The position numbers were made by a program, and so were the translations under genes. Shown here one piece after another: positions 1 through 64,000 of a stretch of 64,000 nt of DNA. How positions within the stretch are numbered: position 1 is the first letter of the stretch; the number at the start of each line of letters is the position of its first letter. Source of the stretch: Bacteroidetes bacterium SB0662_bin_6 (GTDB lineage: Bacteria > Bacteroidota > Rhodothermia > Rhodothermales > VXPQ01); assembly GCA_009839485.1 (NCBI GenBank), contig VXPQ01000046.1, forward strand, positions 124,001-188,000, read 5' to 3'. Under the pieces are notes generated by a model. That model saw only the letters and a program-made list of their open reading frames with translations, did not search any database and was not told where the DNA came from.

Positions 1-657
1 TTCCACCGCCTTGCTCACTGCACGCTCGTCCACATCTCCTACAACCACGAGCGTACATGCATTGGCGCCGAAATGTGCAGCATGATACGCCTGGACATCG
101 TCTATCGAGAACTGTTGCAATTGCTCCAACTGCTCTTCGAATTCCTGCATATAGTTAGGATGCGAGACACCGTATATCCGCCGCCGCAGCGCCCCGGACG
201 CCTGGGCGCCCGTACTTTCCATCGAACGCTTGATGGATGCCGAAATTCTGTCTTTTGCCTTGGCAAGTTCTTCCTCGGCCAGTAATGGTTCCCGCAATTG
301 CAAAGCGGTCAGGCCCAGCACTTCAGCAACGTCCTTTTTCAGGGCGCGGCCCGAAAAATCGATACGAAGGACATCTGATGAAAATGCCAACTCCGCCCCC
401 TTGTTTTCCAGAATTTCCGACAGGGCGAATCGATCCAGTGTCCCGGCGCCCTTGTCCAGCATGGATACGACCAGGTGCTGCAGCAGCAACTCTTCCTTAT
501 TGCCCATGTCCGGGGCGCTATGGAACGATCCGCACCACGTTACGACATTCGGGATGGGCGTAGGCAGCATGATGAGCCGGCAGGGACCGACGCGGTGTTC
601 GGAAATACGCTCGGCGAAGGATGGGGTACGGGCCCGGGCCTGTGGAGAAACATTCAT
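1..657 (-). CDS. M16-family peptidase-like protein, apparently non-catalytic subunit (partial, runs off left edge)
   Basis: The frame begins at ATG 657 (MNVSPQARARTPSFAER) and stays open to base 1, giving 219 residues of an incomplete gene. Its start overlaps the TGA of the catalytic M16 gene in an ATGA junction, so the two are probably translationally coupled. Around residues 45-75 (CGSFHSAPDMGNKEE, then MLDKGAGTLDRFAL) the sequence follows the M16 fold, but the place where HxxEH should lie has no such motif. Paired M16 genes, one active and one structural, are well known (mitochondrial processing peptidase, PqqF-like and other bacterial pairs). I infer that this is the structural partner, forming a clam-shell dimer with the neighbour. 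The C-terminal half is outside the window, so a second motif cannot be excluded. Confidence 0.8.
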   Translation of the reverse strand, partial: MNVSPQARARTPSFAERISEHRVGPCRLIMLPTPIPNVVTWCGSFHSAPDMGNKEELLLQHLVVSMLDKGAGTLDRFALSEILENKGAELAFSSDVLRIDFSGRALKKDVAEVLGLTALQLREPLLAEEELAKAKDRISASIKRSMESTGAQASGALRRRIYGVSHPNYMQEFEEQLEQLQQFSIDDVQAYHAAHFGANACTLVVVGDVDERAVSKAVE

Positions 658-1952
658 GAGGAGGCCTCTGCGTCAGGTATATAGTACCCGGTCGTACAAC
701 TATTCTCTACGAAATACTCCTGCGCGACACGCTGTATGTGCGCTCCGGTTACCTGATTGATCCGGTCCTGCATCGTGGTGTAAAGTTTCCAGTCTCCGGC
801 AGCAATGGCTTCGTTGAGTTCTGCAGCGGCCGAAAACGAACCGTCCCGGCTAAAAGCCGCCTGTGCCTTGCGCTGGTTTCGGGCCCTCTGGAGCTCCTCT
901 TCCGTGATTCCGCTTTCCTTGATCTCGTTCACCGCCGCATGAATGGCGGCTTCGACTTCCTCATGGGTTTTGTCCGGCGACGGTCTTGCAAACACATACG
1001 CCAGACCCGGATCGCAAAATCGGGAAACACCCCCCCAGGCGCTTGTCGTGATCCCGGTGTCTGTCAGCCGGCGATACAGGCGCCCGTTCTTGCCGGCGGA
1101 AAGAATAGCGGAAAGCATGTCGAGCGCATCCGTGTCCGCCTCCAGCCCGCGAGGCGATTTCCATGCAACCATAACTGCTCCTTGCCAACCCGCCTTGCGT
1201 ACGATCACGCGGCGTTCCTTCTCCTGGGCCGGTTCCCGCACATGTATTGCAGGCAAGGCCTCTTCCGGGTTCGGGATTTTGCCAAAATGGCGGTGCACAA
1301 GCTCAAGCACCTCTGTTTTGTCAAAATCCCCGATGATACTGACCGTCGCATTGTCGGGCCGGTAGTAGGTATCATAGAAATGCCGCAAGCCGTCGGGGGT
1401 CAGACGCTCGACATCGCCCCGCCACCCGATCACGGGATGATGGTAGGGGTGCACCGTGAAGGCAGCAGCCCATACCTCATGGAAAAGCTTGCGGACCGGG
1501 TCGTTTTCTCCCCGATCGAGCTCGTTCAGGATCACGGTGCGTTCCCGCTCCATGTCCTCATCCTGCAGCAAGGCTCCCCGCATACGATCCGCCTCTATTT
1601 CCACGGCAAGGGGGAGGTGTTCTCCGGGAAGCATCTCGTAATAGTTCGTCCGATCCAGCCAGGTCGTGGCGTTGACGCGGGCCCCCACGCGCTGCAACAC
1701 ATTGAACACAGACGTACCGGCCTGCTTGTTGAACCGGGCCGATCCCTTGAACATCAGGTGTTCGAGAAAATGGCAGGCGCCGGTGAGCCCCTCCGGCTCG
1801 TGGCGGCTGCCCACCCGATAGGTAATCATGAATGTTGCGACGGGGGCCGTGGCATCCTGAAGCAATAGTGTCTGCAAGCCGTTGTCCTCCAGACGATATG
1901 CCTCAACGCCTCCCGACGCCTCCTCGAATACAAAGCCTTTTGGTGTGTTCAT
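654..1952 (-). CDS. M16-family zinc metallopeptidase (catalytic)
   Basis: 432 residues from ATG 1952, which overlaps the polA stop as TGATG; a longer frame from 1970 would intrude further into polA and is less likely. The inverted zinc motif HFLEH lies at residues 61-65 in the context GACHFLEHLMFKG, and the downstream glutamates of ERERTVILNE (about 135-144) supply the third metal ligand. The C-terminal half carries the usual M16_C pattern. The family cleaves peptides or processes exported proteins; no clear signal peptide is visible, so the location is uncertain. It sits between polA and its apparent non-catalytic partner, all three on the minus strand with overlapping ends, which suggests one transcript. 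The M16 assignment is secure; the substrate is unknown. Confidence 0.9.
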   Translation of the reverse strand: MNTPKGFVFEEASGGVEAYRLEDNGLQTLLLQDATAPVATFMITYRVGSRHEPEGLTGACHFLEHLMFKGSARFNKQAGTSVFNVLQRVGARVNATTWLDRTNYYEMLPGEHLPLAVEIEADRMRGALLQDEDMERERTVILNELDRGENDPVRKLFHEVWAAAFTVHPYHHPVIGWRGDVERLTPDGLRHFYDTYYRPDNATVSIIGDFDKTEVLELVHRHFGKIPNPEEALPAIHVREPAQEKERRVIVRKAGWQGAVMVAWKSPRGLEADTDALDMLSAILSAGKNGRLYRRLTDTGITTSAWGGVSRFCDPGLAYVFARPSPDKTHEEVEAAIHAAVNEIKESGITEEELQRARNQRKAQAAFSRDGSFSAAAELNEAIAAGDWKLYTTMQDRINQVTGAHIQRVAQEYFVENSCTTGYYIPDAEASS

Positions 1953-4804
1953 CAATGTGCGTCGAGCCAATTATCGCCTGTATCCATATGTACCTCAATG
2001 GGCACATCGAGCGAGAGCGCCGATTCCATTTCCTGGCGGACTATTGCCTGTACCGTATCGATTTCCTCCGGCGGCATTTCGAGGACGAGTTCATCATGCA
2101 CCTGCAACAACATACGCGCCGCGAGTCCTTCCTGCTTCAACCGGCGGGCTATATGCACCATGGCGATCTTGATCATATCGGCCTGTGATCCCTGGATCGG
2201 CATGTTCACGGCCACACGCTCGGAAAAAGATCGCTGGGTTCGATTGCGCGAATTGATATTCGGCACAAAACGCCGGCGCCCGAGGATCGTTCGTACGTAT
2301 CCTCTTTCCCGGGCCTCTTCTACCACCCTGTTGATATGGGCGGTGACCGCGGGATACGTTTTCAGATAGCTGTCGATCAATTCCTGGGCTTCTCCGACCT
2401 GGCATCGCAGCCGCTGGGCCAGACCCCATGCGGAAATGCCATAAGGAATGCCGTAATTCACCTCTTTCGCCTTACGCCGCTGATCTTCATGTACTTCTTC
2501 AGGTGAAACGTTGTATATCATTGCCGCTACGGCTCTATGTATGTCCTTCTTTTGCCGAAATGCTTCGCTGAGCGCTTTGTCTCCACTCATGGAAGCCAGA
2601 ATACGGAGTTCAATCTGTACGTAGTCTGACGAAAGCAGCTTCCACCCCTTTTGAGCGACAAACGCCTTGCGGATCTCCCTGCCCTTGTCCGTCCGGATGG
2701 GAATATTCTGCAGGTTCGGCCCCGCCGAGGAGAGCCTTCCCGTGGCGGCCACCGTCTGGTTGTAATTGGTGTGAATGCGGCCGGTGTCAGGATGGATCAA
2801 CTTGCCAAGACTATCGACATAGGTGCTTTTCAACTTGGAAAACTTGCGCCATTCGAGAATCAGTGCCGGCAGGGGATGCCTCGCTGCAAGGGTTTCCAGT
2901 ACATCTTCTTTCGTGGAAGGGGCGCCTGTGGACGTTCTTGCCACGATCGGCAGGTCCAACTTCCCAAACAGGATGCGGCCGAGCTGCTGCGTGGAACCGA
3001 TATTGAAGGTTTCGTCCGCCTCTCTGTAGACCTTCTCCTCCAGATCACGAATGTGCGCGCCCATCTCCTCGGAGAGCGCCGCGAGCATATCCGGATCGAC
3101 CCGGATACCGGTGATTTCCATGTCCGCCAGCACGCGCAGAAGAGGAAACTCAATCCGTTCCGCAATTTCCAGCAAGTCGTCTTCCTTCAGTCCCGCGGCG
3201 AGCGTATCCGCCAAACGCAGGGTGATGTCTGCATCTTCGCAGGCGTATGGGCAGATCTTGTCCGGAGACACATCCCGCATCGACAGCTGATTCTTTCCTG
3301 TCCCGATGAGGTCCTCGATCGGAATGGTTTTGTAGTGCAGGAATTTCAGCGCCAGCGAATCGAGGCCGTGCGGTTCTTCGGGGGACAACAGGTAATGCGC
3401 CACCATGGTATCGAAAAACGGACCTTTCGTGCGTATTCCGTGCCGCTCCAGCGTGATGACGTCATACTTGACGTTCTGGCCGATTTTGAGCGCATTGCCG
3501 CGGAGGACCGGTTCAAGCACGGCAAGGATATCGGCTGTGGGCGTTCCATCCGGCAAGGGCGTCGGGATGTAGCAGGCTTTTCCTGCTTCTTGCGCAAAAG
3601 AAATACCCACCAGCGACGCCCACATCGGATCGACCGAGGTGGTTTCCGTGTCGAAAGCAAACCGGTCCGCTGCCTGCAAGGCTTCAACGACCGCCTGCAA
3701 GGCTTCCCTGTCGCTTATGAGACGGTAGGTCACCGTTTGCGGATCGTACGATACGAGATCAGTGGAATCGGCCGGCTCCCCGGAAAAGAATGCGGGACGC
3801 GGCGGTTCCTCCCCCGGTGTTTCCGCAACAGGCGCCACGGCTTGCTGCTCCTCTCCGGTCTGCATAGGCTCTTCTCCAATCTGTGCAAACGCTCCGGCCT
3901 TCACTTTCCGGAAAAGGGTATTGAACTGGAGATCGTTGAACAGGGAAAGCAGTGCTTCACGGTTTGGGTGAGAGCGCACGAGCTGGGCCGGCGTTACGTC
4001 AAGCGCCACGTCCGTCTTGATCGTAACCAGCTGTTTGCTGAGCAGGGCGTCTTCCCGGTGTGCGAGCAAGCCTTCGCGAGCGCGCTTCCCTTTCACTTCC
4101 GCCGCATGCTCAAGAAGTTCTTCCAGAGAGCCATACTCCCGAATCAATGTCCCCGCCGTTTTTTCGCCAATTCCCTGTACTCCCGGCACGTTGTCGCTGG
4201 CGTCTCCCATCAGTGCGAGCAGGTCAATGAACCGGATCGGCGGGAGGCCGTATTTTTCCTGAAACGTATCCACCGTGACAGGTTCGAAGGCTTCTCCCCG
4301 GCGAGCGGGGCGGAACATGGAGACGCGCTCGCCGAGAAGTTGCTGAAAATCCTTATCGGGAGACACAATCACCACATCGGTTCCTTCTTTGGCCGCCTGA
4401 TGCGCCAGGGTGCCGATGACATCGTCGGCTTCCACTCCGGGGACCTCGAGCACAGCCACGCCGGCAGCTTCCACAATATCCTTGATGCAGGGAAGCGCTT
4501 CGGCAAGATCTTCAGGGATCGGACTCCGGTTTGCCTTGTATTCTTCGAACAGTTCGTCGCGGAACGTGCCTGCTCCCGGACCTACGACATCGAAAACCAC
4601 CGCCATATGGGTGATTCCGTGATCTTCGATCAGTTTCAGCAGGGTATTGGTAAAGCCGTATGCCGCTGAGGTGTTTTGGCCGCGTGAATTTATCAGCGGC
4701 CTGCTGATGAACGCAAAGTGGGCGCGATAGGCCAGCGCCATAGCGTCAAGCAGATACAACGGGCTATCTTTTTTCGGGGCGTTCGCCTTGTCTTCCTGAG
4801 CCAT
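1952..4804 (-). CDS. polA: DNA polymerase I
   Basis: 950 residues from ATG 4804, chosen because AAGGAG lies 7 nt upstream and the protein then opens with MAQEDKANAPKKDSPLYLLD, the usual start of the 5'-nuclease domain. The open frame continues to 4936 but those extra residues are not polymerase-like. Order of domains: 5'-3' exonuclease/flap nuclease (about 1-290, LLALMGDASDNVPG and the helix-hairpin-helix VQGIGEKTA), a proline-rich linker, a 3'-5' proofreading exonuclease that keeps DTET and YACEDADIT, and the family A polymerase with motif A DYVQIELRI, motif B RRKAKEVNYGIPYG and motif C QVHDELVLE. All three activities therefore look intact. It fills gaps in repair and removes RNA primers. 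Divergent from the dTDP-sugar genes. Confidence 0.97.
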   Translation of the reverse strand: MAQEDKANAPKKDSPLYLLDAMALAYRAHFAFISRPLINSRGQNTSAAYGFTNTLLKLIEDHGITHMAVVFDVVGPGAGTFRDELFEEYKANRSPIPEDLAEALPCIKDIVEAAGVAVLEVPGVEADDVIGTLAHQAAKEGTDVVIVSPDKDFQQLLGERVSMFRPARRGEAFEPVTVDTFQEKYGLPPIRFIDLLALMGDASDNVPGVQGIGEKTAGTLIREYGSLEELLEHAAEVKGKRAREGLLAHREDALLSKQLVTIKTDVALDVTPAQLVRSHPNREALLSLFNDLQFNTLFRKVKAGAFAQIGEEPMQTGEEQQAVAPVAETPGEEPPRPAFFSGEPADSTDLVSYDPQTVTYRLISDREALQAVVEALQAADRFAFDTETTSVDPMWASLVGISFAQEAGKACYIPTPLPDGTPTADILAVLEPVLRGNALKIGQNVKYDVITLERHGIRTKGPFFDTMVAHYLLSPEEPHGLDSLALKFLHYKTIPIEDLIGTGKNQLSMRDVSPDKICPYACEDADITLRLADTLAAGLKEDDLLEIAERIEFPLLRVLADMEITGIRVDPDMLAALSEEMGAHIRDLEEKVYREADETFNIGSTQQLGRILFGKLDLPIVARTSTGAPSTKEDVLETLAARHPLPALILEWRKFSKLKSTYVDSLGKLIHPDTGRIHTNYNQTVAATGRLSSAGPNLQNIPIRTDKGREIRKAFVAQKGWKLLSSDYVQIELRILASMSGDKALSEAFRQKKDIHRAVAAMIYNVSPEEVHEDQRRKAKEVNYGIPYGISAWGLAQRLRCQVGEAQELIDSYLKTYPAVTAHINRVVEEARERGYVRTILGRRRFVPNINSRNRTQRSFSERVAVNMPIQGSQADMIKIAMVHIARRLKQEGLAARMLLQVHDELVLEMPPEEIDTVQAIVRQEMESALSLDVPIEVHMDTGDNWLDAH

Positions 4805-4922
4805 ATCAAGCTCCTTGCTATGTTGCCTGGAGAGCGCCTGTCCCCGAAACCGCGCCGGACGCGTACTGTATAAAGCCCGGCGCTGCATTTCGTTCTTCGC
4901 CCATCCATTCCCTGCGCCTTTC

Positions 4923-6026
4923 GTGGATCCGCACACCCTCCGAACACATCATAAACACGTCCCCCGATCCGTGCTGGTTACCGGGGGAGCCGGATTCATC
5001 GGATCCAATTTTCTGCTCAGGATGGCGCCGCGCTATCCCAAGGTACGGTTCGTGAACCTCGATTCCCTGACGTACGCAGGCAACCTTATGAATCTTGCGC
5101 CGATCGAGAAGGCGGAAAACTACTTTTTTGTGCACGGGGACATCTCCGACCGGAATATAGTCCGTAGCCTGTTCAAGGAGCATGCGTTTTCTACCGTAGT
5201 GCACTTTGCTGCGGAGAGTCATGTAGACCGTTCCGTTCAGGCCCCCCTGTCCTTTGTGGAGACCAATGTGCTGGGTACGGCCACCCTGCTGGAAGAGGCC
5301 CGGGCCACTTGGAACCCCGACGAGTTCGAAACCGGACGCTATCGTTTCCATCATGTCTCGACCGATGAAGTATACGGAAGCCTTGGTTCCGAAGGCCTCT
5401 TTTCCGAAACGACGCCGTACGACCCACGGTCTCCCTATTCGGCTTCGAAAGCTGCTGCTGATCATTTTGTGCGCGCCTGGAGGCAAACGTATGGCCTGCC
5501 GGTGGTCGTTTCGAACTGTTCAAACAATTACGGCCCCCGACAATTCCCGGAGAAACTCGTGCCGCTTGTTATTGTCCGGGCCATGAAAGAGAACGAGATT
5601 CCAATCTACGGCAAGGGAGAAAACATTCGCGACTGGCTTTTCGTGGAGGATCATTGCGAAGCCCTCGAAACCATTCTCCTTTCGGGCGCCGACGGGGAAA
5701 CCTACGGCGTAGGCGGCGAAACCTGCCGTACGAATCTCGAGCTCGTGCATATAGTGCTGGATAGAATCGACCGGGCACTGAATCGGCCGGAAGGCACGTC
5801 CCGGGCACTCGTCTCTTTCGTAAAAGATCGTCCCGGCCATGATTACCGGTATGCCATGGACACCTCGAAGGTGCGAGGCGAACTCGGTTGGCGTCCCCGG
5901 CACGATCTTCTGCAGGGGATCGATACCACCATTGCATGGTATCTGGAGAATGAGGAATGGCTAAAGGCCGTGCTCGACGAATCCTGGCGCAGATGGTATA
6001 ACGAGCAGTATGTGGCCCGCACATAA
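4923..6026 (+). CDS. rfbB: dTDP-glucose 4,6-dehydratase
   Basis: Converts dTDP-glucose to dTDP-4-keto-6-deoxyglucose using tightly bound NAD. An extended SDR protein: VLVTGGAGFIGSNF is the Rossmann glycine motif, TDEVYGSLG carries the Asp-Glu acid/base pair, and YSASKAAADH the catalytic Tyr and Lys. FVEDHCEA and PGHDYRYAMD are typical family blocks. The start is uncertain: an ATG at 4815 would leave almost no gap to polA; GTG 4923 gives a short lead; GTG 4971 would start right at LVTGGAGF, also plausible for this family. No Shine-Dalgarno sequence decides it. First of three adjacent plus-strand genes for a dTDP-deoxysugar; the function is secure, the final sugar is not. Confidence 0.93.
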   Translation: MDPHTLRTHHKHVPRSVLVTGGAGFIGSNFLLRMAPRYPKVRFVNLDSLTYAGNLMNLAPIEKAENYFFVHGDISDRNIVRSLFKEHAFSTVVHFAAESHVDRSVQAPLSFVETNVLGTATLLEEARATWNPDEFETGRYRFHHVSTDEVYGSLGSEGLFSETTPYDPRSPYSASKAAADHFVRAWRQTYGLPVVVSNCSNNYGPRQFPEKLVPLVIVRAMKENEIPIYGKGENIRDWLFVEDHCEALETILLSGADGETYGVGGETCRTNLELVHIVLDRIDRALNRPEGTSRALVSFVKDRPGHDYRYAMDTSKVRGELGWRPRHDLLQGIDTTIAWYLENEEWLKAVLDESWRRWYNEQYVART

Positions 6027-6052
6027 TCCATCCTGGTATATATCCTGATTAC

Positions 6053-6826
6053 ATGCCCGCAGATCAACCTATGAAAGGCGTTCTTTTAGCCGGCGGGCTG
6101 GGAAGCCGTTTGTATCCGCTGACCAGGATCACCAACAAGCATTTGCTTCCGGTAGGCCGCTATCCGATGATTTTCCACCCCCTGGTGCGGATGCGCCGGG
6201 CGGGTATTCGGGAAGTGGCCGTGGTTACAAGCCCTGAACATATGGGAGATGTGGTGAACCTCCTGGGAAGCGGGCGTGATCTCGGGCTTGACCTGACCTT
6301 TCGCGTACAGGATGAACCCGGTGGCATTGCACAGGCCCTTGCGCTTTGTGCGTCGTTCACGGCGGGCGATCCCCTGCTTGTTATTCTTGGAGACAACATC
6401 CTCGGAGAGGATATTGGCGATCAGGTGACCGCATTTCGGCAGCAATTGGCGACCGAGGGATCAGGAGCCCGGGTACTACTCAAAGAAGTGCCCGACCCGG
6501 AGCGCTATGGCGTCCCTCGTTTCGAAGGGGACCGGATTGTCGAGATTATCGAAAAACCCTCCACCCCTCCAAGCAACTATTGTGTGACCGGCCTCTATTT
6601 TTACGATGCCGGAGTATTTGATATCATTGCAGGATTGTCTCCAAGCGCACGTGGAGAATACGAAATAAGCGACGTGAGCAATGCCTACATCCGGGAAGGT
6701 CGGCTTTCCTGGGGTGTGCTGAAAAGCTGGTGGGGGGATGCAGGCACGATGGATGGGTGGCACGAGGCGAATGCGTTGGCCCGTGACCTCGTTTACGAAG
6801 AACTTCTATCCTTGAATACGCAGTGA
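6053..6826 (+). CDS. rfbA: Glucose-1-phosphate thymidylyltransferase-like nucleotidyltransferase
   Basis: 257 residues. The N-terminus GVLLAGGLGSRLYPLT matches the nucleotide-binding loop of RmlA-type enzymes, followed by NKHLLPVGRYPM, the LGDNILG metal-binding segment, and EIIEKP with NYCVTGLYFYD, as in sugar-nucleotide synthetases that make dTDP-glucose from glucose-1-phosphate. It is shorter than the usual 290-residue RmlA and lacks the C-terminal allosteric extension, so the preferred nucleotide could differ. The ATG at 6053 and the in-frame ATG at 6071 (MKGVLLAGG) are both possible; the second begins nearer the conserved core. It follows the dehydratase by 26 nt and its stop overlaps the next gene, so the three are probably one operon. 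Confidence 0.88.
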   Translation: MPADQPMKGVLLAGGLGSRLYPLTRITNKHLLPVGRYPMIFHPLVRMRRAGIREVAVVTSPEHMGDVVNLLGSGRDLGLDLTFRVQDEPGGIAQALALCASFTAGDPLLVILGDNILGEDIGDQVTAFRQQLATEGSGARVLLKEVPDPERYGVPRFEGDRIVEIIEKPSTPPSNYCVTGLYFYDAGVFDIIAGLSPSARGEYEISDVSNAYIREGRLSWGVLKSWWGDAGTMDGWHEANALARDLVYEELLSLNTQ

Positions 6827-7311
6827 GTACAGCATTTCCTGATTGGAAAAAGGGTGAAATAAGCGGCTGCGAGATCCATCCGCTCCGATTTTACGAAGAC
6901 GATCGGGGCTGGCTGGCTGAGTTCTTTCGATGCGACGAACTGCCTGAAGCGGTGCATCCCCGGATGGGGTACGTTTCCCTGACGCATCCTGGGGTGGCCC
7001 GCGGGCCCCACGAGCATGTGGCGCAAACGGATCTGTTTCTTTTTTTTAGCGGCGCCTTCCGGCTGTATCTGTGGGATACACGTCCCGGTTCCCCCTCTTT
7101 CGGGTACCGTTTCCGGGAAGAATTCGGTGTGGCCCGCCCTGCGGCGATTCTCGTTCCACCCGGGGTTGTGCACGCCTATCGTAACGTGGGTGCGGAAGAT
7201 GCCTTGATCGTGAATTGTCCGAACCGGCTCTATGCAGGTGAGGGCAAATGCGAACCGGTGGACGAAATCCGGTATGAGGACCAGCCGGACTCACCGTTTT
7301 CGATGGATTGA
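6823..7311 (+). CDS. RmlC-like dTDP-sugar epimerase (cupin)
   Basis: 162 residues starting at GTG 6823, overlapping the previous stop as GTGA, a sign of translational coupling. It has the shape of the RmlC cupin fold: FYEDDRGWLAEFF near the N-terminus, GPHEHVAQTDLFLF in place of the conserved histidine region, VPPGVVHAYRNVG, and a C-terminal PVDEIRYEDQPDSPF. RmlC epimerises dTDP-4-keto-6-deoxyglucose at C3 and C5; relatives do a single epimerisation or a keto-isomerisation. The sequence departs enough from canonical RmlC that I only assign the family. No rmlD reductase follows, so the pathway either finishes elsewhere in the genome or makes a sugar other than rhamnose. Confidence 0.8.
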   Translation: MSTAFPDWKKGEISGCEIHPLRFYEDDRGWLAEFFRCDELPEAVHPRMGYVSLTHPGVARGPHEHVAQTDLFLFFSGAFRLYLWDTRPGSPSFGYRFREEFGVARPAAILVPPGVVHAYRNVGAEDALIVNCPNRLYAGEGKCEPVDEIRYEDQPDSPFSMD

Positions 7312-7342
7312 AAAAAGCAAAGAGCGAAAGGAGCACATTGAA

Positions 7343-7355
7343 TCACCCGGGGTGA
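7343..7355. other. 13-bp perfect palindrome after the dTDP-sugar genes
   Basis: TCACCC-G-GGGTGA is a perfect inverted repeat with a single central base, 32 nt after the rmlC-like stop and about 20 nt before a candidate promoter. It lacks a T-tract, so it is not a typical terminator; an operator for the downstream gene is possible. Function unproven. Confidence 0.35.
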
Positions 7356-7374
7356 GGCAATATGCGGGCGTTTT

Positions 7375-7402
7375 TTGCGTTCACGGAGTGGCTGGTTATA
7401 TT
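7375..7402 (+). promoter_or_regulatory. Candidate promoter for the YjbQ-like gene
   Basis: TTGCGT (7375-7380) and TATATT (7397-7402) are separated by 16 nt, which would start transcription near 7409 and leave a leader of about 58 nt before ATG 7467. The rest of 7312-7466 holds only the palindrome at 7343. Pattern match only. Confidence 0.3.
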
Positions 7403-7466
7403 ATGGCCCTGTATTTTTCCCGCGCTGTGTAATCTATGAAAAGAGTTTTCCCCTCCTGCCAATCCC

Positions 7467-8531
7467 ATGACTGAACTCAAGGTTGAATTAACGCCAGTTA
7501 CCCGCCTAGACGTCATCAACGTGCAGCAATGTGTCCGCGAGTGCCACGGGGATGTCCTGGACGAATATGATCAGGTCCTCTACTGTTCCCATCATACCAC
7601 GGGTGGATATATCGATCAGGGACTGGCGCAGCGACTGAATCACAGCCTGGATTCCATACACGCTTTTCTGCGCACATTTCAGAAGCTTTTTCCGCCAGGG
7701 AGAAGCTATCAGCATGACAATATGTCCCTGCGCATGGAATTAACGGAAGAAGAACGGGAAAATGAGCCCCCCAACGCCGATTCGCATCTCAGCTTTATCA
7801 GCTCCGGTCTCCAAACGTGCGTATCCTATCACAACGAGCGGGACCAGCCCGTTTACTTTGTAGATCTGGATGGAGTGAATCACAAAAATCAGAGGCGACA
7901 CCGGTTGTCTACCATTGTTGGCTTCAACAAGGATCGTTTTGTCGACCGGTTCGAACTCGAGGTGCCAACCTCTGATCAGGATATTGACTCGATTGATCTG
8001 AATAGCGAGCAAGTGGGTCTTTTCGAAAAATCCCAGGAGCTCATTCGTCAGCATGGAATTGAAAAAGGATGGATAGAATTCGAGTTGAATCCCAACCAGC
8101 CCGGAGCGGGACTCACAGTCAATGAGTACGAAACGCTATTGATTCAGCATGATCTTGCTTCGGTATTGAAAAACCCGCTGCAATATGCGGCAGCAGGCGG
8201 GCAGTATCTTTTCCGTAATCCGTTGGCCATCCCCGGTAAAGCCTGGCAATATGTCAAGTACGACTTCGTTCGGATGGTAAACAGAACCCTTAACGTTCCC
8301 GGGTTCAGTAAATTGTTTACCGACCGGACCGTCAGCCGGCTATTCACTTCGCCTGCATCGCACTTTCTGGGCATGAAGCGATCCATTCGTTTTCTGGTAG
8401 TATGTAGCGGTTCTTCAAATGGATGCGGGTCCATTTTGCAGGGAAGATACCAAAGCCCCATTCTTGTCCAGTGGAAGAAAGCGATGCGTGGGAGCCGCAC
8501 CGTGACCGCCACGCTCAGAGAGTGTATCTAA
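7467..8531 (+). CDS. YjbQ/UPF0047-like protein with a long C-terminal extension
   Basis: 354 residues. The first half follows the YjbQ (UPF0047, often named secondary thiamine-phosphate synthase) pattern: SHHTTGGYIDQG corresponds to the conserved HTT motif, then LFPPGRSYQHDNM, then ENEPPNADSHLSFISSGL matching the NAxxHL block. YjbQ proteins are normally about 135 residues. Here the homologous part is stretched, and about 150 further residues follow that I do not recognise (NPLQYAAAGGQYLFRNPL and onward), with no obvious signal peptide or membrane segments. The exact role of the family is unsettled. The stop codon TAA coincides with the first copy of a 42-bp repeat, so the end of this gene may have been shaped by that element. 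Confidence 0.6.
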   Translation: MTELKVELTPVTRLDVINVQQCVRECHGDVLDEYDQVLYCSHHTTGGYIDQGLAQRLNHSLDSIHAFLRTFQKLFPPGRSYQHDNMSLRMELTEEERENEPPNADSHLSFISSGLQTCVSYHNERDQPVYFVDLDGVNHKNQRRHRLSTIVGFNKDRFVDRFELEVPTSDQDIDSIDLNSEQVGLFEKSQELIRQHGIEKGWIEFELNPNQPGAGLTVNEYETLLIQHDLASVLKNPLQYAAAGGQYLFRNPLAIPGKAWQYVKYDFVRMVNRTLNVPGFSKLFTDRTVSRLFTSPASHFLGMKRSIRFLVVCSGSSNGCGSILQGRYQSPILVQWKKAMRGSRTVTATLRECI

Positions 8532-8570
8532 GGCCTGTTACCACTATGCAGCGGTGCTCTGCGGGGCCTG
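8529..8570 (+). repeat. Stop-codon-anchored 42-bp repeat, copy 1
   Basis: The unit begins with the TAA stop of the YjbQ-like gene and contains GGCCTGTTACCACTATGCAG, then an imperfect hairpin GCAG-N7-CTGC, ending GGGGCCTG. It matches copy 3 at 39 of 42 positions and copy 2 at 36 of 42 by direct comparison. The match to copy 2 continues weakly beyond it (TTTTCC, then GCCA). No open reading frame or transposase is attached. The remaining sequence up to 8639 holds nothing else I recognise. Confidence 0.8.
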
Positions 8571-8639
8571 TTTTCCTGCCAAGCCAGGCGCCGCGAGCGC
8601 AGTGTGGCCCAGTCAGGGTCGTATCCGGGACGGTATCCT

Positions 8640-9416
8640 TCAGATGAGCGACCGGGACTGCCCCCCGTCCACATTGAGACAGACGCCTGTTACCAGACTC
8701 GCCCGCTCCGAAACAAGAAAGGCTGCCACGTCTGCTACCTCCTCGGCCTTTCCGAAGCGTCCTACAGGAAGGTTTTGCGCCACGAATGCCTTCATCTGTT
8801 CCGGTTGTTCGCGGACGCGCCGGTCCCAGCTTCCCCCCGGAAACCGGATGGATCCCGGTGCTATACTGTTCACGCGAATGCCGGCCGGGGCGAGTTCGAG
8901 CGCCATGATTTTTGCCGTGCTTATCAGGGCGGACTTCGTGGCATTGTAAATGGAGAGACCGGCTCCCCCTGCTTCCCTCCCGAAAATCGATGCCACAAAA
9001 AGAATGGCCCCTCCCCCTGCGGCCTTCATATGCGGCGCCACAGCGCGCCCCGATCGCACATGTGCCCTGAGATTGAGGTCGAGCACGGTTTCCCAGTCGT
9101 CGTCTGTAGTGTCCTCGAATGGTTTCCGGCGGTTCCCCCCCACATTACTCACTAAAATATCCACCTGCCCGAACCGTTCGACGGTCCGGTCGACAATTTT
9201 TTGCGGCGCGTCCTTTTCGGAAAGATCTGCCTCCAGGGCCAGCACCGATGCTCCTCCCTTTTCAATTTCTTCCGCTGTTTCCCTAAGGCGCTCCCCGCCG
9301 CGGGCGCATATGGTGAGGCGGCATCCTTCTGCCGCAAGGCGTTTTGCAATGTATTTCCCTATGCCACGGCTCGATCCCGTAACGATTGCAACCTTGTTTC
9401 CTAATTCGAGGTCCAT
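8640..9416 (-). CDS. Short-chain dehydrogenase/reductase (FabG-like)
   Basis: 258 residues, the length of a classical SDR. GSSRGIGKYIAK is the NAD(P) motif; VSNVGG takes the place of NNAG; VASIFG supplies the serine and YNATKSAL the catalytic Tyr and Lys; APGSIRFPGG follows, and LVTGVCLNVDGGQ closes the protein as in 3-oxoacyl-ACP reductases. The arginine in GSSRG and the LTICARGGERL segment suggest NADP(H) preference. It stands alone between a plus-strand gene and a large secreted protein, so the substrate cannot be read from context; a fatty acid or polyol oxidoreductase is equally possible. Confidence 0.85.
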   Translation of the reverse strand: MDLELGNKVAIVTGSSRGIGKYIAKRLAAEGCRLTICARGGERLRETAEEIEKGGASVLALEADLSEKDAPQKIVDRTVERFGQVDILVSNVGGNRRKPFEDTTDDDWETVLDLNLRAHVRSGRAVAPHMKAAGGGAILFVASIFGREAGGAGLSIYNATKSALISTAKIMALELAPAGIRVNSIAPGSIRFPGGSWDRRVREQPEQMKAFVAQNLPVGRFGKAEEVADVAAFLVSERASLVTGVCLNVDGGQSRSLI

Positions 9417-9488
9417 TTGGTCAAGTGATTTTGAGGTTACTGCAGGAATTCTTTGCGTGAGGAAACCCCCTTTCTTTTCGAACAGAGT

Positions 9489-12400
9489 TTAATGAAGCAA
9501 TACGAAACGCTGCGTCGTCGTACCTGACGGGGTAGTTAGGCGGCACAAGTAGATGCCGCTTGCCCACTGATCCGCCGTTAGTGCTGTTCGGTGGGTACCA
9601 GGTGCCCGTTCCTCGTCGAGCAAAGTGGCTATACGCCGTCCCAGCATATCGAAGATTTCCAGCGTAACCCGCTCCGACTCAGGCAGTGAAAACGTGATCG
9701 TTGCGTGCTGCTGCAGCGGATTGGGATGAATCGACGCGAGGAGCGGTTGCTGAGGCAGTTCATCATCCTCGATCGATGTTATTATGGAGGCAGGGGTCAG
9801 CACGCGCGCGGGCACGACAGCTTTGCGTGTGGAGGCACTGCTCCAAAGCAAATGCGCCTGGGCCAATCCGCGATTCTTGAAATACTCCATCCGAACGGCG
9901 TAGTCCCGTTGGGCTTCCAACTGAAGAGGCGAACTGCTTGCCTCGGTAGCGGCCTGATTCCGCCACTGGTCAATGACGAGCATGTCATCAATCCACAGGC
10001 GGACCCCATCCCTGTTGCCGGTAGCGGTGTAGAACGTATACGCCTCGTCGTGTTGGGCCTCGATGAAACCTGTCCATTGTACGCTGAATGTGTCGCTGCC
10101 CAGGTTTGCCAACGGTGCGTCACCGGCCCAATTGAAGTTAATCTGTGCATCGACGCGCTCGGTAGGCTGACCGGTAAAATCGATTGTGTCGTAGTACATC
10201 GCATGGAGTCCTTCCGGTTCTCCAGGGTCCAGCGCTATCCCGGGCCCATGGAAATCCATCCAGTTGATATTGAAAAGGCCGTCGTCGCCCGGATTGTTTT
10301 TGAAAACAAGGAAAAGCTCATGGGTCCCGCCCGGATCGGTGAGCGCCGCCGTTACGTCACGGTAGAGCTGCCACTCCCCCGTGCGCTCTACGTGCGCCGT
10401 ACCGATAAGCGGTCCATCAGGGGTATCGGTGCGTATTTCGATGCGGCCGCCGGGCCCCGCCGAGGCAACACGGAAGGTGACAAATCCGATATTACTCAGG
10501 TTGACAGGCGACCAGGAGACATAATCGCCGTGTTCGATGTAGCCAATGTTTTGTCCCCCGCCCAGCACATCACCAGTTCTTTCGAGTTGGACGCCATTAT
10601 TCGTCGTGAAGTGCTCGGCCTCGAGGCGTTTGGGATGCAGGATATGCTGCGACCGTGCTGTCAGCGTGCCCGCGTCGCCTACCCCGCTGTCGGTGTAGCT
10701 GGCCTCGACGATATAAAACAGGTTATCGGCAGGGCCGCCGTGGGCGTCGATGATCGTCATTACGCCCTCACAGGCATTGAATTGATCAAGCGGATGACTG
10801 TGATCGTTGTGGCCGACGAAAGGTTGGAAGATCATCTCGTCGCAACCGAGGCTGCCATCTGCGGTGGAGCCGTCCTCCGCGTCGTTCACGCTGAAGGCAA
10901 ACGCCACCTGATCGCCCCAGTCAAAGAAGCCGCCGTCGACAGGGTTCGTGAGTGTAATTGCGGGCTGTGTATTACCTGCGATGATGTCAACCGATGCCGT
11001 CGCCTTATTATCGGTGGCGTCGGTAACCGTTAACTGTGCGGTAAATATGCCTGCCGCGTTGTAGGTGTAGGTGGGATTCGGGTCCGTGGTGTCCTCCGTA
11101 CCGTCGCCGTCGAGATCCCAGGAGAATGTGAGTCTGTCGCCCGGATCGGGATCAAAGGAATCCTGGCTGGAGAATTGGACGGTTAGCGGCACCGGCCCGG
11201 AAGTCGGCTCGGCGCCGAGAATGGCCACCGGAGCGCGTGCACCGCGCACGTAGTTGATACGTACGAGCTTCGAATCGTCGTTGCCGCCGCCAAGGCCTGT
11301 ACCCCACTCCAGCAGGTAAAGCGACCCCTCCGGTCCGGCTTTCATGGTTATAGGCCGCAACAGTTCGATATCTGCTGCAAAGGGATTGATGACAAGTATG
11401 TCGCCGTTGTCGTCGAGCTTCACCTCACGGATCCAGTTCCGGGACCATTCAAAAATAAAGACCGTGTCGTCGTAGTAAGCAGGAAGCTTGGTTTTGGAAT
11501 CAAGGTCGGGGTCGAAATGATACACCGGGCCGGACATCGCCGCTCGCCCGCCAGAACCAAGGACCGGAAAGGTGGATGAGGGACCGTAGGGATACCAGAT
11601 CCACGCCGGCTTCGCAGGCGGCAGATTGACCCTGCCTGTGTTGTTGGGTGAGTTGTTGACGGGAGCACTGCAGTTGAACGGTGCGCCGGATGTTTCGGTG
11701 GCGAAGTCGTAATCCACGTAGGCCTGGTTCTTGCCAATGCAATAAGGCCAGCCATAGTTACCGGCCGTGCGAGCCCGATTCCACTCATCGAGTCCTTCCG
11801 GCCCCCGGTTCGATAGCGCCGCACCAGCGTCAGGGCCTATGTCGCCCCAATAGAGCCAGTTGGTCTCCGTGTCGAAAGCGATGCGAAAAGGGTTGCGCAA
11901 ACCCATCACGTAGATTTCGGGGCGTCCCGCCGTACCGTCGGCCGGGAAAAGATTGCGGGAAGGGATCGTGTAGCTGCCGTCGGGCTGTGGAGTGATACGT
12001 AGTATCTTGCCTCGCAGGTCGTTTGCATTGGCCGATGTTCCCTGCGCATCCCACGGCGCTCGGCCGGACCGTTCGTCGATCGGCGCGAATCCGTCCGACT
12101 CGAAAGGGTTCGTATTATCCCCTGTGGCGATAAAGAGATTGCCTGCACCATCGAACACCATTGATCCTGCGGAATGACAACACTGTTCGCGCTGCACCGG
12201 AATCTCCAGGAGCACCTGCTCGGAAGTCATATCCAGCATATCGCCGACGAGCGTAAACCGGGAAACGTGCTGTTTCGCCACGTCGCCGGCAGGCGAATAG
12301 AAGAGATAAATCCAGCCGTTGTCGACAAAGTCCGGGTCGAGTACGATGCCGAGGAGGCCGTCTTCGTTACTCGTTACGACAGGGAGTGACGCCACAGTGG

Positions 12401-13343
12401 TGGTGAGCCCGGTACCTGGCGTATAGAGACGTAGCCTGCCTGCCCGCTCCACGAAGAAGACGCGTCCGTCCGGCGCTACGGCCAGGTCCATCGGGTTGTC
12501 CGTATTGGCGTCGAGGATTGCCTTTTCGAAATACCCGTCCACAGTGGCCCCGCAATCTCCCGGCGCCACCCCGGCGGCGTATCGAATGCCCTGCAGCAGA
12601 TGTTCGCGATAAGCCGGCTCGTCAAAACTCCCCTCCGTGTGTCCCCCGGCAGTATACCAGGACCGCCCCCCTTCATAGTCGTGGCACCACATAATCGGAT
12701 GGTCGCTTCCCATGCTGCCGCCCGAATAGGTTGTCTCGTCAATGGTGGCCAGCACATGCACCTCGCCGCGCGGGTTATGCCGGAAGTTGTACCATTCGTC
12801 TGTGCGTTGCCAGCGTTTAGGCAGCATCTCTGTCGAGGGGTGCACTGCATCGGCCACCTTCACGGTACCTGTCTGGATGGCAGGATGGCTATGGAAATAA
12901 GCTCCCACCAGACCGCCGTAGAATGGCCAATCGTATTCGGTATCCGCTGCCGAATGAACCCCGACAAAGCCTTTACCCATGCGAATGAAACGTTCGAAGG
13001 CAGCCTCCTGCTCGGTGTTCAGCACGTTGCCGGTAGTGTTGAGGAAGATGATGACCTGGTATTGCGCGAGATTGGCGTCGGTGAAAGCGCCAGCGTTTTC
13101 GGTAGCATCTACCGTGAAGCCTCCTTGTGCGGCCAAGTCGCGCACGGCAGCAATGCCATGGGGTATGGAGGAATGCCGGAAGCCTGCTGTTTTCGAAAAG
13201 ATGAGCGCTTTGAACGTGGCGGGGGCAGGGACAGGGCTCAGCCCGGTAAGCAATAGAACCCCGAGCAATAACACAAAAATATTGAAAAACCCCACCGACG
13301 TATTGCGGAGGGCGTATCGCCAAAACCGCTTCGTCCTATGCAT
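9489..13343 (-). CDS. Secreted multidomain ThuA / PQQ-type sugar dehydrogenase / PKD / CBM6 / PA14 protein with T9SS tail
   Basis: 1284 residues from ATG 13343. I prefer this start to the open frame from 13466 because it gives a clear signal peptide (basic MHRTKRFWRYALRN, then a hydrophobic run) and because a -7 type promoter element lies 50 nt upstream. Order by eye: ThuA-like domain (about 45-260, GKGFVGVHSAADTEYDWPFY); six-bladed glucose/sorbosone dehydrogenase beta-propeller (about 265-720, NPMDLAVAPDGRVFF, DGLLGIVLDPDF); PKD (about 735-820, FSWDLDGDGTEDT); CBM6-like (about 930-1060); PA14 (about 1085-1200); and a C-terminal Por secretion domain (HPNPLQQHATITFSLPE). It is probably an exported enzyme that binds and oxidises sugars or polysaccharides. 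The T9SS tail implies a type IX secretion system in the host. Confidence 0.9.
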   Translation of the reverse strand: MHRTKRFWRYALRNTSVGFFNIFVLLLGVLLLTGLSPVPAPATFKALIFSKTAGFRHSSIPHGIAAVRDLAAQGGFTVDATENAGAFTDANLAQYQVIIFLNTTGNVLNTEQEAAFERFIRMGKGFVGVHSAADTEYDWPFYGGLVGAYFHSHPAIQTGTVKVADAVHPSTEMLPKRWQRTDEWYNFRHNPRGEVHVLATIDETTYSGGSMGSDHPIMWCHDYEGGRSWYTAGGHTEGSFDEPAYREHLLQGIRYAAGVAPGDCGATVDGYFEKAILDANTDNPMDLAVAPDGRVFFVERAGRLRLYTPGTGLTTTVASLPVVTSNEDGLLGIVLDPDFVDNGWIYLFYSPAGDVAKQHVSRFTLVGDMLDMTSEQVLLEIPVQREQCCHSAGSMVFDGAGNLFIATGDNTNPFESDGFAPIDERSGRAPWDAQGTSANANDLRGKILRITPQPDGSYTIPSRNLFPADGTAGRPEIYVMGLRNPFRIAFDTETNWLYWGDIGPDAGAALSNRGPEGLDEWNRARTAGNYGWPYCIGKNQAYVDYDFATETSGAPFNCSAPVNNSPNNTGRVNLPPAKPAWIWYPYGPSSTFPVLGSGGRAAMSGPVYHFDPDLDSKTKLPAYYDDTVFIFEWSRNWIREVKLDDNGDILVINPFAADIELLRPITMKAGPEGSLYLLEWGTGLGGGNDDSKLVRINYVRGARAPVAILGAEPTSGPVPLTVQFSSQDSFDPDPGDRLTFSWDLDGDGTEDTTDPNPTYTYNAAGIFTAQLTVTDATDNKATASVDIIAGNTQPAITLTNPVDGGFFDWGDQVAFAFSVNDAEDGSTADGSLGCDEMIFQPFVGHNDHSHPLDQFNACEGVMTIIDAHGGPADNLFYIVEASYTDSGVGDAGTLTARSQHILHPKRLEAEHFTTNNGVQLERTGDVLGGGQNIGYIEHGDYVSWSPVNLSNIGFVTFRVASAGPGGRIEIRTDTPDGPLIGTAHVERTGEWQLYRDVTAALTDPGGTHELFLVFKNNPGDDGLFNINWMDFHGPGIALDPGEPEGLHAMYYDTIDFTGQPTERVDAQINFNWAGDAPLANLGSDTFSVQWTGFIEAQHDEAYTFYTATGNRDGVRLWIDDMLVIDQWRNQAATEASSSPLQLEAQRDYAVRMEYFKNRGLAQAHLLWSSASTRKAVVPARVLTPASIITSIEDDELPQQPLLASIHPNPLQQHATITFSLPESERVTLEIFDMLGRRIATLLDEERAPGTHRTALTADQWASGIYLCRLTTPSGTTTQRFVLLH

Positions 13344-13393
13344 CCGCTTTCTATGAGATGGCTTACCACATCTATTGCGAAGAGGATTATACG

Positions 13394-13401
13394 CAAAAGT
13401 A
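13394..13401 (-). promoter_or_regulatory. Candidate Bacteroidota -7 element for the ThuA-domain gene
   Basis: On the minus strand this reads TACTTTTG, a perfect TAnnTTTG. No convincing -33 TTG lies at the usual distance, so support is partial. It would give a leader of about 45 nt before ATG 13343. The rest of the divergent gap 13344-13579 holds no other feature I can support. Confidence 0.3.
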
Positions 13402-13579
13402 GCAAGAAGTATTTTCAAGGAGATTATACAGCGAATGACTACGAAGCCCTTTGGCAACTTTTGCATTTAATCCCCATCTTTTTGAATAACTCCCGGCCGG
13501 AAAGCCTGCTGTGGCGAACGTGTTCCGCGTAAAAACGTATGGGTACGTTACAGACATACACCATTCCGTATATACGCAT

Positions 13580-14101
13580 ATGATCGAACGCTCCCTGCCC
13601 GATCTCTTCACCCATCTTCCCGACGATGCTCGCATTTGGATATATGCGGCGGATCGCGACCTGAATGAGCTCGAAGAAAACAGGGTCGTCGAAATCCTGC
13701 AGGAGTTCTGTGCCTCCTGGGAATCACACGGTCGTCCCGTAGCAAGTGGCGCGGCTATGGTGGAGAGCCGGTTTGCTGTCATAGCCGGCCATATTCCGGG
13801 GGAAGACATTTCCGGATGCGGTATCGATGCATCGGTTCATGCGCTTGATAAGGCCCATGCCGAACTGGGCATTGAATGGTTGCCGTCGTTGCTGGTGCAT
13901 TACCGGGATACTAACCAGGTTATCCGCTCCGTATCCCGGGCGCAATTTCGAGCAGGCGCCGAAGCCGGTGAAGTACATCTGGAAACCACTGTGTTCGATC
14001 TGGAAATGCAGCGGCTCGGGGATATGAGGGCCGGCAGGTTCGAACAGCCGGCCGGCGCCACCTGGCATCGTCGTGTATTTTCCTTGTCGTGCACCATTTG
14101 A
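13580..14101 (+). CDS. Bacteroidota conserved hypothetical protein (often mislabelled ABC transporter ATPase)
   Basis: 173 residues from ATG 13580 (MIERSLPDLFTHLPDD); the frame is open from GTG 13511 but the upstream part is not conserved-looking. The pattern ARIWIYAADRDLNELEENRVVEILQEF, a CASWESHG block, a central SGCGIDASVHAL and a late LETTVFDLEM matches a small family that is common in Bacteroidota and usually named hypothetical or, without Walker motifs, ABC transporter ATPase. No Walker A or B motif is present, so I do not assign ATPase activity. It lies 18 nt before the potassium channel gene and may share its transcript. The family match is from memory of the pattern. Confidence 0.65.
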   Translation: MIERSLPDLFTHLPDDARIWIYAADRDLNELEENRVVEILQEFCASWESHGRPVASGAAMVESRFAVIAGHIPGEDISGCGIDASVHALDKAHAELGIEWLPSLLVHYRDTNQVIRSVSRAQFRAGAEAGEVHLETTVFDLEMQRLGDMRAGRFEQPAGATWHRRVFSLSCTI

Positions 14102-14119
14102 TAGACATCCCGCTTGGGT

Positions 14120-15160
14120 ATGGCTGTACATAACCCGCTTGCCTGGTTCGACACCACTGTCCGGGAAATCGTTGGCGTCTTTTTTTTCCTGATCGTACTT
14201 GTTGCTGCAGGGGCGGTGGGTTATATGCTGATTGAGGGATGGGACTGGATGGACGGATTATATTTTACGTTCATTACCTTGACCACCATAGGCTATGGGG
14301 AACTCCACGAGCTTTCGACGACGGGCCGGTTTTTTACCATTGTGATCGCTGTGCTTGGTATCGGCGCCGTCGCTTTTATCGCGGGTCGCAGCGCACAGGT
14401 GCTTCTGATCGGGCGTAATCTCAGGGAAGGCCGTATGAAAAGACAGATTAATCACATGAAAAACCATTACATCGTTTGCGGATACGGCCGGGTGGGAAAA
14501 CGTATCGTTAAAGATCTGATCAGGGCCGGAGAGGCGTTTGTTGTTATCGACCGGGCCGAAGAAGCGATCGAATCGTTACGCGAGGAAGGAATTCCCTTCC
14601 TCGAAGGAGATGCCGAAAATGAGAAAATCCTGAATGGGGCGGCACTGAAATCGGCAAAGGGCCTGATTCTTGCGACGCCCGAAGACAGTACGAATGTTTT
14701 CGTTAGCCTCACCGCGCGCGGAATCCGGGAAGACTTGTTCATTCTTTCTCGTGCAAACTCACGGATAAATGCACAAAAACTTCTTCATGCCGGGGCAAAT
14801 AAAGCCATTGCCCCTGACGAGATAGGCGCCAGGCGCATGGCGCAGGTTATTCTGCGGCCACATGTCGATCGGTTCATGGACGAGGTGTTTCATGCCGAAT
14901 CGCTCGACCGGGCAATGGACGAGGTAACGATACGGGAAGGCGCCGAAATCATCGGTCAATCCCTGGCGCAAAGTAAGTTCAGGCAGCAGTTCGACCTGAT
15001 CGTTATTGCGGTCATAGACGGAGCGACTCGGGAAATGTGCTTCAATCCGAATGCCCGGGATGCCATCAAGGCGCAGGATATCCTTATCGTACTCGGACAC
15101 CCGGAGATCATTCAGCGCCTGCGCGAACAGCACGGCATTCCCGTCATACCGCATGGATAA
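14120..15160 (+). CDS. RCK-type potassium channel (two TM segments plus TrkA-N/TrkA-C)
   Basis: 346 residues from ATG 14120; a TTG at 14114 is the alternative. Two hydrophobic helices (about 18-38 and 70-95) bracket a pore loop whose selectivity filter reads TTIGYGE, close to the TVGYGD of K+ channels. After a short linker comes the Rossmann RCK domain (NHYIVCGYGRVGKRIV, GxGxxG; VVIDRAEEA with an acidic residue at the end of strand 2), then a C-terminal TrkA-C regulatory lobe (EGAEIIGQSLAQSKFRQQFDL). This is the MthK/Kch layout: a ligand-gated K+ channel in the cytoplasmic membrane, opened by Ca2+ or nucleotides in studied relatives. The gating ligand here cannot be told. Confidence 0.92.
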   Translation: MAVHNPLAWFDTTVREIVGVFFFLIVLVAAGAVGYMLIEGWDWMDGLYFTFITLTTIGYGELHELSTTGRFFTIVIAVLGIGAVAFIAGRSAQVLLIGRNLREGRMKRQINHMKNHYIVCGYGRVGKRIVKDLIRAGEAFVVIDRAEEAIESLREEGIPFLEGDAENEKILNGAALKSAKGLILATPEDSTNVFVSLTARGIREDLFILSRANSRINAQKLLHAGANKAIAPDEIGARRMAQVILRPHVDRFMDEVFHAESLDRAMDEVTIREGAEIIGQSLAQSKFRQQFDLIVIAVIDGATREMCFNPNARDAIKAQDILIVLGHPEIIQRLREQHGIPVIPHG

Positions 15161-15190
15161 ACTCCACTATACACATTGCATCCTGGCATA

Positions 15191-16198
15191 ATGATCTCTG
15201 TCCCTAAACAGCTTCTCGGTGTACTCCTGCTCATGACAGGGAGCCATGCTGTTTCGGCGCAATCCTACATCAATCAGCAGGACATCGAAGATGTGCTGGA
15301 GAAGTACCGTGTCGAGACGGTGGATGAACTTCCGGGGGTGGAGTACGACTATTTTGTACTGGGCGACGGCAGAGGAAGCACGGTTCTTGCCCGCAACAGT
15401 TTTTACAAGATCATGGGCGAGGGGGATGCAAGGCAGGGCCATGCCCGCTCCAAACTGGTTGAACTCCTGAATCGCCGGTTGATGGGTACCGTACAGATTG
15501 GAGACACGCTGGTCGTTCCCCGGCAATTCGAGACGGATTTTCGGGCCTATGCGCCGTTTCCGTTGCAATATCCGGCGGCAAGGGAATTCGACAAACTGTT
15601 CATCATTCACAAAACCATACAGGCCTGGGCCGCCTATGAACATGGGGACCTGATGCGTTGGGGAATCGTCAATACGGGAACACCGTCGAATCCAACCCCG
15701 CAAGGTCGTTTCAACTTCAACTGGAAAACCGAATACCGTATATCCACGCTGAGTCCGCCCGGCGAACGCTGGGAAATGTACTGGGTATTTAATTTTCATA
15801 ACCCCCGGGGAATACACATCCATCAATATCCCATGCCGACAGGCGGCCCCACCAGCCACGGGTGCGTTCGTCTGGTGGAAGTCGATGCGAAATGGATCTA
15901 CGAGTGGGCCAATCCCTGGCAGGTGGACAACGGCCGGGTGGACGCAGGATCTGTAGGCAGCCGCATCATTCAGCAGGGAACCACGGTGCTTGTCATCGGA
16001 GAAGACCCTGAAAACGCTCCCGTTCCGTTCATCGCCGGAGAAACACCGGTGCTGAGACGAATAGAGTTACCGGACCATCCGTACGATGTGCCGCCGGGTA
16101 CAGATCAGCAAAAACGCTTCGACAGGCTGCGCTCCGAAAAAATCGGCCCGACCCCATCGCTAATCGATAAAACTGAAGAGTCTTCCGAAGCGGGGTAG
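15191..16198 (+). CDS. L,D-transpeptidase (YkuD domain), exported
   Basis: 335 residues from ATG 15191, which directly opens a signal peptide (MISVPKQLLGVLLLMTG, cleavage near VSAQS). A TTG at 15176 would add five residues. The catalytic block GGPTSHGCVRLVEVDAK carries the SHGCxR cysteine and histidine; HIHQYP lies just before it. GTVQIGDTLVVP looks like the end of a LysM-like unit. YkuD enzymes cross-link peptidoglycan 3-3 or attach proteins to it, acting in the periplasm. The WGIVNTGTPSNPTPQGRF segment is the usual substrate-binding strand. The 3' end overlaps the convergent lepB gene by 39 nt, so the transcripts are antisense there. Confidence 0.9.
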   Translation: MISVPKQLLGVLLLMTGSHAVSAQSYINQQDIEDVLEKYRVETVDELPGVEYDYFVLGDGRGSTVLARNSFYKIMGEGDARQGHARSKLVELLNRRLMGTVQIGDTLVVPRQFETDFRAYAPFPLQYPAAREFDKLFIIHKTIQAWAAYEHGDLMRWGIVNTGTPSNPTPQGRFNFNWKTEYRISTLSPPGERWEMYWVFNFHNPRGIHIHQYPMPTGGPTSHGCVRLVEVDAKWIYEWANPWQVDNGRVDAGSVGSRIIQQGTTVLVIGEDPENAPVPFIAGETPVLRRIELPDHPYDVPPGTDQQKRFDRLRSEKIGPTPSLIDKTEESSEAG

Positions 16199-17290
16199 CA
16201 TCGCATCCCCATCCCAGGAGAAATAGATCAGCACTGCCTTACCCACGACGTGATCCATGGGTACGAACCCCCAGAAGCGGCTGTCTTCCGAATTGTCCCT
16301 GTTATCCCCCATCACGAAGTAATAATCCTGCCGGAAGGTATAGGAAGTGACCGGCTTCCCATCCACTTCGAAGGCGCCATCGTTTGTCTGTCGTACTGAA
16401 AGTCCCTCGTACCGGGAAATAGCAGGCGCATAGATAGCCCAGTTCTCATCCGTCAGCGTAATGGGGACACCCTCTGCAGGGATGGTTACCGGTCCAAAAT
16501 TATCAGGCGTATACCCTCGCCCCGGAGGATACATCACCATATTGTAGTATCCGGCGCGTTCCGGCACGATAGCCGGCTCGACACGGTCAATCCATGACCA
16601 TCCTGCTATGGTTTCCGCTGCCTCGCTGGTAGCCTGTATCCGGACCACATTCATGTCCGACATCGCCTGAAACTCGGATACCCCCAATTCCCGAAGCGCC
16701 GCCCCGGAAAGGTGCATGCGCGGGTCGTTTTTATGCACATCCCAATATTGCTGCATATTCTTCTGCAGAGGTAGGACACTGCCATCTGTATGGACGACCT
16801 TATCAATTACTTCCAGGGTTTCTCCGGGCATTCCCACTACCCGCTTGATATAGTGTGTTTTGCGGTCTATCGGGTGGTCATCAGGGGGAAAATTGAACAC
16901 GATGGCGTCTCCCCGTTTTACTCTGGTAAAGCCGGGAAACCGGGTGTGAGGCAAGCGGAAATCCCTTATGTAGACCGGGGTAAAGGGAATGCCGAGCGTC
17001 ATGGGCGTCCGCGTACCGTAGTGTATTTTCGAGACGAAGAGATAATCCCCGACGAGCAGACTCTTCTCCATGGAGGGGGTGGGAATCCTGAAAAGATCGA
17101 AAAGAAGCGTTCTCACGATCAGCATAACCACAAGAATGAACACGAATGCATCCGTCCATTCCCTGATAGCGCTTTTACGCTTGGGTCCTCCGGCTGCACG
17201 TTTGCTGCCACCCGTCGAGGAAGCCATGCGGGCCAGACGGTCGTTTTTCGATGCGCGGCGTTTTTTTCGGCCTGTTGGAGATGCTGCCAA
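16160..17290 (-). CDS. lepB: Signal peptidase I
   Basis: 376 residues, long for the family (E. coli 324) because of an insertion of about 130 residues before box D, as often seen in Bacteroidota. The N-terminus is highly basic (GRKKRRASKND, GSKRAAGGPKRKS), then one membrane anchor (WTDAFVFILVVMLIVRTLLF). The catalytic serine is in PTPSMEKSLLVGDYLF, the general-base lysine in HYIKRVVGMPGE, and box E reads MGDNRDNSEDSRFWG. It cleaves leader peptides of exported preproteins at the outer face of the membrane. Last gene of a long minus-strand run, 32 nt after a secreted hypothetical. lspA lies only three genes upstream, so both leader peptidases may be co-expressed. Confidence 0.96.
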   Translation of the reverse strand: MAASPTGRKKRRASKNDRLARMASSTGGSKRAAGGPKRKSAIREWTDAFVFILVVMLIVRTLLFDLFRIPTPSMEKSLLVGDYLFVSKIHYGTRTPMTLGIPFTPVYIRDFRLPHTRFPGFTRVKRGDAIVFNFPPDDHPIDRKTHYIKRVVGMPGETLEVIDKVVHTDGSVLPLQKNMQQYWDVHKNDPRMHLSGAALRELGVSEFQAMSDMNVVRIQATSEAAETIAGWSWIDRVEPAIVPERAGYYNMVMYPPGRGYTPDNFGPVTIPAEGVPITLTDENWAIYAPAISRYEGLSVRQTNDGAFEVDGKPVTSYTFRQDYYFVMGDNRDNSEDSRFWGFVPMDHVVGKAVLIYFSWDGDAMLPRFGRLFSFID

Positions 17291-17322
17291 AATAGTATCC
17301 GGTCGATTGATTGCTGCGTTAG

Positions 17323-18135
17323 TTAATGATCGGACTTCATGTCGAAAGATGGTCGCCCTTGTCCCATGTCCGGAGGGGGTATTCCTTCGAGAAAAAAGCG
17401 TTCCCCGTCAAAACCGGTTAAAAACCAGGATTCCAAAGCGCTCACGTAGTAGTAATCCGCATAGGGTGCGTGTACGGCTTTCTCCAGCACAGGATGCAGG
17501 AGGGCCTGTTTGAGTTTGGGCAAAAGGTCCCGGTACTTGCAATCCGTCATCGTCACCACTCCTCTTTCGAAGGGGCCGTTGACATCCACGACAATCACAG
17601 GAATGGTGTCGTTCAGGGCGAACCGGTATTCGAACTGGATATATTCGGAAATAGTCTCGCCGGTGCCGATCTGCTCTATCACGGTGCTGGTGGGCGGGCC
17701 GAAGTACGCTTCCAGCATGGCTCGTAGTTGCCTCGTAAGCATCGTATCAACGGGTATGCGCTCGTTGCTTCCAATGTACGCCCACTGCGTGCTCCCGAAT
17801 GTCTCTTCAAATACGCCGATTTCGGATGCGGAAATCGGGCGCACACTGTGCACCAGAGGAGATGGCTCGGGATATCGCAGCGCATGGAATACAGCCATCT
17901 GTTCCCGTACCGACTCACTTACCCAGGGAATCTGATCCAGGGGTAATGGCGCAGCGCGCAGGCCCCGGCGCAAAAAGATGTTTTGCGCTTCCGTCCGCAG
18001 GCGGGCCTCCTGATACATCTCAAGCAATGTGCGAGTGGACTCGGCCGATTGACATGCGGCATCCATAGCGCCCCATACCGCATTTCCCGGCTGCAACAAT
18101 ATTCCCAGCAACACAAGGGTTCGTAACCTTCTCAT
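17323..18135 (-). CDS. Hypothetical exported protein
   Basis: 270 residues that I do not recognise. The N-terminus has a signal peptide (MRRLRTLVLLGILLQPG, probable cleavage near VWGAM), then a mainly soluble, mixed alpha/beta sequence. Two cysteines (DAACQ and TDCKYRD) could pair. A segment with strands, ISEYIQFEYRFALNDTIPVI, is followed by VNGPFERGVVTM and PYADYYYVSALESWF. It lies between lepA (19 nt) and lepB (32 nt) on the same strand, almost certainly in the same transcript, so it may have a role at the envelope, but nothing in the sequence shows an activity. Confidence 0.7.
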   Translation of the reverse strand: MRRLRTLVLLGILLQPGNAVWGAMDAACQSAESTRTLLEMYQEARLRTEAQNIFLRRGLRAAPLPLDQIPWVSESVREQMAVFHALRYPEPSPLVHSVRPISASEIGVFEETFGSTQWAYIGSNERIPVDTMLTRQLRAMLEAYFGPPTSTVIEQIGTGETISEYIQFEYRFALNDTIPVIVVDVNGPFERGVVTMTDCKYRDLLPKLKQALLHPVLEKAVHAPYADYYYVSALESWFLTGFDGERFFLEGIPPPDMGQGRPSFDMKSDH

Positions 18136-18153
18136 CGAAATCCCCGCCCGGTT

Positions 18154-19962
18154 CTAACTCTCCATGGAGAGCACAGCCAGAAAAGCTTCCTGAGGCACCT
18201 CGATTCTGCCCACCTGTTTCATGCGCTTTTTTCCTTCTTTCTGCTTCTCGAGCAACTTCCGTTTTCGGGAAATGTCACCCCCGTAACATTTGGCCGTAAC
18301 ATCTTTACGAAGGGGTCTCACTGTTTCGCGGGCAATGACCTTGTTACCAATGGCTGCCTGGAGGGCTACCTCGAACATTTGCCGCGGGATGAGCTCCTTC
18401 AGTTTCTGCGTAAGCTTTCGCCCCATGTCATAGGCCTTATCTCTATGAACAATGGTCGAAAGCGCGTCCACGGGATCTCCATTGATCAACACATCCAACT
18501 TGACCAGCGCACTTTCCCGGTATTCCAGAAACTCGTAGTCGAACGATGCATAGCCCCGGCTGCAACTTTTCAACTTGTCGTAGAAATCGAAGACGATTTC
18601 CGCAAGAGGAAGTTCGTACTGGAGGTTCACTCGTTCTTCGCCGAGATACGACTGGTTGACGTAGACGCCGCGCCGCTCCTGACACAATTGCATCAGGTTA
18701 CCGATGTATTCCGCCGGTGTAATGATTTCAGCTTTGACGATAGGCTCCCGAACGCTCTCGATGTCGCTGCGGGCAGGCATACTGCTGGGATTGTCGACAA
18801 TATGCACATCTGTGTTGCGAACAAGCACTTCGTACTTGACGTTCGGCACCGTCGCGATAATATCCAACCCGAATTCGCGGTCGAGGCGCTCCTGAACAAT
18901 CTCCATATGGAGCAGGCCCAGGAATCCGATGCGGAAACCAAACCCCAACGCGACAGATGTTTCCGGTTCGTAGGTTAGCGCGGCATCGTTGAGTTGCAGT
19001 TTCTCAAGCGAGGAACGCAGGTCGGCAAAATCATCGGGGTTCGTCGGATATACCCCGCTGAATACCATGGGCTTTACTTCCCGGAAGCCCGATATGGGCG
19101 CCTCAGCCGGTCGGGATTTCAGCGTAATGGTATCTCCTACACGCGTGTGTCCTACGTCCTTCACCGAGCCAATCACATAGCCCACCTCCCCTGCACACAG
19201 TTCATCCACCGGTTGCATGGAGAGACGAAGAATACCGATCTCCTCGGCATCGTATTCCCGGGCGTTCGACATAAAGCGCATCCGCTCGCCCTTTTTCAAT
19301 GAGCCATCGAAAATCCGCGTATATACAATGGACCCGCGGTACGGATTGAATATCGAGTCAAAGATGAGTGCCTGAAGCGGGGCGTCAGGATCTCCTTCCG
19401 GCGCCGGGATTCGCTCGATGATTTCTTCCAGCAAACGGTCCACTCCCCGGCCTGTTTTGGCGCTGATCTGGATGATATCCTCTGCTGTGTCGCCCAGCAG
19501 GTTCTCGATAGACCGAGCCACCACATCGGCGCGGGCATTCGGCAGGTCTACCTTATTGATGACGGGGATGACTTCCAGATCGTTTCCGAGGGCAAGGTGC
19601 AGATTGGAAAGCGTCTGTGCTTCAATGCCCTGCACGGCATCCACGACCAGAATAGCTCCTTCACAGGCTTTCAGGGCCCGCGAAACTTCATAGGTAAAAT
19701 CCACATGCCCCGGCGTATCGATAAGATTCAAAACATATTCCTGACCGTTTGCCGCTTTATAGCTCATGCGAATTGCATGGCTTTTGATCGTGATCCCCCG
19801 CTCCCGCTCAAGATCCATGCTATCGAGCACCTGCGCCTGTAACTCGCGCTCGCTAAGGGTACCTGTCTGTTCAAGCAACCGGTCGGCAAGGGTACTCTTG
19901 CCGTGATCGATATGCGCAATGATACAGAAATTACGTATCCGGCTTTGTCTTTCGTCGGACAT
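18154..19962 (-). CDS. lepA: Elongation factor 4 (LepA)
   Basis: 602 residues, the standard length. A translational GTPase: P-loop [13 protein letters not shown], switch region [30 protein letters not shown] and SAKTGRG are all present. Domains II and III follow, and the LepA-specific C-terminal domain ends in [20 protein letters not shown], the block used to tell LepA from EF-G. It binds the ribosome and acts in initiation or back-translocation depending on the study. Gene order with lspA upstream and lepB downstream puts translation and lipoprotein/leader processing in one transcript. Nothing unusual is visible. Confidence 0.98.
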
Positions 19963-20018
19963 GTATATACCCTGTCAGAATGGACCTGTACGAATCGTCC
20001 CGCCAGATTCCGGTTGCA

Positions 20019-20633
20019 CTACTCCTTGATGGAAACGCCGCGCTCGAAAACCGCTTCCGGGGTCTCGGTCGTTTTTTCTTCCTTGTCTTTCTCCATATCA
20101 CTTCCCTCCCGTTCGTGTGCGTACCGGACGCATTTCTTGTGCAGGATGATAATGCCCGCCACACCGCATACGATGGCCATGTCAGCCACATTCCATATCG
20201 GAAACAGCGAAATATACATGCCGCCGACAACGGGTATGGATTCGGGAAGGAATCCGCTCCATATGTTCACATGAATAAAATCGACTACTTTCCCGAACAG
20301 CAGGGTATCCCCGTAAAAGACACGATCAATGATATTGCCGACGGCGCCACCCAGAATAAGCGCCAGACTTGCCCGATACGGATAGTAATCGTGCCGGACG
20401 CGGTAGAGATAAAATACGATCAGGGCCGTCGCCAGCATGGAAAACACGGTCACGACAGATGTTGGCCCTGGCGTAATACCGAACGCCATGCCAGGATTCT
20501 CCGTGAACGTGAGTTTTAACCAGTCGCCAAGGACAGGAATCTGCTGGCCGCGATACATTGTGCGCAGCACGAGCAGTTTGGTGGACTGGTCAAGAAGGAT
20601 GACAAGACCAGAAATCCAGAGGACGCGTATCAT
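20019..20633 (-). CDS. lspA: Lipoprotein signal peptidase (signal peptidase II)
   Basis: 204 residues with four membrane segments. DQSTKLLVLRTM begins the first conserved block; the catalytic aspartates lie in GGAVGNIIDRVFYGD and in IWNVADMAIV. It removes the signal peptide of diacylglyceryl-modified prolipoproteins. The C-terminus has an acidic/basic cytoplasmic tail (EREGSDMEKDKEEKTTE) longer than in E. coli. It follows the TraR/DksA-like gene by 33 nt; the order ileS, DksA-like, lspA is common in Bacteroidota and relatives. A local client is the esterase-like lipoprotein at 30288. Confidence 0.96.
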   Translation of the reverse strand: MIRVLWISGLVILLDQSTKLLVLRTMYRGQQIPVLGDWLKLTFTENPGMAFGITPGPTSVVTVFSMLATALIVFYLYRVRHDYYPYRASLALILGGAVGNIIDRVFYGDTLLFGKVVDFIHVNIWSGFLPESIPVVGGMYISLFPIWNVADMAIVCGVAGIIILHKKCVRYAHEREGSDMEKDKEEKTTETPEAVFERGVSIKE

Positions 20634-20666
20634 AATCGAAGCCCTTGACCGCCACCCGGAATCAGC

Positions 20667-21125
20667 CTACCCCTTTTGCTTTGCCTTGGCCTCTATCGAC
20701 ATCTCCGTGTGCGGTACGACCTCCAGGCGCTCTCTGGAAATGGCTTTGCCGGTCACTCTGCATATCCCGTAGGTCTTGTTCCTGATACGCTCCAGCGCAC
20801 GATCAAGGTAGCCCACGTATTTCTTCTGGCGCGCCATCATCAGGTACAGTTTTTCGCGTTCCATGGCGTCGGTTCCCGCATCGGCCATGTGAAAGCTGTA
20901 CGCGGTATCGTTTTCGGCCTGCTCCCGCACATCGTCCAACTGCATGCGCATCCGGTCGATGTCCTCAACAGCTTCCATGCGCCGAGACAGGATAATCTGC
21001 TTGAAATATTCGAAATCTTCGTCGGAAAACCACGTGTTCGTTCGGGCTTCAGCCTGCGCGGAACCAGCTTCTTCCTTACTGGCTTCCGACGCCGATCTCT
21101 TTTTGGATGATTTCTTGACAGCCAT
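20667..21125 (-). CDS. TraR/DksA-family transcriptional regulator
   Basis: 152 residues from ATG 21125 (MAVKKSSKKRSASE); a longer frame from 21188 looks non-coding. A lysine-rich head is followed by a charged coiled coil (about 50-115, FKQIILSRRMEAVEDIDRMR and EKLYLMMARQKKYV) and a C-terminal finger region KTYGICRVTGKAISRERLEVVP. DksA-type proteins enter the RNA polymerase secondary channel and work with ppGpp. Of the four zinc cysteines only one remains, which is usual for the Bacteroidota form, so it probably binds no zinc. Located between ileS and lspA, probably co-transcribed. Confidence 0.88.
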   Translation of the reverse strand: MAVKKSSKKRSASEASKEEAGSAQAEARTNTWFSDEDFEYFKQIILSRRMEAVEDIDRMRMQLDDVREQAENDTAYSFHMADAGTDAMEREKLYLMMARQKKYVGYLDRALERIRNKTYGICRVTGKAISRERLEVVPHTEMSIEAKAKQKG

Positions 21126-21141
21126 GCCCAAAGTTACACTG

Positions 21142-21157
21142 CGGGGAGCATTCCCCG
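21142..21157 (-). other. Small hairpin ahead of the DksA-like gene
   Basis: CGGGGA-GCAT-TCCCCG forms a 6-bp stem with a 4-nt loop, in the 77-nt gap between the ileS stop and the DksA-like start. No T-tract follows, so it is not a clear terminator; it could be an RNA processing or translation control element. Low support. Confidence 0.3.
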
Positions 21158-21202
21158 GCGGCTTTCTCCATCTCCGGATATGCCGCAACCGTGTTTGTTT
21201 TG

Positions 21203-24200
21203 TTATGAATTTTCAATACGGCGGACACCCACATGAAGCATCTCTTCTCCGATCCGGAAGGTATCCAAAACATCCCCCTCCGGCGTGTGGGCTGCATTAA
21301 ACTCAAGCGCCAGGATCTCGTTCCGTATCCAGGCGCCGTGCCGGAGAATAACGCCGGATAAGCGCTCCGTGGTCCGGTACTCGACCAGAATACGGTCCGT
21401 TACCTCAAAATCATTTCCTTTTCGCAGATTTTGCATGCGGTTGACGATTTCCCGAGCCTGCCCCTCAGCGACCAGTTCTTCCGTACGTGTGGTGTCCAAT
21501 GCCACCATTATATCGTTCTCCTGCCCTACAAGCCATCCGGCCACCTCTTCACTCGTTACCTCAATGTCTCCGGGGCCCAGTTCAATACACTGATCCTCCA
21601 CGTGTATGGTGATCGTTCCTTCTTGTACATACCTGCCGATCTGTGCGTCATCGAGCGCTCGGACCGCCTGGTTGACGGCCTTCATCCATTTTCCGAGACG
21701 GGGCCCCAAACGCTTGAAATCCGGACGGGCCGAACGCTTTACAATCCCGCTTGAGCCGGAGATATACTCGATAGCCCGGACATTAATCTCATCGAGGATA
21801 ATGGTACGAACCTGCTCTATATCGCTTTCGGAGACATGCTCCCCGGTAACGACCAGAATGCGGGAAAGCGGTTGCCGTACATTGATTTCGCTGCGGTTTC
21901 GCATTGAAAGAGCAATGGACGAAATGGTCCGGGCCAGCGCCATGCGCCGTTCGAGATCCGTGTCGATTTCGTTCCCGGCCGGTTCGGGGAAGGATGCCAG
22001 ATGTACGGATTCGCACCCTTCCTTGCCTGTGCCGGCCTCGAGAGCACGATGTAACCAGTCACTGAAAAACGGGGCAATCGGGGCCATCATGCCGGCAATA
22101 GCCACCAGGCATTCATACACAGTCTGGTAAGCTGCTTCCTTGTCGCTGGTGGTATCTGCTTCTTTCCAGAACCGCCGGCGCGATCTGCGGATGTACCAGT
22201 TGGAAAGCTCTTCCACGAACCGCTCTATCCCGCGTGCGGCCCGTGTCGGATCATACGTATGATATGCCTCATCCACCTTGCGAACCGTACTGTGTAACAA
22301 GCTCACAATCCAGCGATCCAGTTCGGAGCGTTCATGCACGGGAATCCGGGCCTTGTCGTACGAAAAGCCGTCTATATTGGCATAGGTGGCAAAAAAGGAA
22401 TAGACATTTTCGAGCGTACCGAAAAATTTCCGGAGCGTGTCGCCAAGACCGCGTTCGGAAAACTTGATGTTTTCCCACGGCGGCGAGTTGCTCATCATGT
22501 ACCAGCGCACGGTATCCGCTCCGTAGCATGCGATCGTTTCGAACGGATCCACCGCATTGCCCCGGGATTTGGACATCTTTTCCCCGTTCTCATCGAGAAC
22601 AAGTCCGTTGACAACGACATTTTCGTAGGCCACCGAGTCCATTACAGCCGCTGCCAGCACATGCATTGTGTAGAACCATCCCCTGGTCTGGTCAATGCCC
22701 TCTGCAATAAAATCGGCCGGAAAATGCCGCTCGAATTTTTCCTTGTTATCGAATGGATAATACCACTGTGCAAACGGCATCGAGCCTGAATCGAACCATA
22801 CGTCGATTACTTCGGGGACGCGGCGCATCGTTCCGCCATCCGGTGCAGGCCAGGTCAGGGTATCCACGAAAGGCCGGTGCAAATCGATATCCTTGTCGTG
22901 CTCCGGAAGCTGGTCTTCGCACTTCTCCCGCAGTTCCGCCATGGACCCGATCACCTCTATATAATCGGACCCCTTTTTGTCCGACTGCCAGATCGGAAGC
23001 GGAGTCCCCCAGTATCTGCGGCGACTCAGCGCCCAGTCCACATTGTTTTTCAGCCATTCGCCAAAACGGCCCGTACCCATGGCCGACGGCTGCCAGTGGA
23101 TCGTATCGTTGAGTGCAATCATCCGGTCTTTAATCGCCGTAGTCCGAACGAACCAGCTTTCTACCGGGTAATTCATGAGCGGCGTACCCTTTCGCCAGTC
23201 ATGCGGGTAATTATGGAGATGCGTTTCCTGCTTGTACAGCAGCCCGCGATCCCGCAAGTCCCGGACAATCGGTTTGTCCGCATCCTTGAACCATTGCCCG
23301 CTGACAAGAGGAACCTTATCCGTAAAGCGCCCCCCGGCATCCACCGGATTGAACAAGGGCAACCCCTCCTTTTGCGCTACAGCATGGTCATCTGCGCCGA
23401 AAGCCGGGGCAAGGTGCACGATGCCTGTCCCGTCTTCCGTGGATACGAAGTCGGCTTCCACCACGCGCCAGGCTCCTTGTTTGCCGCCCTCGTCGAGAAA
23501 ATACGGGAAGACAGGGGTGTAGGTCATGCCCACCATATCCCTGCCCTGAAATCTCTGGATGATTTTATAGTCGGCATCAAGCACATCCAGACGCTCTTCG
23601 GCAAGAATCAGACATTCTCCGTCTCGCGAGGGAGTATCCAGACGCACCTTCACATATTCGATGTCGGGGCCGACCGCAAGCGCCGTATTGGAAATGAGCG
23701 TCCATGGCGTAGTCGTCCATGCCAGAAAGACTGTGTCCTCCTGGTCTCGCACGGGGAACCGTACATAGAGGGAAGGATCTTGCACCTCCTCATAACCGAG
23801 GCTGACTTCGTGGGATGAAAGCACCGTCCCTGAACCGGGACTGTACCACTGAATTTTGTGCCCCTTGTACAGCAGCCCTTTCTCATAGATTTTCTTGAGA
23901 AGCCACCATTCCGTTTCGATATACCTGTTTTCGAAGGTGACGTAGGGATTATCCAGATCGACCCAATAGCCCATCTTTTTCGTCAGGTCATCCCATACCT
24001 CCTTGTATCGCAGGACGCTTTCGCGGCATTTTTCGTTGTATTTGCCGATTCCGTATCGCTCAATGTCTTCGCGCCCCGCCAAACCAAGCGCCTTTTCCAC
24101 TTCAATCTCGACCGGAAGCCCATGCGTATCCCAGCCGGCCTTGCGTTCCACATAGAAGCCCTTCATCGTTTTGTACCGGCAGAACACATCCTTGATGGTT

Positions 24201-24388
24201 CGCGCCATCACATGATGAATGCCGGGACGCCCGTTTGCGGTGGGCGGGCCTTCGTAGAACGTGAAGGCCTTGCGGTTTGCCCGTTCGCCTACGCTTTTCT
24301 CGAAAACGCGGCGCTGTTCCCACCAGGCCAACATCTCGCGCTCCAGCGCAGCGTGATCGAATCGCTTTACTTCTTCAAACCTGGGCAT
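21203..24388 (-). CDS. ileS: Isoleucyl-tRNA synthetase
   Basis: 1061 residues, a class I synthetase. The nucleotide site is PPTANGRPGIHHVMART, the variant of HIGH found in this lineage, and NGEKMSKSRGN is the KMSKS loop. WDTHGLPVEIEVEK and WTTTPWTLISNTALAV mark the catalytic core and the CP1 editing domain, which hydrolyses Val-tRNA. A long C-terminal region follows the anticodon-binding helices. Length and motifs fit the eukaryote-like IleRS type that is typically mupirocin-insensitive; that class call is inference. The gene is followed by the DksA-like gene and lspA in the usual order. Confidence 0.97.
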   Translation of the reverse strand: MPRFEEVKRFDHAALEREMLAWWEQRRVFEKSVGERANRKAFTFYEGPPTANGRPGIHHVMARTIKDVFCRYKTMKGFYVERKAGWDTHGLPVEIEVEKALGLAGREDIERYGIGKYNEKCRESVLRYKEVWDDLTKKMGYWVDLDNPYVTFENRYIETEWWLLKKIYEKGLLYKGHKIQWYSPGSGTVLSSHEVSLGYEEVQDPSLYVRFPVRDQEDTVFLAWTTTPWTLISNTALAVGPDIEYVKVRLDTPSRDGECLILAEERLDVLDADYKIIQRFQGRDMVGMTYTPVFPYFLDEGGKQGAWRVVEADFVSTEDGTGIVHLAPAFGADDHAVAQKEGLPLFNPVDAGGRFTDKVPLVSGQWFKDADKPIVRDLRDRGLLYKQETHLHNYPHDWRKGTPLMNYPVESWFVRTTAIKDRMIALNDTIHWQPSAMGTGRFGEWLKNNVDWALSRRRYWGTPLPIWQSDKKGSDYIEVIGSMAELREKCEDQLPEHDKDIDLHRPFVDTLTWPAPDGGTMRRVPEVIDVWFDSGSMPFAQWYYPFDNKEKFERHFPADFIAEGIDQTRGWFYTMHVLAAAVMDSVAYENVVVNGLVLDENGEKMSKSRGNAVDPFETIACYGADTVRWYMMSNSPPWENIKFSERGLGDTLRKFFGTLENVYSFFATYANIDGFSYDKARIPVHERSELDRWIVSLLHSTVRKVDEAYHTYDPTRAARGIERFVEELSNWYIRRSRRRFWKEADTTSDKEAAYQTVYECLVAIAGMMAPIAPFFSDWLHRALEAGTGKEGCESVHLASFPEPAGNEIDTDLERRMALARTISSIALSMRNRSEINVRQPLSRILVVTGEHVSESDIEQVRTIILDEINVRAIEYISGSSGIVKRSARPDFKRLGPRLGKWMKAVNQAVRALDDAQIGRYVQEGTITIHVEDQCIELGPGDIEVTSEEVAGWLVGQENDIMVALDTTRTEELVAEGQAREIVNRMQNLRKGNDFEVTDRILVEYRTTERLSGVILRHGAWIRNEILALEFNAAHTPEGDVLDTFRIGEEMLHVGVRRIENS

Positions 24389-24428
24389 GGATGGAGGGCC
24401 GACACGGCATGGCGGGCAGGATAGACCC

Positions 24429-25265
24429 TCATGCGCCGATTGCCGATACGATTTCCGACACGAGTCGGGTCAAGAGGGGTTCCGCCTTTCCTGCGGCGGC
24501 GATAATTTCTTCGAGCGAAACAGCCTCGAGCGCATCGGGAAAACATTCGTCGGTTACAACCGAGATGGCAAGTACGCGCATATTCATATGGCGAGCCGCA
24601 ATCACCTCGGGAACGGTACTCATTCCTACGACATCCGCACCCCATGCGCGAAGCATCCGGTATTCTGCCCTCGTTTCGAGGTTGGGTCCCGTAACCGACA
24701 CATATACACCCCGGTGCAGTTTGATTCCTGCCTCGAGAGCCTTTTCTTCCGCCAGTTGCTGCAGCGCCTCGTCATAGGGCGCGCTCATATCCGGAAACCG
24801 TTCTCCCCAATCGTCGAGGTTCGGGCCGATCAGGGGGTTGGCGTTCTGAAAATTGATATGGTCCGATAACAACATCAATTCCCCCTTTCTGTACACGGGG
24901 TTCATACCGCCGGCCGCATTGGAGATAAGCAGCGTATCCACGCCAAGGACACCGAATACCCGAACGGGAAACACGACGGTTTGGGCATCATATCCTTCGT
25001 ACAGATGAAAACGTCCCTGCAATGCATACACCGGAACGCCGGCCAGCGTACCTATCAGCAGACGGCCCGAATGAGATTCCACCGTGGACAGGGGAAACCC
25101 CGGAATTTCTTCGTAAGGGATGATCGCCTCGGCGTCGATCTTTTCCGCAAGTTCGCCGAGGCCTGTTCCCAGGATCAACCCGATGCGGGGGGACAGACCG
25201 GTCCGCGCACGAATGGCTTCGGCAGCGGTTTCCACATTCCGGCAATATGCAACGGCATCAAACAT
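24429..25265 (-). CDS. punA: Purine-nucleoside phosphorylase, trimeric type
   Basis: 278 residues. Cleaves inosine and guanosine with phosphate to base plus ribose-1-phosphate in purine salvage. The family signature is clear: LGTGLGELAEKI (phosphate loop), GFPLSTVESHSGRL with the conserved histidine, LQGRFHLYEGYD, SNAAGGMNP, TGPNLETRAEYRM with the purine-site glutamate nearby, and GMSTVPEVIAARH followed by SVVTDECF. In place of the common Asn of the base site the sequence has TDE, so specificity may be tuned. It follows the DivIVA gene by 58 nt and precedes ileS by 40 nt. Confidence 0.94.
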   Translation of the reverse strand: MFDAVAYCRNVETAAEAIRARTGLSPRIGLILGTGLGELAEKIDAEAIIPYEEIPGFPLSTVESHSGRLLIGTLAGVPVYALQGRFHLYEGYDAQTVVFPVRVFGVLGVDTLLISNAAGGMNPVYRKGELMLLSDHINFQNANPLIGPNLDDWGERFPDMSAPYDEALQQLAEEKALEAGIKLHRGVYVSVTGPNLETRAEYRMLRAWGADVVGMSTVPEVIAARHMNMRVLAISVVTDECFPDALEAVSLEEIIAAAGKAEPLLTRLVSEIVSAIGA

Positions 25266-25323
25266 AATCAGTCAGGTTTCAGGTAGTCAGTACTTAGGCA
25301 GTGCTGTGCACCGCCGCGCTTTT

Positions 25324-26055
25324 CTAATCGAGATCGCTCAAAATGCGACGGATGTGCTGGATATCTGAGGATGAATCCTTGTCGCCACCGGCTTCTCCTT
25401 CTTTCGCATCTTCTGTTTCCGGAGTTTCTTCGATCTTCTGTGCGCCGGACGGCTTATCCGACGTTGCTTTGGTGCGTGCATCCGTTGTTTGAGCGGTTTC
25501 CTTTTTCGTACGGGCAGCGGATTTCCCCTTGGCCGTTTTGCCCGCGGGCGACTGCATCTTTGCTTCGCCTTCGCTTACCGCATAGAGCTTGTTCAGAACT
25601 ACCGAAGCATGCTCTTCGTAGCGTGCCAGCAGTTCGGTCTCGGACGTAAGCAGGGCACGCAGCCTTGCCATAAGCTCCAGGCGGTAATCGTTCAACCGGG
25701 ATGCTTGCCGGCGAATCTCATTGACCGTCTGCTGTGCATGCTCTTCCGTCTGCCGCGCTTCGAATTCCGCTTTCTCTATGAGCGCCCGGGCTTTTTCCTC
25801 TGCATTTCGAATCGTTTTTTCGGATGATTCCCGCGTGATGCGCAATGCTTCTTCAAGCGCCTCCTCCACCTTTTCGTAGTGATCGAGTTTTGCCCGCAGT
25901 TCCCCCAGTTTGCTGTCAAGTCCCTGGCACTCGTCCCTGATTTCCTCCCATTGGGTAGCTACCATCTGCAAAAACGCACCCACCTCTTCCGGATCATAGC
26001 CCCGGAACTTGCGGGAAAATTCCTGTTTCCGTATGTCGAGCGGGGTTAATTTCAT
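25324..26055 (-). CDS. DivIVA-domain coiled-coil protein
   Basis: 243 residues. The start MKLTPLDIRKQEFSRKFRGY followed by DPEEVGAFL is the DivIVA N-terminal membrane-curvature motif. A long coiled coil follows (about 30-165, with LDHYEKVEEALEEALRITRE), then an Ala/Lys/Thr/Glu-rich tail without obvious structure. DivIVA proteins mark poles and division sites and recruit other proteins. In this phylum they are short and poorly studied, so the partner is unknown. It lies between yggS (146 nt upstream; that gap holds nothing I can identify) and punA. Confidence 0.85.
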   Translation of the reverse strand: MKLTPLDIRKQEFSRKFRGYDPEEVGAFLQMVATQWEEIRDECQGLDSKLGELRAKLDHYEKVEEALEEALRITRESSEKTIRNAEEKARALIEKAEFEARQTEEHAQQTVNEIRRQASRLNDYRLELMARLRALLTSETELLARYEEHASVVLNKLYAVSEGEAKMQSPAGKTAKGKSAARTKKETAQTTDARTKATSDKPSGAQKIEETPETEDAKEGEAGGDKDSSSDIQHIRRILSDLD

Positions 26056-26201
26056 GATGCAAAACGCTTTATACCGGGAGGACCAAGATTACGCGTCCGC
26101 AGACATCAAAGGACGATCATCGTATATCATTGCAAGATACTGAATTTTTTCCCCGCGCGTGGTAAAACGAAGCCGGGCGAAATGGATGTTTTCCAGGTTT
26201 T

Positions 26202-26939
26202 TTACTGAATCCGTTCTCCAAACAGGGCGCTCCCGATCCGCACGTGGGTAGCCCCCTCTTCAATCGCCTCCTCAAAATCCCGACTCATCCCCATGGATAG
26301 CTGCTGCATGGAGATGTTCGCGGCAATCTGTGCCGGGAAAGTGTCGAACAGGGTGCGCATGTTCCGGAATTCGCGGCGGATCTTGTCCGGCCCGGCATGA
26401 AGCGATGTCATGGCCATCAGGCCTTCCACCCGGATATGTTCGCAGCGGGCCACTTCGTCAAACAGCGGCGCTACTTCGTCGGGCTGCACTCCGAATTTGC
26501 TGACTTCGCCGGAAATATTGACCTGCACCATACAGGGCAACACCCGTTCTTCTGCTTTTGCCCGTTCGTTCAATGCCCTGGCAAGGCGGGCGCTGTCCAG
26601 CGCATGAAAACAATCCGCAAACCGGGCCACATCCCTGGCCTTATTGCGCTGCAAATGCCCGATCATGTGCCATGCCCTGTTCCCTCCTTTCCAGCGCCCC
26701 GGGGTTTCCGTGCACTTTGCCACCAGTTCCTGCACACGATTCTCCCCGAAATGGCATACTCCGGCCCTGATTGCCGCTTCCACAGCCGCTATGGGGAAGG
26801 TCTTGGATACGGCAATGAGCGTAATCTCATCGGGTGAACGATCAGCCCTGCGACATGCATCCGCAATACGCGCCCGGATACTGAGCACATTGCGAGAGAT
26901 TGCCTCCATGTCCATGGGTCCTGCCATTGCCTTTACCAA
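26202..26939 (-). CDS. yggS: YggS-family pyridoxal phosphate homeostasis protein
   Basis: 245 residues, a single-domain alanine-racemase-type barrel. The PLP lysine is in LIAVSKTFP, followed by FGENRVQEL, WHMIGHLQRNKA and LSMGMSRDFEEAI, the full signature. The family binds PLP and affects vitamin B6 and amino acid balance but has no proven enzymatic reaction. Candidate starts are ATG 26939, 26927 and 26915 (MDMEAISRN); the last is nearest the conserved region. The gene begins 28 nt after the stop of the FtsX-like permease. Confidence 0.93.
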   Translation of the reverse strand: MVKAMAGPMDMEAISRNVLSIRARIADACRRADRSPDEITLIAVSKTFPIAAVEAAIRAGVCHFGENRVQELVAKCTETPGRWKGGNRAWHMIGHLQRNKARDVARFADCFHALDSARLARALNERAKAEERVLPCMVQVNISGEVSKFGVQPDEVAPLFDEVARCEHIRVEGLMAMTSLHAGPDKIRREFRNMRTLFDTFPAQIAANISMQQLSMGMSRDFEEAIEEGATHVRIGSALFGERIQ

Positions 26940-26967
26940 AAACCTCTTGCCAACAGGTGCCGGATGA

Positions 26968-29487
26968 TTACATGTCGGTGCGCAGCACCTCCAGGGGAGA
27001 GCGCCGGTATATGCCCCGGCTGTTTACAAGTCCGATGGCTACCGTCAGGAAAGGCACTGCAACCAATAACACAAGCGTTGCAACGACATCCGGCCTGAAG
27101 CTTGTATCGAACACGAAGACCGAAAACGCCCAAACGGACGCAAAGGAAAGCGCCAGTCCCGTCAGTGCCGCAAAGAAGCCAAGAAAAAGATACTCGACAG
27201 TCATGATCCGGAGTACTTCGGATTGCGAGGCCCCCAGTGTTTTCAGCAAGACGCTTTCACGCCGTCGTTGCACCCTGCTTACTACTACGGCTCCAATCAA
27301 TACAATCACTGCCGTCAGAATACTAAAGGCTGCCATAAAGCGGACCACAAAGGATATTCTGGAAAAAATAGTGTCGAAAGTGCTCAGGACAAGTGACAGA
27401 TCGATCACGGAAACGGAAGGATAATCGCCCAATACGGCTCGCTGCAACCCGGCTGCCTGTTCTCCGGTTTCCGACCGGCTGAGCACCACATAAAAACGAG
27501 GAGCCTCTTCCAGTACGCCCGCGGGGAAGACCACAAAGAAATTCGTGCCCATGCGTCGCCATTCCACCTCACGCAAACTGGAAACCCGGGTTGGAATCAA
27601 CTGTCCCTGTACGTTGAATGTAAGGCTGTCTCCCAAGCCGACATCCAGATCCCGGGCAATATCCTGGTCAAGGGAGATCGGGGCCACCGGATCGTTCGGA
27701 TCCGCCGACCCGATAAAGGCGCCTTCAACCACTTTTTCCGATTCGGTCAGATAATCCCTGTACGTTACCCGGTATTCTCGCCGGTGCGCCCAGGTTGCCG
27801 TCGAGTCTGCCCGCATTGCGTTCACCGTGCGCCCGTTCACGGAAGCAAGACGCATGGATACGATAGGCACGCTATCGAGCACAGGTAACTCCCTGCCCTG
27901 CACAATTCGCGTAACCGGATCGATCTCATCCGGTTGGATATCAAACAATACGATGTTGGGCAATTGTCGAGCTTCGGATAATTCGAGTTGGGCCAATAGC
28001 GTTCGCTGAATGCCAAAAAGCGTGCCGATAATAAAGGCGCCCAGCCCCAGCGAAAGTATGAGCGTGTTCGTCTGGTTATTCGGCCGAAATAAATTGGCCA
28101 GCCCTTGCCGCCATATATAGCTCCACCTTGACGGGAAGAAGCGCCGGGTAGCCCAGATAATGCCTTTGGCTGTGACCAGAAGAGCCCCAAAGACCGCCGC
28201 AAGCCCTGCGGCATATCCCAGCCCGATTCCGGGCGAAGGCGCATTGCTTATGGAAAAAACGGTGATGCCTGTGGCAACAACTCCGAAAACGATCCACCAG
28301 AGAGGATCTTTGAGGCCGGTTTGTGCGGTCTCTACCGTTGAGCGCAGCGTCAGCAAGGGGGATATGCGCCGAATGGAAACCAGCGGAAAGAGCGCAAAGG
28401 CAGCGGTTACCCCAACCCCGAGTGTCATTCCCGCTCCAAGAGAGCCCCAGGACACCATGAAAGGCACCTCCACAGGAAGAAAGTCGCTCAATGCGGCCGG
28501 TACAAGCATCTGTACACCTATACCGAGCACGGCGCCTGTCACACTGCTTGCCAACCCCATCGTGATGGTCTGCACCGCATATACGGAGAATGTTTGTCGG
28601 GTCCCTGCGCCAAGGCACCGGAGCACCGCGATCGTTGCGAGCCGGCGGCGGACGTACACATGGATGGCTCCAGCCACCCCGATACCTCCAAGCAGCACCG
28701 CGACAAAGGCGATCACATTCAGAAATCGGTACAGATTGGTCAGACCTTCATCCCAACTTTCACGGACCTCTTCCACCGTGTCGTAGCGCACTTCCTCTTC
28801 GCGCAAGAACGTGCCGATGTTTTCGACGAGCGCTTCGACATCCCTCCCATCGTCGAACCGGAAGGCCAATTCGTAATCGGCCTGGCTGCCTCTTGAGAGA
28901 AGGGTCGAATCCAGTCTGACGGCAGGAATGTACACCCGCGGGCTGAAGAACGACATCATCTGATTCTCGCTCGGCATCTTGTCGATGCCTCCTGCCACAG
29001 GGTAGAAATACCGCCCGATACGCACGCTGTCGCCCGGCTGTACGTCAAAGAGCCGCATCACCGCAGCATCCACCAGAGCGTCTCCGTCAACAAGCCAGTT
29101 GTCCGCTGCGCCGGCGGGTGTGGTTTCTATTTCTCCGTAGAAGGGGAAATTCCCCTCGACTGCCCGGACGGTCATCAGGCGGGACTGCTCCCCGGCAGGA
29201 AACCAGGCCATCGAAGGAAATGAAATGAGCCGGGACTGTGTCCCCCCGATAGAGTCGACAGCCGCCTCCACCGCATCTCCGAACGGACGCCCGGATTCAA
29301 ACACGAGATCGGCGCCCAGTAACGTCTTCGACTCGTCGTCCACTACTTTCCGGAGATTGCTCCCGAACGAGGAAATGGCCACCAGGGCAGCGACGCCGAC
29401 GATCATCGAAGACAAAAAGAGCGCCAGTTGCCGTCGGCTGCCCCGGCTGTCCCGCCACGCCATCCTGAATATCCAGGAATTCGGCAT
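26968..29487 (-). CDS. FtsX-like ABC transporter permease (YbbP type)
   Basis: 839 residues with about ten membrane helices: one at the N-terminus (ALFLSSMIVGVAALVAI), FtsX core groups near 255-400 and 735-830, and large extracytoplasmic loops between. This is the double-FtsX layout of YbbP rather than the four-helix MacB. It pairs with the ATPase gene 32 nt upstream. In E. coli ybbA-ybbP is divergent from tesA, and the same arrangement is found here with the TesA-like gene at 30288. The complex probably moves or extracts a lipid or lipoprotein at the cytoplasmic membrane; the substrate is unknown. Confidence 0.9.
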   Translation of the reverse strand: MPNSWIFRMAWRDSRGSRRQLALFLSSMIVGVAALVAISSFGSNLRKVVDDESKTLLGADLVFESGRPFGDAVEAAVDSIGGTQSRLISFPSMAWFPAGEQSRLMTVRAVEGNFPFYGEIETTPAGAADNWLVDGDALVDAAVMRLFDVQPGDSVRIGRYFYPVAGGIDKMPSENQMMSFFSPRVYIPAVRLDSTLLSRGSQADYELAFRFDDGRDVEALVENIGTFLREEEVRYDTVEEVRESWDEGLTNLYRFLNVIAFVAVLLGGIGVAGAIHVYVRRRLATIAVLRCLGAGTRQTFSVYAVQTITMGLASSVTGAVLGIGVQMLVPAALSDFLPVEVPFMVSWGSLGAGMTLGVGVTAAFALFPLVSIRRISPLLTLRSTVETAQTGLKDPLWWIVFGVVATGITVFSISNAPSPGIGLGYAAGLAAVFGALLVTAKGIIWATRRFFPSRWSYIWRQGLANLFRPNNQTNTLILSLGLGAFIIGTLFGIQRTLLAQLELSEARQLPNIVLFDIQPDEIDPVTRIVQGRELPVLDSVPIVSMRLASVNGRTVNAMRADSTATWAHRREYRVTYRDYLTESEKVVEGAFIGSADPNDPVAPISLDQDIARDLDVGLGDSLTFNVQGQLIPTRVSSLREVEWRRMGTNFFVVFPAGVLEEAPRFYVVLSRSETGEQAAGLQRAVLGDYPSVSVIDLSLVLSTFDTIFSRISFVVRFMAAFSILTAVIVLIGAVVVSRVQRRRESVLLKTLGASQSEVLRIMTVEYLFLGFFAALTGLALSFASVWAFSVFVFDTSFRPDVVATLVLLVAVPFLTVAIGLVNSRGIYRRSPLEVLRTDM

Positions 29488-29519
29488 TGTATCGTACGCT
29501 CAGGTTTACAGGGGACCGG

Positions 29520-30206
29520 TCAGGCTCGCGTCAAAGTATCCGAGGCTATGTTTCCGCCGCGAAGCCGGATGATGCGGCCCGTGCGCTGCGCCAGTTCATG
29601 GTTGTGTGTCACAAGTAGCAAAGCCGTTCCGGCGGTCTCGTTTATCTCGAAAACAAGTTCCTCGATGGTAGCACCCGTATCCGTATCCAGGTTGCCGGTC
29701 GGTTCGTCGGCAAACAGCATTGCCGGCCGGTTTACAAACGCCCGGGCAATAGATACGCGTTGCTGTTCGCCTCCGGATAACTGTGCAGGATAATGCGACA
29801 TCCGCTCCCCGAGCCCTACCTGGTCGAGCAGTTCACTTGCCCGCTCATAGGCCCCCTTGTGGCCGCGCAACTCTGCCGGAACCATTACATTTTCAAGCGC
29901 CGTCAGCGTAGGAATCAACTGGAATGTCTGGAAAATGAATCCGACTTCCCGGTTCCGAAGCTTCGCCAGCGCATCCTCCGACATGGTGTCAAGGCGGCTG
30001 CCGGATAAATCTACATTGCCCGAAGTGGCCCGGTCCAACCCGGCGCACAAGCCCAGTAACGTGGTCTTGCCGGAACCGGAGGGGCCAACCACTGCGCATG
30101 TCTCCCCCCGATGCAAGTCGAAGGATACGTCATGCAGCACCGTCAGCAACCGGTTGCCGCTCTGGTAGGTCTTGGTAAGGTTGCGGACGGAAAGGATGGA
30201 ATCCAT
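29520..30206 (-). CDS. ABC transporter ATP-binding protein (YbbA/LolD type)
   Basis: 228 residues from ATG 30206 (MDSILSVRNLTKTYQSG); the frame extends to 30299 but would then overlap the divergent gene. Walker A GPSGSGKTT, Q-loop FIFQTFQLIP, signature LSGGEQQRVSIARA, Walker B MLFADEPTGNLD and H-loop LLVTHNHEL are all present, so it should hydrolyse ATP. The sequence type is that of MacB/LolD/YbbA partners of FtsX-like permeases. The permease follows 32 nt downstream, so the two form one transporter. Confidence 0.95.
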   Translation of the reverse strand: MDSILSVRNLTKTYQSGNRLLTVLHDVSFDLHRGETCAVVGPSGSGKTTLLGLCAGLDRATSGNVDLSGSRLDTMSEDALAKLRNREVGFIFQTFQLIPTLTALENVMVPAELRGHKGAYERASELLDQVGLGERMSHYPAQLSGGEQQRVSIARAFVNRPAMLFADEPTGNLDTDTGATIEELVFEINETAGTALLLVTHNHELAQRTGRIIRLRGGNIASDTLTRA

Positions 30207-30287
30207 TGAAATTTCTCTGAAACAGGCGCTCCTTCCTGCGGGTTTGCTGGAAATAGGTCCTGTTTTGTTTATGTATGCCTTGCATCC

Positions 30288-31076
30288 ATGCAAGGGCATT
30301 GCTCACGATACGTGAAAATCGGCAAACTATACCTGCTTGCGTGCATTCCTGTTCTGTGCCTGGCCTGCGGGTCCCGGAACACGGAAACCGAAACGGCTGC
30401 TCCGGACAGGGGAAACCTCCCCCCTGTGATGGAGCGAAACGATAACCCGGGCGCAGAGCTCCAGGAAGATGCGGAACAGGCGGATACGATTATTCTCTTT
30501 CTGGGCAATAGTCTTTCGGCGGGAGCAGGGGTCGACCCCGCAAGCGCCTTTCCTGCTCTCCTGCAACATCGCATGGATTCCCTGGGCTGGAATGTGCAGG
30601 CGGTCAATGCCGGACTGAGTGGAGAAACGAGTGCGGGAGGTCTGCGGCGCATAGACTGGTATCTGCAACAGTATCCTGTGAGCGTCCTTGTGCTGGAGTT
30701 AGGAGGCAATGATGGTTTACGGGGTATTCCGGTCGAGGTTACGCAGAACAACCTGCAGGCAATTATCGATAAGGCGCGCAACGCGAACCCGGACATGGAG
30801 ATTATCCTTGCCGGTATGCAAATTCCACCCAATCTCGGACAGGACTACACCCGGGCCTTCCGGAAAATCTATCCGACCCTGACCAGCGCGGAGAATACTC
30901 ACCTGATTCCTTTTCTTCTCGAGGGTGTAGGAGGCGTGGATTCTCTCATGCAGATGGACGGCATTCATCCGAACGAATCCGGGCATCGGATCGTCGCGGA
31001 AAACGTCTGGGATGTGCTTCATCCGGTCATGGAAGTATTGCGTTCCGGGAATGACGCTACCATTGACCTATACTAA
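30288..31076 (+). CDS. TesA-like GDSL/SGNH esterase, predicted lipoprotein
   Basis: 262 residues from ATG 30288, or 254 from GTG 30312, which would put the signal peptide right at the start (MKIGKLYLLACIPVLC). The lipobox is LACG near residue 33 of the longer form, so the protein is probably lipid-anchored. SGNH blocks: LFLGNSLSAGAG (block I with the nucleophile serine), NAGLSGETSAGG, LELGGNDGLRG and DGIHPNESGH with the catalytic Asp and His. It hydrolyses acyl esters or thioesters in the periplasm. Divergent from the YbbA/YbbP-like pair as in E. coli. The stop codon is the first base of repeat copy 2. Confidence 0.88.
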   Translation: MQGHCSRYVKIGKLYLLACIPVLCLACGSRNTETETAAPDRGNLPPVMERNDNPGAELQEDAEQADTIILFLGNSLSAGAGVDPASAFPALLQHRMDSLGWNVQAVNAGLSGETSAGGLRRIDWYLQQYPVSVLVLELGGNDGLRGIPVEVTQNNLQAIIDKARNANPDMEIILAGMQIPPNLGQDYTRAFRKIYPTLTSAENTHLIPFLLEGVGGVDSLMQMDGIHPNESGHRIVAENVWDVLHPVMEVLRSGNDATIDLY

Positions 31077-31115
31077 AGCCTGTTCATACTATGCAGCGGC
31101 GCTCGGCGGGGCCTG
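31074..31115 (+). repeat. Stop-codon-anchored 42-bp repeat, copy 2
   Basis: Begins on the TAA stop of the esterase gene and reads in the same direction. It agrees with copy 1 at 36 of 42 positions, differing mainly at ACC/CAT near the middle; the shared core is ACTATGCAGCGG followed by GGCGGGGCCTG. Similarity to copy 1 extends past the unit through TTTTCC and GCCA. It lies between the esterase gene and the sialic acid lyase gene. Confidence 0.75.
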
Positions 31116-31178
31116 TTTTCCCGCCATGCGGTGTTGCCGCTCCACATTGCACTCCATCCAGGAATAGAATTGCCCGAT

Positions 31179-32099
31179 ATGGAAAAACTCACCGGCCTGA
31201 TCGCCGCTCCGTACACCCCTATGCACCCGGATGGCAGCATACATTCCGGTATCATCCCGGACATGGTCCAGCATCTGCAAAAAGAAGAAGTTGCCGGTGT
31301 TTTTATTTGCGGTACCACGGGAGAAGGCGCCTCTTTGACCGTTGATGAACGCATGCTGCTGGCAGAACAATGGGTTGCCAATGCCGGCGACGAATTGGTC
31401 GTCATCGTGCATGTAGGGCACAATAGCGTATATGAAGCACGCAAACTGGCCGAGCACGCCCAATCGATTCAGGCACACAGTATCGCAGCGCTTGCCCCTT
31501 CGTTTTTCAAGCCGGCCTCCATCGATAGCCTGGTATCGTATTGCGCATCGGTGGCGGAAGCAGCACCGGCCCTGCCCTTTTTCTACTACCACATTCCCTC
31601 CATAACCGGCCTTAATCTGGCCGTGCCTGAATTTCTGCATGCCGGGAGCAAGCACATACCTACCCTATCGGGTGTCAAGTTTTCGGCAAGCGATCTGATG
31701 CAATTCCACCGCTGTACAACGATGGAATCCGGCCGGTATACGATGTTTTTCGGTTCGGATGAAATGCTGTTAGGCGCCCTGGCGATGGGAGCCGAAGCAG
31801 CCGTAGGCAGCACGTACAACTACGCCGCCCAAAATTCTGCGGGTATGATGGAAGCATTTAAAAAGGGAGATATGGAAACGGCTCAGCGCTTTGCCGACCA
31901 CGCAGTAGCCCTTGTAGAGGTGCTGCTCAAACACGGCGTAATCCAGGCCGGCAAAGCTATCATGGCCATGCGCGGCATCGATTGCGGCGAAGTCAGGCTG
32001 CCGCTCATGCCGCTTTCCGCCGAGCAGAAAAAGTCCCTTTACGAAGACGTCAGGGCGCTGGCTATCTTCAAAAACGTTGATCTGGAACGCCCCTCGTGA
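31179..32099 (+). CDS. nanA: N-acetylneuraminate lyase (DHDPS/NAL family)
   Basis: 306 residues from ATG 31179 (MEKLTGLIAAPYTP); the frame is open from 31131 but the extra 16 residues precede the barrel. It is a TIM-barrel class I aldolase: GTTGEGASLT, the tyrosine in FFYYHIPSITG, and the Schiff-base lysine in LSGVKFSASDL. The YYHIPxxTG plus GxKFS combination is that of sialic acid lyases rather than DapA, matching the animal NPL pattern. It splits N-acetylneuraminate into pyruvate and N-acetylmannosamine. It overlaps the next gene (TGATG), an SSS symporter, so uptake and cleavage of sialic acid are probably coupled. Confidence 0.88.
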   Translation: MEKLTGLIAAPYTPMHPDGSIHSGIIPDMVQHLQKEEVAGVFICGTTGEGASLTVDERMLLAEQWVANAGDELVVIVHVGHNSVYEARKLAEHAQSIQAHSIAALAPSFFKPASIDSLVSYCASVAEAAPALPFFYYHIPSITGLNLAVPEFLHAGSKHIPTLSGVKFSASDLMQFHRCTTMESGRYTMFFGSDEMLLGALAMGAEAAVGSTYNYAAQNSAGMMEAFKKGDMETAQRFADHAVALVEVLLKHGVIQAGKAIMAMRGIDCGEVRLPLMPLSAEQKKSLYEDVRALAIFKNVDLERPS

Positions 32100-33619
32100 T
32101 GAACCATGAAGCCTTGACATCTTTTCTGAACACCGGTCTGGTGCAGGAAGTCAGCTCTTTTGGCCTCACAAACAGCATTGTACTGGGTGTTTACCTCGCT
32201 CTGCTCGTTGCCATGGGCATTTACTTTTCGCGGCGAGCCGGTACGGCGCAGGATTTCTTCCTCGCCGGTGGACGAATGCCGTGGTGGGCGGCAGGCCTGA
32301 GCATCTTTGCCACCATGCTCTCCGCCATCACTTATCTCTCTATTCCTGCAACGGCCTACGCCAGCGACTGGACCCGCTTCCTGGTCAATATGGGTATCCC
32401 CCTCATTGCACCGATCGTCATCTTCTTTTTCCTGCCTTTTTACCGAAAACTTCGCGTCACAAGCGTCTATGAATACCTCGAAAATCGTTTTGACACCTCA
32501 TTGCGCCTGCTCGGCTCCGCTTCGTTCATCCTGTTTCAACTGGGAAGAATGGGCATCGTCCTGCTCCTGCCGGCCCTGGCGCTAAGCGCTGTGACGGGCT
32601 TGCATCTCTTTCTGTGCATCGCTCTTATGGGGTTATTAAGTACGCTCTACACGGTGCTGGGCGGGATGGAAGCCGTTGTCTGGACCGATGTGATTCAGGT
32701 CGTGGTGCTGTTCGGCGGGGCACTCGCTGCACTGGGCATCATCGTTGCAGATATTCCCGGGGGCTTTGGGCAAATCATCACGGAAGCGGCAGAGCACGAC
32801 AAGTGGAACCTGGTCAATCCCGGCTGGGACCTGTACAGTGATTCGCTATTCGTTATTCTTCTCGGGATGGTCTTTACAAACCTGCTGCCCTACACCACGG
32901 ATCAGGCAGTGGTGCAACGGTATATGACCACCGCAACCGAGCAATCCGCGCGCAGCGCCATCTGGACAGGCGCTTTGTTTGCCGTGCCGGCATCCATCCT
33001 GTTCTTCTTCCTCGGTACGGCGCTGTTTGTCTTTTATCAGAACTTTCCGGAGCAACTCATCCCCCTCGAAAGACCCGATCAACTGCTACCCTGGTTTATC
33101 GTCCAGGAAATGCCTGCCGGTCTGGGCGGCCTGGTCATTGCCGGGGTTTTTGCCGCTTCCATGTCCAGCCTCGATTCTTCGATTCATTCCATCACTACTG
33201 CGGTCACCACCGACTTTTTCAAGCGTTTCCAGCCGGATCGGGAAGAGAAACAGTGGCTCAGCCTTGCCCGGTGGATTGTATTCATTCTCGGTGTCCTCGG
33301 TACAGTTAGCGCCATGCTCATCAGCACCCTTGATCTGCGGGCGCTCTGGAGCCTGTTTCTGGATATCACCGGTCTTTTCCTCGGCACCCTCGGAGGCCTG
33401 TTTATTCTGGGCATCTTCACCCGTCGAACCACTGCCTTACATGCGTGGATCGGCGCCCTGGCTTCTGTCGCTGCCCTCGCTTACTGTACCTTTTTCACGT
33501 CGATCAATGGCTTGCTTTTCGGCGCAATCGGGACGCTGACGTGTGTAGGAACAGGCTGGCTGAGTGGCCGGATTGTAAGGAGGAAGCAGCCGAAAGATGT
33601 TGGGGAGGTGACTATCTGA
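32099..33619 (+). CDS. Sodium:solute symporter (SSS family), probably sialic acid uptake
   Basis: 506 residues from ATG 32099; a GTG at 32096 is also in frame. About thirteen membrane segments. Family marks: FSRRAGTAQDFFLAGGRMPWW, FATMLSAITYLSIPATAY (sodium-site region) and AGVFAASMSSLDSSIHS with the Ser/Asp-rich end of helix 8. The sialic acid transporter SiaT belongs to this family, and the overlap with nanA makes sialic acid or a related acid sugar the likely cargo; this is inference from context. Confidence 0.85.
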   Translation: MNHEALTSFLNTGLVQEVSSFGLTNSIVLGVYLALLVAMGIYFSRRAGTAQDFFLAGGRMPWWAAGLSIFATMLSAITYLSIPATAYASDWTRFLVNMGIPLIAPIVIFFFLPFYRKLRVTSVYEYLENRFDTSLRLLGSASFILFQLGRMGIVLLLPALALSAVTGLHLFLCIALMGLLSTLYTVLGGMEAVVWTDVIQVVVLFGGALAALGIIVADIPGGFGQIITEAAEHDKWNLVNPGWDLYSDSLFVILLGMVFTNLLPYTTDQAVVQRYMTTATEQSARSAIWTGALFAVPASILFFFLGTALFVFYQNFPEQLIPLERPDQLLPWFIVQEMPAGLGGLVIAGVFAASMSSLDSSIHSITTAVTTDFFKRFQPDREEKQWLSLARWIVFILGVLGTVSAMLISTLDLRALWSLFLDITGLFLGTLGGLFILGIFTRRTTALHAWIGALASVAALAYCTFFTSINGLLFGAIGTLTCVGTGWLSGRIVRRKQPKDVGEVTI

Positions 33620-33637
33620 ATCACGAATCTTCGTGAT
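33620..33637. terminator. Inverted repeat between convergent genes, possible bidirectional terminator
   Basis: ATCACGAA-TC-TTCGTGAT is a perfect 8-bp inverted repeat immediately after the symporter stop (33619) and 23 nt before the stop of pntB on the other strand. It has no clear T-tract on either side, so it may act as a roadblock or be a protein site instead. Confidence 0.4.
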
Positions 33638-33659
33638 ACCCTGCCTGCAGTGGCGCCGC

Positions 33660-35132
33660 CTACAGGTTTTTTACGGCGGCCACGAGTTTGGCCAGCGATT
33701 CTTTCGCATCCCCGAACAGCATGCGGGTGTTGTCGTGATAGAACAGCATGTTATCGATGCCGGAATAGCCGGGACGCAGACTGCGTTTGAGCACAACCAC
33801 CGTGCCGGAGCGATCCACATCCAGAATGGGCATGCCATAGATGGGGCTGGTCTTGTCCGTACGGGCTGCCGGATTGACCACATCGTTGGCGCCGATCACG
33901 AGCGACACATCCGTCATCCCGAATTCGCTATTGATATCGTCCATTTCGTAAAGCTGGTCGTACGGTACGTCCGCCTCTGCAAGCAATACATTCATATGTC
34001 CGGGCATGCGACCGGCCACCGGATGAATAGCATATTTCACGGTAACGCCCTGAGCTTGCAGCATATCCGACAATTCGCGAACCTGATGCTGCGCCTGGGC
34101 TACAGCCATACCGTAGCCGGGCACCACGATCACCTGTTCGGCATACGTCAACTGAATGGCCACATCTTCGACCGACGTTTCCTGCACCGTAAGGTCGGGC
34201 CGGGCGCCTTCCACCGCCGGACCGCTTCCATCGCTGTCGCCGCCGAAACCACCCAGTAGTACGTTCAGCAACGACCGGTTCATTGCTTCGCACATAATGG
34301 AGGTCAGAATAAGTCCTGATGCGCCGACCAGAGCGCCGCTTACAATAAGCGCCGTGTTGTCGAGCATGAACCCGGTGGCCGCTGCAGCAAGCCCCGAGTA
34401 GGCATTCAGAAGCGCTACGACGACGGGCATGTCCGCCCCCCCGATGGGGATGACGAGGAGAATGCCCAATACCAGCGAAAGGAAGCCAAGAACCAGTGCC
34501 CCCCACATGATGGCTTGCATATCCATCGCTGCAAACGAGCCGCCTGCTCCGTAGATCAGGTATCCGCCTGCCCCGAGCGCACCGAGGGTCACCAGTACGG
34601 TAAGCACGCGCATACCCGGAAACGAAACGGGATTGCCGCTCAGGTGCCCGCCCAGCTTGCCGAAGGCGACAAAACTTCCGGAAAACGTAATCGTGCCGAT
34701 CAGAATACACAGTACGACGGTGATCGCCGCCGGTACGTCGAGCGGCGCCAGTGCCGCCACGGATTGGACCGTTCGGGCTACCGCACCTTCTCCAGCCCCA
34801 CCGGACAGGTAGCGCGCGATTTCTCCGCCTGCCACGAGTGCGGACGCCAATCCCCCGAAACCGTTGAATACCGCAACCAGCTCCGGCATGCTCGTCATGG
34901 CCACCCGCCGCGCCAGCAACATGCCCACGGCAGCGCCGACCACAAACCCGCCAATCATCTCCACCGGGGAAAGAATTCGCTGCAACAACAGTGTCGCTGC
35001 GACGGCAATCAACATGCCGATGGCCGCAAGCCGATTTCCTCTGCGGGCCGTAGCCGGGGACTGCAGCCGTTTCATGCCCAGAATGAAGAGCACGGCAGCG
35101 CCGAGATAAGCCAACAGGATAACGTTCTGCAT
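33660..35132 (-). CDS. pntB: NAD(P) transhydrogenase subunit beta
   Basis: 490 residues: about nine membrane helices (1-290), a glycine-rich linker (GGDSDGSGPA) and the soluble NADP-binding domain III (about 315-490) with VPGYGMAVAQAQHQV, PVAGRMPGHMNVLLAEA, and VIGANDVVNPAA. It passes protons through the membrane to drive hydride transfer from NADH to NADP. It is third in a pntAa, pntAb, pntB operon, the split form seen in Rhodospirillum and others. NADPH from it could feed reductive synthesis, including a reducing polyketide synthase. Confidence 0.96.
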   Translation of the reverse strand: MQNVILLAYLGAAVLFILGMKRLQSPATARRGNRLAAIGMLIAVAATLLLQRILSPVEMIGGFVVGAAVGMLLARRVAMTSMPELVAVFNGFGGLASALVAGGEIARYLSGGAGEGAVARTVQSVAALAPLDVPAAITVVLCILIGTITFSGSFVAFGKLGGHLSGNPVSFPGMRVLTVLVTLGALGAGGYLIYGAGGSFAAMDMQAIMWGALVLGFLSLVLGILLVIPIGGADMPVVVALLNAYSGLAAAATGFMLDNTALIVSGALVGASGLILTSIMCEAMNRSLLNVLLGGFGGDSDGSGPAVEGARPDLTVQETSVEDVAIQLTYAEQVIVVPGYGMAVAQAQHQVRELSDMLQAQGVTVKYAIHPVAGRMPGHMNVLLAEADVPYDQLYEMDDINSEFGMTDVSLVIGANDVVNPAARTDKTSPIYGMPILDVDRSGTVVVLKRSLRPGYSGIDNMLFYHDNTRMLFGDAKESLAKLVAAVKNL

Positions 35133-35144
35133 GGTAGCGAGGCG

Positions 35145-35450
35145 TCAGGCGGCGTTACTGGAAGGTTCCTTGCTATCGCGCTGCTTCGGCTTGAACATTT
35201 GCAGCATCCGATCCGTGACGAGAAAACCTCCGACCACATTGATCGTGGCGACGATAAGCGCCGCAAATCCGATCCACTTGGCCCAGGGGCTCTCGATCAT
35301 GCCCGTCGCTACAAGAGCTCCGACAATGGTAATACCGCTGATAGCATTCGTGCCGGACATGAGCGGTGTATGCAGGGTTTGCGGTACCTTGCTGATCACC
35401 TCGAACCCGATGAATGCTGCCAGAATGAATATGACGAGATTGCTCAGCAT
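35145..35450 (-). CDS. pntAb: NAD(P) transhydrogenase subunit alpha 2 (membrane part)
   Basis: 101 residues with three predicted membrane helices (LSNLVIFILAAFIGFEVI, then SGTNAISGITIVGALVATG, then WIGFAALIVATINVVGGF). It corresponds to the C-terminal membrane domain of E. coli PntA, encoded as a separate gene here. TLHTPLMSGTNAISG is the conserved block. It lies between pntAa and pntB, 12 nt before pntB. Confidence 0.93.
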   Translation of the reverse strand: MLSNLVIFILAAFIGFEVISKVPQTLHTPLMSGTNAISGITIVGALVATGMIESPWAKWIGFAALIVATINVVGGFLVTDRMLQMFKPKQRDSKEPSSNAA

Positions 35451-35505
35451 CAGGATGAACCGGACTGGAAATACATGGTATGGTGCAAAACGTTTACAGG
35501 ATACG

Positions 35506-36639
35506 CTATGTGTCGAGCAGGGCGCGTACGTGTTCGTGCACGACCTGTCCTTCGTGCGTCACGCACATATCCTTGAAAATCTCGTCCTCGAAATCCGGGC
35601 GGAACGTTTCGCTGTCGAAAAATTCCGTTAGGACAGCAAGGAGCGTGCGGGCGTACATGGTACTTGCATCAACAGGCGATTTCGACGGCAGGTCGAGTGG
35701 CCCCAGAATACGTACGCCATGCACTGTAACGGTTTCTCCGGGTTTCGTAGCTGTGCAGTTACCCCCGCCCGGCGCTGCGAGATCGACCACCACGGAGCCC
35801 GGTTTCATAGCTTGCAATGCTTCGTCGGTGACGAGGATGGGCGCAGGTCGTCCCGGCACCAGCGCCGTCGAGATCACCACATCCGCCGCTGCGATGTGCG
35901 GAACCAGCAGGGCGGTTTGCTGCGCCGCTTTTTCTTCGGTCAATGCCGTAGCATATCCGCCCGTATCGGCATCCTCTTGCGTTTCAAAAGCCAATTCCAC
36001 GAACCTGGCGCCAAGGCTGCGAACTTCCTCCTGTGCTGCATCGCGGATATCGTAGGCGGACACACGTGCTCCGAGCCGCCTTGCCGTAGCGATGGCCTGC
36101 AGTCCCGCAACACCTGCCCCCAACACCAGCACATTCGCCGGCTTCACGGTACCTGCCGCCGTCGTCATCAGGGGAAAAAACCGGGGTAACGCTGCGGCGG
36201 CCTGCAACACGGCTTCATACCCGGCTACCCCGCTCATGGCGGAGAGGGCATCCATCTTTTGCGCTCGGGAAATACGCGGCACTAACTCCATGCCGAGCGC
36301 CGTCACGGAGCGATTGGCCAATTGCAGGGATAATGCAGGTCTGCCCAGCGGATCCAGCAACCCTAAAAAGACGCTGCCGGACTTCATTTTCCCGATTTCG
36401 GACTCCAGGGGGGGGCTCACTTTCAGGACGATGTCGGCGCCGAGCGCATCGCTGCATGTGCCTATACGCGCACCAGCCTCCCGAAATGCATCATCGGTAA
36501 AGTATGCCGCCTCGCCGGCCCCCGCTTCCACAATGGTCCCGAATCCTTGACTTACAAGTTTTTGAACTATATCGGGAACGACAGCCACACGCCGTTCGCC
36601 GGCGGCGGTCTCCTTTGGAACACCAATGGTTAACGCCAT
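35506..36639 (-). CDS. pntAa: NAD(P) transhydrogenase subunit alpha 1 (NAD-binding)
   Basis: 377 residues from ATG 36639 (MALTIGVPKETAAGERRVAV), the usual start of the family; an open frame continues upstream to 36801 but overlaps serC. Domain I related to alanine dehydrogenase: RVAVVPDIVQKL, and the Rossmann motif VLVLGAGVAGLQAIATARRLGA, then VVVDLAAPGGGNC. It is a soluble protein that binds NADH and docks on the membrane subunits. First gene of the pnt operon. Confidence 0.95.
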   Translation of the reverse strand: MALTIGVPKETAAGERRVAVVPDIVQKLVSQGFGTIVEAGAGEAAYFTDDAFREAGARIGTCSDALGADIVLKVSPPLESEIGKMKSGSVFLGLLDPLGRPALSLQLANRSVTALGMELVPRISRAQKMDALSAMSGVAGYEAVLQAAAALPRFFPLMTTAAGTVKPANVLVLGAGVAGLQAIATARRLGARVSAYDIRDAAQEEVRSLGARFVELAFETQEDADTGGYATALTEEKAAQQTALLVPHIAAADVVISTALVPGRPAPILVTDEALQAMKPGSVVVDLAAPGGGNCTATKPGETVTVHGVRILGPLDLPSKSPVDASTMYARTLLAVLTEFFDSETFRPDFEDEIFKDMCVTHEGQVVHEHVRALLDT

Positions 36640-36730
36640 ACGCCCCCGAATAAAGATTCTGTCATGCAGGCCGTGCGAGCGATATGCTCCTGCGCATGAG
36701 ACAACCCGAATATACAAAGACCACCGTATA

Positions 36731-37801
36731 TCACCCGCGTTCTCTCTCGAAATCGTCCATAAAGGCAATGAGTGCATCCACGGATTCTTCCGGGCAGGCA
36801 TTGTATAAAGAGGCGCGCATCCCCCCCACGGATCGGTGTCCTTTCAATGCCAGCAATCCTCGCCCGTGCGCTTCGGAGAGAAAGCGCGCTTCCAGGGCTT
36901 CCGAGGGCAGGCGGAACGTCACATTCATCCGCGAGCGGGCGTCTTTGTGCGCTGTCCCCCGGTAGAAATCCGTCCGGTCGATCCGGGCATACAGTTTGTC
37001 GGCCTTGCGCTCGTTGATCTTTTCAATAGCTGCAAGCCCCCCCTGCGCTTCCAGCCATGCCAGTACCTTGCCTATGAGGTACACGGCGAACACGGGGGGC
37101 GTATTGTACAACTTCGCTGCGTGTATCCCGTAATCCAGAATAACGGGAAGCGACTTGTTGCGGCGTTGCAGAAAACGGTCGTGCACCAATACGACGGTGG
37201 CGCCTGCCGGGCCGATATTCTTTTGCGCCCCCGCATAGATCAGCGCATAATTCGCCATGTCGATCGGGCGGCTCAGAAAATCGCTGGACGCATCGCACAC
37301 GATGGGCGGGTCGACCTGCGGGACTTCCGTGAACTGCGTGCCGACTACCGTGTTGTTCGAGGTCATATGCAGGTATGCCGCCTCGGGATGAACATCCCAT
37401 GCGTTTGCATCCGGGATATACGCGAAATTCTGGTCCTCGCTCGACGCTGCTGGCCGCGCCTTGCCCGTACGCTGGGCTTCTTTCAGTGCATTCACCGCCC
37501 AGCGCCCCGTCACTACATAATCCGCTGAAGTCCCCTCCTCCCGGAAATTCATCGGTATCTGGTGAAACTGCATGGACGCCCCTCCTTGCAGGAAGAGCAC
37601 ATGCCATTCGCTGCCGATGTTCAGGAGGCGCCGTACACGCTCTTTGGCATCCTGTTCGATCTGCGTATAGGCCGCCGAACGGTGACTGATCTCAAGGACA
37701 GAGGCGCCAAGCTCCCCGTATACCGGGAATTCTTCTTTCATTTCCAGTAGTACGGCCTCCGGAAGCGCCGCGGGGCCGGCGGAAAAATTATGCAAGCGCA
37801 T
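36731..37801 (-). CDS. serC: Phosphoserine aminotransferase
   Basis: 356 residues. Class V aminotransferase: NFSAGPAALPEAVLLEM at the start, EISHRSAAY, LFLQGGASMQFHQIPMN, and the PLP lysine in YAGAQKNIGPAGAT. It makes 3-phosphoserine in serine synthesis and the analogous B6 intermediate. The C-terminus RSVGGMRASLYNACP is family-typical. serA is often next to serC in this phylum but is not here; a DUF1015 gene, another frequent neighbour, is upstream. Confidence 0.96.
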   Translation of the reverse strand: MRLHNFSAGPAALPEAVLLEMKEEFPVYGELGASVLEISHRSAAYTQIEQDAKERVRRLLNIGSEWHVLFLQGGASMQFHQIPMNFREEGTSADYVVTGRWAVNALKEAQRTGKARPAASSEDQNFAYIPDANAWDVHPEAAYLHMTSNNTVVGTQFTEVPQVDPPIVCDASSDFLSRPIDMANYALIYAGAQKNIGPAGATVVLVHDRFLQRRNKSLPVILDYGIHAAKLYNTPPVFAVYLIGKVLAWLEAQGGLAAIEKINERKADKLYARIDRTDFYRGTAHKDARSRMNVTFRLPSEALEARFLSEAHGRGLLALKGHRSVGGMRASLYNACPEESVDALIAFMDDFERERG

Positions 37802-37832
37802 GGCGGGATACAGGCGAAGAGATTATCAAGGG

Positions 37833-37863
37833 GCCGTAGCCTTCGGAAAAACAGTGCTACGGC
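37833..37863. other. Hairpin between the DUF1015 gene and serC
   Basis: GCCGTAGC and GCTACGGC are exact complements separated by 15 nt, placed 17 nt after the DUF1015 stop and 32 nt before the serC start on the minus strand. No T-tract follows the stem on that strand, though five Ts lie in the loop, so an intra-operon control element is as likely as a terminator. Confidence 0.4.
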
Positions 37864-37880
37864 AAGAGAACGAGAGAGAT

Positions 37881-39098
37881 TCAGTCCTGGTCGAACAGAT
37901 GCACCAGCAGCCCGCTGCGGAGTTTCGGTTCGAACCATGTGGACTTCGGCGGCATAAGGAGGCCCGCATTCGATACGGCAAGGAGTTCCTCCACACTGGT
38001 CGGATACATGGAAATGGCCAGTTTCGCCCGTCCGGAGTCGACCAGACGTTCCAGTTCGCCCGCACCGCGTATACCTCCCACGAAGTCGATGTTCGGATCC
38101 AGTCGCTGATCCATAATGCCGAACTCGGGTTCCAGCAGATGTTCGCTGAGCCGCGCCACATCGAGGGTGTCCGCTACCTCAGTGCGTTCCGTTGGCGGAA
38201 GCTGGATCGTATGCCAGTGTCCACCCAGGTAAAGGCATACGCTGCCCGGTTCGGCAGGTGTTTTCTCTCCGGAATCTACAGACAGGTCAAATCGGGCAGC
38301 CAGCGTATTCAGAAACTCGTCCGCGGGGACAGGCAGTTTTCGTACGATGCGGTTATAGGCAAGAATGCGCAGTTCGCTCATGGGAAACAGCACCGCCGGG
38401 AAAAATTCCGCCTCCGGCAGTCCGGCAGATGCTTTGCGCATCTCCGCCGCCGCCCGCGATGCTGCGGCACATCGGTGGTGTCCGTCCGCGATATACAGGT
38501 ATTCGACGCGCTCGAAGGCATCTACCAGTTCTTCCTGCTGCTCCGCTTTCCAGATCGTGTGGCGGACGCCATCCTCCGCCATAAAATCGTAGAGCGGCTC
38601 CGAAGCGGTTTCGGAGGCGACCAAAACATCGATTCGATCCGCATTCCGATAGGTCATCATGACAGGCTCGGCATGCGCCTGTTGCGTCACGATATGACGG
38701 ACACGGTCTGTCTCCTTTTTCGGGCGCGTTTTTTCGTGTTTCAGGATCGTCCCGTTGTCGTATTCCTCCACGGATACACACCCGAATACGCCGGTTTGCG
38801 TATGCCCGTCCATTTCCAGACGGTAGATGTACACGGACGGCTCGTCCTGCACCGAGGCGCCGTTTCCGGCGAATGCCCGCAGGTTGGCGGCGCCGCGTTC
38901 ATACGTTTCCGGGGCATATTCGTCGGCGCCCGACGGCAGATCGATCTCCGGGCGGACGACGTGCAGAAAGCTCAGCGGGCGGCCTTCGGCAAGAGCGCGG
39001 GCCTCCTCCGTATCGACGACATCGTAAGGCACGGAAGCCACCTCCGCCACCTTGTCGGGAACGGGACGAAGAGCGCGAAACGGGTGCAGAATCGCCAT
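37881..39098 (-). CDS. DUF1015-family protein
   Basis: 405 residues from ATG 39098 (MAILHPFRALRPVPDKV); the frame is open to 39257 but this start is the conserved one. HPFRALRP, VASVPYDVV, FLHVVRPEIDLP, IADGHHRCAAASRAA and the C-terminal PPKSTWFEPKLRSGLL are the recurring blocks of the family. The DGHHR motif suggests a metal or nucleic acid active site and the N-terminal part is shared with ParB-like proteins, but no reaction is established. It commonly sits next to serC/serA in Bacteroidota, so a link to serine metabolism has been suspected. Confidence 0.9.
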   Translation of the reverse strand: MAILHPFRALRPVPDKVAEVASVPYDVVDTEEARALAEGRPLSFLHVVRPEIDLPSGADEYAPETYERGAANLRAFAGNGASVQDEPSVYIYRLEMDGHTQTGVFGCVSVEEYDNGTILKHEKTRPKKETDRVRHIVTQQAHAEPVMMTYRNADRIDVLVASETASEPLYDFMAEDGVRHTIWKAEQQEELVDAFERVEYLYIADGHHRCAAASRAAAEMRKASAGLPEAEFFPAVLFPMSELRILAYNRIVRKLPVPADEFLNTLAARFDLSVDSGEKTPAEPGSVCLYLGGHWHTIQLPPTERTEVADTLDVARLSEHLLEPEFGIMDQRLDPNIDFVGGIRGAGELERLVDSGRAKLAISMYPTSVEELLAVSNAGLLMPPKSTWFEPKLRSGLLVHLFDQD

Positions 39099-39249
39099 GG
39101 AAAGGGGCCGGCACAGGCCGGGATAGTGCGCAGAAAACAGTCCGGTACAATTTCGGAAATACCCGGTTCCTGTGCAGTGGAACGGCGGCGAATAAGTGGT
39201 TAAGAAGAGAAGCTGCGGGAGCCCGGCGAGGATCAGCGCGCAGGGCGCA

Positions 39250-40365
39250 TCAAACATACCCGAACAGCGGCGGAAACACGATCACGACGAGTCCCGCCCA
39301 CAGAGCATACACCGGGAGGTAGTCGGTCTGCCAGCGCTCCAGGGCAGTGAAGGACCCGGCGCCCCGCAGGAATCGCACATACAGCCAGAATGACCAGGCC
39401 AGATTGACCAGCAGGATGAGGTTCATGCCCAGCGCAGCCACCTTGTTCGGACTGAACCCGAATTCCGATATGCGTGCCACGATAGCCGTCAGCGCCACAA
39501 CGTCCACGATCAGCGCCGAGGCAACAAGCACCAGTTGAAAGATGTCGAACGCGCCCGGCTTTTTGTCGGGATCCCGCGCCGATACGGCATAAAGAAGCAG
39601 GCCGAGAACTACCACGAGCAGCAGGTCGCATCCGATGAGGGCTTCGCGCTCCATATTGATGCTATTTCCCGTCCATAGCATGGAACCCAGAAAAACAAGC
39701 AGTACGATCGCGAAAAGCGGCGTGAACAGGCGGGTCAGCAGCGGCGCAAAGTTCGCCATGATACTCTGCTTCGTTTCCACCAGCCAGGCGGCTATGAGGA
39801 CGGCTCCAAGCGCCCCGCAAGGGATAAGCCAGTTCTGCATGAACCATTCAGGGTCCAGGCCGATGGCGTTGAACATAAACATGGTCAGGGCCGTCAGGAC
39901 GATGCCGCCCAGCGCAATCAGGACATAGTAAATGAAAAACTCGCCGGAGAATCGGACAAAATCCATGCGCCGGGCGCTATCGCCCCACGCTCCTCCCGCA
40001 TAAGCGATTCCGATGACCAGCCAAAGCGCTATGGGCAGGTGCAGCACAGCCAGGAGTTCGGTAGCGGCTTCCGGCTCGAACGGGAACACATTGACGAAAA
40101 CGCCCGCCGCCGCAAACGGCGCTGCTATCCACAAGCAGTTCCGGACACCAAGGGTACGCTTCCACACAAAATACCCGGCGAGAAACGGCAGCACGAAAAG
40201 GCTGATGTTACGTGCATAGAACGCTGCATTTTCCTCGTGCATCGACAGGCCGAACAGCGCCGGGATTTTTACGGCGAGCGCTGCGAGAATGGCCAGGGCA
40301 ATGACTATCGTGGCCTCGGTACGAACTATCCCCTCGGCCGCGCCGCCATTTTCGGTTGCATCCAT
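39250..40365 (-). CDS. Polytopic membrane protein, DUF4153-like
   Basis: 371 residues with about ten hydrophobic helices spread over the whole length. The block AIVARISEFGFSPNKVAALGMNL and the general layout resemble DUF4153 proteins of Bacteroidota; I recognise the pattern but not a function. There is no signal peptide apart from the first helix and no enzymatic motif. It lies 65 nt after the DUF2461 gene on the same strand. The 151 nt between its stop and the DUF1015 start hold nothing I can identify. Confidence 0.65.
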   Translation of the reverse strand: MDATENGGAAEGIVRTEATIVIALAILAALAVKIPALFGLSMHEENAAFYARNISLFVLPFLAGYFVWKRTLGVRNCLWIAAPFAAAGVFVNVFPFEPEAATELLAVLHLPIALWLVIGIAYAGGAWGDSARRMDFVRFSGEFFIYYVLIALGGIVLTALTMFMFNAIGLDPEWFMQNWLIPCGALGAVLIAAWLVETKQSIMANFAPLLTRLFTPLFAIVLLVFLGSMLWTGNSINMEREALIGCDLLLVVVLGLLLYAVSARDPDKKPGAFDIFQLVLVASALIVDVVALTAIVARISEFGFSPNKVAALGMNLILLVNLAWSFWLYVRFLRGAGSFTALERWQTDYLPVYALWAGLVVIVFPPLFGYV

Positions 40366-40431
40366 TGTTTCTCCTGAAGATGTTTTCGGTTACCGGATAG
40401 CGGGTACTGCCACAATTCAGGGTTGGTATCC

Positions 40432-41118
40432 TCAGTACGCTGCCCCCAGCGCCTCGCACAACCAGCGCTGAAAGGGCGATGCGCTCCGGCATAACGCTGC
40501 AAAATCGTCGAGGAAGCTGTCCGAGACAATTGCGTCGTTTCCAAGCGATGTCACCCCGATAAAATCCTTCCGCTTCAGGTCTTCGATCATCGGATGATCC
40601 GGATCAATACCTCGTGGCGCTCTCTTCAACGAATCGCCGGACAACTCGAACGCTGCGCAGAATCCTGCATCGTCCCGCGCCTGCGCCCACGCATCCGGGT
40701 CGTCCGTAATCGCCTGGCGGATCATGGTCAATGCGGGTGAGGCAGGGCGCCATATACCGCACCCGGCAAAGGATCCTCCCGGCTCGATATGGAGGTAAAA
40801 ACCGGGGGTGTGCGCATCTTTGGCCGACTCGTGGCGAAAGTGGATGCCCGTGTGGGTCTTGTACGGGCTCTTGTCCTTCGAAAAGCGCGTGTCCCGGTAA
40901 ATACGGAAGAGCGAACCGCCATTGGCTCTCGGATCGGCCCGGAAATGCGGGCTGATTTCCTGCAGGTGCGGGGCAAAATCCGCAATGAACTGCAGCGCCG
41001 GCTCCTTCACGTCTCCTTCATAGCGGGGCTTGTTGGCCTGAAACCAATCCCGGTCGTTATTTGCCGCCAATTCCTCGAGAAATTGGAATGTTGCAGAGGT
41101 AAAATAGGAAAAGGGCAT
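40432..41118 (-). CDS. DUF2461-family protein
   Basis: 228 residues. The sequence begins MPFSYFTSATFQFLEELAAN and continues NDRDWFQANKPRYEGDVKEP, SLFRIYRDTRFSKDKSPYKT and GFYLHIEPGGSFAGCGIW, the full set of DUF2461 (TIGR02453) landmarks. The family is widespread in Bacteroidota and other bacteria and has no known activity; the fold is predicted to be alpha/beta with conserved arginine and lysine. The gap 41119-41338 upstream contains no gene I can support. Confidence 0.9.
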   Translation of the reverse strand: MPFSYFTSATFQFLEELAANNDRDWFQANKPRYEGDVKEPALQFIADFAPHLQEISPHFRADPRANGGSLFRIYRDTRFSKDKSPYKTHTGIHFRHESAKDAHTPGFYLHIEPGGSFAGCGIWRPASPALTMIRQAITDDPDAWAQARDDAGFCAAFELSGDSLKRAPRGIDPDHPMIEDLKRKDFIGVTSLGNDAIVSDSFLDDFAALCRSASPFQRWLCEALGAAY

Positions 41119-41338
41119 GCGTGTACTGAGTGCGTAGAAACAACGTGTCGACGAGCCTTACGGTTTGCCGAATCGGGGGGTTCCAGTTCCCGTTTTTCGT
41201 ATGCTGCACCGTAGAAAGCGGATGCATTCCAGACTCCGGGTACCGCCTGTCCCATGCAGGTAACGCGGGAATCGCTGCTTTCTTGTCTTTGCCGGAACAA
41301 ATTCGTACCCTGCGGGCTACACTGCTTTATAATACCAT

Positions 41339-41411
41339 CGCGGGGTGGAGCAGCTGGTAGCTCACCGGGCTCATAACCCGGAGGTCGCGGGTTCAAATCC
41401 CGCCCCCGCTA
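41339..41411 (+). tRNA. Initiator tRNA-fMet (CAT anticodon)
   Basis: A full cloverleaf can be folded: acceptor CGCGGGG/CCCCGCT, D arm GAGC...GCTC, anticodon stem CCGGG-CTCATAA-CCCGG, T arm GCGGG-TTCAAAT-CCCGC, discriminator A. Initiator marks are the unpaired C1-T72, A11-T24 in the D stem and three G-C pairs next to the anticodon loop. CCA is not encoded. A TATAAT lies at 41328-41333 without a matching upstream element. A terminator follows at 41418. Confidence 0.97.
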
Positions 41412-41417
41412 CAACAG

Positions 41418-41456
41418 AAACCGGTATTCCTCGAACAGGGAGTGCCGGTTTTTTTG
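41418..41456 (+). terminator. Rho-independent terminator of the initiator tRNA gene
   Basis: AAACCGG (41418-41424) pairs with CCGGTTT (41445-41451), with an inner TTCC/GGGA pairing, followed by a run of Ts and a second T-rich stretch. It begins 7 nt after the mature tRNA end. Confidence 0.85.
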
Positions 41457-41507
41457 TTTTTGCCTCACTCCGCTCATCACATGGTTCACAGATATTTTTT
41501 CCGGTAC

Positions 41508-41539
41508 TTGCAGGCAGGCGTTTCCTGTTTGTACCTTCG
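41508..41539 (+). promoter_or_regulatory. Candidate Bacteroidota-type promoter of amtB
   Basis: TTG at 41508-41510 and TACCTTCG at 41532-41539 fit the -33 TTG / -7 TAnnTTTG pattern with one mismatch and a 21-nt gap. The same TTCG ending occurs in the two permease-type leaders at 49218 and 62214. A leader of about 80 nt would precede ATG 41625. The rest of 41457-41624 holds nothing else recognisable. Confidence 0.4.
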
Positions 41540-41624
41540 AAAGAATAGCCGGCCGATTTTCTTACTAATTAAGGGTTGGCCATAGCAGTGCAGAACCAGT
41601 ATCAATCGAACGGGGGAATCTGAA

Positions 41625-43019
41625 ATGCAACTCGATAAATTGGGTATTTCTCGTAAAATGGCACGGCGGCTTGCCATCGGCCTGGGCGGCCTCGGAGCCA
41701 TTTTCTTCTTCACTGTTTACACCGCACAGGCGCAAAGCACTCTCGGCGAAGAAGCCCAGTTTGTTCTGAACAGTTTTTCCTTCCTTGTCTGGGGTGCACT
41801 GGTGATGTGGATGTGCGCGGGCTTCACCATGCTGGAGGCCGGTTCCGTACGAACCAAAAACGCCTCCGTGATTTGCCTGAAGAATGTGGGCCTCTATTCA
41901 ATCGCCGGGCTGACTTTCTATCTGATTGGTTACAATATCATGTATGTGGGCGTCGAACCGGGCGATTGGTTTGGCTCCTTGAAGTTGTTTTACGGCACCT
42001 CCGAACATGAAATGGCTCTTCTTGACGGACAGGGCGACGCAGCCTCCGAAGTCATTGGAAATGGCAGTTCGGTCATGTCGAACTGGTTCTTTCAGATGGT
42101 GTTTGTGGGGACGACGGCTTCCATCGTATCCGGCGCACTGGCCGAGCGGGTAAAATTGTGGTCCTTCTTCATCTTCATCGCCGTGCTGACGACAGTCATC
42201 TACCCGATCATCGGGGCCTGGACATGGGGCGGCGGCTGGCTTGCGGAAATGGGCTTCCAGGATTTTGCCGGATCGACCATCGTGCACTCGACCGGCGGCT
42301 GGGCGGCGCTTGCCGGCGTACTCATCGTCGGCGCCCGAAGAGGTAAGTTCCGAAAGAATGGGGACGTCAAAATGACCCCTCCGTCCAATGTGCCTGCTGT
42401 GACGCTGGGTGTGTTCATCTTGTGGCTCGGCTGGTTCGGTTTCAACGGGGGATCGCAACTGGCCCTGAGCGGTGCGGTCGATGCCGTAGCAATCAGCAAT
42501 ATTCTTGCTAACACCAACCTTGCGGGAGCCGCAGGCTTCATAGCCGCCATTTTTCTGTCGCGCCCCCTTTTCGGGCGGGTCGACCTGCTTGCCAGCCTGA
42601 ACGGAGCCATCGCGGGTCTGGTGGCGATCACGGCCGGTCCCGATATCGTCGCGCATCAATGGGCAGTGGTCATCGGCGCAATAGGCGGCGCCTTGTGCGT
42701 TATCGGGCTGAAGGTTATGGAACGCCTCAAGATCGACGATGTAGTTGGCGCGGTGCCTGCACACCTGTTTTCGGGCATATGGGGAACGCTTGCGGTCTGC
42801 ATTGTAGCCGGCGGCAATTTAGGCGTGCAACTTGTCGGTATTCTCGCCGTCGCCGTTTTCGCGTTCGGAGCTTCCTGGCTCACATGGATAGCCATCGATA
42901 AAACGATCGGGGTCCGTATCTCCTTGTCTGTCGAGGGGCTTGGTCAGGATGTGGCGGAACTGGGTATCGAGGCGTATCCGGAATTTGTCGTCATCCCCGA
43001 TATGGACGACGACGAGTGA
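41625..43019 (+). CDS. amtB: Ammonium transporter
   Basis: 464 residues, Amt/Rh family, eleven membrane helices after an N-terminal signal peptide-like segment (LGGLGAIFFFTVYTAQAQ). The two pore histidines are in GSTIVHSTGGWAALAG and VGAVPAHLFSGIWGTLA; AGFTMLEAGSVRTKN and FGFNGGSQ are family blocks. It moves ammonium into the cell. The usual glnK partner is not adjacent. The C-terminal tail ends in an acidic run (DMDDDE) rather than a typical GlnK-binding tail. A strong terminator follows. Confidence 0.97.
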   Translation: MQLDKLGISRKMARRLAIGLGGLGAIFFFTVYTAQAQSTLGEEAQFVLNSFSFLVWGALVMWMCAGFTMLEAGSVRTKNASVICLKNVGLYSIAGLTFYLIGYNIMYVGVEPGDWFGSLKLFYGTSEHEMALLDGQGDAASEVIGNGSSVMSNWFFQMVFVGTTASIVSGALAERVKLWSFFIFIAVLTTVIYPIIGAWTWGGGWLAEMGFQDFAGSTIVHSTGGWAALAGVLIVGARRGKFRKNGDVKMTPPSNVPAVTLGVFILWLGWFGFNGGSQLALSGAVDAVAISNILANTNLAGAAGFIAAIFLSRPLFGRVDLLASLNGAIAGLVAITAGPDIVAHQWAVVIGAIGGALCVIGLKVMERLKIDDVVGAVPAHLFSGIWGTLAVCIVAGGNLGVQLVGILAVAVFAFGASWLTWIAIDKTIGVRISLSVEGLGQDVAELGIEAYPEFVVIPDMDDDE

Positions 43020-43034
43020 GTACTGGATAGGGGT

Positions 43035-43068
43035 AGCGGCCCGGCAGGCAGCTCAGCCGGGCCGCTTT
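43035..43068. terminator. Bidirectional-type terminator between amtB and the DUF1501 gene
   Basis: AGCGGCCCGGC (43035-43045) and GCCGGGCCGCT (43056-43066) are perfect 11-bp complements around a 10-nt loop, followed by TTT. It is 15 nt after the amtB stop and 4 nt from the stop of the convergent gene, and so probably serves both. Confidence 0.85.
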
Positions 43069-43071
43069 CAC

Positions 43072-44502
43072 CTACGCCAGCAATTCCAGCACCGGCTCTC
43101 CCAATCCCTCAGGCGTCGTGTAGATGGGGCGCCCCTCCACTTCGTAGTGCGTCTCCGGCGGGATACCCAGCGCATGGTAGATCGTCTGGTGTATCTGGTC
43201 GATGTAGACCGGCTCGCCGACGGTTACGCAAGGACGTTCATCGGCGGTTTGGCCGTAGACAAATCCCCGCTTGACACCGCCTCCGAAGAAAAGTATTGAA
43301 CAGCCGTCGGTGAAATGACGGTGCATGCCATAGTGCTTCATCGTTTCCACCGTATCCGGCACCTCCACCTGATCCCTCACCTTGGCCTCCGGGCGACCCT
43401 CCTGCATCATGTCCCGGCTGAATTCGCTGGCCAGTACGATGAGCGTCCGGTCGAGATGACCGCTTTCGTCCAGGTCCCGGACAAGTTGCGCCACAGGCCG
43501 GTCGATCATCTGTTTCATGTTGACCAGCCGGGTATGGCCGTTTTCGTGCGTATCCCAGCCCAGAAACGGTTCGTATTCGGTCGTTACGCTGACAAACCGG
43601 GCCCCATGCTGCACCAGCCGCTTCGCCAGTAAACAGCCGAGCCCGAACCGCCCGGTGTCATAGGCCGCATACTGCTCCGGGGGTTCGTTATGGAGATTGA
43701 ATGCCTGGGCTTCCGGTGAGCGCAGGAGACGATATGCCTGTTCCATCGAGCGCAACAGGGATTCTTTCTGGTAGTCGCTTCCCCGCTCGCCCAGCGGGCT
43801 ACTCTCGACAAGATCGCGGTACAGGGCGTGGCGCCGCTCGAACCGCCCGTTCGTCATGCCGGCAGGGGGACGAACGCTCTCCAGCCCACTGGCCGGATCA
43901 GGGATCAGAAAGGGACCATACTCGCTGCCGAGAAATCCTGCTGTGTGAAAAGCTTTCAATTCTTCGGCTTCCCCGACGGTGAATCGCTGCCCGATGTCGA
44001 TAAACGGCGGGATAGCCGGATTTATGGGCCCCAGTTCTTTGGCGATCCATGCCCCGAAATGAGGAAGCTGCACGGACTGCGGCGGCTCATAGCAGGTATG
44101 CCAGTGATACTGGTGCCGGGAATGCAGAATGAAGCCGAGGTCCGCCGCCCGGTAGGAGCGTAAAAGGCTTCCGCGATCCATCACCTCCCCGATAGCCTGT
44201 AATCCCTCGGAGAAAGAGACCCCGTCGACAACTGTCGGCAGGGCCGGGAAGGTACTCAGAATACGCTTGCTCTCCATGCCCGGCTCGAACGGCTCGAACC
44301 GCTTCGGATCGAACGTCTCGGTATGGGCCATGCCTCCGGCCATCCAGAGCAGGATAACGCTATCCGCAGTCGCCGTATTTCGCTGTTCCGCTCTCCCCTC
44401 GGAACGACACCCGCTCAGAAACGAGGCTGCTGGTACGGAAGCGGCCATGGCGGCAAGGCTCGCCGCCTGCATCTGCTTGAGAAAATCCCTGCGCGTAGTC
44501 AT
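43072..44502 (-). CDS. DUF1501-family protein with Tat signal
   Basis: 476 residues. The N-terminus MTTRRDFLKQMQAASLAAMA is a Tat signal (TRRDFLK) ending in a lipobox-like FLSGC, so it may be a Tat-exported lipoprotein. The body has the alkaline-phosphatase-like DUF1501 pattern: VILLWMAGGMAHTETFDPK, SRHQYHWHT, FLGWDTHENGHTRL and VLASEFSRD. The family is frequent in Planctomycetes and other marine bacteria and nearly always next to a PSD1/DUF1549-DUF1553 gene, as here, 6 nt downstream of it. The role is thought to be at the cell surface but is not known. Confidence 0.92.
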   Translation of the reverse strand: MTTRRDFLKQMQAASLAAMAASVPAASFLSGCRSEGRAEQRNTATADSVILLWMAGGMAHTETFDPKRFEPFEPGMESKRILSTFPALPTVVDGVSFSEGLQAIGEVMDRGSLLRSYRAADLGFILHSRHQYHWHTCYEPPQSVQLPHFGAWIAKELGPINPAIPPFIDIGQRFTVGEAEELKAFHTAGFLGSEYGPFLIPDPASGLESVRPPAGMTNGRFERRHALYRDLVESSPLGERGSDYQKESLLRSMEQAYRLLRSPEAQAFNLHNEPPEQYAAYDTGRFGLGCLLAKRLVQHGARFVSVTTEYEPFLGWDTHENGHTRLVNMKQMIDRPVAQLVRDLDESGHLDRTLIVLASEFSRDMMQEGRPEAKVRDQVEVPDTVETMKHYGMHRHFTDGCSILFFGGGVKRGFVYGQTADERPCVTVGEPVYIDQIHQTIYHALGIPPETHYEVEGRPIYTTPEGLGEPVLELLA

Positions 44503-44508
44503 CGAAAA

Positions 44509-47394
44509 TCAGTAAATCAACTGGAAATCCGGTAACATGAACACGGCCCATAACACATCCTGTACCTCTTCTTCAGTGGGATGTTCGCCCAGCAATGCTG
44601 TGGCTGTGCGCATTTCGCGGCGGCTGGGGGCACGCCCGAGCGCGCTGTGATACAAGCGCTCCACAAGCATTCGCGGATCATCCCCGTAATCGCCCAGCCA
44701 TCTTGCTGCCCCGGCAGAGACAGCCTCGTTGAAAAAAGCGCCGTTGCTAAGCTCAAGCGCCTGCAACAATGTCGCCTGATCGTCACGACGGGTGACGACA
44801 TTCTCACGGGTAGGCCGTCCCAGCACTTTAAGAAAGGGATCGAGCGTTACCAGCGAGGCGCGGGCAAAGGGCAGGTGCTCCCGATCCGGATTGTGCCGGA
44901 AATCCACCGGCCGGCCCCAGTAACTCCGGTCAAACCGACCGTATGCGCGGGCAGGCTGCCAGTCCCTGTCGTCATAGTTTACACTTGTCCAACCAACACC
45001 GGGTAACTCATCGGTGGTTTTCCATTCGGCATTCGAAAAAATCGCCTGCCGGGTACTATCGGCAAAGGTCAGGCGAAGGTCGAGCAGTACACCTGCCGGA
45101 TTAGGCAGGCTGCCTCCGTTTTCTCCTTCGACAGCGAGTAGATTGATCCCATCCCGGAAGACCCCGGTGAGATCGATCCGGTGCACGGTACGCCAGTCCC
45201 TCCCTTCCGCCACGCGTTCTCCATTCAGATACAACACAAACGCTTCATCTACAGAGACAAGCGCCTGTGCATCCAGCACGTTGCGATGTTCCTGCTCCAG
45301 GTGGAATGGATACCGAAAATACCGTTTGCCCGGCTTGGGCAACACGTCCCGATCCACTTCCTGTTCATGGTGCCATATCCACTGCGCCTCGATATCCTCA
45401 CCCAATGGATCGTAGGCTACCGCGCTGTAGAATGGTCCGATTGTCTGGCTGAGCGCATCGGTCAATTGCTCGGCGGAGAGCCGCCGGCGCACCGGCCCGC
45501 GGAAACGGTAGGCATGCGTCAGCAGGTCCTGTGCTTCGGCGGACGGGGTGGATGGCAACTGGTACGTCCGGGAAGTCATGATCTGTGCAATGAGATATTG
45601 CAGGTCCGTCCCGTGATCAACCAGATCAGCGGCAAGCCAGTCGAGCAGTTCCTGACTCCATGGCGCCCGATCCATTTCATCCACCGGCATGATGATTCCC
45701 CGTCCGAGCAGCCGATCCCAGAGTCGATTGGCAATGGTTCGGTACAGGCGGCCGTTGGCCGGTTGCACCACGATATCGGCCAGTTGAACAAGGCGTTCTT
45801 CAACCGTCTCTGCTTCTACAATGCCCAGTTCGGGATATAGAAACGCCGGGCTCGACATCCGCCCGGTAGGCTGGTCGCAGCGGAACACCTCCAGGACCGT
45901 ATCGGCAAATACCGTGGCGAAGCCGTAGGCCTCGTCCAGTGTAAGGTTGCTTACAAAGCTGTCATGACACGAGGCGCATTTGAGATTGACCCCAAGAAGC
46001 GATTGCGAGACGTTTTGCGCCGCCTGCATTTCGATGCGCTGGCTGTTGTTGGCCACGCCTCTCCACTGTATTCCCCGGATGAACCCTTCGGAGTCTTCCG
46101 TAGGACTGAGCAGGGCACGCACCATCTCATCATAGGATTGGTTGGTCAGGAGCGCATTGTAGAGCCAGTCGGTAATTTGCTTGCGCCCCCCCGTGATGTA
46201 TCCCGTGCCGGAATAATCATTGCGCAACAGGTCGTTCCAGAAACTGAGCCAGTGCTGGGCATAGGGATGCCGTTGGCCAAGCAGGCTATTCACCAGTTTC
46301 TCGCGTTTGTTACTGTCTTTGTCGTGGATAAACGCATCCGCCTGTTCGGATGTCGGCAAGAGGCCTATAGCGTCCAGATACGCCCGCCGGACGAACGTGC
46401 GGTCATCCACGGGTTTGGCCCAGCGGACCCCTTCCTGTTCGAAATAGGCGTTCACGAACCGGTCGACAGGATGGTCAAGGTCTTTCCCAAGGGGTAGAGC
46501 CGGTTTTTCGAGCGCCAACTCCGCTTCCGGAAAGATGCGCACGTCGCCTTCGGCCCAGGGCGCCCCCAAGTCGATCCAGAGCCCAATGAGGTCAATCTCG
46601 TCGCGGCTCAATGCCTCGGCTTTCTGAGGCATGGCGTCTTCGTCATCCCGGGGAAGCGACAGGCGGCGCATGATCTCGCTTCCCGCAGCGTTTCCCGCGA
46701 CAAAGATCGGCCCCGACTCGCCGCCGGCCCGGACGCCGGCTTCGTTATCGAGAACCAGTCCCCCCTCCTGTTTTTCCGGGCCGTGGCACTTGTAGCACCG
46801 ATGTGCAAACAGCGCTCGAACTTCAAGGTTGATTCGGTCCAGTTGTTGGGAACTGTACGCTCCCGTGTCGACGGTGCGAAATTCGGCGAGCAATTCACCG
46901 GCCATGCTTTCCGGACGGTTCCAGGGGAAGGCGCCGCGCAGATAATCTGCACCGTGGGTTAAGCGCGCCCCGAGATGCCCCGTAACGCCTATACCAATCA
47001 GACATACCGAAAGAGCAATGCGGTAATGCGTCCAGGCGGTACGCCGGGCAGGCTGTTCCGAGCGATCAGTGCGCTCCGCCCGGCGCAGCAACCAGGCAAC
47101 CGCCAAGGCCAGTACGGCGGTTCCGATACCAAACCATTGATGCCAGACGGCCGTGTTTCCACCGTAAGCGCCGGTGTTCAGGAGAAACCATCCCAGAAGG
47201 CTTGCCAACACGGCACTTCCCGTACCGATCCCGATCATCCACCGAATCCCCTCACGCAAGCCGGGGCGTTTGCCGCCGAGCGTCATCCATTCCATGAAAA
47301 ACGCAGCGACGAGCAGGCCGATGGGGAAATGCACCATCAACGGATGCAGCCGTCCCAGGAATTGAACAACCCAGGATTCCGTCAGGGCTTCCAT
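44509..47394 (-). CDS. PSD1-type multidomain cytochrome c protein (DUF1549/DUF1553) with membrane N-terminus
   Basis: 961 residues. The first 170 hold four to five membrane helices (LMVHFPIGLLVAAFFMEWMT, DUF2231-like). A planctomycete-type cytochrome c domain with haem motif CYKCH follows (about 200-275), then DUF1549 (PVDRFVNAYFEQEGVRWAKP) with a second CASCH site around 490, a carbohydrate-binding-like region (about 690-800) and DUF1553 at the C-terminus (RPTRENVVTRRDDQATLLQA). It should be anchored in the membrane with the haem outside, and works with the DUF1501 protein encoded just downstream. Electron transfer linked to polymer breakdown has been proposed for such pairs. Confidence 0.9.
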   Translation of the reverse strand: MEALTESWVVQFLGRLHPLMVHFPIGLLVAAFFMEWMTLGGKRPGLREGIRWMIGIGTGSAVLASLLGWFLLNTGAYGGNTAVWHQWFGIGTAVLALAVAWLLRRAERTDRSEQPARRTAWTHYRIALSVCLIGIGVTGHLGARLTHGADYLRGAFPWNRPESMAGELLAEFRTVDTGAYSSQQLDRINLEVRALFAHRCYKCHGPEKQEGGLVLDNEAGVRAGGESGPIFVAGNAAGSEIMRRLSLPRDDEDAMPQKAEALSRDEIDLIGLWIDLGAPWAEGDVRIFPEAELALEKPALPLGKDLDHPVDRFVNAYFEQEGVRWAKPVDDRTFVRRAYLDAIGLLPTSEQADAFIHDKDSNKREKLVNSLLGQRHPYAQHWLSFWNDLLRNDYSGTGYITGGRKQITDWLYNALLTNQSYDEMVRALLSPTEDSEGFIRGIQWRGVANNSQRIEMQAAQNVSQSLLGVNLKCASCHDSFVSNLTLDEAYGFATVFADTVLEVFRCDQPTGRMSSPAFLYPELGIVEAETVEERLVQLADIVVQPANGRLYRTIANRLWDRLLGRGIIMPVDEMDRAPWSQELLDWLAADLVDHGTDLQYLIAQIMTSRTYQLPSTPSAEAQDLLTHAYRFRGPVRRRLSAEQLTDALSQTIGPFYSAVAYDPLGEDIEAQWIWHHEQEVDRDVLPKPGKRYFRYPFHLEQEHRNVLDAQALVSVDEAFVLYLNGERVAEGRDWRTVHRIDLTGVFRDGINLLAVEGENGGSLPNPAGVLLDLRLTFADSTRQAIFSNAEWKTTDELPGVGWTSVNYDDRDWQPARAYGRFDRSYWGRPVDFRHNPDREHLPFARASLVTLDPFLKVLGRPTRENVVTRRDDQATLLQALELSNGAFFNEAVSAGAARWLGDYGDDPRMLVERLYHSALGRAPSRREMRTATALLGEHPTEEEVQDVLWAVFMLPDFQLIY

Positions 47395-47444
47395 GGCAAA
47401 TTATGGGCTTCGAGCACGTAAGCTATACTATCGCCATACGCGGA

Positions 47445-49187
47445 TCACGGGGTTTTTACATGGACCGTCACGATATCGGTATCATGATATATCTGATGGC
47501 GAACCGAAGAGGCAACATGCCGCAGCAACCGCAGCGAAATTTCCCTCTCGACCGGCGCCCCGGCGGTTTGCTCGCCAAGCAGCGCCATCTGATCCTGAAG
47601 ATTTTCCTCCCCGGACGATGCGACAAACTCCAGAATCGCCTCGTCGCTCTCCTTGCGCGCAGCCAGAAGAAGCCGCCGCTGCCCGTCTTTTTCCTTCCCC
47701 TCGTCCCGGTCGAAAAGCGTAAGCAACGTTTCCTCGGCAGCGGCTTCAAGGCGCTCTCCCATCGCCCTGTCCCAGCCGCTGCGGGACGTGAACGTCACAA
47801 GAAACTTCCGTATTTCCGGTAAAGCGGATATGTCGAATGCCGCCTCCATCCGGCTGGGCCGGCGTTCCGTCAACTCCATGAACAGGGTCATGAGGATGGC
47901 CACAAGCCCCCCTGCCGTCATGCCGTTCTGAAAAATGCCGCCTGCAAACTCCGCGAAGTATTCCGGAAATATCACGCCGTTCTGAAAGCCGACACCGGCC
48001 CAGAATGCGACGCCGACCACAAGCGACTTGCGATAATCGATCCCGTCCTGAACGACAATTCTCATGCCGACCACGAATAGCATCGCCAGAAGGACGGCGA
48101 TATACGCCGCGGCGACCGGGCTCGGGATCGCCAGGACCCCGGCAATTGCCTTGGGAAGAAAAGCCAGCACAATAAATAGTATCCCGACAGCGACGCCGAC
48201 CCTGCGCGCGCCCACCCCTGTAAGTTCAGTGACCGCCACGCTCGTGGAATAGGTCGTGTTCGGAACAGTCCCTGCAAGCCCGGACAACAAATTGCCAAAC
48301 CCGTCCGCAGCCACCGCACCCTGCACTGCACGAAAATCCACCGCCCGAGGGGTACGCCAGGAAACACGCTGAATGGCGACGGCATCCCCAACCGTTTCGA
48401 TGGCGCCGATCAGGGTCACGAACACGAATGCCGGAAGGAGGGTCCAGAAAACCGGACCGAACGAAAGATCCATGCCCGGCCAGCCGCTCTGCGGAAAACC
48501 GATCCATGAAGCTTCTGCGATGCGGGCAGTATCATAAAGCCCGTAGAATCCGCCGACTACAGAACCCGCGATAACCCCGATGACAGGCGCCCAGAGTCGC
48601 AAGGTGCCCTTCGCTTTCAGGGCAATGCCGCTAATGCACAGTATGGTTGCAAGCGCGGTCATCGGGGCCGCCATTTCGGGAGATCCCTCCGGTACCTCAT
48701 GCAACATGTCGAAAATGATCGGCATGACCGTTACCGCTATGAGCATGACTACGGTCCCTGTAACGGTCGGGGTGAGAATTCTACGGAAGAGCGAGAGGCG
48801 CGCCGCAAGTGCGAACTGGAAAAGCGAGGAGATAATGACCAGGGTGGCGAGCATGGCCGGACCGCCCTCGACAAGGGCCGTGATACACACGGCGATAAAA
48901 GCCCCGGAGGTTCCCATCAGCAGCACATAGCCTGCGCCGATCCGGCCGAACCGGACCGCTTGCATTATCGTCGTTATGCCGCTGATCATGACCGCAGCAA
49001 AGACCGCCCAGGATAAAAAGGTCTCGGTTCCTCCAGCGGCCCGGATAACGATCATCGGAGTAAACACGATGCCGGCTATGCAAAGCACGGCGAGTTGAAA
49101 GCCCAGGCCGAAGGAAAGCGTGGTCGGAGGCGATTCGTCGGCCTGATAGCGAACGCCTGTGCGGGGGTTTGTCGTGTCCGTAGTCAT
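47445..49187 (-). CDS. NCS2-type (uracil/xanthine) permease fused to a degenerate HATPase-like domain, copy 1
   Basis: 580 residues from ATG 49187. Residues about 28-440 form a 13-14 helix transporter of the nucleobase-cation-symport-2 kind (MGTSGAFIAVCITALVEGG, VPNTTYSTSVAVTELTGVGARRVG, GMRIVVQDGIDYRK). The last 130 residues are soluble and resemble a serine-kinase/anti-sigma type HATPase: ALPEIRKFLVTFTSRSGW, RLEAAAEETLLTL where the N-box Asn would be, and SLRLLRHVASSVRHQ. The ATP-site asparagine and glycine-rich box are not evident, so it is probably a sensory or binding domain. A paralogue lies at 62340. The substrate could be a nucleobase or something unrelated exported with the polyketide; this is not shown by the sequence. 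Confidence 0.8.
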   Translation of the reverse strand: MTTDTTNPRTGVRYQADESPPTTLSFGLGFQLAVLCIAGIVFTPMIVIRAAGGTETFLSWAVFAAVMISGITTIMQAVRFGRIGAGYVLLMGTSGAFIAVCITALVEGGPAMLATLVIISSLFQFALAARLSLFRRILTPTVTGTVVMLIAVTVMPIIFDMLHEVPEGSPEMAAPMTALATILCISGIALKAKGTLRLWAPVIGVIAGSVVGGFYGLYDTARIAEASWIGFPQSGWPGMDLSFGPVFWTLLPAFVFVTLIGAIETVGDAVAIQRVSWRTPRAVDFRAVQGAVAADGFGNLLSGLAGTVPNTTYSTSVAVTELTGVGARRVGVAVGILFIVLAFLPKAIAGVLAIPSPVAAAYIAVLLAMLFVVGMRIVVQDGIDYRKSLVVGVAFWAGVGFQNGVIFPEYFAEFAGGIFQNGMTAGGLVAILMTLFMELTERRPSRMEAAFDISALPEIRKFLVTFTSRSGWDRAMGERLEAAAEETLLTLFDRDEGKEKDGQRRLLLAARKESDEAILEFVASSGEENLQDQMALLGEQTAGAPVEREISLRLLRHVASSVRHQIYHDTDIVTVHVKTP

Positions 49188-49217
49188 CTCGTAATACTGA
49201 TTTTGCAGGAAGTAGTG

Positions 49218-49248
49218 CGAAAATACTGAATGGCGCCCCGCACAGCAA
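49218..49248 (-). promoter_or_regulatory. Promoter of permease copy 1
   Basis: On the minus strand TTG (49248-49246), exactly 20 nt, then TATTTTCG (49225-49218): -33/-7 Bacteroidota form with one mismatch. The same arrangement with the same spacing occurs at 62244-62214. It would leave about 25 nt of leader before ATG 49187. Confidence 0.6.
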
Positions 49249-49302
49249 TAAATATTTCCGCCGACGCTTTTGTCTTTGTAATATCCATTCCATATACTCT
49301 AA

Positions 49303-49317
49303 CCCGTGTGTAATTGC
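49303..49317. promoter_or_regulatory. Conserved 15-bp upstream box, copy A
   Basis: CCCGTGTGTAATTGC on the plus strand, identical to 62297-62311 although the surrounding leader has diverged. It sits about 55 nt upstream of the -33 element. It may be an activator or repressor site shared by permease 1 and the PKS; here it is also close to the divergent ACP operon. Confidence 0.5.
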
Positions 49318-49320
49318 GGG

Positions 49321-49464
49321 ATGGATATCAGGGCGCCGGGAAACCGGGCAGAAAGCCGGGCCTACAGTCTGGAGGTGCAGTCCCAATTCTTTCTCCTGGT
49401 TACACAAAACCCAAGGCATGCCCCGGGCATGTTTTTCAAACACGAGTGCATACGATCACTATAA
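49321..49464 (+). CDS. Possible 47-residue leader ORF ahead of the ACP gene
   Basis: An ATG at 49321 opens 47 codons (MDIRAPGNRAESRAYSLEVQ and on) that stop at 49464, 21 nt before the ACP start. No similarity or Shine-Dalgarno sequence supports it; it contains the hairpin at 49417. It could be a leader peptide or chance. Apart from this, the copy A promoter and box, and the hairpin, the 298-bp gap 49188-49485 shows only a GNRA-type mini-hairpin (CCGG-GAAA-CCGG, 49336-49347). Confidence 0.25.
   Translation: MDIRAPGNRAESRAYSLEVQSQFFLLVTQNPRHAPGMFFKHECIRSL
49417..49436 (+). terminator. Terminator-like hairpin in the leader of the ACP operon
   Basis: CATGCCC-C-GGGCATG followed directly by TTTTT, reading towards the ACP gene and ending 49 nt before its ATG. 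This is an unusual place for a terminator and suggests attenuation or protection of the operon from read-through. No known riboswitch class is recognised upstream of it. Confidence 0.5.
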
Positions 49465-49485
49465 CAACAGGAGAACAACCTGATC

Positions 49486-49716
49486 ATGACAGCAACAGAA
49501 AATCGACTCCAGGAACTTGCCAATGAGAACCTGAACATATCGGGTTCAGCCGATCTCGACGTCGGCCTCAGCGACTCCGATGTATCTTCAATGGACGCGG
49601 TTGCATTCATTAAACTGGTTGGCAAGAAGTTCAACGTGGAGATTCCTCCTGAAGACTTCGCGCAAATTACCAGCTTGCGGGCCCTTGGTGCATATCTCGA
49701 TGCCCAGTCGGGGTGA
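49486..49716 (+). CDS. Discrete acyl carrier protein
   Basis: 76 residues, the size of a free ACP. The expected phosphopantetheine site falls in DSDVSSMDAVAFIKLVG: a serine precedes Met in place of the usual DSL, as in some polyketide ACPs. The four-helix pattern and acidic character fit (VEIPPEDFAQITSLRALGAYL). An AGGAG 12 nt upstream of ATG is a weak ribosome site. It should be activated by the PPTase encoded directly downstream. The PKS encoded opposite ends after KS-AT without an ACP, so this protein is the natural carrier for its second module or for chain release. It is not the housekeeping fatty acid ACP, whose DSL core differs. Confidence 0.85.
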   Translation: MTATENRLQELANENLNISGSADLDVGLSDSDVSSMDAVAFIKLVGKKFNVEIPPEDFAQITSLRALGAYLDAQSG

Positions 49717-49778
49717 GCACGCGGCATGCAGGGATACAAGAATCGTCGGGCTGTGAGACGCTCGATCCCTACGGAATC

Positions 49779-50513
49779 ATGGCATCTCCCTCTATTGACG
49801 AATGCTGGTGGCATTCCTTCAATAGAATAGACGATGTAGTTGTCCTGCATGTTGATCTGACACCCAATGCGGCGCGTGAAGCATGCGCTCTGGCGTGGCT
49901 TGACGAGGCGGAAAAGGCGCGTTTGCGCCGTTATCGATATGCCCGTCCCCGACGGGAATCCGCCTTATGCCGTGCGGCGCTGCGTGCTGTGCTTTGCGAT
50001 CGGCTTGGCTGCAGAAACGATCAGCTCGCATTCGATACTTCCAGACACGGCAAGCCGTTCGCTGTCTTGCGCGGGGCGCCGGCGTCTATCAGTTTCAGTG
50101 TCAGCCATAGCGGCAGGCACGGATTGATTGCGCTTGCGCCGTCAGGGCGCCTTGGCGTGGACGTGGAAGAACGCGTTGCCCGTCACGATCCTGACGGAGA
50201 GATCAGAATGATCTTTGCTCCGAGGGAGCGAGCTGAACTTGCTTCGGCAACCGGAGATCGGAAATTCCACCTGTTCTTTGCACTCTGGACCATGAAGGAG
50301 GCATTGATCAAGGCGCTCGGAACAGGTTTTGCCCTGGATATGTCACGATTCGAAATTCCGCCGCAGATGTATCTTGGTGCGAGCACGAGCATATTCAGGT
50401 TTCCTCATCTGCCGACAATCAGATGGCGGCTCGACAATCTGGGCAACGACCGTTTTGCGGCTGCGGTAGCTCATGAATTAGTCCCGAACCCTCCTGCCAG
50501 TCCTGTTCGTTAG
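49779..50513 (+). CDS. 4'-Phosphopantetheinyl transferase (Sfp type)
   Basis: 244 residues from ATG 49779; GTG 49713 is in frame and overlaps the ACP stop as GTGA, which would couple translation but adds a head unlike the family. Motifs: ISFSVSHSGRHGLIAL, GVDVEERV with the Mg-binding Asp and Glu, and FFALWTMKEALIKALGTGF with the W-KEA signature. It transfers phosphopantetheine from CoA to carrier proteins, here presumably the discrete ACP and the PKS ACP domain. Sfp-type enzymes accompany secondary metabolism rather than fatty acid synthesis. Confidence 0.93.
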   Translation: MASPSIDECWWHSFNRIDDVVVLHVDLTPNAAREACALAWLDEAEKARLRRYRYARPRRESALCRAALRAVLCDRLGCRNDQLAFDTSRHGKPFAVLRGAPASISFSVSHSGRHGLIALAPSGRLGVDVEERVARHDPDGEIRMIFAPRERAELASATGDRKFHLFFALWTMKEALIKALGTGFALDMSRFEIPPQMYLGASTSIFRFPHLPTIRWRLDNLGNDRFAAAVAHELVPNPPASPVR

Positions 50514-50551
50514 CAATACGGCGGAAAATATGTGCTGCAATCGCCTGAGGT

Positions 50552-50579
50552 GTACCGAAAGTTCTTTGCTTTCGCGTAC
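50552..50579 (+). other. Hairpin between the PPTase and hydrolase genes
   Basis: GTACCGAAAG (50552-50561) pairs with CTTTCGCGTAC (50569-50579) with one bulged C and a 7-nt loop. There is no T-tract. It lies 39 nt after the PPTase stop within a 131-nt gap and may separate or stabilise the two parts of the operon. Confidence 0.35.
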
Positions 50580-50644
50580 CTTCTATGTGAGTTAATATCG
50601 TTTCCGTTGAACGAGGGCTTTGCCGGAAGACCGGGTATTGGATC

Positions 50645-51562
50645 ATGACCTTAGAAACCGCCTGGGAAATACCCGACCCTGTTTCCGCGGACGATGTCCT
50701 CATGGAGGACAACTCCATCATTACGCTGCGGCGCCATGGGTATCCGGAGGGGCAGCGACTCGTTCTGAGTCACGGTAACGGCTTGGCGATCGATCTTTAT
50801 TACCCCTTCTGGTCATTGCTTGCCGACGATTTCGACCTGATCATCTATGATTTGAGGAACCATGGCTGGAATGCGGTCGGGACCCAGAATGAGCATAATG
50901 TGCCGAGCATCATTAGTGACCAGACCCGTCTTCTTGAAGGGATTGACAACCACTACGGGAAAAAACCGAAATTTGGCGTATTTCATTCCCTGTCGGCATT
51001 GACGACCCTCATGTCGCCTGGACAGGGCAAGGAATTTGTCGCACGCATTCTGTTCGACCCTCCTCTATGTAAGCCGCCTCATGTTACGGAGGAAGAATTC
51101 GATGCCGCTGCGGCCTACGTAGCCGCCATGACGCGAAAACGCTCCGCCAGATTCCAGAGGCCGGAAGACTTCGCAGAGCTTCTTCGCTACATGCCGGCCT
51201 TCCACCGCGTAATGCCCGGGATTTTTGACCTGATGGCGCAGACTACACTTCGCAAATCCTCGAACGGGCAGGATTACGAGCTCAGATGTCCGCGAGAATA
51301 TGAAGCGCAGATCATCGAGTATGTCAGGAGTTTTTCCGTACTGGTGGACCTTGACACCATGCTTTGCCCGACCAAAATTGTCGGAGCCGATCCCACCCTG
51401 CCCTATTCATATCTGCCGACCATTGACCTCAGCCATATTATGACGGTGGATTACGACTTCCTGCCGGAAACGACCCATTTTCTCCCGCTTGAGCAACCGG
51501 AAGAATGCGCAAAGGCTGTGCGCGAATTTATTGATGCCGTCAACAGAGGCGAATATTCGTGA
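50645..51562 (+). CDS. Alpha/beta hydrolase, possible chain-releasing enzyme of the PKS cassette
   Basis: 305 residues with an alpha/beta hydrolase core: the oxyanion strand LVLSHGNGLAIDLY, IIYDLRNHGWN, a nucleophile elbow GVFHSLSAL in place of GxSxG (Ser within HSLS), and a C-terminal HFLPLEQPEECAKAV carrying the catalytic His. The acidic member is probably the Asp of CPTKIVGADPT. No signal peptide. Its place beside an ACP and PPTase and opposite a PKS that lacks a thioesterase makes it a candidate for hydrolysing or transferring the finished chain. Substitution in the elbow and a large cap region mean a thioesterase role is inference; it could act on another ester. Confidence 0.75.
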   Translation: MTLETAWEIPDPVSADDVLMEDNSIITLRRHGYPEGQRLVLSHGNGLAIDLYYPFWSLLADDFDLIIYDLRNHGWNAVGTQNEHNVPSIISDQTRLLEGIDNHYGKKPKFGVFHSLSALTTLMSPGQGKEFVARILFDPPLCKPPHVTEEEFDAAAAYVAAMTRKRSARFQRPEDFAELLRYMPAFHRVMPGIFDLMAQTTLRKSSNGQDYELRCPREYEAQIIEYVRSFSVLVDLDTMLCPTKIVGADPTLPYSYLPTIDLSHIMTVDYDFLPETTHFLPLEQPEECAKAVREFIDAVNRGEYS

Positions 51563-51591
51563 AGGAAACGGCGGGGAGGCCGGTCGATTCA

Positions 51592-51612
51592 ATTCCTGTT
51601 CTGCGCAGGAAT
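51592..51612. terminator. Inverted repeat between the convergent hydrolase and PKS genes
   Basis: ATTCCTG and CAGGAAT form a 7-bp stem around a 7-nt loop, 30 nt after the hydrolase stop. A palindrome TGCATATGCA follows at 51616-51625. There is no T-tract, so terminator function is a guess from position. Confidence 0.35.
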
Positions 51613-51636
51613 CGATGCATATGCACATCTTCTGAC

Positions 51637-51678
51637 CAGGCCCCGCAGAGCGCCGCTGCACAGTGGTAACAGGCCCTA
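51637..51678 (-). repeat. Stop-codon-anchored 42-bp repeat, copy 3
   Basis: Reads in the PKS direction and begins on the TAG stop of the PKS gene. It is identical to copy 1 at 39 of 42 positions (GGCCTGTTACCACT, then GTGCAGCGG, then GCTCTGCGGGGCCTG). Unlike the other two, similarity stops at the end of the unit. If the element supplied the TAG, insertion here would have cut the PKS off after its second AT. Confidence 0.8.
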
Positions 51679-54600
51679 TTTCGACGTATCGATCCAGTAT
51701 CGCCGGCGCTGGAACGGATAGCCCGGCAGAGAAATCCGGCGCCGTGTTTCCCCCGCGAACAATCCGGCGAATGCAACCGGGAGCCCCGCTTCGTACGCTG
51801 CTGCAATCGCCGCCACGAACCCGTCCCCGCCATGTATCGGCGACCCGTCTCCGGATGGTTTCTGCAGATTCGACAGCACAAGCGGCGATTCCGCAGCATT
51901 CCTGTTCGTGCCCTTGCCTGCCGTTTTCTTCGGCCGGACTTTATCTGTCTTTGGTCCCAATATTGAATGCGAACCAATCTGCACAATCACCTCCACCCCC
52001 AGATCGGCCAGCGTCTCCACACACTTGTCGAATACTTCCGGTTCTTGCGCCTGCCGGCGCCAGTATGCCGCATCGAGTGTTTCACCTGACGCCACGGCCC
52101 GACCTGTCACACTACTCACGACCGTGAGAGAGGGGGAAGCAATGATTGCACCTGTTAGCGCAGCTTCCAACTCGTCTGCTACAGGCTGCCGTTGTTCTGC
52201 ATCCGCGGAAACTGCCGCTGCCGCACCCCTTGCCGCTGCTAACCGTAATCCATCTTCCAAACCGAACACCCCTGCTGCCTGAGCCGCCGCAATCTCCCCA
52301 AGGTCGTGTCCAACCACCACGCTCGGTTGAATCCCCACGCTCGACCAGAGCGCCGTTAGCCCGCATTCCAGCGCGTAGATAGCAGGATAAGCCCAGGCAG
52401 CATCGTCCATATTTCCCGCGGCCCCCGGTCGGTTAAACATCACGTCCAGCAAGGAAAGCCCCCGCTCCTCCTGAAATGCTTCTTCGCAGCGATCCAAAAC
52501 CGCCCGTACCACCGGTTCGCTATCGTATAACTCTTTGCCCGAATCGCTCCATTGGGCGTCTTTTCCGGCAAAAGCAAAGGCTATTTTCGTCGTTGCCTGC
52601 GGCTCCTGATCCGCACGTATTTCTGCATCCGCTTCTGCAAGTGCACGAAGCCTTTCCCTAAGCGAGTCGGCATCCCGGAACACGATACCGGCACGATGTG
52701 CGAAATGGCTGCGCCCCACACCTGCTGTCCAGGCCATATCCGAGAGCGTCGGATATGCAGCGGCGCCATTCGAAGAAAACGCTCCGACATGCTCGTCGAG
52801 CCAGACCAGATAGCGCCCCGCCAGCTCCCGGAGCGCCTCATCCGACTTCCCTGATAACGGCAATAATCGCACAGTTCTCTCAACGAGGTCTTGCTCCGCC
52901 AGGGGCTGCCGGGCAACCGACTCTTGCAGGGAATCAGGCAAACAGGCCGCAACAGATCGCTCGGAACCCGTGGGCCCATGCCCTGCATCGGGTGTGGATA
53001 GAACACCCTCGGAAGATTCATATCCTTCCACGACAATGTGCGCATTCGTACCCGAAAGTCCGAAGGAACTTATCCCTGCCCTTGGCGGCCGGTCAGAATG
53101 GGCCGGCCACGTTGTCGCCTCGGAGGTGACCTGTACCGGCAGTTGCCCCCAGTCAAGATGCGGGCTTGGATTGTCAAAGTGTAAATGTTTGGGAATGACC
53201 CCTTTGTTCATTGCAAGAACGGCCTTGATCAGGCTTGCAACCCCCGCCGCGCACTCAAGGTGGCCGATATTCGTCTTTACCGAACCAATCAGCAGCGGGC
53301 GCTCCGCTGCCCGCTCCCTGCCGTAAACTGCCGCCGCCGCCTGCACTTCGATCGGGTCGCCCAAACCCGACCCCGCGCCGTGCGCCTCCAGATAATCGAC
53401 TTCCGCGGGAGAAATTCCTGCTTGCAACAATGCCTCCTCAATCACTCGCTCTTGCGATGGCCCGTTCGGAATGATCAGCCCCGCACTTGCTCCATTCTGA
53501 TTTACCGCGGAGCCCCGGATCACCCCCCATATCCTGTCTCCATCCGCTCTCGCTTCACGCAACCGCTTCAGGACCACCATCCCACAACCCTCCCCCCGTA
53601 CAAAGCCGTCTGCAGCCGCATCGAAGGTGCTGCACTGCCCGCTCGCAGACAACATCCCGAGCTCCATCATAAATCGTGTGATTTCCGGAGACAAAACCGC
53701 GCTCACCCCCCCGGTGAGAGCCATGTCGACTTCTCCCTGGCGCAATGCGGAAAGCGCCTGATGTATCGCCACGAGAGACGATGCGCACGCCATGTCGACC
53801 GGCACGGCCGGACCGGTAAGACCCAAAACAAAAGCAATCCGGCCGGCCGTTACGCTCATGGTGGTGCCGAGGTACCCATGCGTTTCCCCACTGGCAGCTG
53901 CGACATCCCGATAGTCGCCGTTGCCGACCCCGACATACACCCCGGTGCGGCTACCTTTGATACCGTCGGGCTCCATCCCCGCATCTTCGATAGCATGCCA
54001 GGTAGTCTCCAGCAACAGACGCTGTCGCGGGTCCATCATCCGCGCTTCGATGGGCGCAATACGGAAGAACTTTGCGTCAAATTTGTCAATTTCTTCGACG
54101 AATGCTCCGCGACGGGAAATAGCATCCGTAGAAGCAGGATCTCCGGCCACGCCGTCCCAGGAGCCGTTATCCCGGCGTCCGTCCGTTACCGCGTCCACTC
54201 CCGCTTCGAGCTGGCGCCAGAAGGTTGAAATGTCCGGAGCACCGGGGAATCGGCACGCCATACCCACAATCGCTATCCCGTTGTCCTCTCCTTCTGCTTG
54301 CACCTGGGGCTGTGGCTCGGGTCGAACCTGCGGAGGAGGGGCATCCCCGACTTCGCCAAGTTCTCCGACCAGATGAGCGGCGAGTGTAGCGATGTCCGGG
54401 TAATCGAACACGACCGTGTTGGAGGCCACGTATTCTCCGGCAAATGCCCGATTCAGGCGGTTCCGTAATTCCACCGCCATAAGCGAGTCCATCCCCAGGT
54501 CGAAAAACCCTACCGTAGCCGCCGGCGCCGTGGATAGCCTCAGCACTGCCTGCACTTCCTGCTGCAGGAAGGAAACGAGCAGTTCTTCGCGTCCCGCCGG

Positions 54601-57600
54601 GGTTCCCCTCAACCGGGACAGCAGGTCCTCTGACGAGGTGCGGGCATCGGTTTCGGCCTCCGGAGCAACAGACAGCAAGTCCTCCAGCAGTGGAGGGCGG
54701 TCTTCCGCCGCCTCTTCATACACTGCCCAATCCATCGACATTACCACGGAATTCGTGGCGTCCTGACGCACCAGTTGTTCGAATGCCCGGAGGCCCTGCT
54801 GCGGGGTAAACCAGCGGCCTCCGAGTGCTGTACGCCGGCGATCGATCCGCTCGCGTTGTTCCGCGGCTTCACCAATCTCTGACCACGCTCCCCAGGCAAT
54901 AGCCTGTCCGGGGAGTCCCTGTGCGCGGCGGTGACCAGCGAGTTGGTCCAGAAAGGCATTGGCCGCGGCATGGTTTGCCTGGCCCGGATTGCCCATCACG
55001 CCAACCCGACTCGAAAAGAGGACGAAGAGATCCAGATCCCGGTTTTCTGTCGCCCGGTGCAGATGCCAGGCACCCAGTATCTTCGGCCAGAGCACCGTTT
55101 CGAATCGCTCCCAACTCTGGTTGGTCAGTGCGCCGTCCGACAGTACGCCCACACTGTGGATTACACCTCCGAGCGGTGGTAGCGTCGCATCTATCCGTTC
55201 CAGCATCTGATCTATTGCGGCGGCATCCGTCACGTCCGCAAGTTCCACCTGCACCGTCACGCCGCGCTCCCGCAACTTGCGGATCGTCTCCTCTGCTTCG
55301 GCATCCGGCGCCCGGCGTCCGTTTAACACGATCGCTCCTGCTTCGTGGTCTGCGAGCCAGTCGGCCACTGCACATCCGATCCCTCCCAGACCGCCGGTCA
55401 CCAAATAGGTTCGATCCTGCCGCAAACGCCCTGTCATGAGCGGGGGCGGCGTCACGACGATCTTCCCGAGGTGCCGGGCCGATCGCATGAAACTCAATGC
55501 GGCCCCGGCTTCGGTGAGCGGCCACCTGCTGTGGATAATCGGTTTCAGTTCTCCTGCCGAAAGACCCTTCATCACACCCCGCAGGACTTTCCCCACCCAC
55601 GCCGGTTCGGTTTTTTTGAGGACATCCAATGCCAGGATGGAATAGCCTACATCCGGACGCACAGCCGCCATCTCTTCCTCGCTATAGATGTCTCGTCTGG
55701 CCATTTCCACAAACCGGCCGCCCTGCCTGAGACAGGACAGACTCGTTTCGATGAAACCCTCCCCCGTCAGGCTGTTCAGTACTACGTCCACCCCCGCGCC
55801 GTCTGTGGCTTCGAGGATTTCCTGGCCGAACGCTGTCTGGCGGCTGTCGAATATGTGCTCTACGCCCAGTGACCGGAGATATGCCTGCTTCGGTGCGCTT
55901 GCGGTAGCGAAGACCTCTGCTCCAGCAGCTTGCACCAACTGGATGGCCGCCAGGCCGACACCGCCCGCACCCGCATGAATCAGTACCCGTTCGCCAGCCT
56001 CAAGCCCGGAATATTCAAAGGACAGCGCAGCCGACACAAAGGCGCTTGGCACCGTCGCAAGTCCACTCACGGAGAATCCGAATAGCGCAGGCGCCACCAG
56101 TTCCTCCCGTGTGATCATTTGGGGCCCGAACGCACCGAAACCTAATCCGACCACATGGTCACCGACCGAAACGGTCGAGACATCGGAGCCTACCTCGAGG
56201 ATGCGGCCACACATCTCTCTGCCCAACAGTCCTTCTTCGATGAAGCCGAGTGATCGGAATACATCCCAGAAGTTGAGTCCGGCCGCGTCGACAGCCACGC
56301 GAACTTCCTTCGGCTCGAGAGGACGTGCCGGCAGCGGCTGGACATACGGTCTGTCGAACACCCCGGCAGGATCCGGAGCGAGCACCCATTCCATCTCCTC
56401 CGGGAAAGCCAGCCGTTCCGGCCCGTCGCCCGCTCGAACGAGGCGCGCCACCTGACGGCGCCCCGATCGATACGCGATGTGATTTTCGGAATCAGGATAT
56501 AAGAGTTCTTCGGTGAGATCGGGCTCCGGCGCCATCTCGCCGGGGTCCAGATCAATCATCCTGGGCTGCAGATGCACCGCTTCACGAGCTATAGCCTTGC
56601 CGAAGCCCCAGAGCGCTGCGCCCGCGAGTTCTCCACCCCGTTCCCGCTCCAGCACCTGGGCGCCCCGTGTGATCATCCAGACGCCATTGGAGGGGACCAC
56701 ATCGGAATCTGCGACGCCCTGAACCAGGGCCAGTGCGCTCGCTCCCGCTCGCCTCACGTCTTCGGCTATTTCCTCGGTTGTAGTCTGTTCCCCATGACCG
56801 TCCAGTCCCACAAGATGCACCACACCGCTGAGCGGTACATCGTCAGGCAAACCGGTCACAAGCGCTCCCCAGGACTCGCGCTGATCCATTTCCACGGCCG
56901 TCCTGAAAACCCCGGAACCAGCCGCTGCCGACCTCTCGTCTTCGGCGGCTTCGCTGCCCGCCAGCACGACGGTCTGGTTCCGCGCAGCCAAATCGACTGC
57001 CAGCTTCTCTGCAACCCCTCCCTCGTCCGCTACGAGAATCCACATGCCTCCCGGCTCTGTCACCTCAATCGGACCTTGCGCTACAATCACACCTTTATCC
57101 GGTGTTTTCGACGAGTCGGATTCATCTACTCCCAGAAATTCCACTTCCCCGAAACCCGCGTCACCGAGGGCCTGGCGCCACACGGCGGGGCTTGCCAGTG
57201 CGTGATGCGGGCGGTAGTCGTCGGCAAACCGCCACCAGCCATCCAACTGACCGAACGTCAGGTCCATCCAGCCCAGGCCACTAAGGTTCTCGAGAGCGAT
57301 CAACTGTCCGGATGGGGCAAGCAGGTCCCGGCAGTGTCCCAGCGTTTCCTCCAGATATCGCGTTGCATGCAGCACGTTGGACGCGATCATCAGATCGTAT
57401 CCATGGGAGTCGAAACCCTGTTCGATCGGGTCCTTCTCGATGTCCAGCGGACGGTACTCAATACACCCGCCCCCATCTCCAAAGCGCGCCTCCGCCTCGG
57501 AAAAGAAGCCTGCGGAGATATCCGTATAGACGTAGTCGAACTGTCCTTCGGGAAGTTCCGGAAGTACGGATGCGGTTGCAGATCCGGTGCCCGCCCCGAC

Positions 57601-60600
57601 CTCGATCACCCTGAGGCGCCGTCCTTCCGGCAATGCAGCCACCAGCGCCCGAACCGCCTCTCCCAGCATCCGGTTCGCCGCACGCGCCACGGGCGCCTTC
57701 AGATAGAGATCGGCCGCCGTGGGTTCTCCGCTGCTGAACAGTAGTGTCAGGGGATCTTCCCGGCCGCGAAGCACCTCGGCCAGCGCACGCCCGGAGCGCC
57801 GAAACAGCCCGATCTCGGTCTGACCATGGGAATAGAGACCCATCATACGGGTGGCAAACTCCTCAAGGTCAACAGGCATGTGCTCAGGCAATGCATCCTC
57901 CGGTCCCACGATCACGACAAACCCGTCGTCCGTCTCTTCCACCACGCCCGATTTGGCAAGCATCTCGAAGAGCCGCCGGAAGAGACGCTTGTGCTCGGGA
58001 AGGACGTTCAACTGGCTTCGCAACGCCTCCGTGTCCACGGTTTCGCCCGCCTGGCGCCGCCAACCCAGCTCTTCCAGCGTCGCGAGCGCACGGGACCGGG
58101 ACCATCGCTCGAGGTCTGTAAGCAGACGGTCCCGGTCTTCGGGATCTACGCCTGCGTCCGTCAGATACCCGGCGAACAATTGCGAGCCGGCCTCGACAAC
58201 CGCCGGGCTCGGGAAGAAGTCTGCGGGGACCATTCCGGGTGGAAGGGCGTGCTCGCGCCACACCACCTCATACAGCAGATCCTGCACTCTTTCGATCGCC
58301 GAGAGCAGGGAAGCCCGTGTCGCCCTTTTGACCGTGTATCCGCTCAGGCGACCGAGCAGCGCCCCATTCAGATCGTAGATGCGCATCTCGCCGCTCAGAA
58401 CCTCGGCAGGCTCGCCCGAATCGGTCTTCCCGTTGGTTGATGCATCGCTCAGGCGTACATGGCAGACGACCCGATCAGGCAACGGCCCCGCCAGCCACAG
58501 CCGTTCCCAGCCGAACGGCAGATAGGTGGCCCCAGCCTCGGTCCCTGCCAGATTGCGCGCTGCGCCCACCACCTGGAAGCAGCCGTCCAGCACGAGCGGA
58601 TGCATATCCAGTCCGTGCCTGGTCAGTGTTTCAGGAAGAGACACCTCACCCAGGGCCTCGCCCGGACGAGACCAAACCCTCCCAAGCGTGCGGAAAAACG
58701 GACCCAGGTCAACCCCCGTACTCGCTCTCTGGCGATAGTAGCCCGCCACATCTGCCGGCGAGAGATTGGCCTTCAGACTTTCAAAATCGATCCGCTCACC
58801 CGCTTCCGGATCCGGGGCGCCCGGCAACAGGCGACCTTCCACATGAAGCATCCATTCCCCTTCACTTCCCTTACTGAATATCTGAAAATCGTGCGACGAC
58901 GCCTGCTCGGAAGCGTTGAGCACAACCTGCATTTTCCGGCCCTCTTCCCCCTCTTCTTCCTCCTTCTCGAAGACAAGCGGGTTATATAACTGCATGTTCT
59001 CTACGACGATCGATCCGCTCCCCTCAAGAAGTGACGCCGCACAGGCCATAGTGCCGTAGAGCGCACCGGGGGCGACGACCCGGCCGAATACCCGGTGGTC
59101 GTTCATCCACACCGGATCGGAAGCAAACACTTCCGTCTCGAATGTGATTTCGCCGCGGGCGGACTCGTGCCGCATGCCCAACAAGGGATGCCCCGAACCC
59201 CGGCGCTGGCGCTTCGGCGCCTCGATCCAATGGCGTTGGCGCTGGAAAGGATAACCCGGCAGCGATATCCGTCGCCGCGTCTCTCCCGCGAACAGCCCCG
59301 GAAAATGAATCGGGAGTCCCGCCCGATAGGCCTCCGCGACGGCCGTTGTATATGCGCGGTCGGCTTCCGATTGCGATACTTTGGAAGAGGGCCGCAGCAA
59401 GCTCGACAAAACTACGGGCGGATCGCCTGCCGTATCGGGCCAGGCCAGGGTCGCCATCGTAGCCAGTACCGAGTGCGGGCCCATCTCCACCACCATATCG
59501 ACCCCGAGGTCCGACAGCGTCTCAATACTTGGAGCAAACGCTACCGGCTCCCGGGCATGCCGCTTCCAGTACGCTCCGTCCAGCGCTTCGCCGGAATTCA
59601 CCGCTCGACCGGTCAGATTACTGACCAGGGTCAGAGAGGGGGGCTTGATTGTGACTTCATCAAGAGACGCTTCCAGCGCATCCAGAGCCGGTTCCACCAG
59701 GGCGCTGTGGAATGCCTTGGCCGTGTTCAGCCGCCTTACCTGAATTCCCTCTGATTCGAAGTGCTTTGAGAAGGCCTCGATCTTTTCGACCGGGCCGCTG
59801 ATCACTTGGTGGGTTCCGTTGTTCGCCGAGATGCTTACCTCAATCCCGGCGGATGCCGCATTCAGGGCCTCGATTGCCGGCGCCACTCTTTCGGGCGGTG
59901 CGAAAACCGCGGCCATGGCGCCCTCTTCGATTCCTGACAGCAGGGTTCCTCGTGTGGCCGCAAACCGCATACCATCCTCCAGGCTGAATACCCCTGCCGC
60001 CTGCGCCGCAGCGATTTCCCCGACACTGTGCCCCATCACTACGTCGGGCCTGATCCCCACACTCGCCCAGAGTGCCGTCAGCGCGCACTCCAGCGCGTAG
60101 AGGGCCGGCTGCTCCCATGCCGTGTCGTCCAGTTGCCCTTGCTCTTCGGCCCGGCCGAACATTACATCCAGCAGGGAGGCCCCTCTTGCATCCCGGAATA
60201 CCGCCTCGCAACGATCCAGAACCGCTCTCGCCACCGGTTCCGTCTCGTAGAGTGTCTGCCCCATGCCGACCCACTGGCTTCCTTGCCCGGTATATACAAA
60301 CGCTATCCGGGAGGGGGTTTGCGCCGCAGTGGGCATGCCTGCCTCTGCAAGGGTACTCAGACCCTCGCGCAGCGACGCGGGGTCGCTGAATACGACGCCT
60401 GCCCGGTGGGTAAAATGACTGCGTCCCACGCCCGCCGTCCACACCATGTCCGCAAGGGCCGCCTCGCTGTCGGAAGCAAATTCGTCGGCATGTTCGTCGA
60501 GCCATGCAAGGTACCGCCCCGCCAGGTCTCGAAGCGCCCCATCGGATTTACCCGAAAGCGGCAGAAAACGGGTTTCGCGCAGGCCGCACTCTTTCTCCGG

Positions 60601-62034
60601 CAACGGCAGATCCGCCGCCATCCCCGGCGCCGTAACCGCCACTTTCCTTGCAGGGCCCCCGAACAACTGTTCATCAGCGGGCGCAGCGTCCGGAGGACAA
60701 TATTCCTCCACTAAAAGATGGGCGTTCGTTCCGGATATCCCGAAGGAATTCACCCCCGCGAGTCGCGGTCGTCCGTCGCGGCGCGGCCAGTCCATCATGG
60801 ACGATGTAACCTGCAATGGCAGCCGGTCCCAATCGAGGCTCGGGTTGGGATCCCGGAAATGGAGGTGTTTGGGAATCACCCCCCGTTTCAGCACCAGTGC
60901 CGCTTTGATCAGTCCGGCCACACCTGCAGCCGATTCCAGATGACCGATGTTGGTTTTCACCGAGCCAATCAGCAGCGGATTATCCAATTCGCGCCCCTTT
61001 CCGTAGACAGCGGCCACCGCATTGATCTCGATCGGATCACCGACGGTCGTCCCGGTCCCATGCGCCTCCAGGTAATCCACTTCCAAGGGAGAGATTCCTG
61101 CGTCCGACAGCGCCGTTTCGATCACCTCTTCCAGCGCGGGTGTGTTCGGGACCGTCAGCCCGACGCCGGTCCCGCCGTGGTTCACCGCCGCGCCCCGAAT
61201 CACCGCCCAGATTCGATCGCCGTCCGCCTCGGCCTCGCTCAGCCGCTTCAGCACCACGACTCCGCAGCCCTCCCCCCGCACGTACCCGTTGGCGGACGCA
61301 TCGAATGTCTTGCACTGCCCATCCGGGGACAGCATCATCGCATCCGCGCGCAGCTCATAGATGAGGCCGTTCAGGATAGCCTGGACGCCGCCTGCAATGG
61401 CCAGATCGGCCTTGCCCTGCTGCAGGTCCGCCACCGCATCATGGACTGACACCAGGGACGACGCACATGCAGCATCTATCGCCTTTGCCGGTCCCGTGAG
61501 ACCCAGTACGAACGAGACTCTTCCACTGGCGCCGTTGAGGTTGGTGCCGCTAAGGGCGTAGAGGCACCTGGCAGCCTCTGCGGGCTTGGTTGACTCCAGT
61601 ACCAGCATTCGGTACTCGTCGTTGCTGATCCCGGTGTATACGCCCGTGCGGCTCTCTCTCAGCCTGTCCGGATCTATTCCCGCATCTTCAAGGGCTTCCC
61701 AACTCGTTTCCAGCATGAGTCGCTGTTGCGGATCCAGCAGCTCTGCCTCTACCGGAGAAATCCGGAAAAACTCCGCATCGAACAGGTCAATGTCGTCAAC
61801 GAACGCGCCGTAACGACACCCTTCGCTTTGCACTGTGTCGTCAGAGAAAATCTGGCCCCAGCGCCCTGGTCCGGAACCGGGCACACCCTCCTTTACGGCG
61901 TTCCCGCCGTTTTCAAGAAGCTTCCAGAAAGCCGCAATATTCTCTGCGCCGGGAAACCGGCACGCCATGCCTACAATCGCTATGGGTTCTCCAGAGCGAA
62001 AAACCTCTCCTTTTGCCAAGCGCTTCCCGGTCAT
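51676..62034 (-). CDS. Type I polyketide synthase, KS-AT-DH-MT-ER-KR-ACP-KS-AT(inactive)
   Basis: 3452 residues. Module 1: KS (about 15-445; Cys190 in DAACASS, His325 in HGTGT, His365 in NIGH); AT (about 575-880; Ser670 in GHSVGE, KAFH at 773-776, malonyl-like); DH (about 945-1235; His980 in DHRVFGRVVAPG, Asp1150); C-methyltransferase (about 1330-1650; VIEVGAGTGSATA); structural KR part (about 1660-1870); ER (about 1880-2195; HAGAGGVGLAAIQL); KR (about 2205-2430; TGGLGGIG, but His2355 replaces the usual Tyr in GQANxAAAN); ACP (Ser2517 in GMDSL). Module 2: KS (Cys2750, His2885, His2925) and an AT with GHDLG and a deletion; then the post-AT linker YPFQRRRYWI and stop. There is no loading module or thioesterase. 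The order is that of iterative reducing synthases that make methyl-branched chains. Discrete ACP, PPTase and hydrolase lie opposite. Expression probably comes from a permease-type promoter at 62214. Confidence 0.95.
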   Translation of the reverse strand: MTGKRLAKGEVFRSGEPIAIVGMACRFPGAENIAAFWKLLENGGNAVKEGVPGSGPGRWGQIFSDDTVQSEGCRYGAFVDDIDLFDAEFFRISPVEAELLDPQQRLMLETSWEALEDAGIDPDRLRESRTGVYTGISNDEYRMLVLESTKPAEAARCLYALSGTNLNGASGRVSFVLGLTGPAKAIDAACASSLVSVHDAVADLQQGKADLAIAGGVQAILNGLIYELRADAMMLSPDGQCKTFDASANGYVRGEGCGVVVLKRLSEAEADGDRIWAVIRGAAVNHGGTGVGLTVPNTPALEEVIETALSDAGISPLEVDYLEAHGTGTTVGDPIEINAVAAVYGKGRELDNPLLIGSVKTNIGHLESAAGVAGLIKAALVLKRGVIPKHLHFRDPNPSLDWDRLPLQVTSSMMDWPRRDGRPRLAGVNSFGISGTNAHLLVEEYCPPDAAPADEQLFGGPARKVAVTAPGMAADLPLPEKECGLRETRFLPLSGKSDGALRDLAGRYLAWLDEHADEFASDSEAALADMVWTAGVGRSHFTHRAGVVFSDPASLREGLSTLAEAGMPTAAQTPSRIAFVYTGQGSQWVGMGQTLYETEPVARAVLDRCEAVFRDARGASLLDVMFGRAEEQGQLDDTAWEQPALYALECALTALWASVGIRPDVVMGHSVGEIAAAQAAGVFSLEDGMRFAATRGTLLSGIEEGAMAAVFAPPERVAPAIEALNAASAGIEVSISANNGTHQVISGPVEKIEAFSKHFESEGIQVRRLNTAKAFHSALVEPALDALEASLDEVTIKPPSLTLVSNLTGRAVNSGEALDGAYWKRHAREPVAFAPSIETLSDLGVDMVVEMGPHSVLATMATLAWPDTAGDPPVVLSSLLRPSSKVSQSEADRAYTTAVAEAYRAGLPIHFPGLFAGETRRRISLPGYPFQRQRHWIEAPKRQRRGSGHPLLGMRHESARGEITFETEVFASDPVWMNDHRVFGRVVAPGALYGTMACAASLLEGSGSIVVENMQLYNPLVFEKEEEEGEEGRKMQVVLNASEQASSHDFQIFSKGSEGEWMLHVEGRLLPGAPDPEAGERIDFESLKANLSPADVAGYYRQRASTGVDLGPFFRTLGRVWSRPGEALGEVSLPETLTRHGLDMHPLVLDGCFQVVGAARNLAGTEAGATYLPFGWERLWLAGPLPDRVVCHVRLSDASTNGKTDSGEPAEVLSGEMRIYDLNGALLGRLSGYTVKRATRASLLSAIERVQDLLYEVVWREHALPPGMVPADFFPSPAVVEAGSQLFAGYLTDAGVDPEDRDRLLTDLERWSRSRALATLEELGWRRQAGETVDTEALRSQLNVLPEHKRLFRRLFEMLAKSGVVEETDDGFVVIVGPEDALPEHMPVDLEEFATRMMGLYSHGQTEIGLFRRSGRALAEVLRGREDPLTLLFSSGEPTAADLYLKAPVARAANRMLGEAVRALVAALPEGRRLRVIEVGAGTGSATASVLPELPEGQFDYVYTDISAGFFSEAEARFGDGGGCIEYRPLDIEKDPIEQGFDSHGYDLMIASNVLHATRYLEETLGHCRDLLAPSGQLIALENLSGLGWMDLTFGQLDGWWRFADDYRPHHALASPAVWRQALGDAGFGEVEFLGVDESDSSKTPDKGVIVAQGPIEVTEPGGMWILVADEGGVAEKLAVDLAARNQTVVLAGSEAAEDERSAAAGSGVFRTAVEMDQRESWGALVTGLPDDVPLSGVVHLVGLDGHGEQTTTEEIAEDVRRAGASALALVQGVADSDVVPSNGVWMITRGAQVLERERGGELAGAALWGFGKAIAREAVHLQPRMIDLDPGEMAPEPDLTEELLYPDSENHIAYRSGRRQVARLVRAGDGPERLAFPEEMEWVLAPDPAGVFDRPYVQPLPARPLEPKEVRVAVDAAGLNFWDVFRSLGFIEEGLLGREMCGRILEVGSDVSTVSVGDHVVGLGFGAFGPQMITREELVAPALFGFSVSGLATVPSAFVSAALSFEYSGLEAGERVLIHAGAGGVGLAAIQLVQAAGAEVFATASAPKQAYLRSLGVEHIFDSRQTAFGQEILEATDGAGVDVVLNSLTGEGFIETSLSCLRQGGRFVEMARRDIYSEEEMAAVRPDVGYSILALDVLKKTEPAWVGKVLRGVMKGLSAGELKPIIHSRWPLTEAGAALSFMRSARHLGKIVVTPPPLMTGRLRQDRTYLVTGGLGGIGCAVADWLADHEAGAIVLNGRRAPDAEAEETIRKLRERGVTVQVELADVTDAAAIDQMLERIDATLPPLGGVIHSVGVLSDGALTNQSWERFETVLWPKILGAWHLHRATENRDLDLFVLFSSRVGVMGNPGQANHAAANAFLDQLAGHRRAQGLPGQAIAWGAWSEIGEAAEQRERIDRRRTALGGRWFTPQQGLRAFEQLVRQDATNSVVMSMDWAVYEEAAEDRPPLLEDLLSVAPEAETDARTSSEDLLSRLRGTPAGREELLVSFLQQEVQAVLRLSTAPAATVGFFDLGMDSLMAVELRNRLNRAFAGEYVASNTVVFDYPDIATLAAHLVGELGEVGDAPPPQVRPEPQPQVQAEGEDNGIAIVGMACRFPGAPDISTFWRQLEAGVDAVTDGRRDNGSWDGVAGDPASTDAISRRGAFVEEIDKFDAKFFRIAPIEARMMDPRQRLLLETTWHAIEDAGMEPDGIKGSRTGVYVGVGNGDYRDVAAASGETHGYLGTTMSVTAGRIAFVLGLTGPAVPVDMACASSLVAIHQALSALRQGEVDMALTGGVSAVLSPEITRFMMELGMLSASGQCSTFDAAADGFVRGEGCGMVVLKRLREARADGDRIWGVIRGSAVNQNGASAGLIIPNGPSQERVIEEALLQAGISPAEVDYLEAHGAGSGLGDPIEVQAAAAVYGRERAAERPLLIGSVKTNIGHLECAAGVASLIKAVLAMNKGVIPKHLHFDNPSPHLDWGQLPVQVTSEATTWPAHSDRPPRAGISSFGLSGTNAHIVVEGYESSEGVLSTPDAGHGPTGSERSVAACLPDSLQESVARQPLAEQDLVERTVRLLPLSGKSDEALRELAGRYLVWLDEHVGAFSSNGAAAYPTLSDMAWTAGVGRSHFAHRAGIVFRDADSLRERLRALAEADAEIRADQEPQATTKIAFAFAGKDAQWSDSGKELYDSEPVVRAVLDRCEEAFQEERGLSLLDVMFNRPGAAGNMDDAAWAYPAIYALECGLTALWSSVGIQPSVVVGHDLGEIAAAQAAGVFGLEDGLRLAAARGAAAAVSADAEQRQPVADELEAALTGAIIASPSLTVVSSVTGRAVASGETLDAAYWRRQAQEPEVFDKCVETLADLGVEVIVQIGSHSILGPKTDKVRPKKTAGKGTNRNAAESPLVLSNLQKPSGDGSPIHGGDGFVAAIAAAYEAGLPVAFAGLFAGETRRRISLPGYPFQRRRYWIDTSK

Positions 62035-62043
62035 TATTGTTCT

Positions 62044-62130
62044 TTATTTCTGAATACTTATATGAGGCCGCAACACCGTTCGAAAGCTCTCCTCATCCTC
62101 TTCCCGAACCATCCCCGATTCCTCAAGCAT
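62044..62130 (-). CDS. Possible 28-residue upstream ORF before the PKS
   Basis: ATG 62130 opens a short acidic ORF (MLEESGMVREEDEESF and on) ending in TAA 9 nt before the PKS start. The frame is open a further 14 codons upstream without a start. It overlaps the permease remnant in another frame. It may be a leader ORF for translational coupling or chance; no similarity is known to me. Confidence 0.25.
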   Translation of the reverse strand: MLEESGMVREEDEESFRTVLRPHISIQK

Positions 62131-62183
62131 TGTGAATCCGATAGCGAACGCTTGTTGAAGGGGCTTGTCGGATCAGTAGTCAT
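62058..62183 (-). pseudogene. 5' remnant of a third NCS2-type permease gene
   Basis: Starts MTTDPTSP against MTTDTTNP in permease copy 1 and keeps the same promoter spacing upstream. The DNA still matches copy 1 up to GCGTTCGCTATC (62140) but one extra base has shifted the frame, and after that the homology ends; the shifted frame runs to a stop at 62058. No transporter part remains. It lies between a complete permease and the PKS start and shows that the PKS now occupies the place of a permease gene. Confidence 0.75.
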
Positions 62184-62213
62184 ATTATAATACCAGTCTC
62201 GCAGGAAGTGGTT

Positions 62214-62244
62214 CGAAAATACTGTATCGCACCCTGTCCGACAA
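62214..62244 (-). promoter_or_regulatory. Captured permease promoter, probable promoter of the PKS
   Basis: TTG (62244-62242), 20 nt, TATTTTCG (62221-62214) on the minus strand, matching the spacing at copy A exactly. It lies about 180 nt before the PKS ATG with no other good promoter or terminator in between. A TATAAT at 62189-62184 is adjacent to the remnant ATG and could be a second start. Confidence 0.55.
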
Positions 62245-62296
62245 TACATATTTCTGATGCCCTTTTGCCTTCGGGCCGCTACTCCATGTATCCTCT

Positions 62297-62311
62297 CCCG
62301 TGTGTAATTGC
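62297..62311. promoter_or_regulatory. Conserved 15-bp upstream box, copy B
   Basis: CCCGTGTGTAATTGC, 15 of 15 identical to 49303-49317, at the same position about 53-55 nt upstream of the -33 element. It lies 28 nt beyond the stop of permease copy 2. It may bind the regulator that controls both the permeases and the PKS. Confidence 0.5.
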
Positions 62312-62339
62312 AGAGGTGTTGAGCATTCACGCCGTGACC

Positions 62340-64000
62340 TTACGTGCTCACACGCACGGTCACGATATCTGTCTCGTGATATTGCTGGTGGCGAACCGAG
62401 GACGCGAGATGTCGCAACAGCCGAAGTGACACTTCCCGCTCCATGGGCGCTTCTTCCGTGTGTTCGCTGAGTAGCGCGATCCGATCCTGAAGATTCTCCT
62501 CCCCTGAAGAGACAACGAATTCAAGCACGGCGTCCTCTTCTTCCCTGTACGCCGTAAGACGCAGGTGCCGTGTGCTGTGCACCCCTTCCGCACCCTCTGG
62601 TGGAATGAGTGTCAGCAAGGTCTCCTCCGCGGCGGCGTCCAGGCGGCCTGCCATTGCCGTGTCCCAGCCGTTGCGGGACGCGAACGCACCGAGAAAGTCC
62701 CTGATCTCTGACAGCGCGGAAATATCGAATACCATCTGTATCCGACTATGGCGGGGCCTCGTGAGCTCCAGGAACAGCGTCAGGAGGATGGCTGTGATAC
62801 CGCCGGCGTTCATCCCGTTCCGCAAAAGACCGCCTGCAAACTCCGAGATGTACTCGGGAAATATCATGCCGCTCTGGAAGCCGACCCCGACGAGGAACGA
62901 GATGCCGACAACTATGCCTTTGCGATAATCGATTCCGTCCTGAACGACTATTTTAATCCCGACCAGGAAGAGCGCCGCCAGCATTACGATGAAATAAGCG
63001 GCGATGACCGGGCCCGGTATCGCCAGGACGATGGCGAGCACTTTCGGAAGAAACGCCATGATAATGAACACGGCCCCGGTGGCAACCCCGACGTTGCGGG
63101 CGCCGACCCCGGTGAGTTCCGCCATCGATACGCCCAGAGTGTTGGCCGTATTCGGTATCGTACCCGTGAGACCGGAAATCAGGTTGCTTATGCCATCCAC
63201 GGTCATGGCGCCTTCCACCGCCCGGAAATCCACCGCCCGGCTTTTGCGCCACGAGATACGCTGGATGGCGACGGAACTGCTGATCGTGCGGATGGAACTG
63301 ACTACGGCGACAAGCAGGAATGCGGGAAGAAGCGCCCAGAAAGCGGGCCCAAAGTCGAGGGCGAAACCCGGCCATTCGTTCGCCGGCAGGCCAATCCATG
63401 AAGCCGCAGTAATTCGATCAAACTCGTATAGCCCGAAAAAGCCGCCAATTACCGAGCCGGCGACCACACCGATAACCGGCCCCCATAGACGTAACACCCC
63501 GGTCGCCTTTAGTGTGATGCCGCTGATGATGAGCAGCGTTACAAAGGCGCTGAGCGGAGCAGCCAGCGCCGGGGCCCCGGGCACCGGCAACAGATTGAAG
63601 ATGGCCGGCATTATAGTAATCGGTATCAGCATGATTATCGTTCCCGCGATAGCCGGGGTCAGAAACCGCTGAAACAGCGAAAGCCGCCAGGAAAGCACAA
63701 GGGGAACGAAGGATGAGATGACGACCAGGGTGGCGAGCAGTGCCGGTCCGCCTTCGGCGACTGCCGTGATACAGACCGCGATGAAAGCTCCGGACGGCCC
63801 CATAATGAGCAAATAACCCATGCCGATCCGGCCGATGCGAGCCGCCTGCAAAATGGTGGCTACCCCACCAACCGCGACCGTGGCGAACACGGCCCACGAC
63901 ACATAGGCTTCGGTCGTATCCGCCGCGCGCATCACGACGGTCGGGATCAGTATGATGGCGGCTACACTGAGCGCAGCAAGTTGCAAGCCAAGGCCGAAGG
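62340..64000 (-). CDS. NCS2-type permease fused to a degenerate HATPase-like domain, copy 2 (partial, runs off right edge)
   Basis: 553 residues are visible; the frame is open through base 64000 (FGLGLQLAALSV, matching FGLGFQLAVLC near residue 27 of copy 1), so only about the first 25 residues are missing. The transporter core (MGPSGAFIAVCITAVAEGG, VGIKIVVQDGIDYRKG) and the C-terminal soluble domain (ALSEIRDFLGAFASRNGW, RLDAAAEETLLTL, SLRLLRHLASSVRHQ) correspond to copy 1 throughout. The tail is at least as conserved as the membrane part, which argues that it is functional. It is separated from the PKS by leader copy B. Confidence 0.8.
   Translation of the reverse strand, partial: FGLGLQLAALSVAAIILIPTVVMRAADTTEAYVSWAVFATVAVGGVATILQAARIGRIGMGYLLIMGPSGAFIAVCITAVAEGGPALLATLVVISSFVPLVLSWRLSLFQRFLTPAIAGTIIMLIPITIMPAIFNLLPVPGAPALAAPLSAFVTLLIISGITLKATGVLRLWGPVIGVVAGSVIGGFFGLYEFDRITAASWIGLPANEWPGFALDFGPAFWALLPAFLLVAVVSSIRTISSSVAIQRISWRKSRAVDFRAVEGAMTVDGISNLISGLTGTIPNTANTLGVSMAELTGVGARNVGVATGAVFIIMAFLPKVLAIVLAIPGPVIAAYFIVMLAALFLVGIKIVVQDGIDYRKGIVVGISFLVGVGFQSGMIFPEYISEFAGGLLRNGMNAGGITAILLTLFLELTRPRHSRIQMVFDISALSEIRDFLGAFASRNGWDTAMAGRLDAAAEETLLTLIPPEGAEGVHSTRHLRLTAYREEEDAVLEFVVSSGEENLQDRIALLSEHTEEAPMEREVSLRLLRHLASSVRHQQYHETDIVTVRVST

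Follow-up and report, generated by a model that had tools for sequence, protein, structure and literature searches.

To our knowledge, transceptors (transporters that also signal) are few in bacteria. A related arrangement is found in the SLC26/SulP transporters, which carry a C-terminal STAS domain. In the CbrA/CrbS-type transceptors, an SLC5 carrier is combined with STAC, PAS and histidine kinase parts (PMC7096432, PMC13022988). We found no description in the literature of a bacterial transceptor that feeds a partner switch, nor any report joining NCS2 proteins with HATPase domains or xanthine permeases with SpoIIAB or STAS.

Here we analyse a 64,000-nucleotide stretch of Rhodothermales DNA (the window) that encodes NCS2 permeases fused to a domain of the RsbW/SpoIIAB type. 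The membrane part resembles UapA, UraA and XanQ/PbuX (NAT/NCS2, SLC23) in fold and length, and most copies keep the E-x-x-G-D motif of TM8. It differs from these proteins in that the TM10 signature Q/E-N-x-G has become T/S-S-V-A/S, the TM8 Glu is lost in some copies and a 140-residue GHKL tail is present. The tail shares its fold, topology, alignable sequence and N-box Glu with RsbW, SpoIIAB and UsfX, but has lost the ATP-binding Asn and the G1 and G2 glycines and is joined to a membrane transporter. As in the SLC26/SulP-STAS proteins, a related transporter fold bears a partner-switching-type domain at the same end, although here that domain has the kinase-side (RsbW) fold instead of STAS. The combination of a transporter with a GHKL-bearing signalling part recalls CbrA/CrbS, but the carrier is NCS2 and the partner a dead serine-kinase fold. 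Finally, the tail is comparable to ChpT (HPTransfase, PF10090) as a GHKL domain without ATP binding that may dock proteins, whereas ChpT is soluble and has a His-bearing helix pair.

Copies of the fused permease

Copy A, identified by ORF, Pfam, profile and Foldseek analysis, is a 580-residue NCS2/NAT permease with a C-terminal degenerate RsbW-like domain, encoded at 47445..49187 on the minus strand. Its membrane domain comprises residues 1-440 (47868..49187, minus strand), as judged from the AlphaFold model, Foldseek and profile comparison with the PDB, and its soluble tail occupies the last ~140 residues (441-580; 47448..47867, minus strand). Copy B has the same architecture and lies at 62340..64000 (minus strand) within the window, with its start codon 64 bases past the window end; read from the genome, the complete gene spans 62340-64064 (L007:2340-4064) and encodes 574 residues. 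A genome search identified four copies with the tail, each of them encoded on contig C46. Copy C, outside the window, is in tandem with copy B beside a recA-like gene, and copy D is near the start of the contig. The fifth NCS2 protein of the genome, an AzgA-like protein of 438 residues on contig C39, has no tail.

The first-pass annotation of this DNA had described the fusion in two copies. Both are real, and the tail motifs it quoted match the sequence, but the count for the genome is four, copy B is cut by the window end, and the scale of the fusion, which extends to many phyla, was understated. Its view that the tail is conserved like the membrane part holds for copies A and B (63% identity in both parts), A and C (membrane 63%, tail 65%) and B and C (77% and 86%), but not for A and D (57% versus 42%). 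The checks it proposed, a profile search, a structure prediction and a search for the fusion and its neighbours in other genomes, all favour its reading of the tail as HATPase-like, and the sensing transporter or regulatory output that it suggested would fit this reading.

Other genes occupy the DNA around copy A. A modular polyketide synthase of 3,452 residues (51676-62034, minus strand) is encoded between copies A and B, with KS, AT and DH domains found in its first 1,452 residues, and a 4'-phosphopantetheinyl transferase is encoded at 49713-50513. Downstream of copy A is a planctomycete-type pair of genes for a DUF1501 protein and a PSCyt1-DUF1549-DUF1553 protein (43072-47394, minus strand).

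The tail is a degenerate anti-sigma kinase domain

An AlphaFold (AF2) model of the tail, built from a 28-sequence alignment, has a beta-alpha-alpha-beta-beta-alpha-alpha-beta-beta topology (pLDDT 76, pTM 0.72). In a Foldseek search of this model against the PDB, the first 18 matches were all anti-sigma kinases, namely UsfX (8ih8, E 7e-7), RsbW (6m36, 6m37) and SpoIIAB (1tid, 1th8, 1l0o). Only this fold comparison gave PDB matches, a search with the tail sequence returning none; the lid (residues 528-554) is of low confidence in the full-length model. A comparison with HATPase profiles, suggested earlier as a check, gave a subthreshold result with Pfam HATPase_c_2 alone (8.5e-4 for the copy B tail), and the tails never reach the cut-off of that model (best 23.3 bits versus 27.4). 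It became firm with a dedicated HMM built from 10 free-standing RsbW-like ATPases; apart from true ATPases, the matches of this HMM were all permease tails, over 60 in number (E to 2e-8). The modelled fold, the Foldseek matches and the dedicated HMM together make the homology firm: the tail is a GHKL domain of the RsbW/SpoIIAB type in degenerate form.

Other assignments were considered and rejected. A STAS or other fold is ruled out because the tail has no STAS match in Pfam and the RsbW fold by Foldseek, and a known named NCS2 extension is ruled out because no Pfam or NCBIfam model covers the tail. A Pfam match of the copy A tail to Imm52 (0.0038) was unseen in the other copies and was judged to be chance. 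The copy A protein had no Pfam match to HisKA, an active HATPase or an SLC5 carrier. Across 394 genomes of the phylum, a profile of the tail gave strong matches on these permeases only; the weak matches were to short free-standing ORFs, and those read out have intact N boxes.

The ATP site of the domain has been lost. The former N box, EETLLT (47718..47735, minus strand), keeps E485 and E486 but has Thr in place of Asn at residue 490. The former G1 box, ASSGEENLQD (47592..47621, minus strand), lacks the Asp-x-Gly and lid residues and has N529 and D532 conserved instead, and the former G2 box (GLG) now reads SLRLLRH (47517..47537, minus strand) and includes R553. Aligned with intact relatives, EE-x-x-x-N corresponds to EETLLT, DxGxxF to xSGEEN and GLG to SLR. 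None of 113 aligned homologues has the N-box Asn (Thr in 89, Ile in 11, Ser in 7, and Val, Leu, Met or Cys in the others), and the G1 and G2 glycines are gone relative to the intact relatives, as had been proposed from the window alone. Judged by its kinase-defining residues, which fail, the tail is not an RsbW.

The domain has nevertheless been maintained. Relative to three near orthologues, dN/dS is 0.03, 0.05 and 0.11 for the tail and 0.07, 0.09 and 0.10 for the membrane part, and these low values, like those of the membrane domain, indicate that the tail is neither a chance extension nor decaying. The duplicates B and C are under looser selection (dN/dS 0.28 for the tail and 0.41 for the membrane part). 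Because the ATP site is gone and the domain is under purifying selection, the tail appears to be kept for a role other than phosphorylation.

Three residues, E486, R553 and H564, are invariant in all 113 aligned homologues. An invariant His could point to a ChpT-like histidine phosphotransfer or scaffold element involving H564, and the best match of the tail of an Azospirillum relative is indeed HPTransfase (2.9e-4, subthreshold). In ChpT, however, the phosphorylated His is in a separate helical hairpin. The window tail has neither such a hairpin nor a Pfam match to HPTransfase, and we consider a ChpT-like role very improbable.

That Azospirillum protein (about 24% identical to the window protein) is one of several plasmid-encoded tailed NCS2 proteins of 569-596 residues, found in Azospirillum thermophilum, Pseudoroseomonas cervicalis and Thiodictyon syntrophicum. 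Their tails match HPTransfase, HATPase_c_2 (4e-4) or nothing in Pfam and, by eye, also lack the N-box Asn. On this basis, the joining of NCS2 to a degenerate GHKL-like tail probably predates the family in the window and has a broader distribution. The NCS2 proteins with such other degenerate GHKL-like tails in cultured, free-living Proteobacteria (L177:7974-9692, L178:5716-9725, L179:7956-9710) carry no annotation beyond "solute carrier family 23 protein".

Partner-switching genes adjoin the permease in several lineages

The earlier reading had predicted anti-anti-sigma factors and PP2C phosphatases as neighbours, and STAS and PP2C/SpoIIE genes are indeed present beside some loci. A whole partner-switching module adjoins the permease in Nitrospirota and in a Nitrospinota-like genome, with the permease followed by the module at five Nitrospirota loci (L157, L158, L162, L163, L169) and at L113. 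The module encodes an RsbW-like ATPase with an intact N box (HATPase_c_2 1.8e-19), a STAS protein (6e-16) and a receiver-SpoIIE phosphatase (6e-50), together with a Peripla_BP_6 binding protein and a HAMP histidine kinase. Two loci at contig ends contain only the response-regulator part (L117) or only the ATPase (L175). In Rhodospirillales (L126, L132), the permease is followed by genes for STAS, GPP34, an ammonium transporter, STAS and glutamine synthetase III, with STAS occurring there without the remaining partner-switching genes. In Thiodictyon, two tailed NCS2 genes are less than 7 kb from genes for STAS, a substrate-binding protein and an annotated SpoIIE phosphatase.

The window genome has the five-gene module unlinked, on contig C23 (L198), and the REC-SpoIIE protein encoded there is 61% identical to that of L113. 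Matches to the REC-SpoIIE profile alone are so frequent within the order that they are useful as a marker only when they score highly. The module histidine kinase is present in six of six genomes of the window's genus (>1000 bits), and its orthologue is found in none of the 16 genomes of a second Rhodothermales family (f15), all of which have the permease. Strict co-occurrence of permease and module is thus ruled out. The linkage is real in several lineages but not obligatory, as the unlinked module of the window genome and the f15 genomes demonstrate. The window genome also has a second partner-switching cluster of another type, with a SpoIIE protein, STAS and an ATPase (L199; G000:C32:60000-72000).

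Our best explanation, to which we give about an even chance of being right, is that the protein acts as a transporter-receptor and that a partner-switching protein docks on its pseudo-kinase tail. The tail would be a cytoplasmic pseudo-kinase derived from an RsbW/SpoIIAB anti-sigma kinase, and should not phosphorylate because its ATP-binding residues are lost. It would instead offer a docking surface, probably for a STAS anti-anti-sigma factor and less likely for a real RsbW in a mixed dimer. When substrate binding or transport moves the core domain of the carrier, docking would alter, and nutrient status would thereby be passed to a switch of STAS, RsbW kinase and REC-SpoIIE phosphatase under a histidine kinase. 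Against this explanation, the neighbouring DNA examined contains no partner-switching gene at about 70 of the 80 loci, and the independent lineages with linkage are few.

The same sparseness, together with the absence of the module kinase from f15, would suit a tail that is purely structural, serves dimerization or docks something unrelated, the module linkage being incidental. RsbW-type domains are dimers. The NAT protein UapA is functional as a homodimer (PMC4837479). However, the module is linked in differing gene orders in Nitrospirota and L113, a STAS gene is linked in Rhodospirillales, Thiodictyon has a comparable linked set, and the invariance of R553, H564 and E486 would seem to exceed what mere support of a dimer needs. 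We consider a structural tail improbable.

An ammonium transporter gene (Amt; 41625..43019, plus strand) is also present in the window. Amt genes neighbour the fused permease, at distances of a few kb at most, in three unrelated groups, with loci in Rhodothermales, Rhodospirillales and Gammaproteobacteria (the window, L126, L132, L098, L102, L103, L058, L059 and L096). The association is suggestive only, and a link to nitrogen is possible.

The membrane domain has altered NAT motifs

Residues 28-400 of copy A match Pfam Xan_ur_permease (PF00860; 1.4e-44, 152.8 bits versus a cut-off of 27). The best Foldseek match of the full-length model is UapA (E 5.4e-15, target TM 0.77), followed by UraA and SVCT1, with the SLC26 fold also among the matches; a profile search of the PDB found UapA at 1.4e-25. 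The best NCBIfam match, pbuX xanthine permease (2e-57), is far under the cut-off of that model. Cation-coupled nucleobase transport is a trait of the NAT/NCS2 family.

Alignment to UapA with HMMER and residue counts locate two informative sites. Copy A keeps the TM8 motif E264-T-V-G-D268 (48384..48398, minus strand), in which Glu is equivalent to UapA E356; at this position copy D has Asp and copies B and C have Arg, the copy B motif reading R-T-I-S-S. The TM10 NAT signature region of copy A, PNTTYSTSVAVTELTG (48216..48263, minus strand), has T315-S316 in place of UapA Q408-N409. The Gln/Glu/Pro-Asn of the signature is absent from all copies in the window genome, which have Thr, Ser, Leu or Met followed by Ser or Gly. 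In UapA, transport of uric acid and xanthine is lost or falls sharply when Q408 or nearby signature residues are changed (PMC5972032). With the signature altered in this way, it would be unsafe to take a standard purine as the substrate. Other Rhodothermales genomes encode a divergent tailed NCS2 protein (28% identity; L052:8052-9833, L053) from which both the TM8 and TM10 motifs are gone.

Among the 113 homologues, the TM8 Glu is kept in 87 and the TM8 Asp in 91, so many of these proteins are likely to be working transporters. The acidic residue is lost in 22 (to Gln, Arg, Lys or Ala), often with the Gly-Asp altered too in a TIS[SA] motif. This set includes copies B and C and exactly the six module-adjacent Nitrospirota copies; the other Nitrospirota clade keeps E..GD. 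Across 80 loci, TM8 loss is found at six of the eight module-linked loci versus three of the 72 others (Fisher 7e-6, mostly one clade), and because the correlation depends mainly on that Nitrospirota clade, the independent evidence in it is small. From these residues, we take the copies with a TM8 Glu to be probable transporter-receptors and those with Gln or Arg (copies B and C and the module-linked Nitrospirota proteins) to be probable receptors that have ceased to transport. L113 and L117, which are module-linked yet keep the Glu, call for caution in reading the TM8 difference as a split between transporters and transport-dead receptors.

Retention of the TM8 Glu and Asp in copy A and most homologues also suits the opposite direction of signalling, in which the partner switch frees a STAS protein (or RsbW), whose binding to the tail would open or close the transporter. 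Such control would have parallels in the gating of ammonium channels by PII proteins and in the probable modulation of SLC26 carriers by STAS domains. The equal constraint on tail and membrane domain, and the presence of the partner fold, STAS, at the same end of the related SLC26 fold, are likewise consistent with a tail that serves as input. However, the replacement of the TM8 Glu in the module-linked Nitrospirota copies suits a receptor better than a gated carrier, and we think control of the transporter by the switch credible but unlikely.

The fusion is spread across many phyla

A genome scan recovered 575 relatives of the fused permease. The best 80 of these are all tailed and are 62-95% identical over their full length, so that the search for the fusion in other genomes, suggested earlier as a check, found it at hundreds of genomic places. 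By their MAG labels, these 80 represent about a dozen phyla: Rhodothermota, Pseudomonadota (alpha and gamma), Nitrospirota, Nitrospinota, Acidobacteriota, Actinomycetota, Latescibacterota, Binatota, Gemmatimonadota, Spirochaetota, Dadabacteria and others. Within individual groups the gene is patchy. It is present in 22 of 108 genomes of the window's order, all within two families, and in 14 of 236 Nitrospirales genomes, most of which may belong to one clade.

Phyla are mixed in the tree, with Dadabacteria grouping with Alphaproteobacteria (support 99), Gemmatimonadota with Latescibacterota (98) and Rhodothermales placed at several points. Because paralogues are frequent (each of eight genomes checked has 2-5 copies), these groupings are candidates for transfer rather than proof of it. 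No relative was found on viral contigs, which argues against carriage by phage, and no close relative was found on plasmids; a match on an S. meliloti plasmid was rejected as a tail-less permease of 464 residues whose alignment overran. Some copies are frameshifted or stopped (G004:C1:1408435-1409821, L062; G038:C169; G038:C161), so the family is also losing members.

Many of the genomes may come from sponges. Nineteen bin names start with RHO, COS or APA, which fits the sponges Rhopaloeides odorabile, Coscinoderma matthewsi and Aplysina aerophoba of a symbiont study that itself reports lateral transfer among sponge symbionts (PMC8163846), and one more is named Spongia_Bin9. For the remaining MAGs, the naming style suggests a sponge origin.

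Implications

Taken as a whole, these observations could describe a family of NCS2 nutrient transceptors in which a pseudo-anti-sigma kinase titrates STAS, duplicates have split into transporters and transport-dead receptors, and the gene has moved across about a dozen phyla of a sponge niche. We regard this full account as possible rather than probable. If correct, it would provide a clean case of a dead kinase fold under strong selection and invariably joined to a carrier, and it would be the mirror image of the SLC26-STAS fusion. Many uncultured lineages conserve the protein, and cultured Azospirillum, Roseomonas-like and Thiodictyon strains encode similar NCS2 proteins with tails. The fusion would then be a trait common to unrelated bacteria that seem to share a host niche.

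Follow-up and report, generated by a model that had tools for sequence, protein, structure and literature searches.

How does an acyl chain leave a polyketide synthase (PKS) whose second half has neither a carrier nor a releasing domain? The question arises in a 64,000-nucleotide stretch of DNA from Bacteroidetes bacterium SB0662_bin_6 (hereafter the window), in which a type I PKS ends in a second ketosynthase and acyltransferase (KS2-AT2) next to genes for a free acyl carrier protein (ACP), a phosphopantetheinyl transferase (PPTase) and an alpha/beta hydrolase (Table 1). A preliminary description had proposed these three products, and had described the PKS as short of a second ACP and of a releasing domain; both points hold, as Pfam domain matches identify the three proteins, which are conserved among relatives, and the domain scan recognised nothing in the PKS after its last AT. 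The GTG start of the PPTase lies in a 4-base overlap with the ACP stop, and the PPTase ends 132 bases before the hydrolase starts, so the trio looks like a single transcription unit. The PKS gene is convergent with it, the PKS stop lying about 113 bases past that of the hydrolase, and two NCS2-type permeases bound the cluster on both sides.

Table 1. Features of the PKS cluster, in window coordinates.
Feature	Position	Strand	Characteristics
NCS2-type permease A	47445..49187	-	SupE-like by position and kind
Free ACP, type-II-like	49486..49716	+	76 aa; attachment at Ser35, in SSMD; Pfam PP-binding E 4e-11
PPTase, Sfp-type	49713..50513	+	ACPS E 1e-17 plus AASDHPPT_N
Alpha/beta hydrolase	50645..51562	+	305 aa; Abhydrolase_6 E 2e-12; FHSLSA elbow; triad S115-D249-H278
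Type I PKS	51676..62034	-	3452 aa; KS1-AT1-DH-MT-ER-KR-ACP-KS2-AT2; AT2 degenerate
AT2	51955..52587	-	GHDLGE replaces GHSxGE; small subdomain deleted; predicted inactive
KS2	53020..54288	-	Cys-His-His intact; HGAGS replaces HGTGT
PKS ACP (cis ACP)	54355..54597	-	sole ACP of PKS; GMDSLM
KR	54835..55422	-	NHAAAN
C-methyltransferase domain (MT)	57055..57837	-	GAGTGS
AT1	59395..60312	-	GHSVGE + AFHS; intact
KS1	60700..61995	-	DPQQR + HGTGT motifs; Cys-His-His intact
NCS2-type permease B	62340..63986	-	C-terminal HATPase_c_2-like stretch, below cut-off

At 62343-62771 (minus strand) permease B resembles HATPase_c_2 weakly (E 7e-4, under the cut-off), and the protein is perhaps a transporter joined to an anti-sigma-like kinase fold; for permease A a weak RsbA-type match is all of that sort. 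Beyond permease A, the minus strand at 43072-47394 encodes a PSCyt1/PSCyt2/PSD1 protein and a DUF1501 protein, a pair familiar from Planctomycetes.

We file the cluster as sup-type (sponge symbiont ubiquitous PKS) on the DPQQ and HGTGT motifs of its PKS, its permeases and its cross-phylum spread, rather than on comparison with any supA sequence. Primers that yielded supA target DPQQ and HGTGT (PMC4245539), which KS1 of the window carries as LDPQQR and EAHGTGT; HGTGT is present in 6/6 KS1 rows. Sup enzymes, which are widespread type I PKSs, have been described as small and monomodular and proposed as candidates for making mid-chain-branched fatty acids (PMC4245539); the window PKS has an MT domain. 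The neighbouring permease recalls SupE (ABE03914), so named in an account that also has the sup PKS dominating sponge libraries (PMC3908369), and the likeness is one of position and kind. The occurrence of SUP clusters in sponges independently of bacterial taxonomy (PMC9426513) has its counterpart in the 26 loci from unrelated phyla found here. The five parts of the present cluster (PKS, ACP, PPTase, hydrolase, permease) would also equal in number the names supA-E. The window differs from this scheme in its inverted trio and its two permeases. Such trans supply to a cis-AT synthase had been called uncommon in the preliminary description, which is wrong as to distribution, since clusters of this sup kind are widespread. 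That cluster is already known and, in the parts of the literature covered, remains uncharacterised. No description of the trio appears in the titles, abstract openings and passages surveyed.

Two other classes were considered and set aside. The swf cluster also pairs a sponge-symbiont monomodular PKS with a SupE-like permease nearby, and comprises SwfA (KS-AT-DH-ER-KR-ACP), SwfB (reductase-sulfotransferase) and SwfC (radical SAM) (PMC3908369); SwfA lacks MT, KS2 and DPQQ in that account, whereas the window PKS has all three, and the swf passages do not mention a trio of free ACP, PPTase and hydrolase. Nor does the window PKS belong with the trans-AT PKSs: AT1 is intact, with GHSxGE and its Ser kept in 23/23 copies, the window's counted, and AT2 alone is degenerate. 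Among solved structures the window KR aligns best with mycocerosic acid synthase (MAS), an iterative enzyme without a releasing domain that is not known to have an MT, a KS2 or a free ACP partner.

Scanning the genome collection for close relatives of the hydrolase gave the 26 named loci, which span many phyla, those named in titles being Latescibacterota, Acidobacteria, Chloroflexi, Gemmatimonadetes, Dadabacteria, Binatota, Nitrospinota and Gammaproteobacteria; we take the MAGs that carry them to be sponge-derived, a matter on which the titles are silent. PKS domains lie inside the stretch at 21 of the 26, and at 17 of these 21 the PKS, ACP, PPTase and hydrolase follow in that order on one strand, with a permease match next on the opposite strand at 13 of the 17 (the ACPs of L025 and L034 were detected by profile only). 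The placing of the trio opposite the PKS, noted in the preliminary description, is therefore true of the window but a local rearrangement of what is usually a co-directional downstream block. Order or strand differs in the window, L015, L018, L035 and L036. Two same-genus genomes (G001, G002) hold the same parts reordered, with both permeases within the cluster, and at L097 the hydrolase and the PKS converge, which is also their arrangement in the window. For L026, L029, L031 and L039 (the last from the same genome as L097) a sup-type PKS lies elsewhere in the assembly; none was found in the genome of L033, a locus of 3.4 kb.

Co-occurrence of these genes across the class supports the view that the trio and the PKS form a functional set, as the preliminary description had supposed. 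With a sup-type PKS scored as a KS2 match of at least 62% identity, 12 of 244 genomes carry one; the hydrolase accompanies it in 12/12, the PPTase in 12/12 and the free ACP in 11/12, also where the genes lie on different contigs (PKS and hydrolase in G201, G202 and G203). The PKS of G010 and G154 is more remote (48-50% identity) and did not count as sup-type in the Fisher tests below, and G005 has a PKS fragment alone, on a 3.8-kb contig. The hydrolase occurs in the same 12 genomes and G004, the PPTase in the same 12 and in G056, G204 and G044, and both the sup-type PKS and the hydrolase are missing from 230 of the 244 genomes. Fisher tests of PKS against hydrolase give p 2e-18 over the class and 2e-4 within the two families concerned, both optimistic because the genomes are related. 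Genomes G056, G204 and G044 belong to a genus (g15) whose other members carry the set, and their joint lack of PKS, hydrolase and ACP suggests that it comes and goes as a unit. In G038 (L006, L088, L089) the free ACP is frameshifted and stops or frameshifts also interrupt the PKS, PPTase and hydrolase, damage that could reflect either decay of the whole set or assembly error. We found neither a trio that is common without the PKS nor a hydrolase that falls among unrelated esterases. It seems very improbable that the trio constitutes a separate lipid or ACP module which lies beside the PKS by chance or through shared mobility: such a module could account for the variable order and strand and for the PPTase of three genomes without this PKS, but the reading is strained by co-occurrence in 12/12 genomes, unlinked ones included.

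Within the PKS, the two domains of the second half have fared differently. The AT2 nucleophile, across 24 copies including the window's, is Gly in 21, Asp in one (the window) and Ser in two, so that the Ser is lost in 22/24. The two Ser copies (L028 and L097) match the 307-residue AT2 of the window, itself without the small subdomain, over 297 and 294 residues, and thus probably lack the subdomain too. AT2 is missing altogether from L030 and L035 and gives no match in L095 and L096, four further loci; the L015 copy, at the locus edge, was left unscored, and of the 18 C-termini chosen, the C-terminal alignment includes the 13 in which NIGHLE was matched. With nucleophile lost and subdomain absent, AT2 is predicted to be inactive. 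KS2, in contrast, keeps its Cys-His-His residues in 20/20 copies and HGTGT in 0/20 (KS matches over 300 columns), and since HGTGT is lost throughout, KS2 may not decarboxylate. In a maximum-likelihood tree, which includes duplicates of two loci (L015/L056 and L005/L077), all 20 KS2 sequences form one clade (100/99) beside a KS1 group (90/85), both joined at 95/99; KS2-AT2 appears to be an old duplicate of KS1-AT1, formed by one internal duplication with AT decay afterwards. Every locus read to its end leaves KS2 without a cis ACP. A fused KS2-AT2-ACP protein, sought as evidence of partnership, was absent from the loci read. Kinship of KS2 with discrete type II KSs, suggested by whole-protein NCBIfam matches, was rejected, as KS1 and KS2 score alike when scanned separately. 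The predicted KS2-AT2 structure (mean pLDDT 43) was left out of the argument.

One could read this pattern as that of a vestigial duplicate whose sole remaining use is to scaffold the dimer. The free ACP would then carry a starter or act as acceptor in concert with the cis ACP or KS1, and the hydrolase would edit or release from the cis ACP. On this view the four loci without AT2 reflect relaxed constraint on module 2, and the loss of HGTGT from every KS2 would fit as well; what such a scaffold does not predict is a catalytic triad preserved in all 20 copies across phyla despite AT2 decay. We consider this account fairly unlikely, and the behaviour of the free ACP bears on it further.

The attachment Ser of the free ACP is present in 28/28 full-length rows, and L006, a partial row, has it too. 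It shares 16% identity with the cis ACP, against 47% among free ACPs and 75% among cis ACPs (L006, with its partial ACP, being omitted), and so does not look like a module ACP that was cut off. Among the 15 loci having all eight core domains, distances of KS2 and free ACP correlate at r 0.76, with a partial correlation of 0.59 given AT1, DH and ER (p 0.0002); the partial values of the free ACP with AT1 and ER are 0.02 and 0.01. This covariation may stem from physical linkage, since KS2 lies next to the trio in most loci. Across seven rearranged or unlinked loci, a subset of our own choosing and without a permutation test, KS2 and free ACP correlate at 0.74, compared with 0.43 for KR and free ACP, and the hydrolase tracks KR (0.75) above KS2 (0.63). 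This last value favours a scaffold role for KS2-AT2 with release from the cis ACP, while covariation of the free ACP with KS2, and not with AT1, ER or KR, runs counter to it. Taken together, the closer covariation with KS2 than with module-1 domains lends modest, circumstantial support to a partnership between KS2 and the free ACP. Because AT2 is dead, elongation by KS2 would require AT1 or a FabD-type enzyme to load the free ACP. Genomes G200, G202 and G203 (L121-L123, L125-L127) each carry the free ACP twice; in some of them one copy adjoins the PKS and the other the hydrolase.

The hydrolase has the altered nucleophile elbow that had been remarked on from the letters: FHSLSA retains the Ser nucleophile with both Gly of GxSxG absent, and an FHSxSA-like elbow occurs family-wide. 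S115, D249 and H278 are found in 33/34 rows, the exception being a lone paralogue in G004 with Ser changed to Ala; one hydrolase analysis omits L032 (stop in the chosen range), L018, L023, L033, L005, L006, L009 and the partial L038 and L039. An AlphaFold model (pLDDT 80.8) has the alpha/beta hydrolase fold, with insertions of helices between strands, and its top structural match is the acyl-CoA hydrolase MpaH' (Z 25.6, rmsd 2.8, 284 aligned), with (acetamidomethylene)succinate hydrolase (Z 25.2, rmsd 2.6, 260 aligned) and the curacin thioesterase (Z 22.1, rmsd 3.3, 255 aligned) also among the matches. The fold shared with CurM thioesterase and MpaH', at 14-17% identity in the alignments, is not diagnostic, lactonases match as well, and as numerous esterases score within a few Z units the substrate cannot be named from the fold; a thioesterase role is allowed by the model. 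The plasmid collection gave just two remote hydrolases (27-31% identity), the one from Agrobacterium beside molybdopterin-type oxidoreductase genes. Paralogues without an adjacent PKS occur on C11 of the window's own genome and in G004 and G003; for this second paralogue (L012 on C11, L010, L011/L013) the 19-kb stretches read gave no PKS match. By inspection, the G004 hydrolase and the split G003 hydrolase are nearer the C11 copy than the cluster copy, and the second paralogue may be decaying, by the Ser to Ala change in G004 and the split in G003.

A small, discrete hydrolase that is unlinked in some genomes would also suit a proof-reading (type II) thioesterase, in a scheme where KS2 acts as an acyltransferase without condensation and transfers the completed chain onto the free ACP as lipid donor, the product being an acylated lipid and not a free acid. 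KS2 without HGTGT, though with its His kept, and a module 2 without a working AT for extender loading are both compatible with such a transfer. Yet the decarboxylation His-His pair of KS2 is intact, and no lipid-acceptor acyltransferase was recognised among the eight neighbouring ORFs scanned, so that we regard this scheme as distinctly unlikely.

Upstream of KS2, module 1 (KS1-AT1-DH-MT-ER-KR-ACP) would, to judge from its domains, build a reduced, alpha-methyl-branched acyl chain iteratively. AT1, with GHSVGE and AFHS, is presumably malonyl-type by the usual rule. In the KR (54835-55422, minus strand), NHAAAN carries His at a position occupied by Tyr in the solved KRs compared; 25/26 relatives likewise carry His, and this type of motif is known from other PKS KRs. 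L016, a Gemmatimonadetes cluster, is 91-94% identical to the window PKS in MT, ER and KR and 71% in KS2, a contrast compatible either with a mosaic or with a strongly constrained module core.

Our best explanation, to which we give about an even chance, is that in this sup-type cluster the free ACP serves KS2 in trans and chain release falls to the hydrolase. KS2, catalytically equipped, would accept the acyl chain borne by the cis ACP; the adjacent free ACP, primed by the PPTase encoded next to it, would partner KS2 either as malonyl carrier for one last condensation or as receiver of the finished chain; and the hydrolase would liberate from the free ACP an acid that the permeases may export. 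This is the simplest account of a KS2 that has neither a cis ACP nor a complete-looking AT, in genomes with a free ACP nearby or elsewhere, and since the second half of the synthase lacks a loading domain and a carrier, the free carrier probably stands in for the lost parts. More tentatively, and at somewhat less than an even chance, the sup-type PKSs may constitute a KS-terminated iterative cis-AT class, in which a duplicated KS with a dead AT uses a dedicated free ACP in trans for a last condensation or hand-over, with release by a dedicated hydrolase, kept across many sponge-bacterial phyla.

The window thus adds a further sup-type member, whose gene set is ordinary for its cluster. Sup PKS genes are reported to be dominant among the PKS genes of high-microbial-abundance sponges (PMC4245539), and their product is unproven in the literature covered. 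The roles of the parts bear on how the chain leaves, with the KS2 Cys, the free ACP Ser and the hydrolase Ser as key residues, and the dead AT2, the absent ACP and the travelling free ACP, PPTase and hydrolase tell which proteins need to be co-expressed for a product to be obtained. If the proposed class is real, the sup-type product would be, for example, a methyl-branched beta-keto acid or a methyl ketone.
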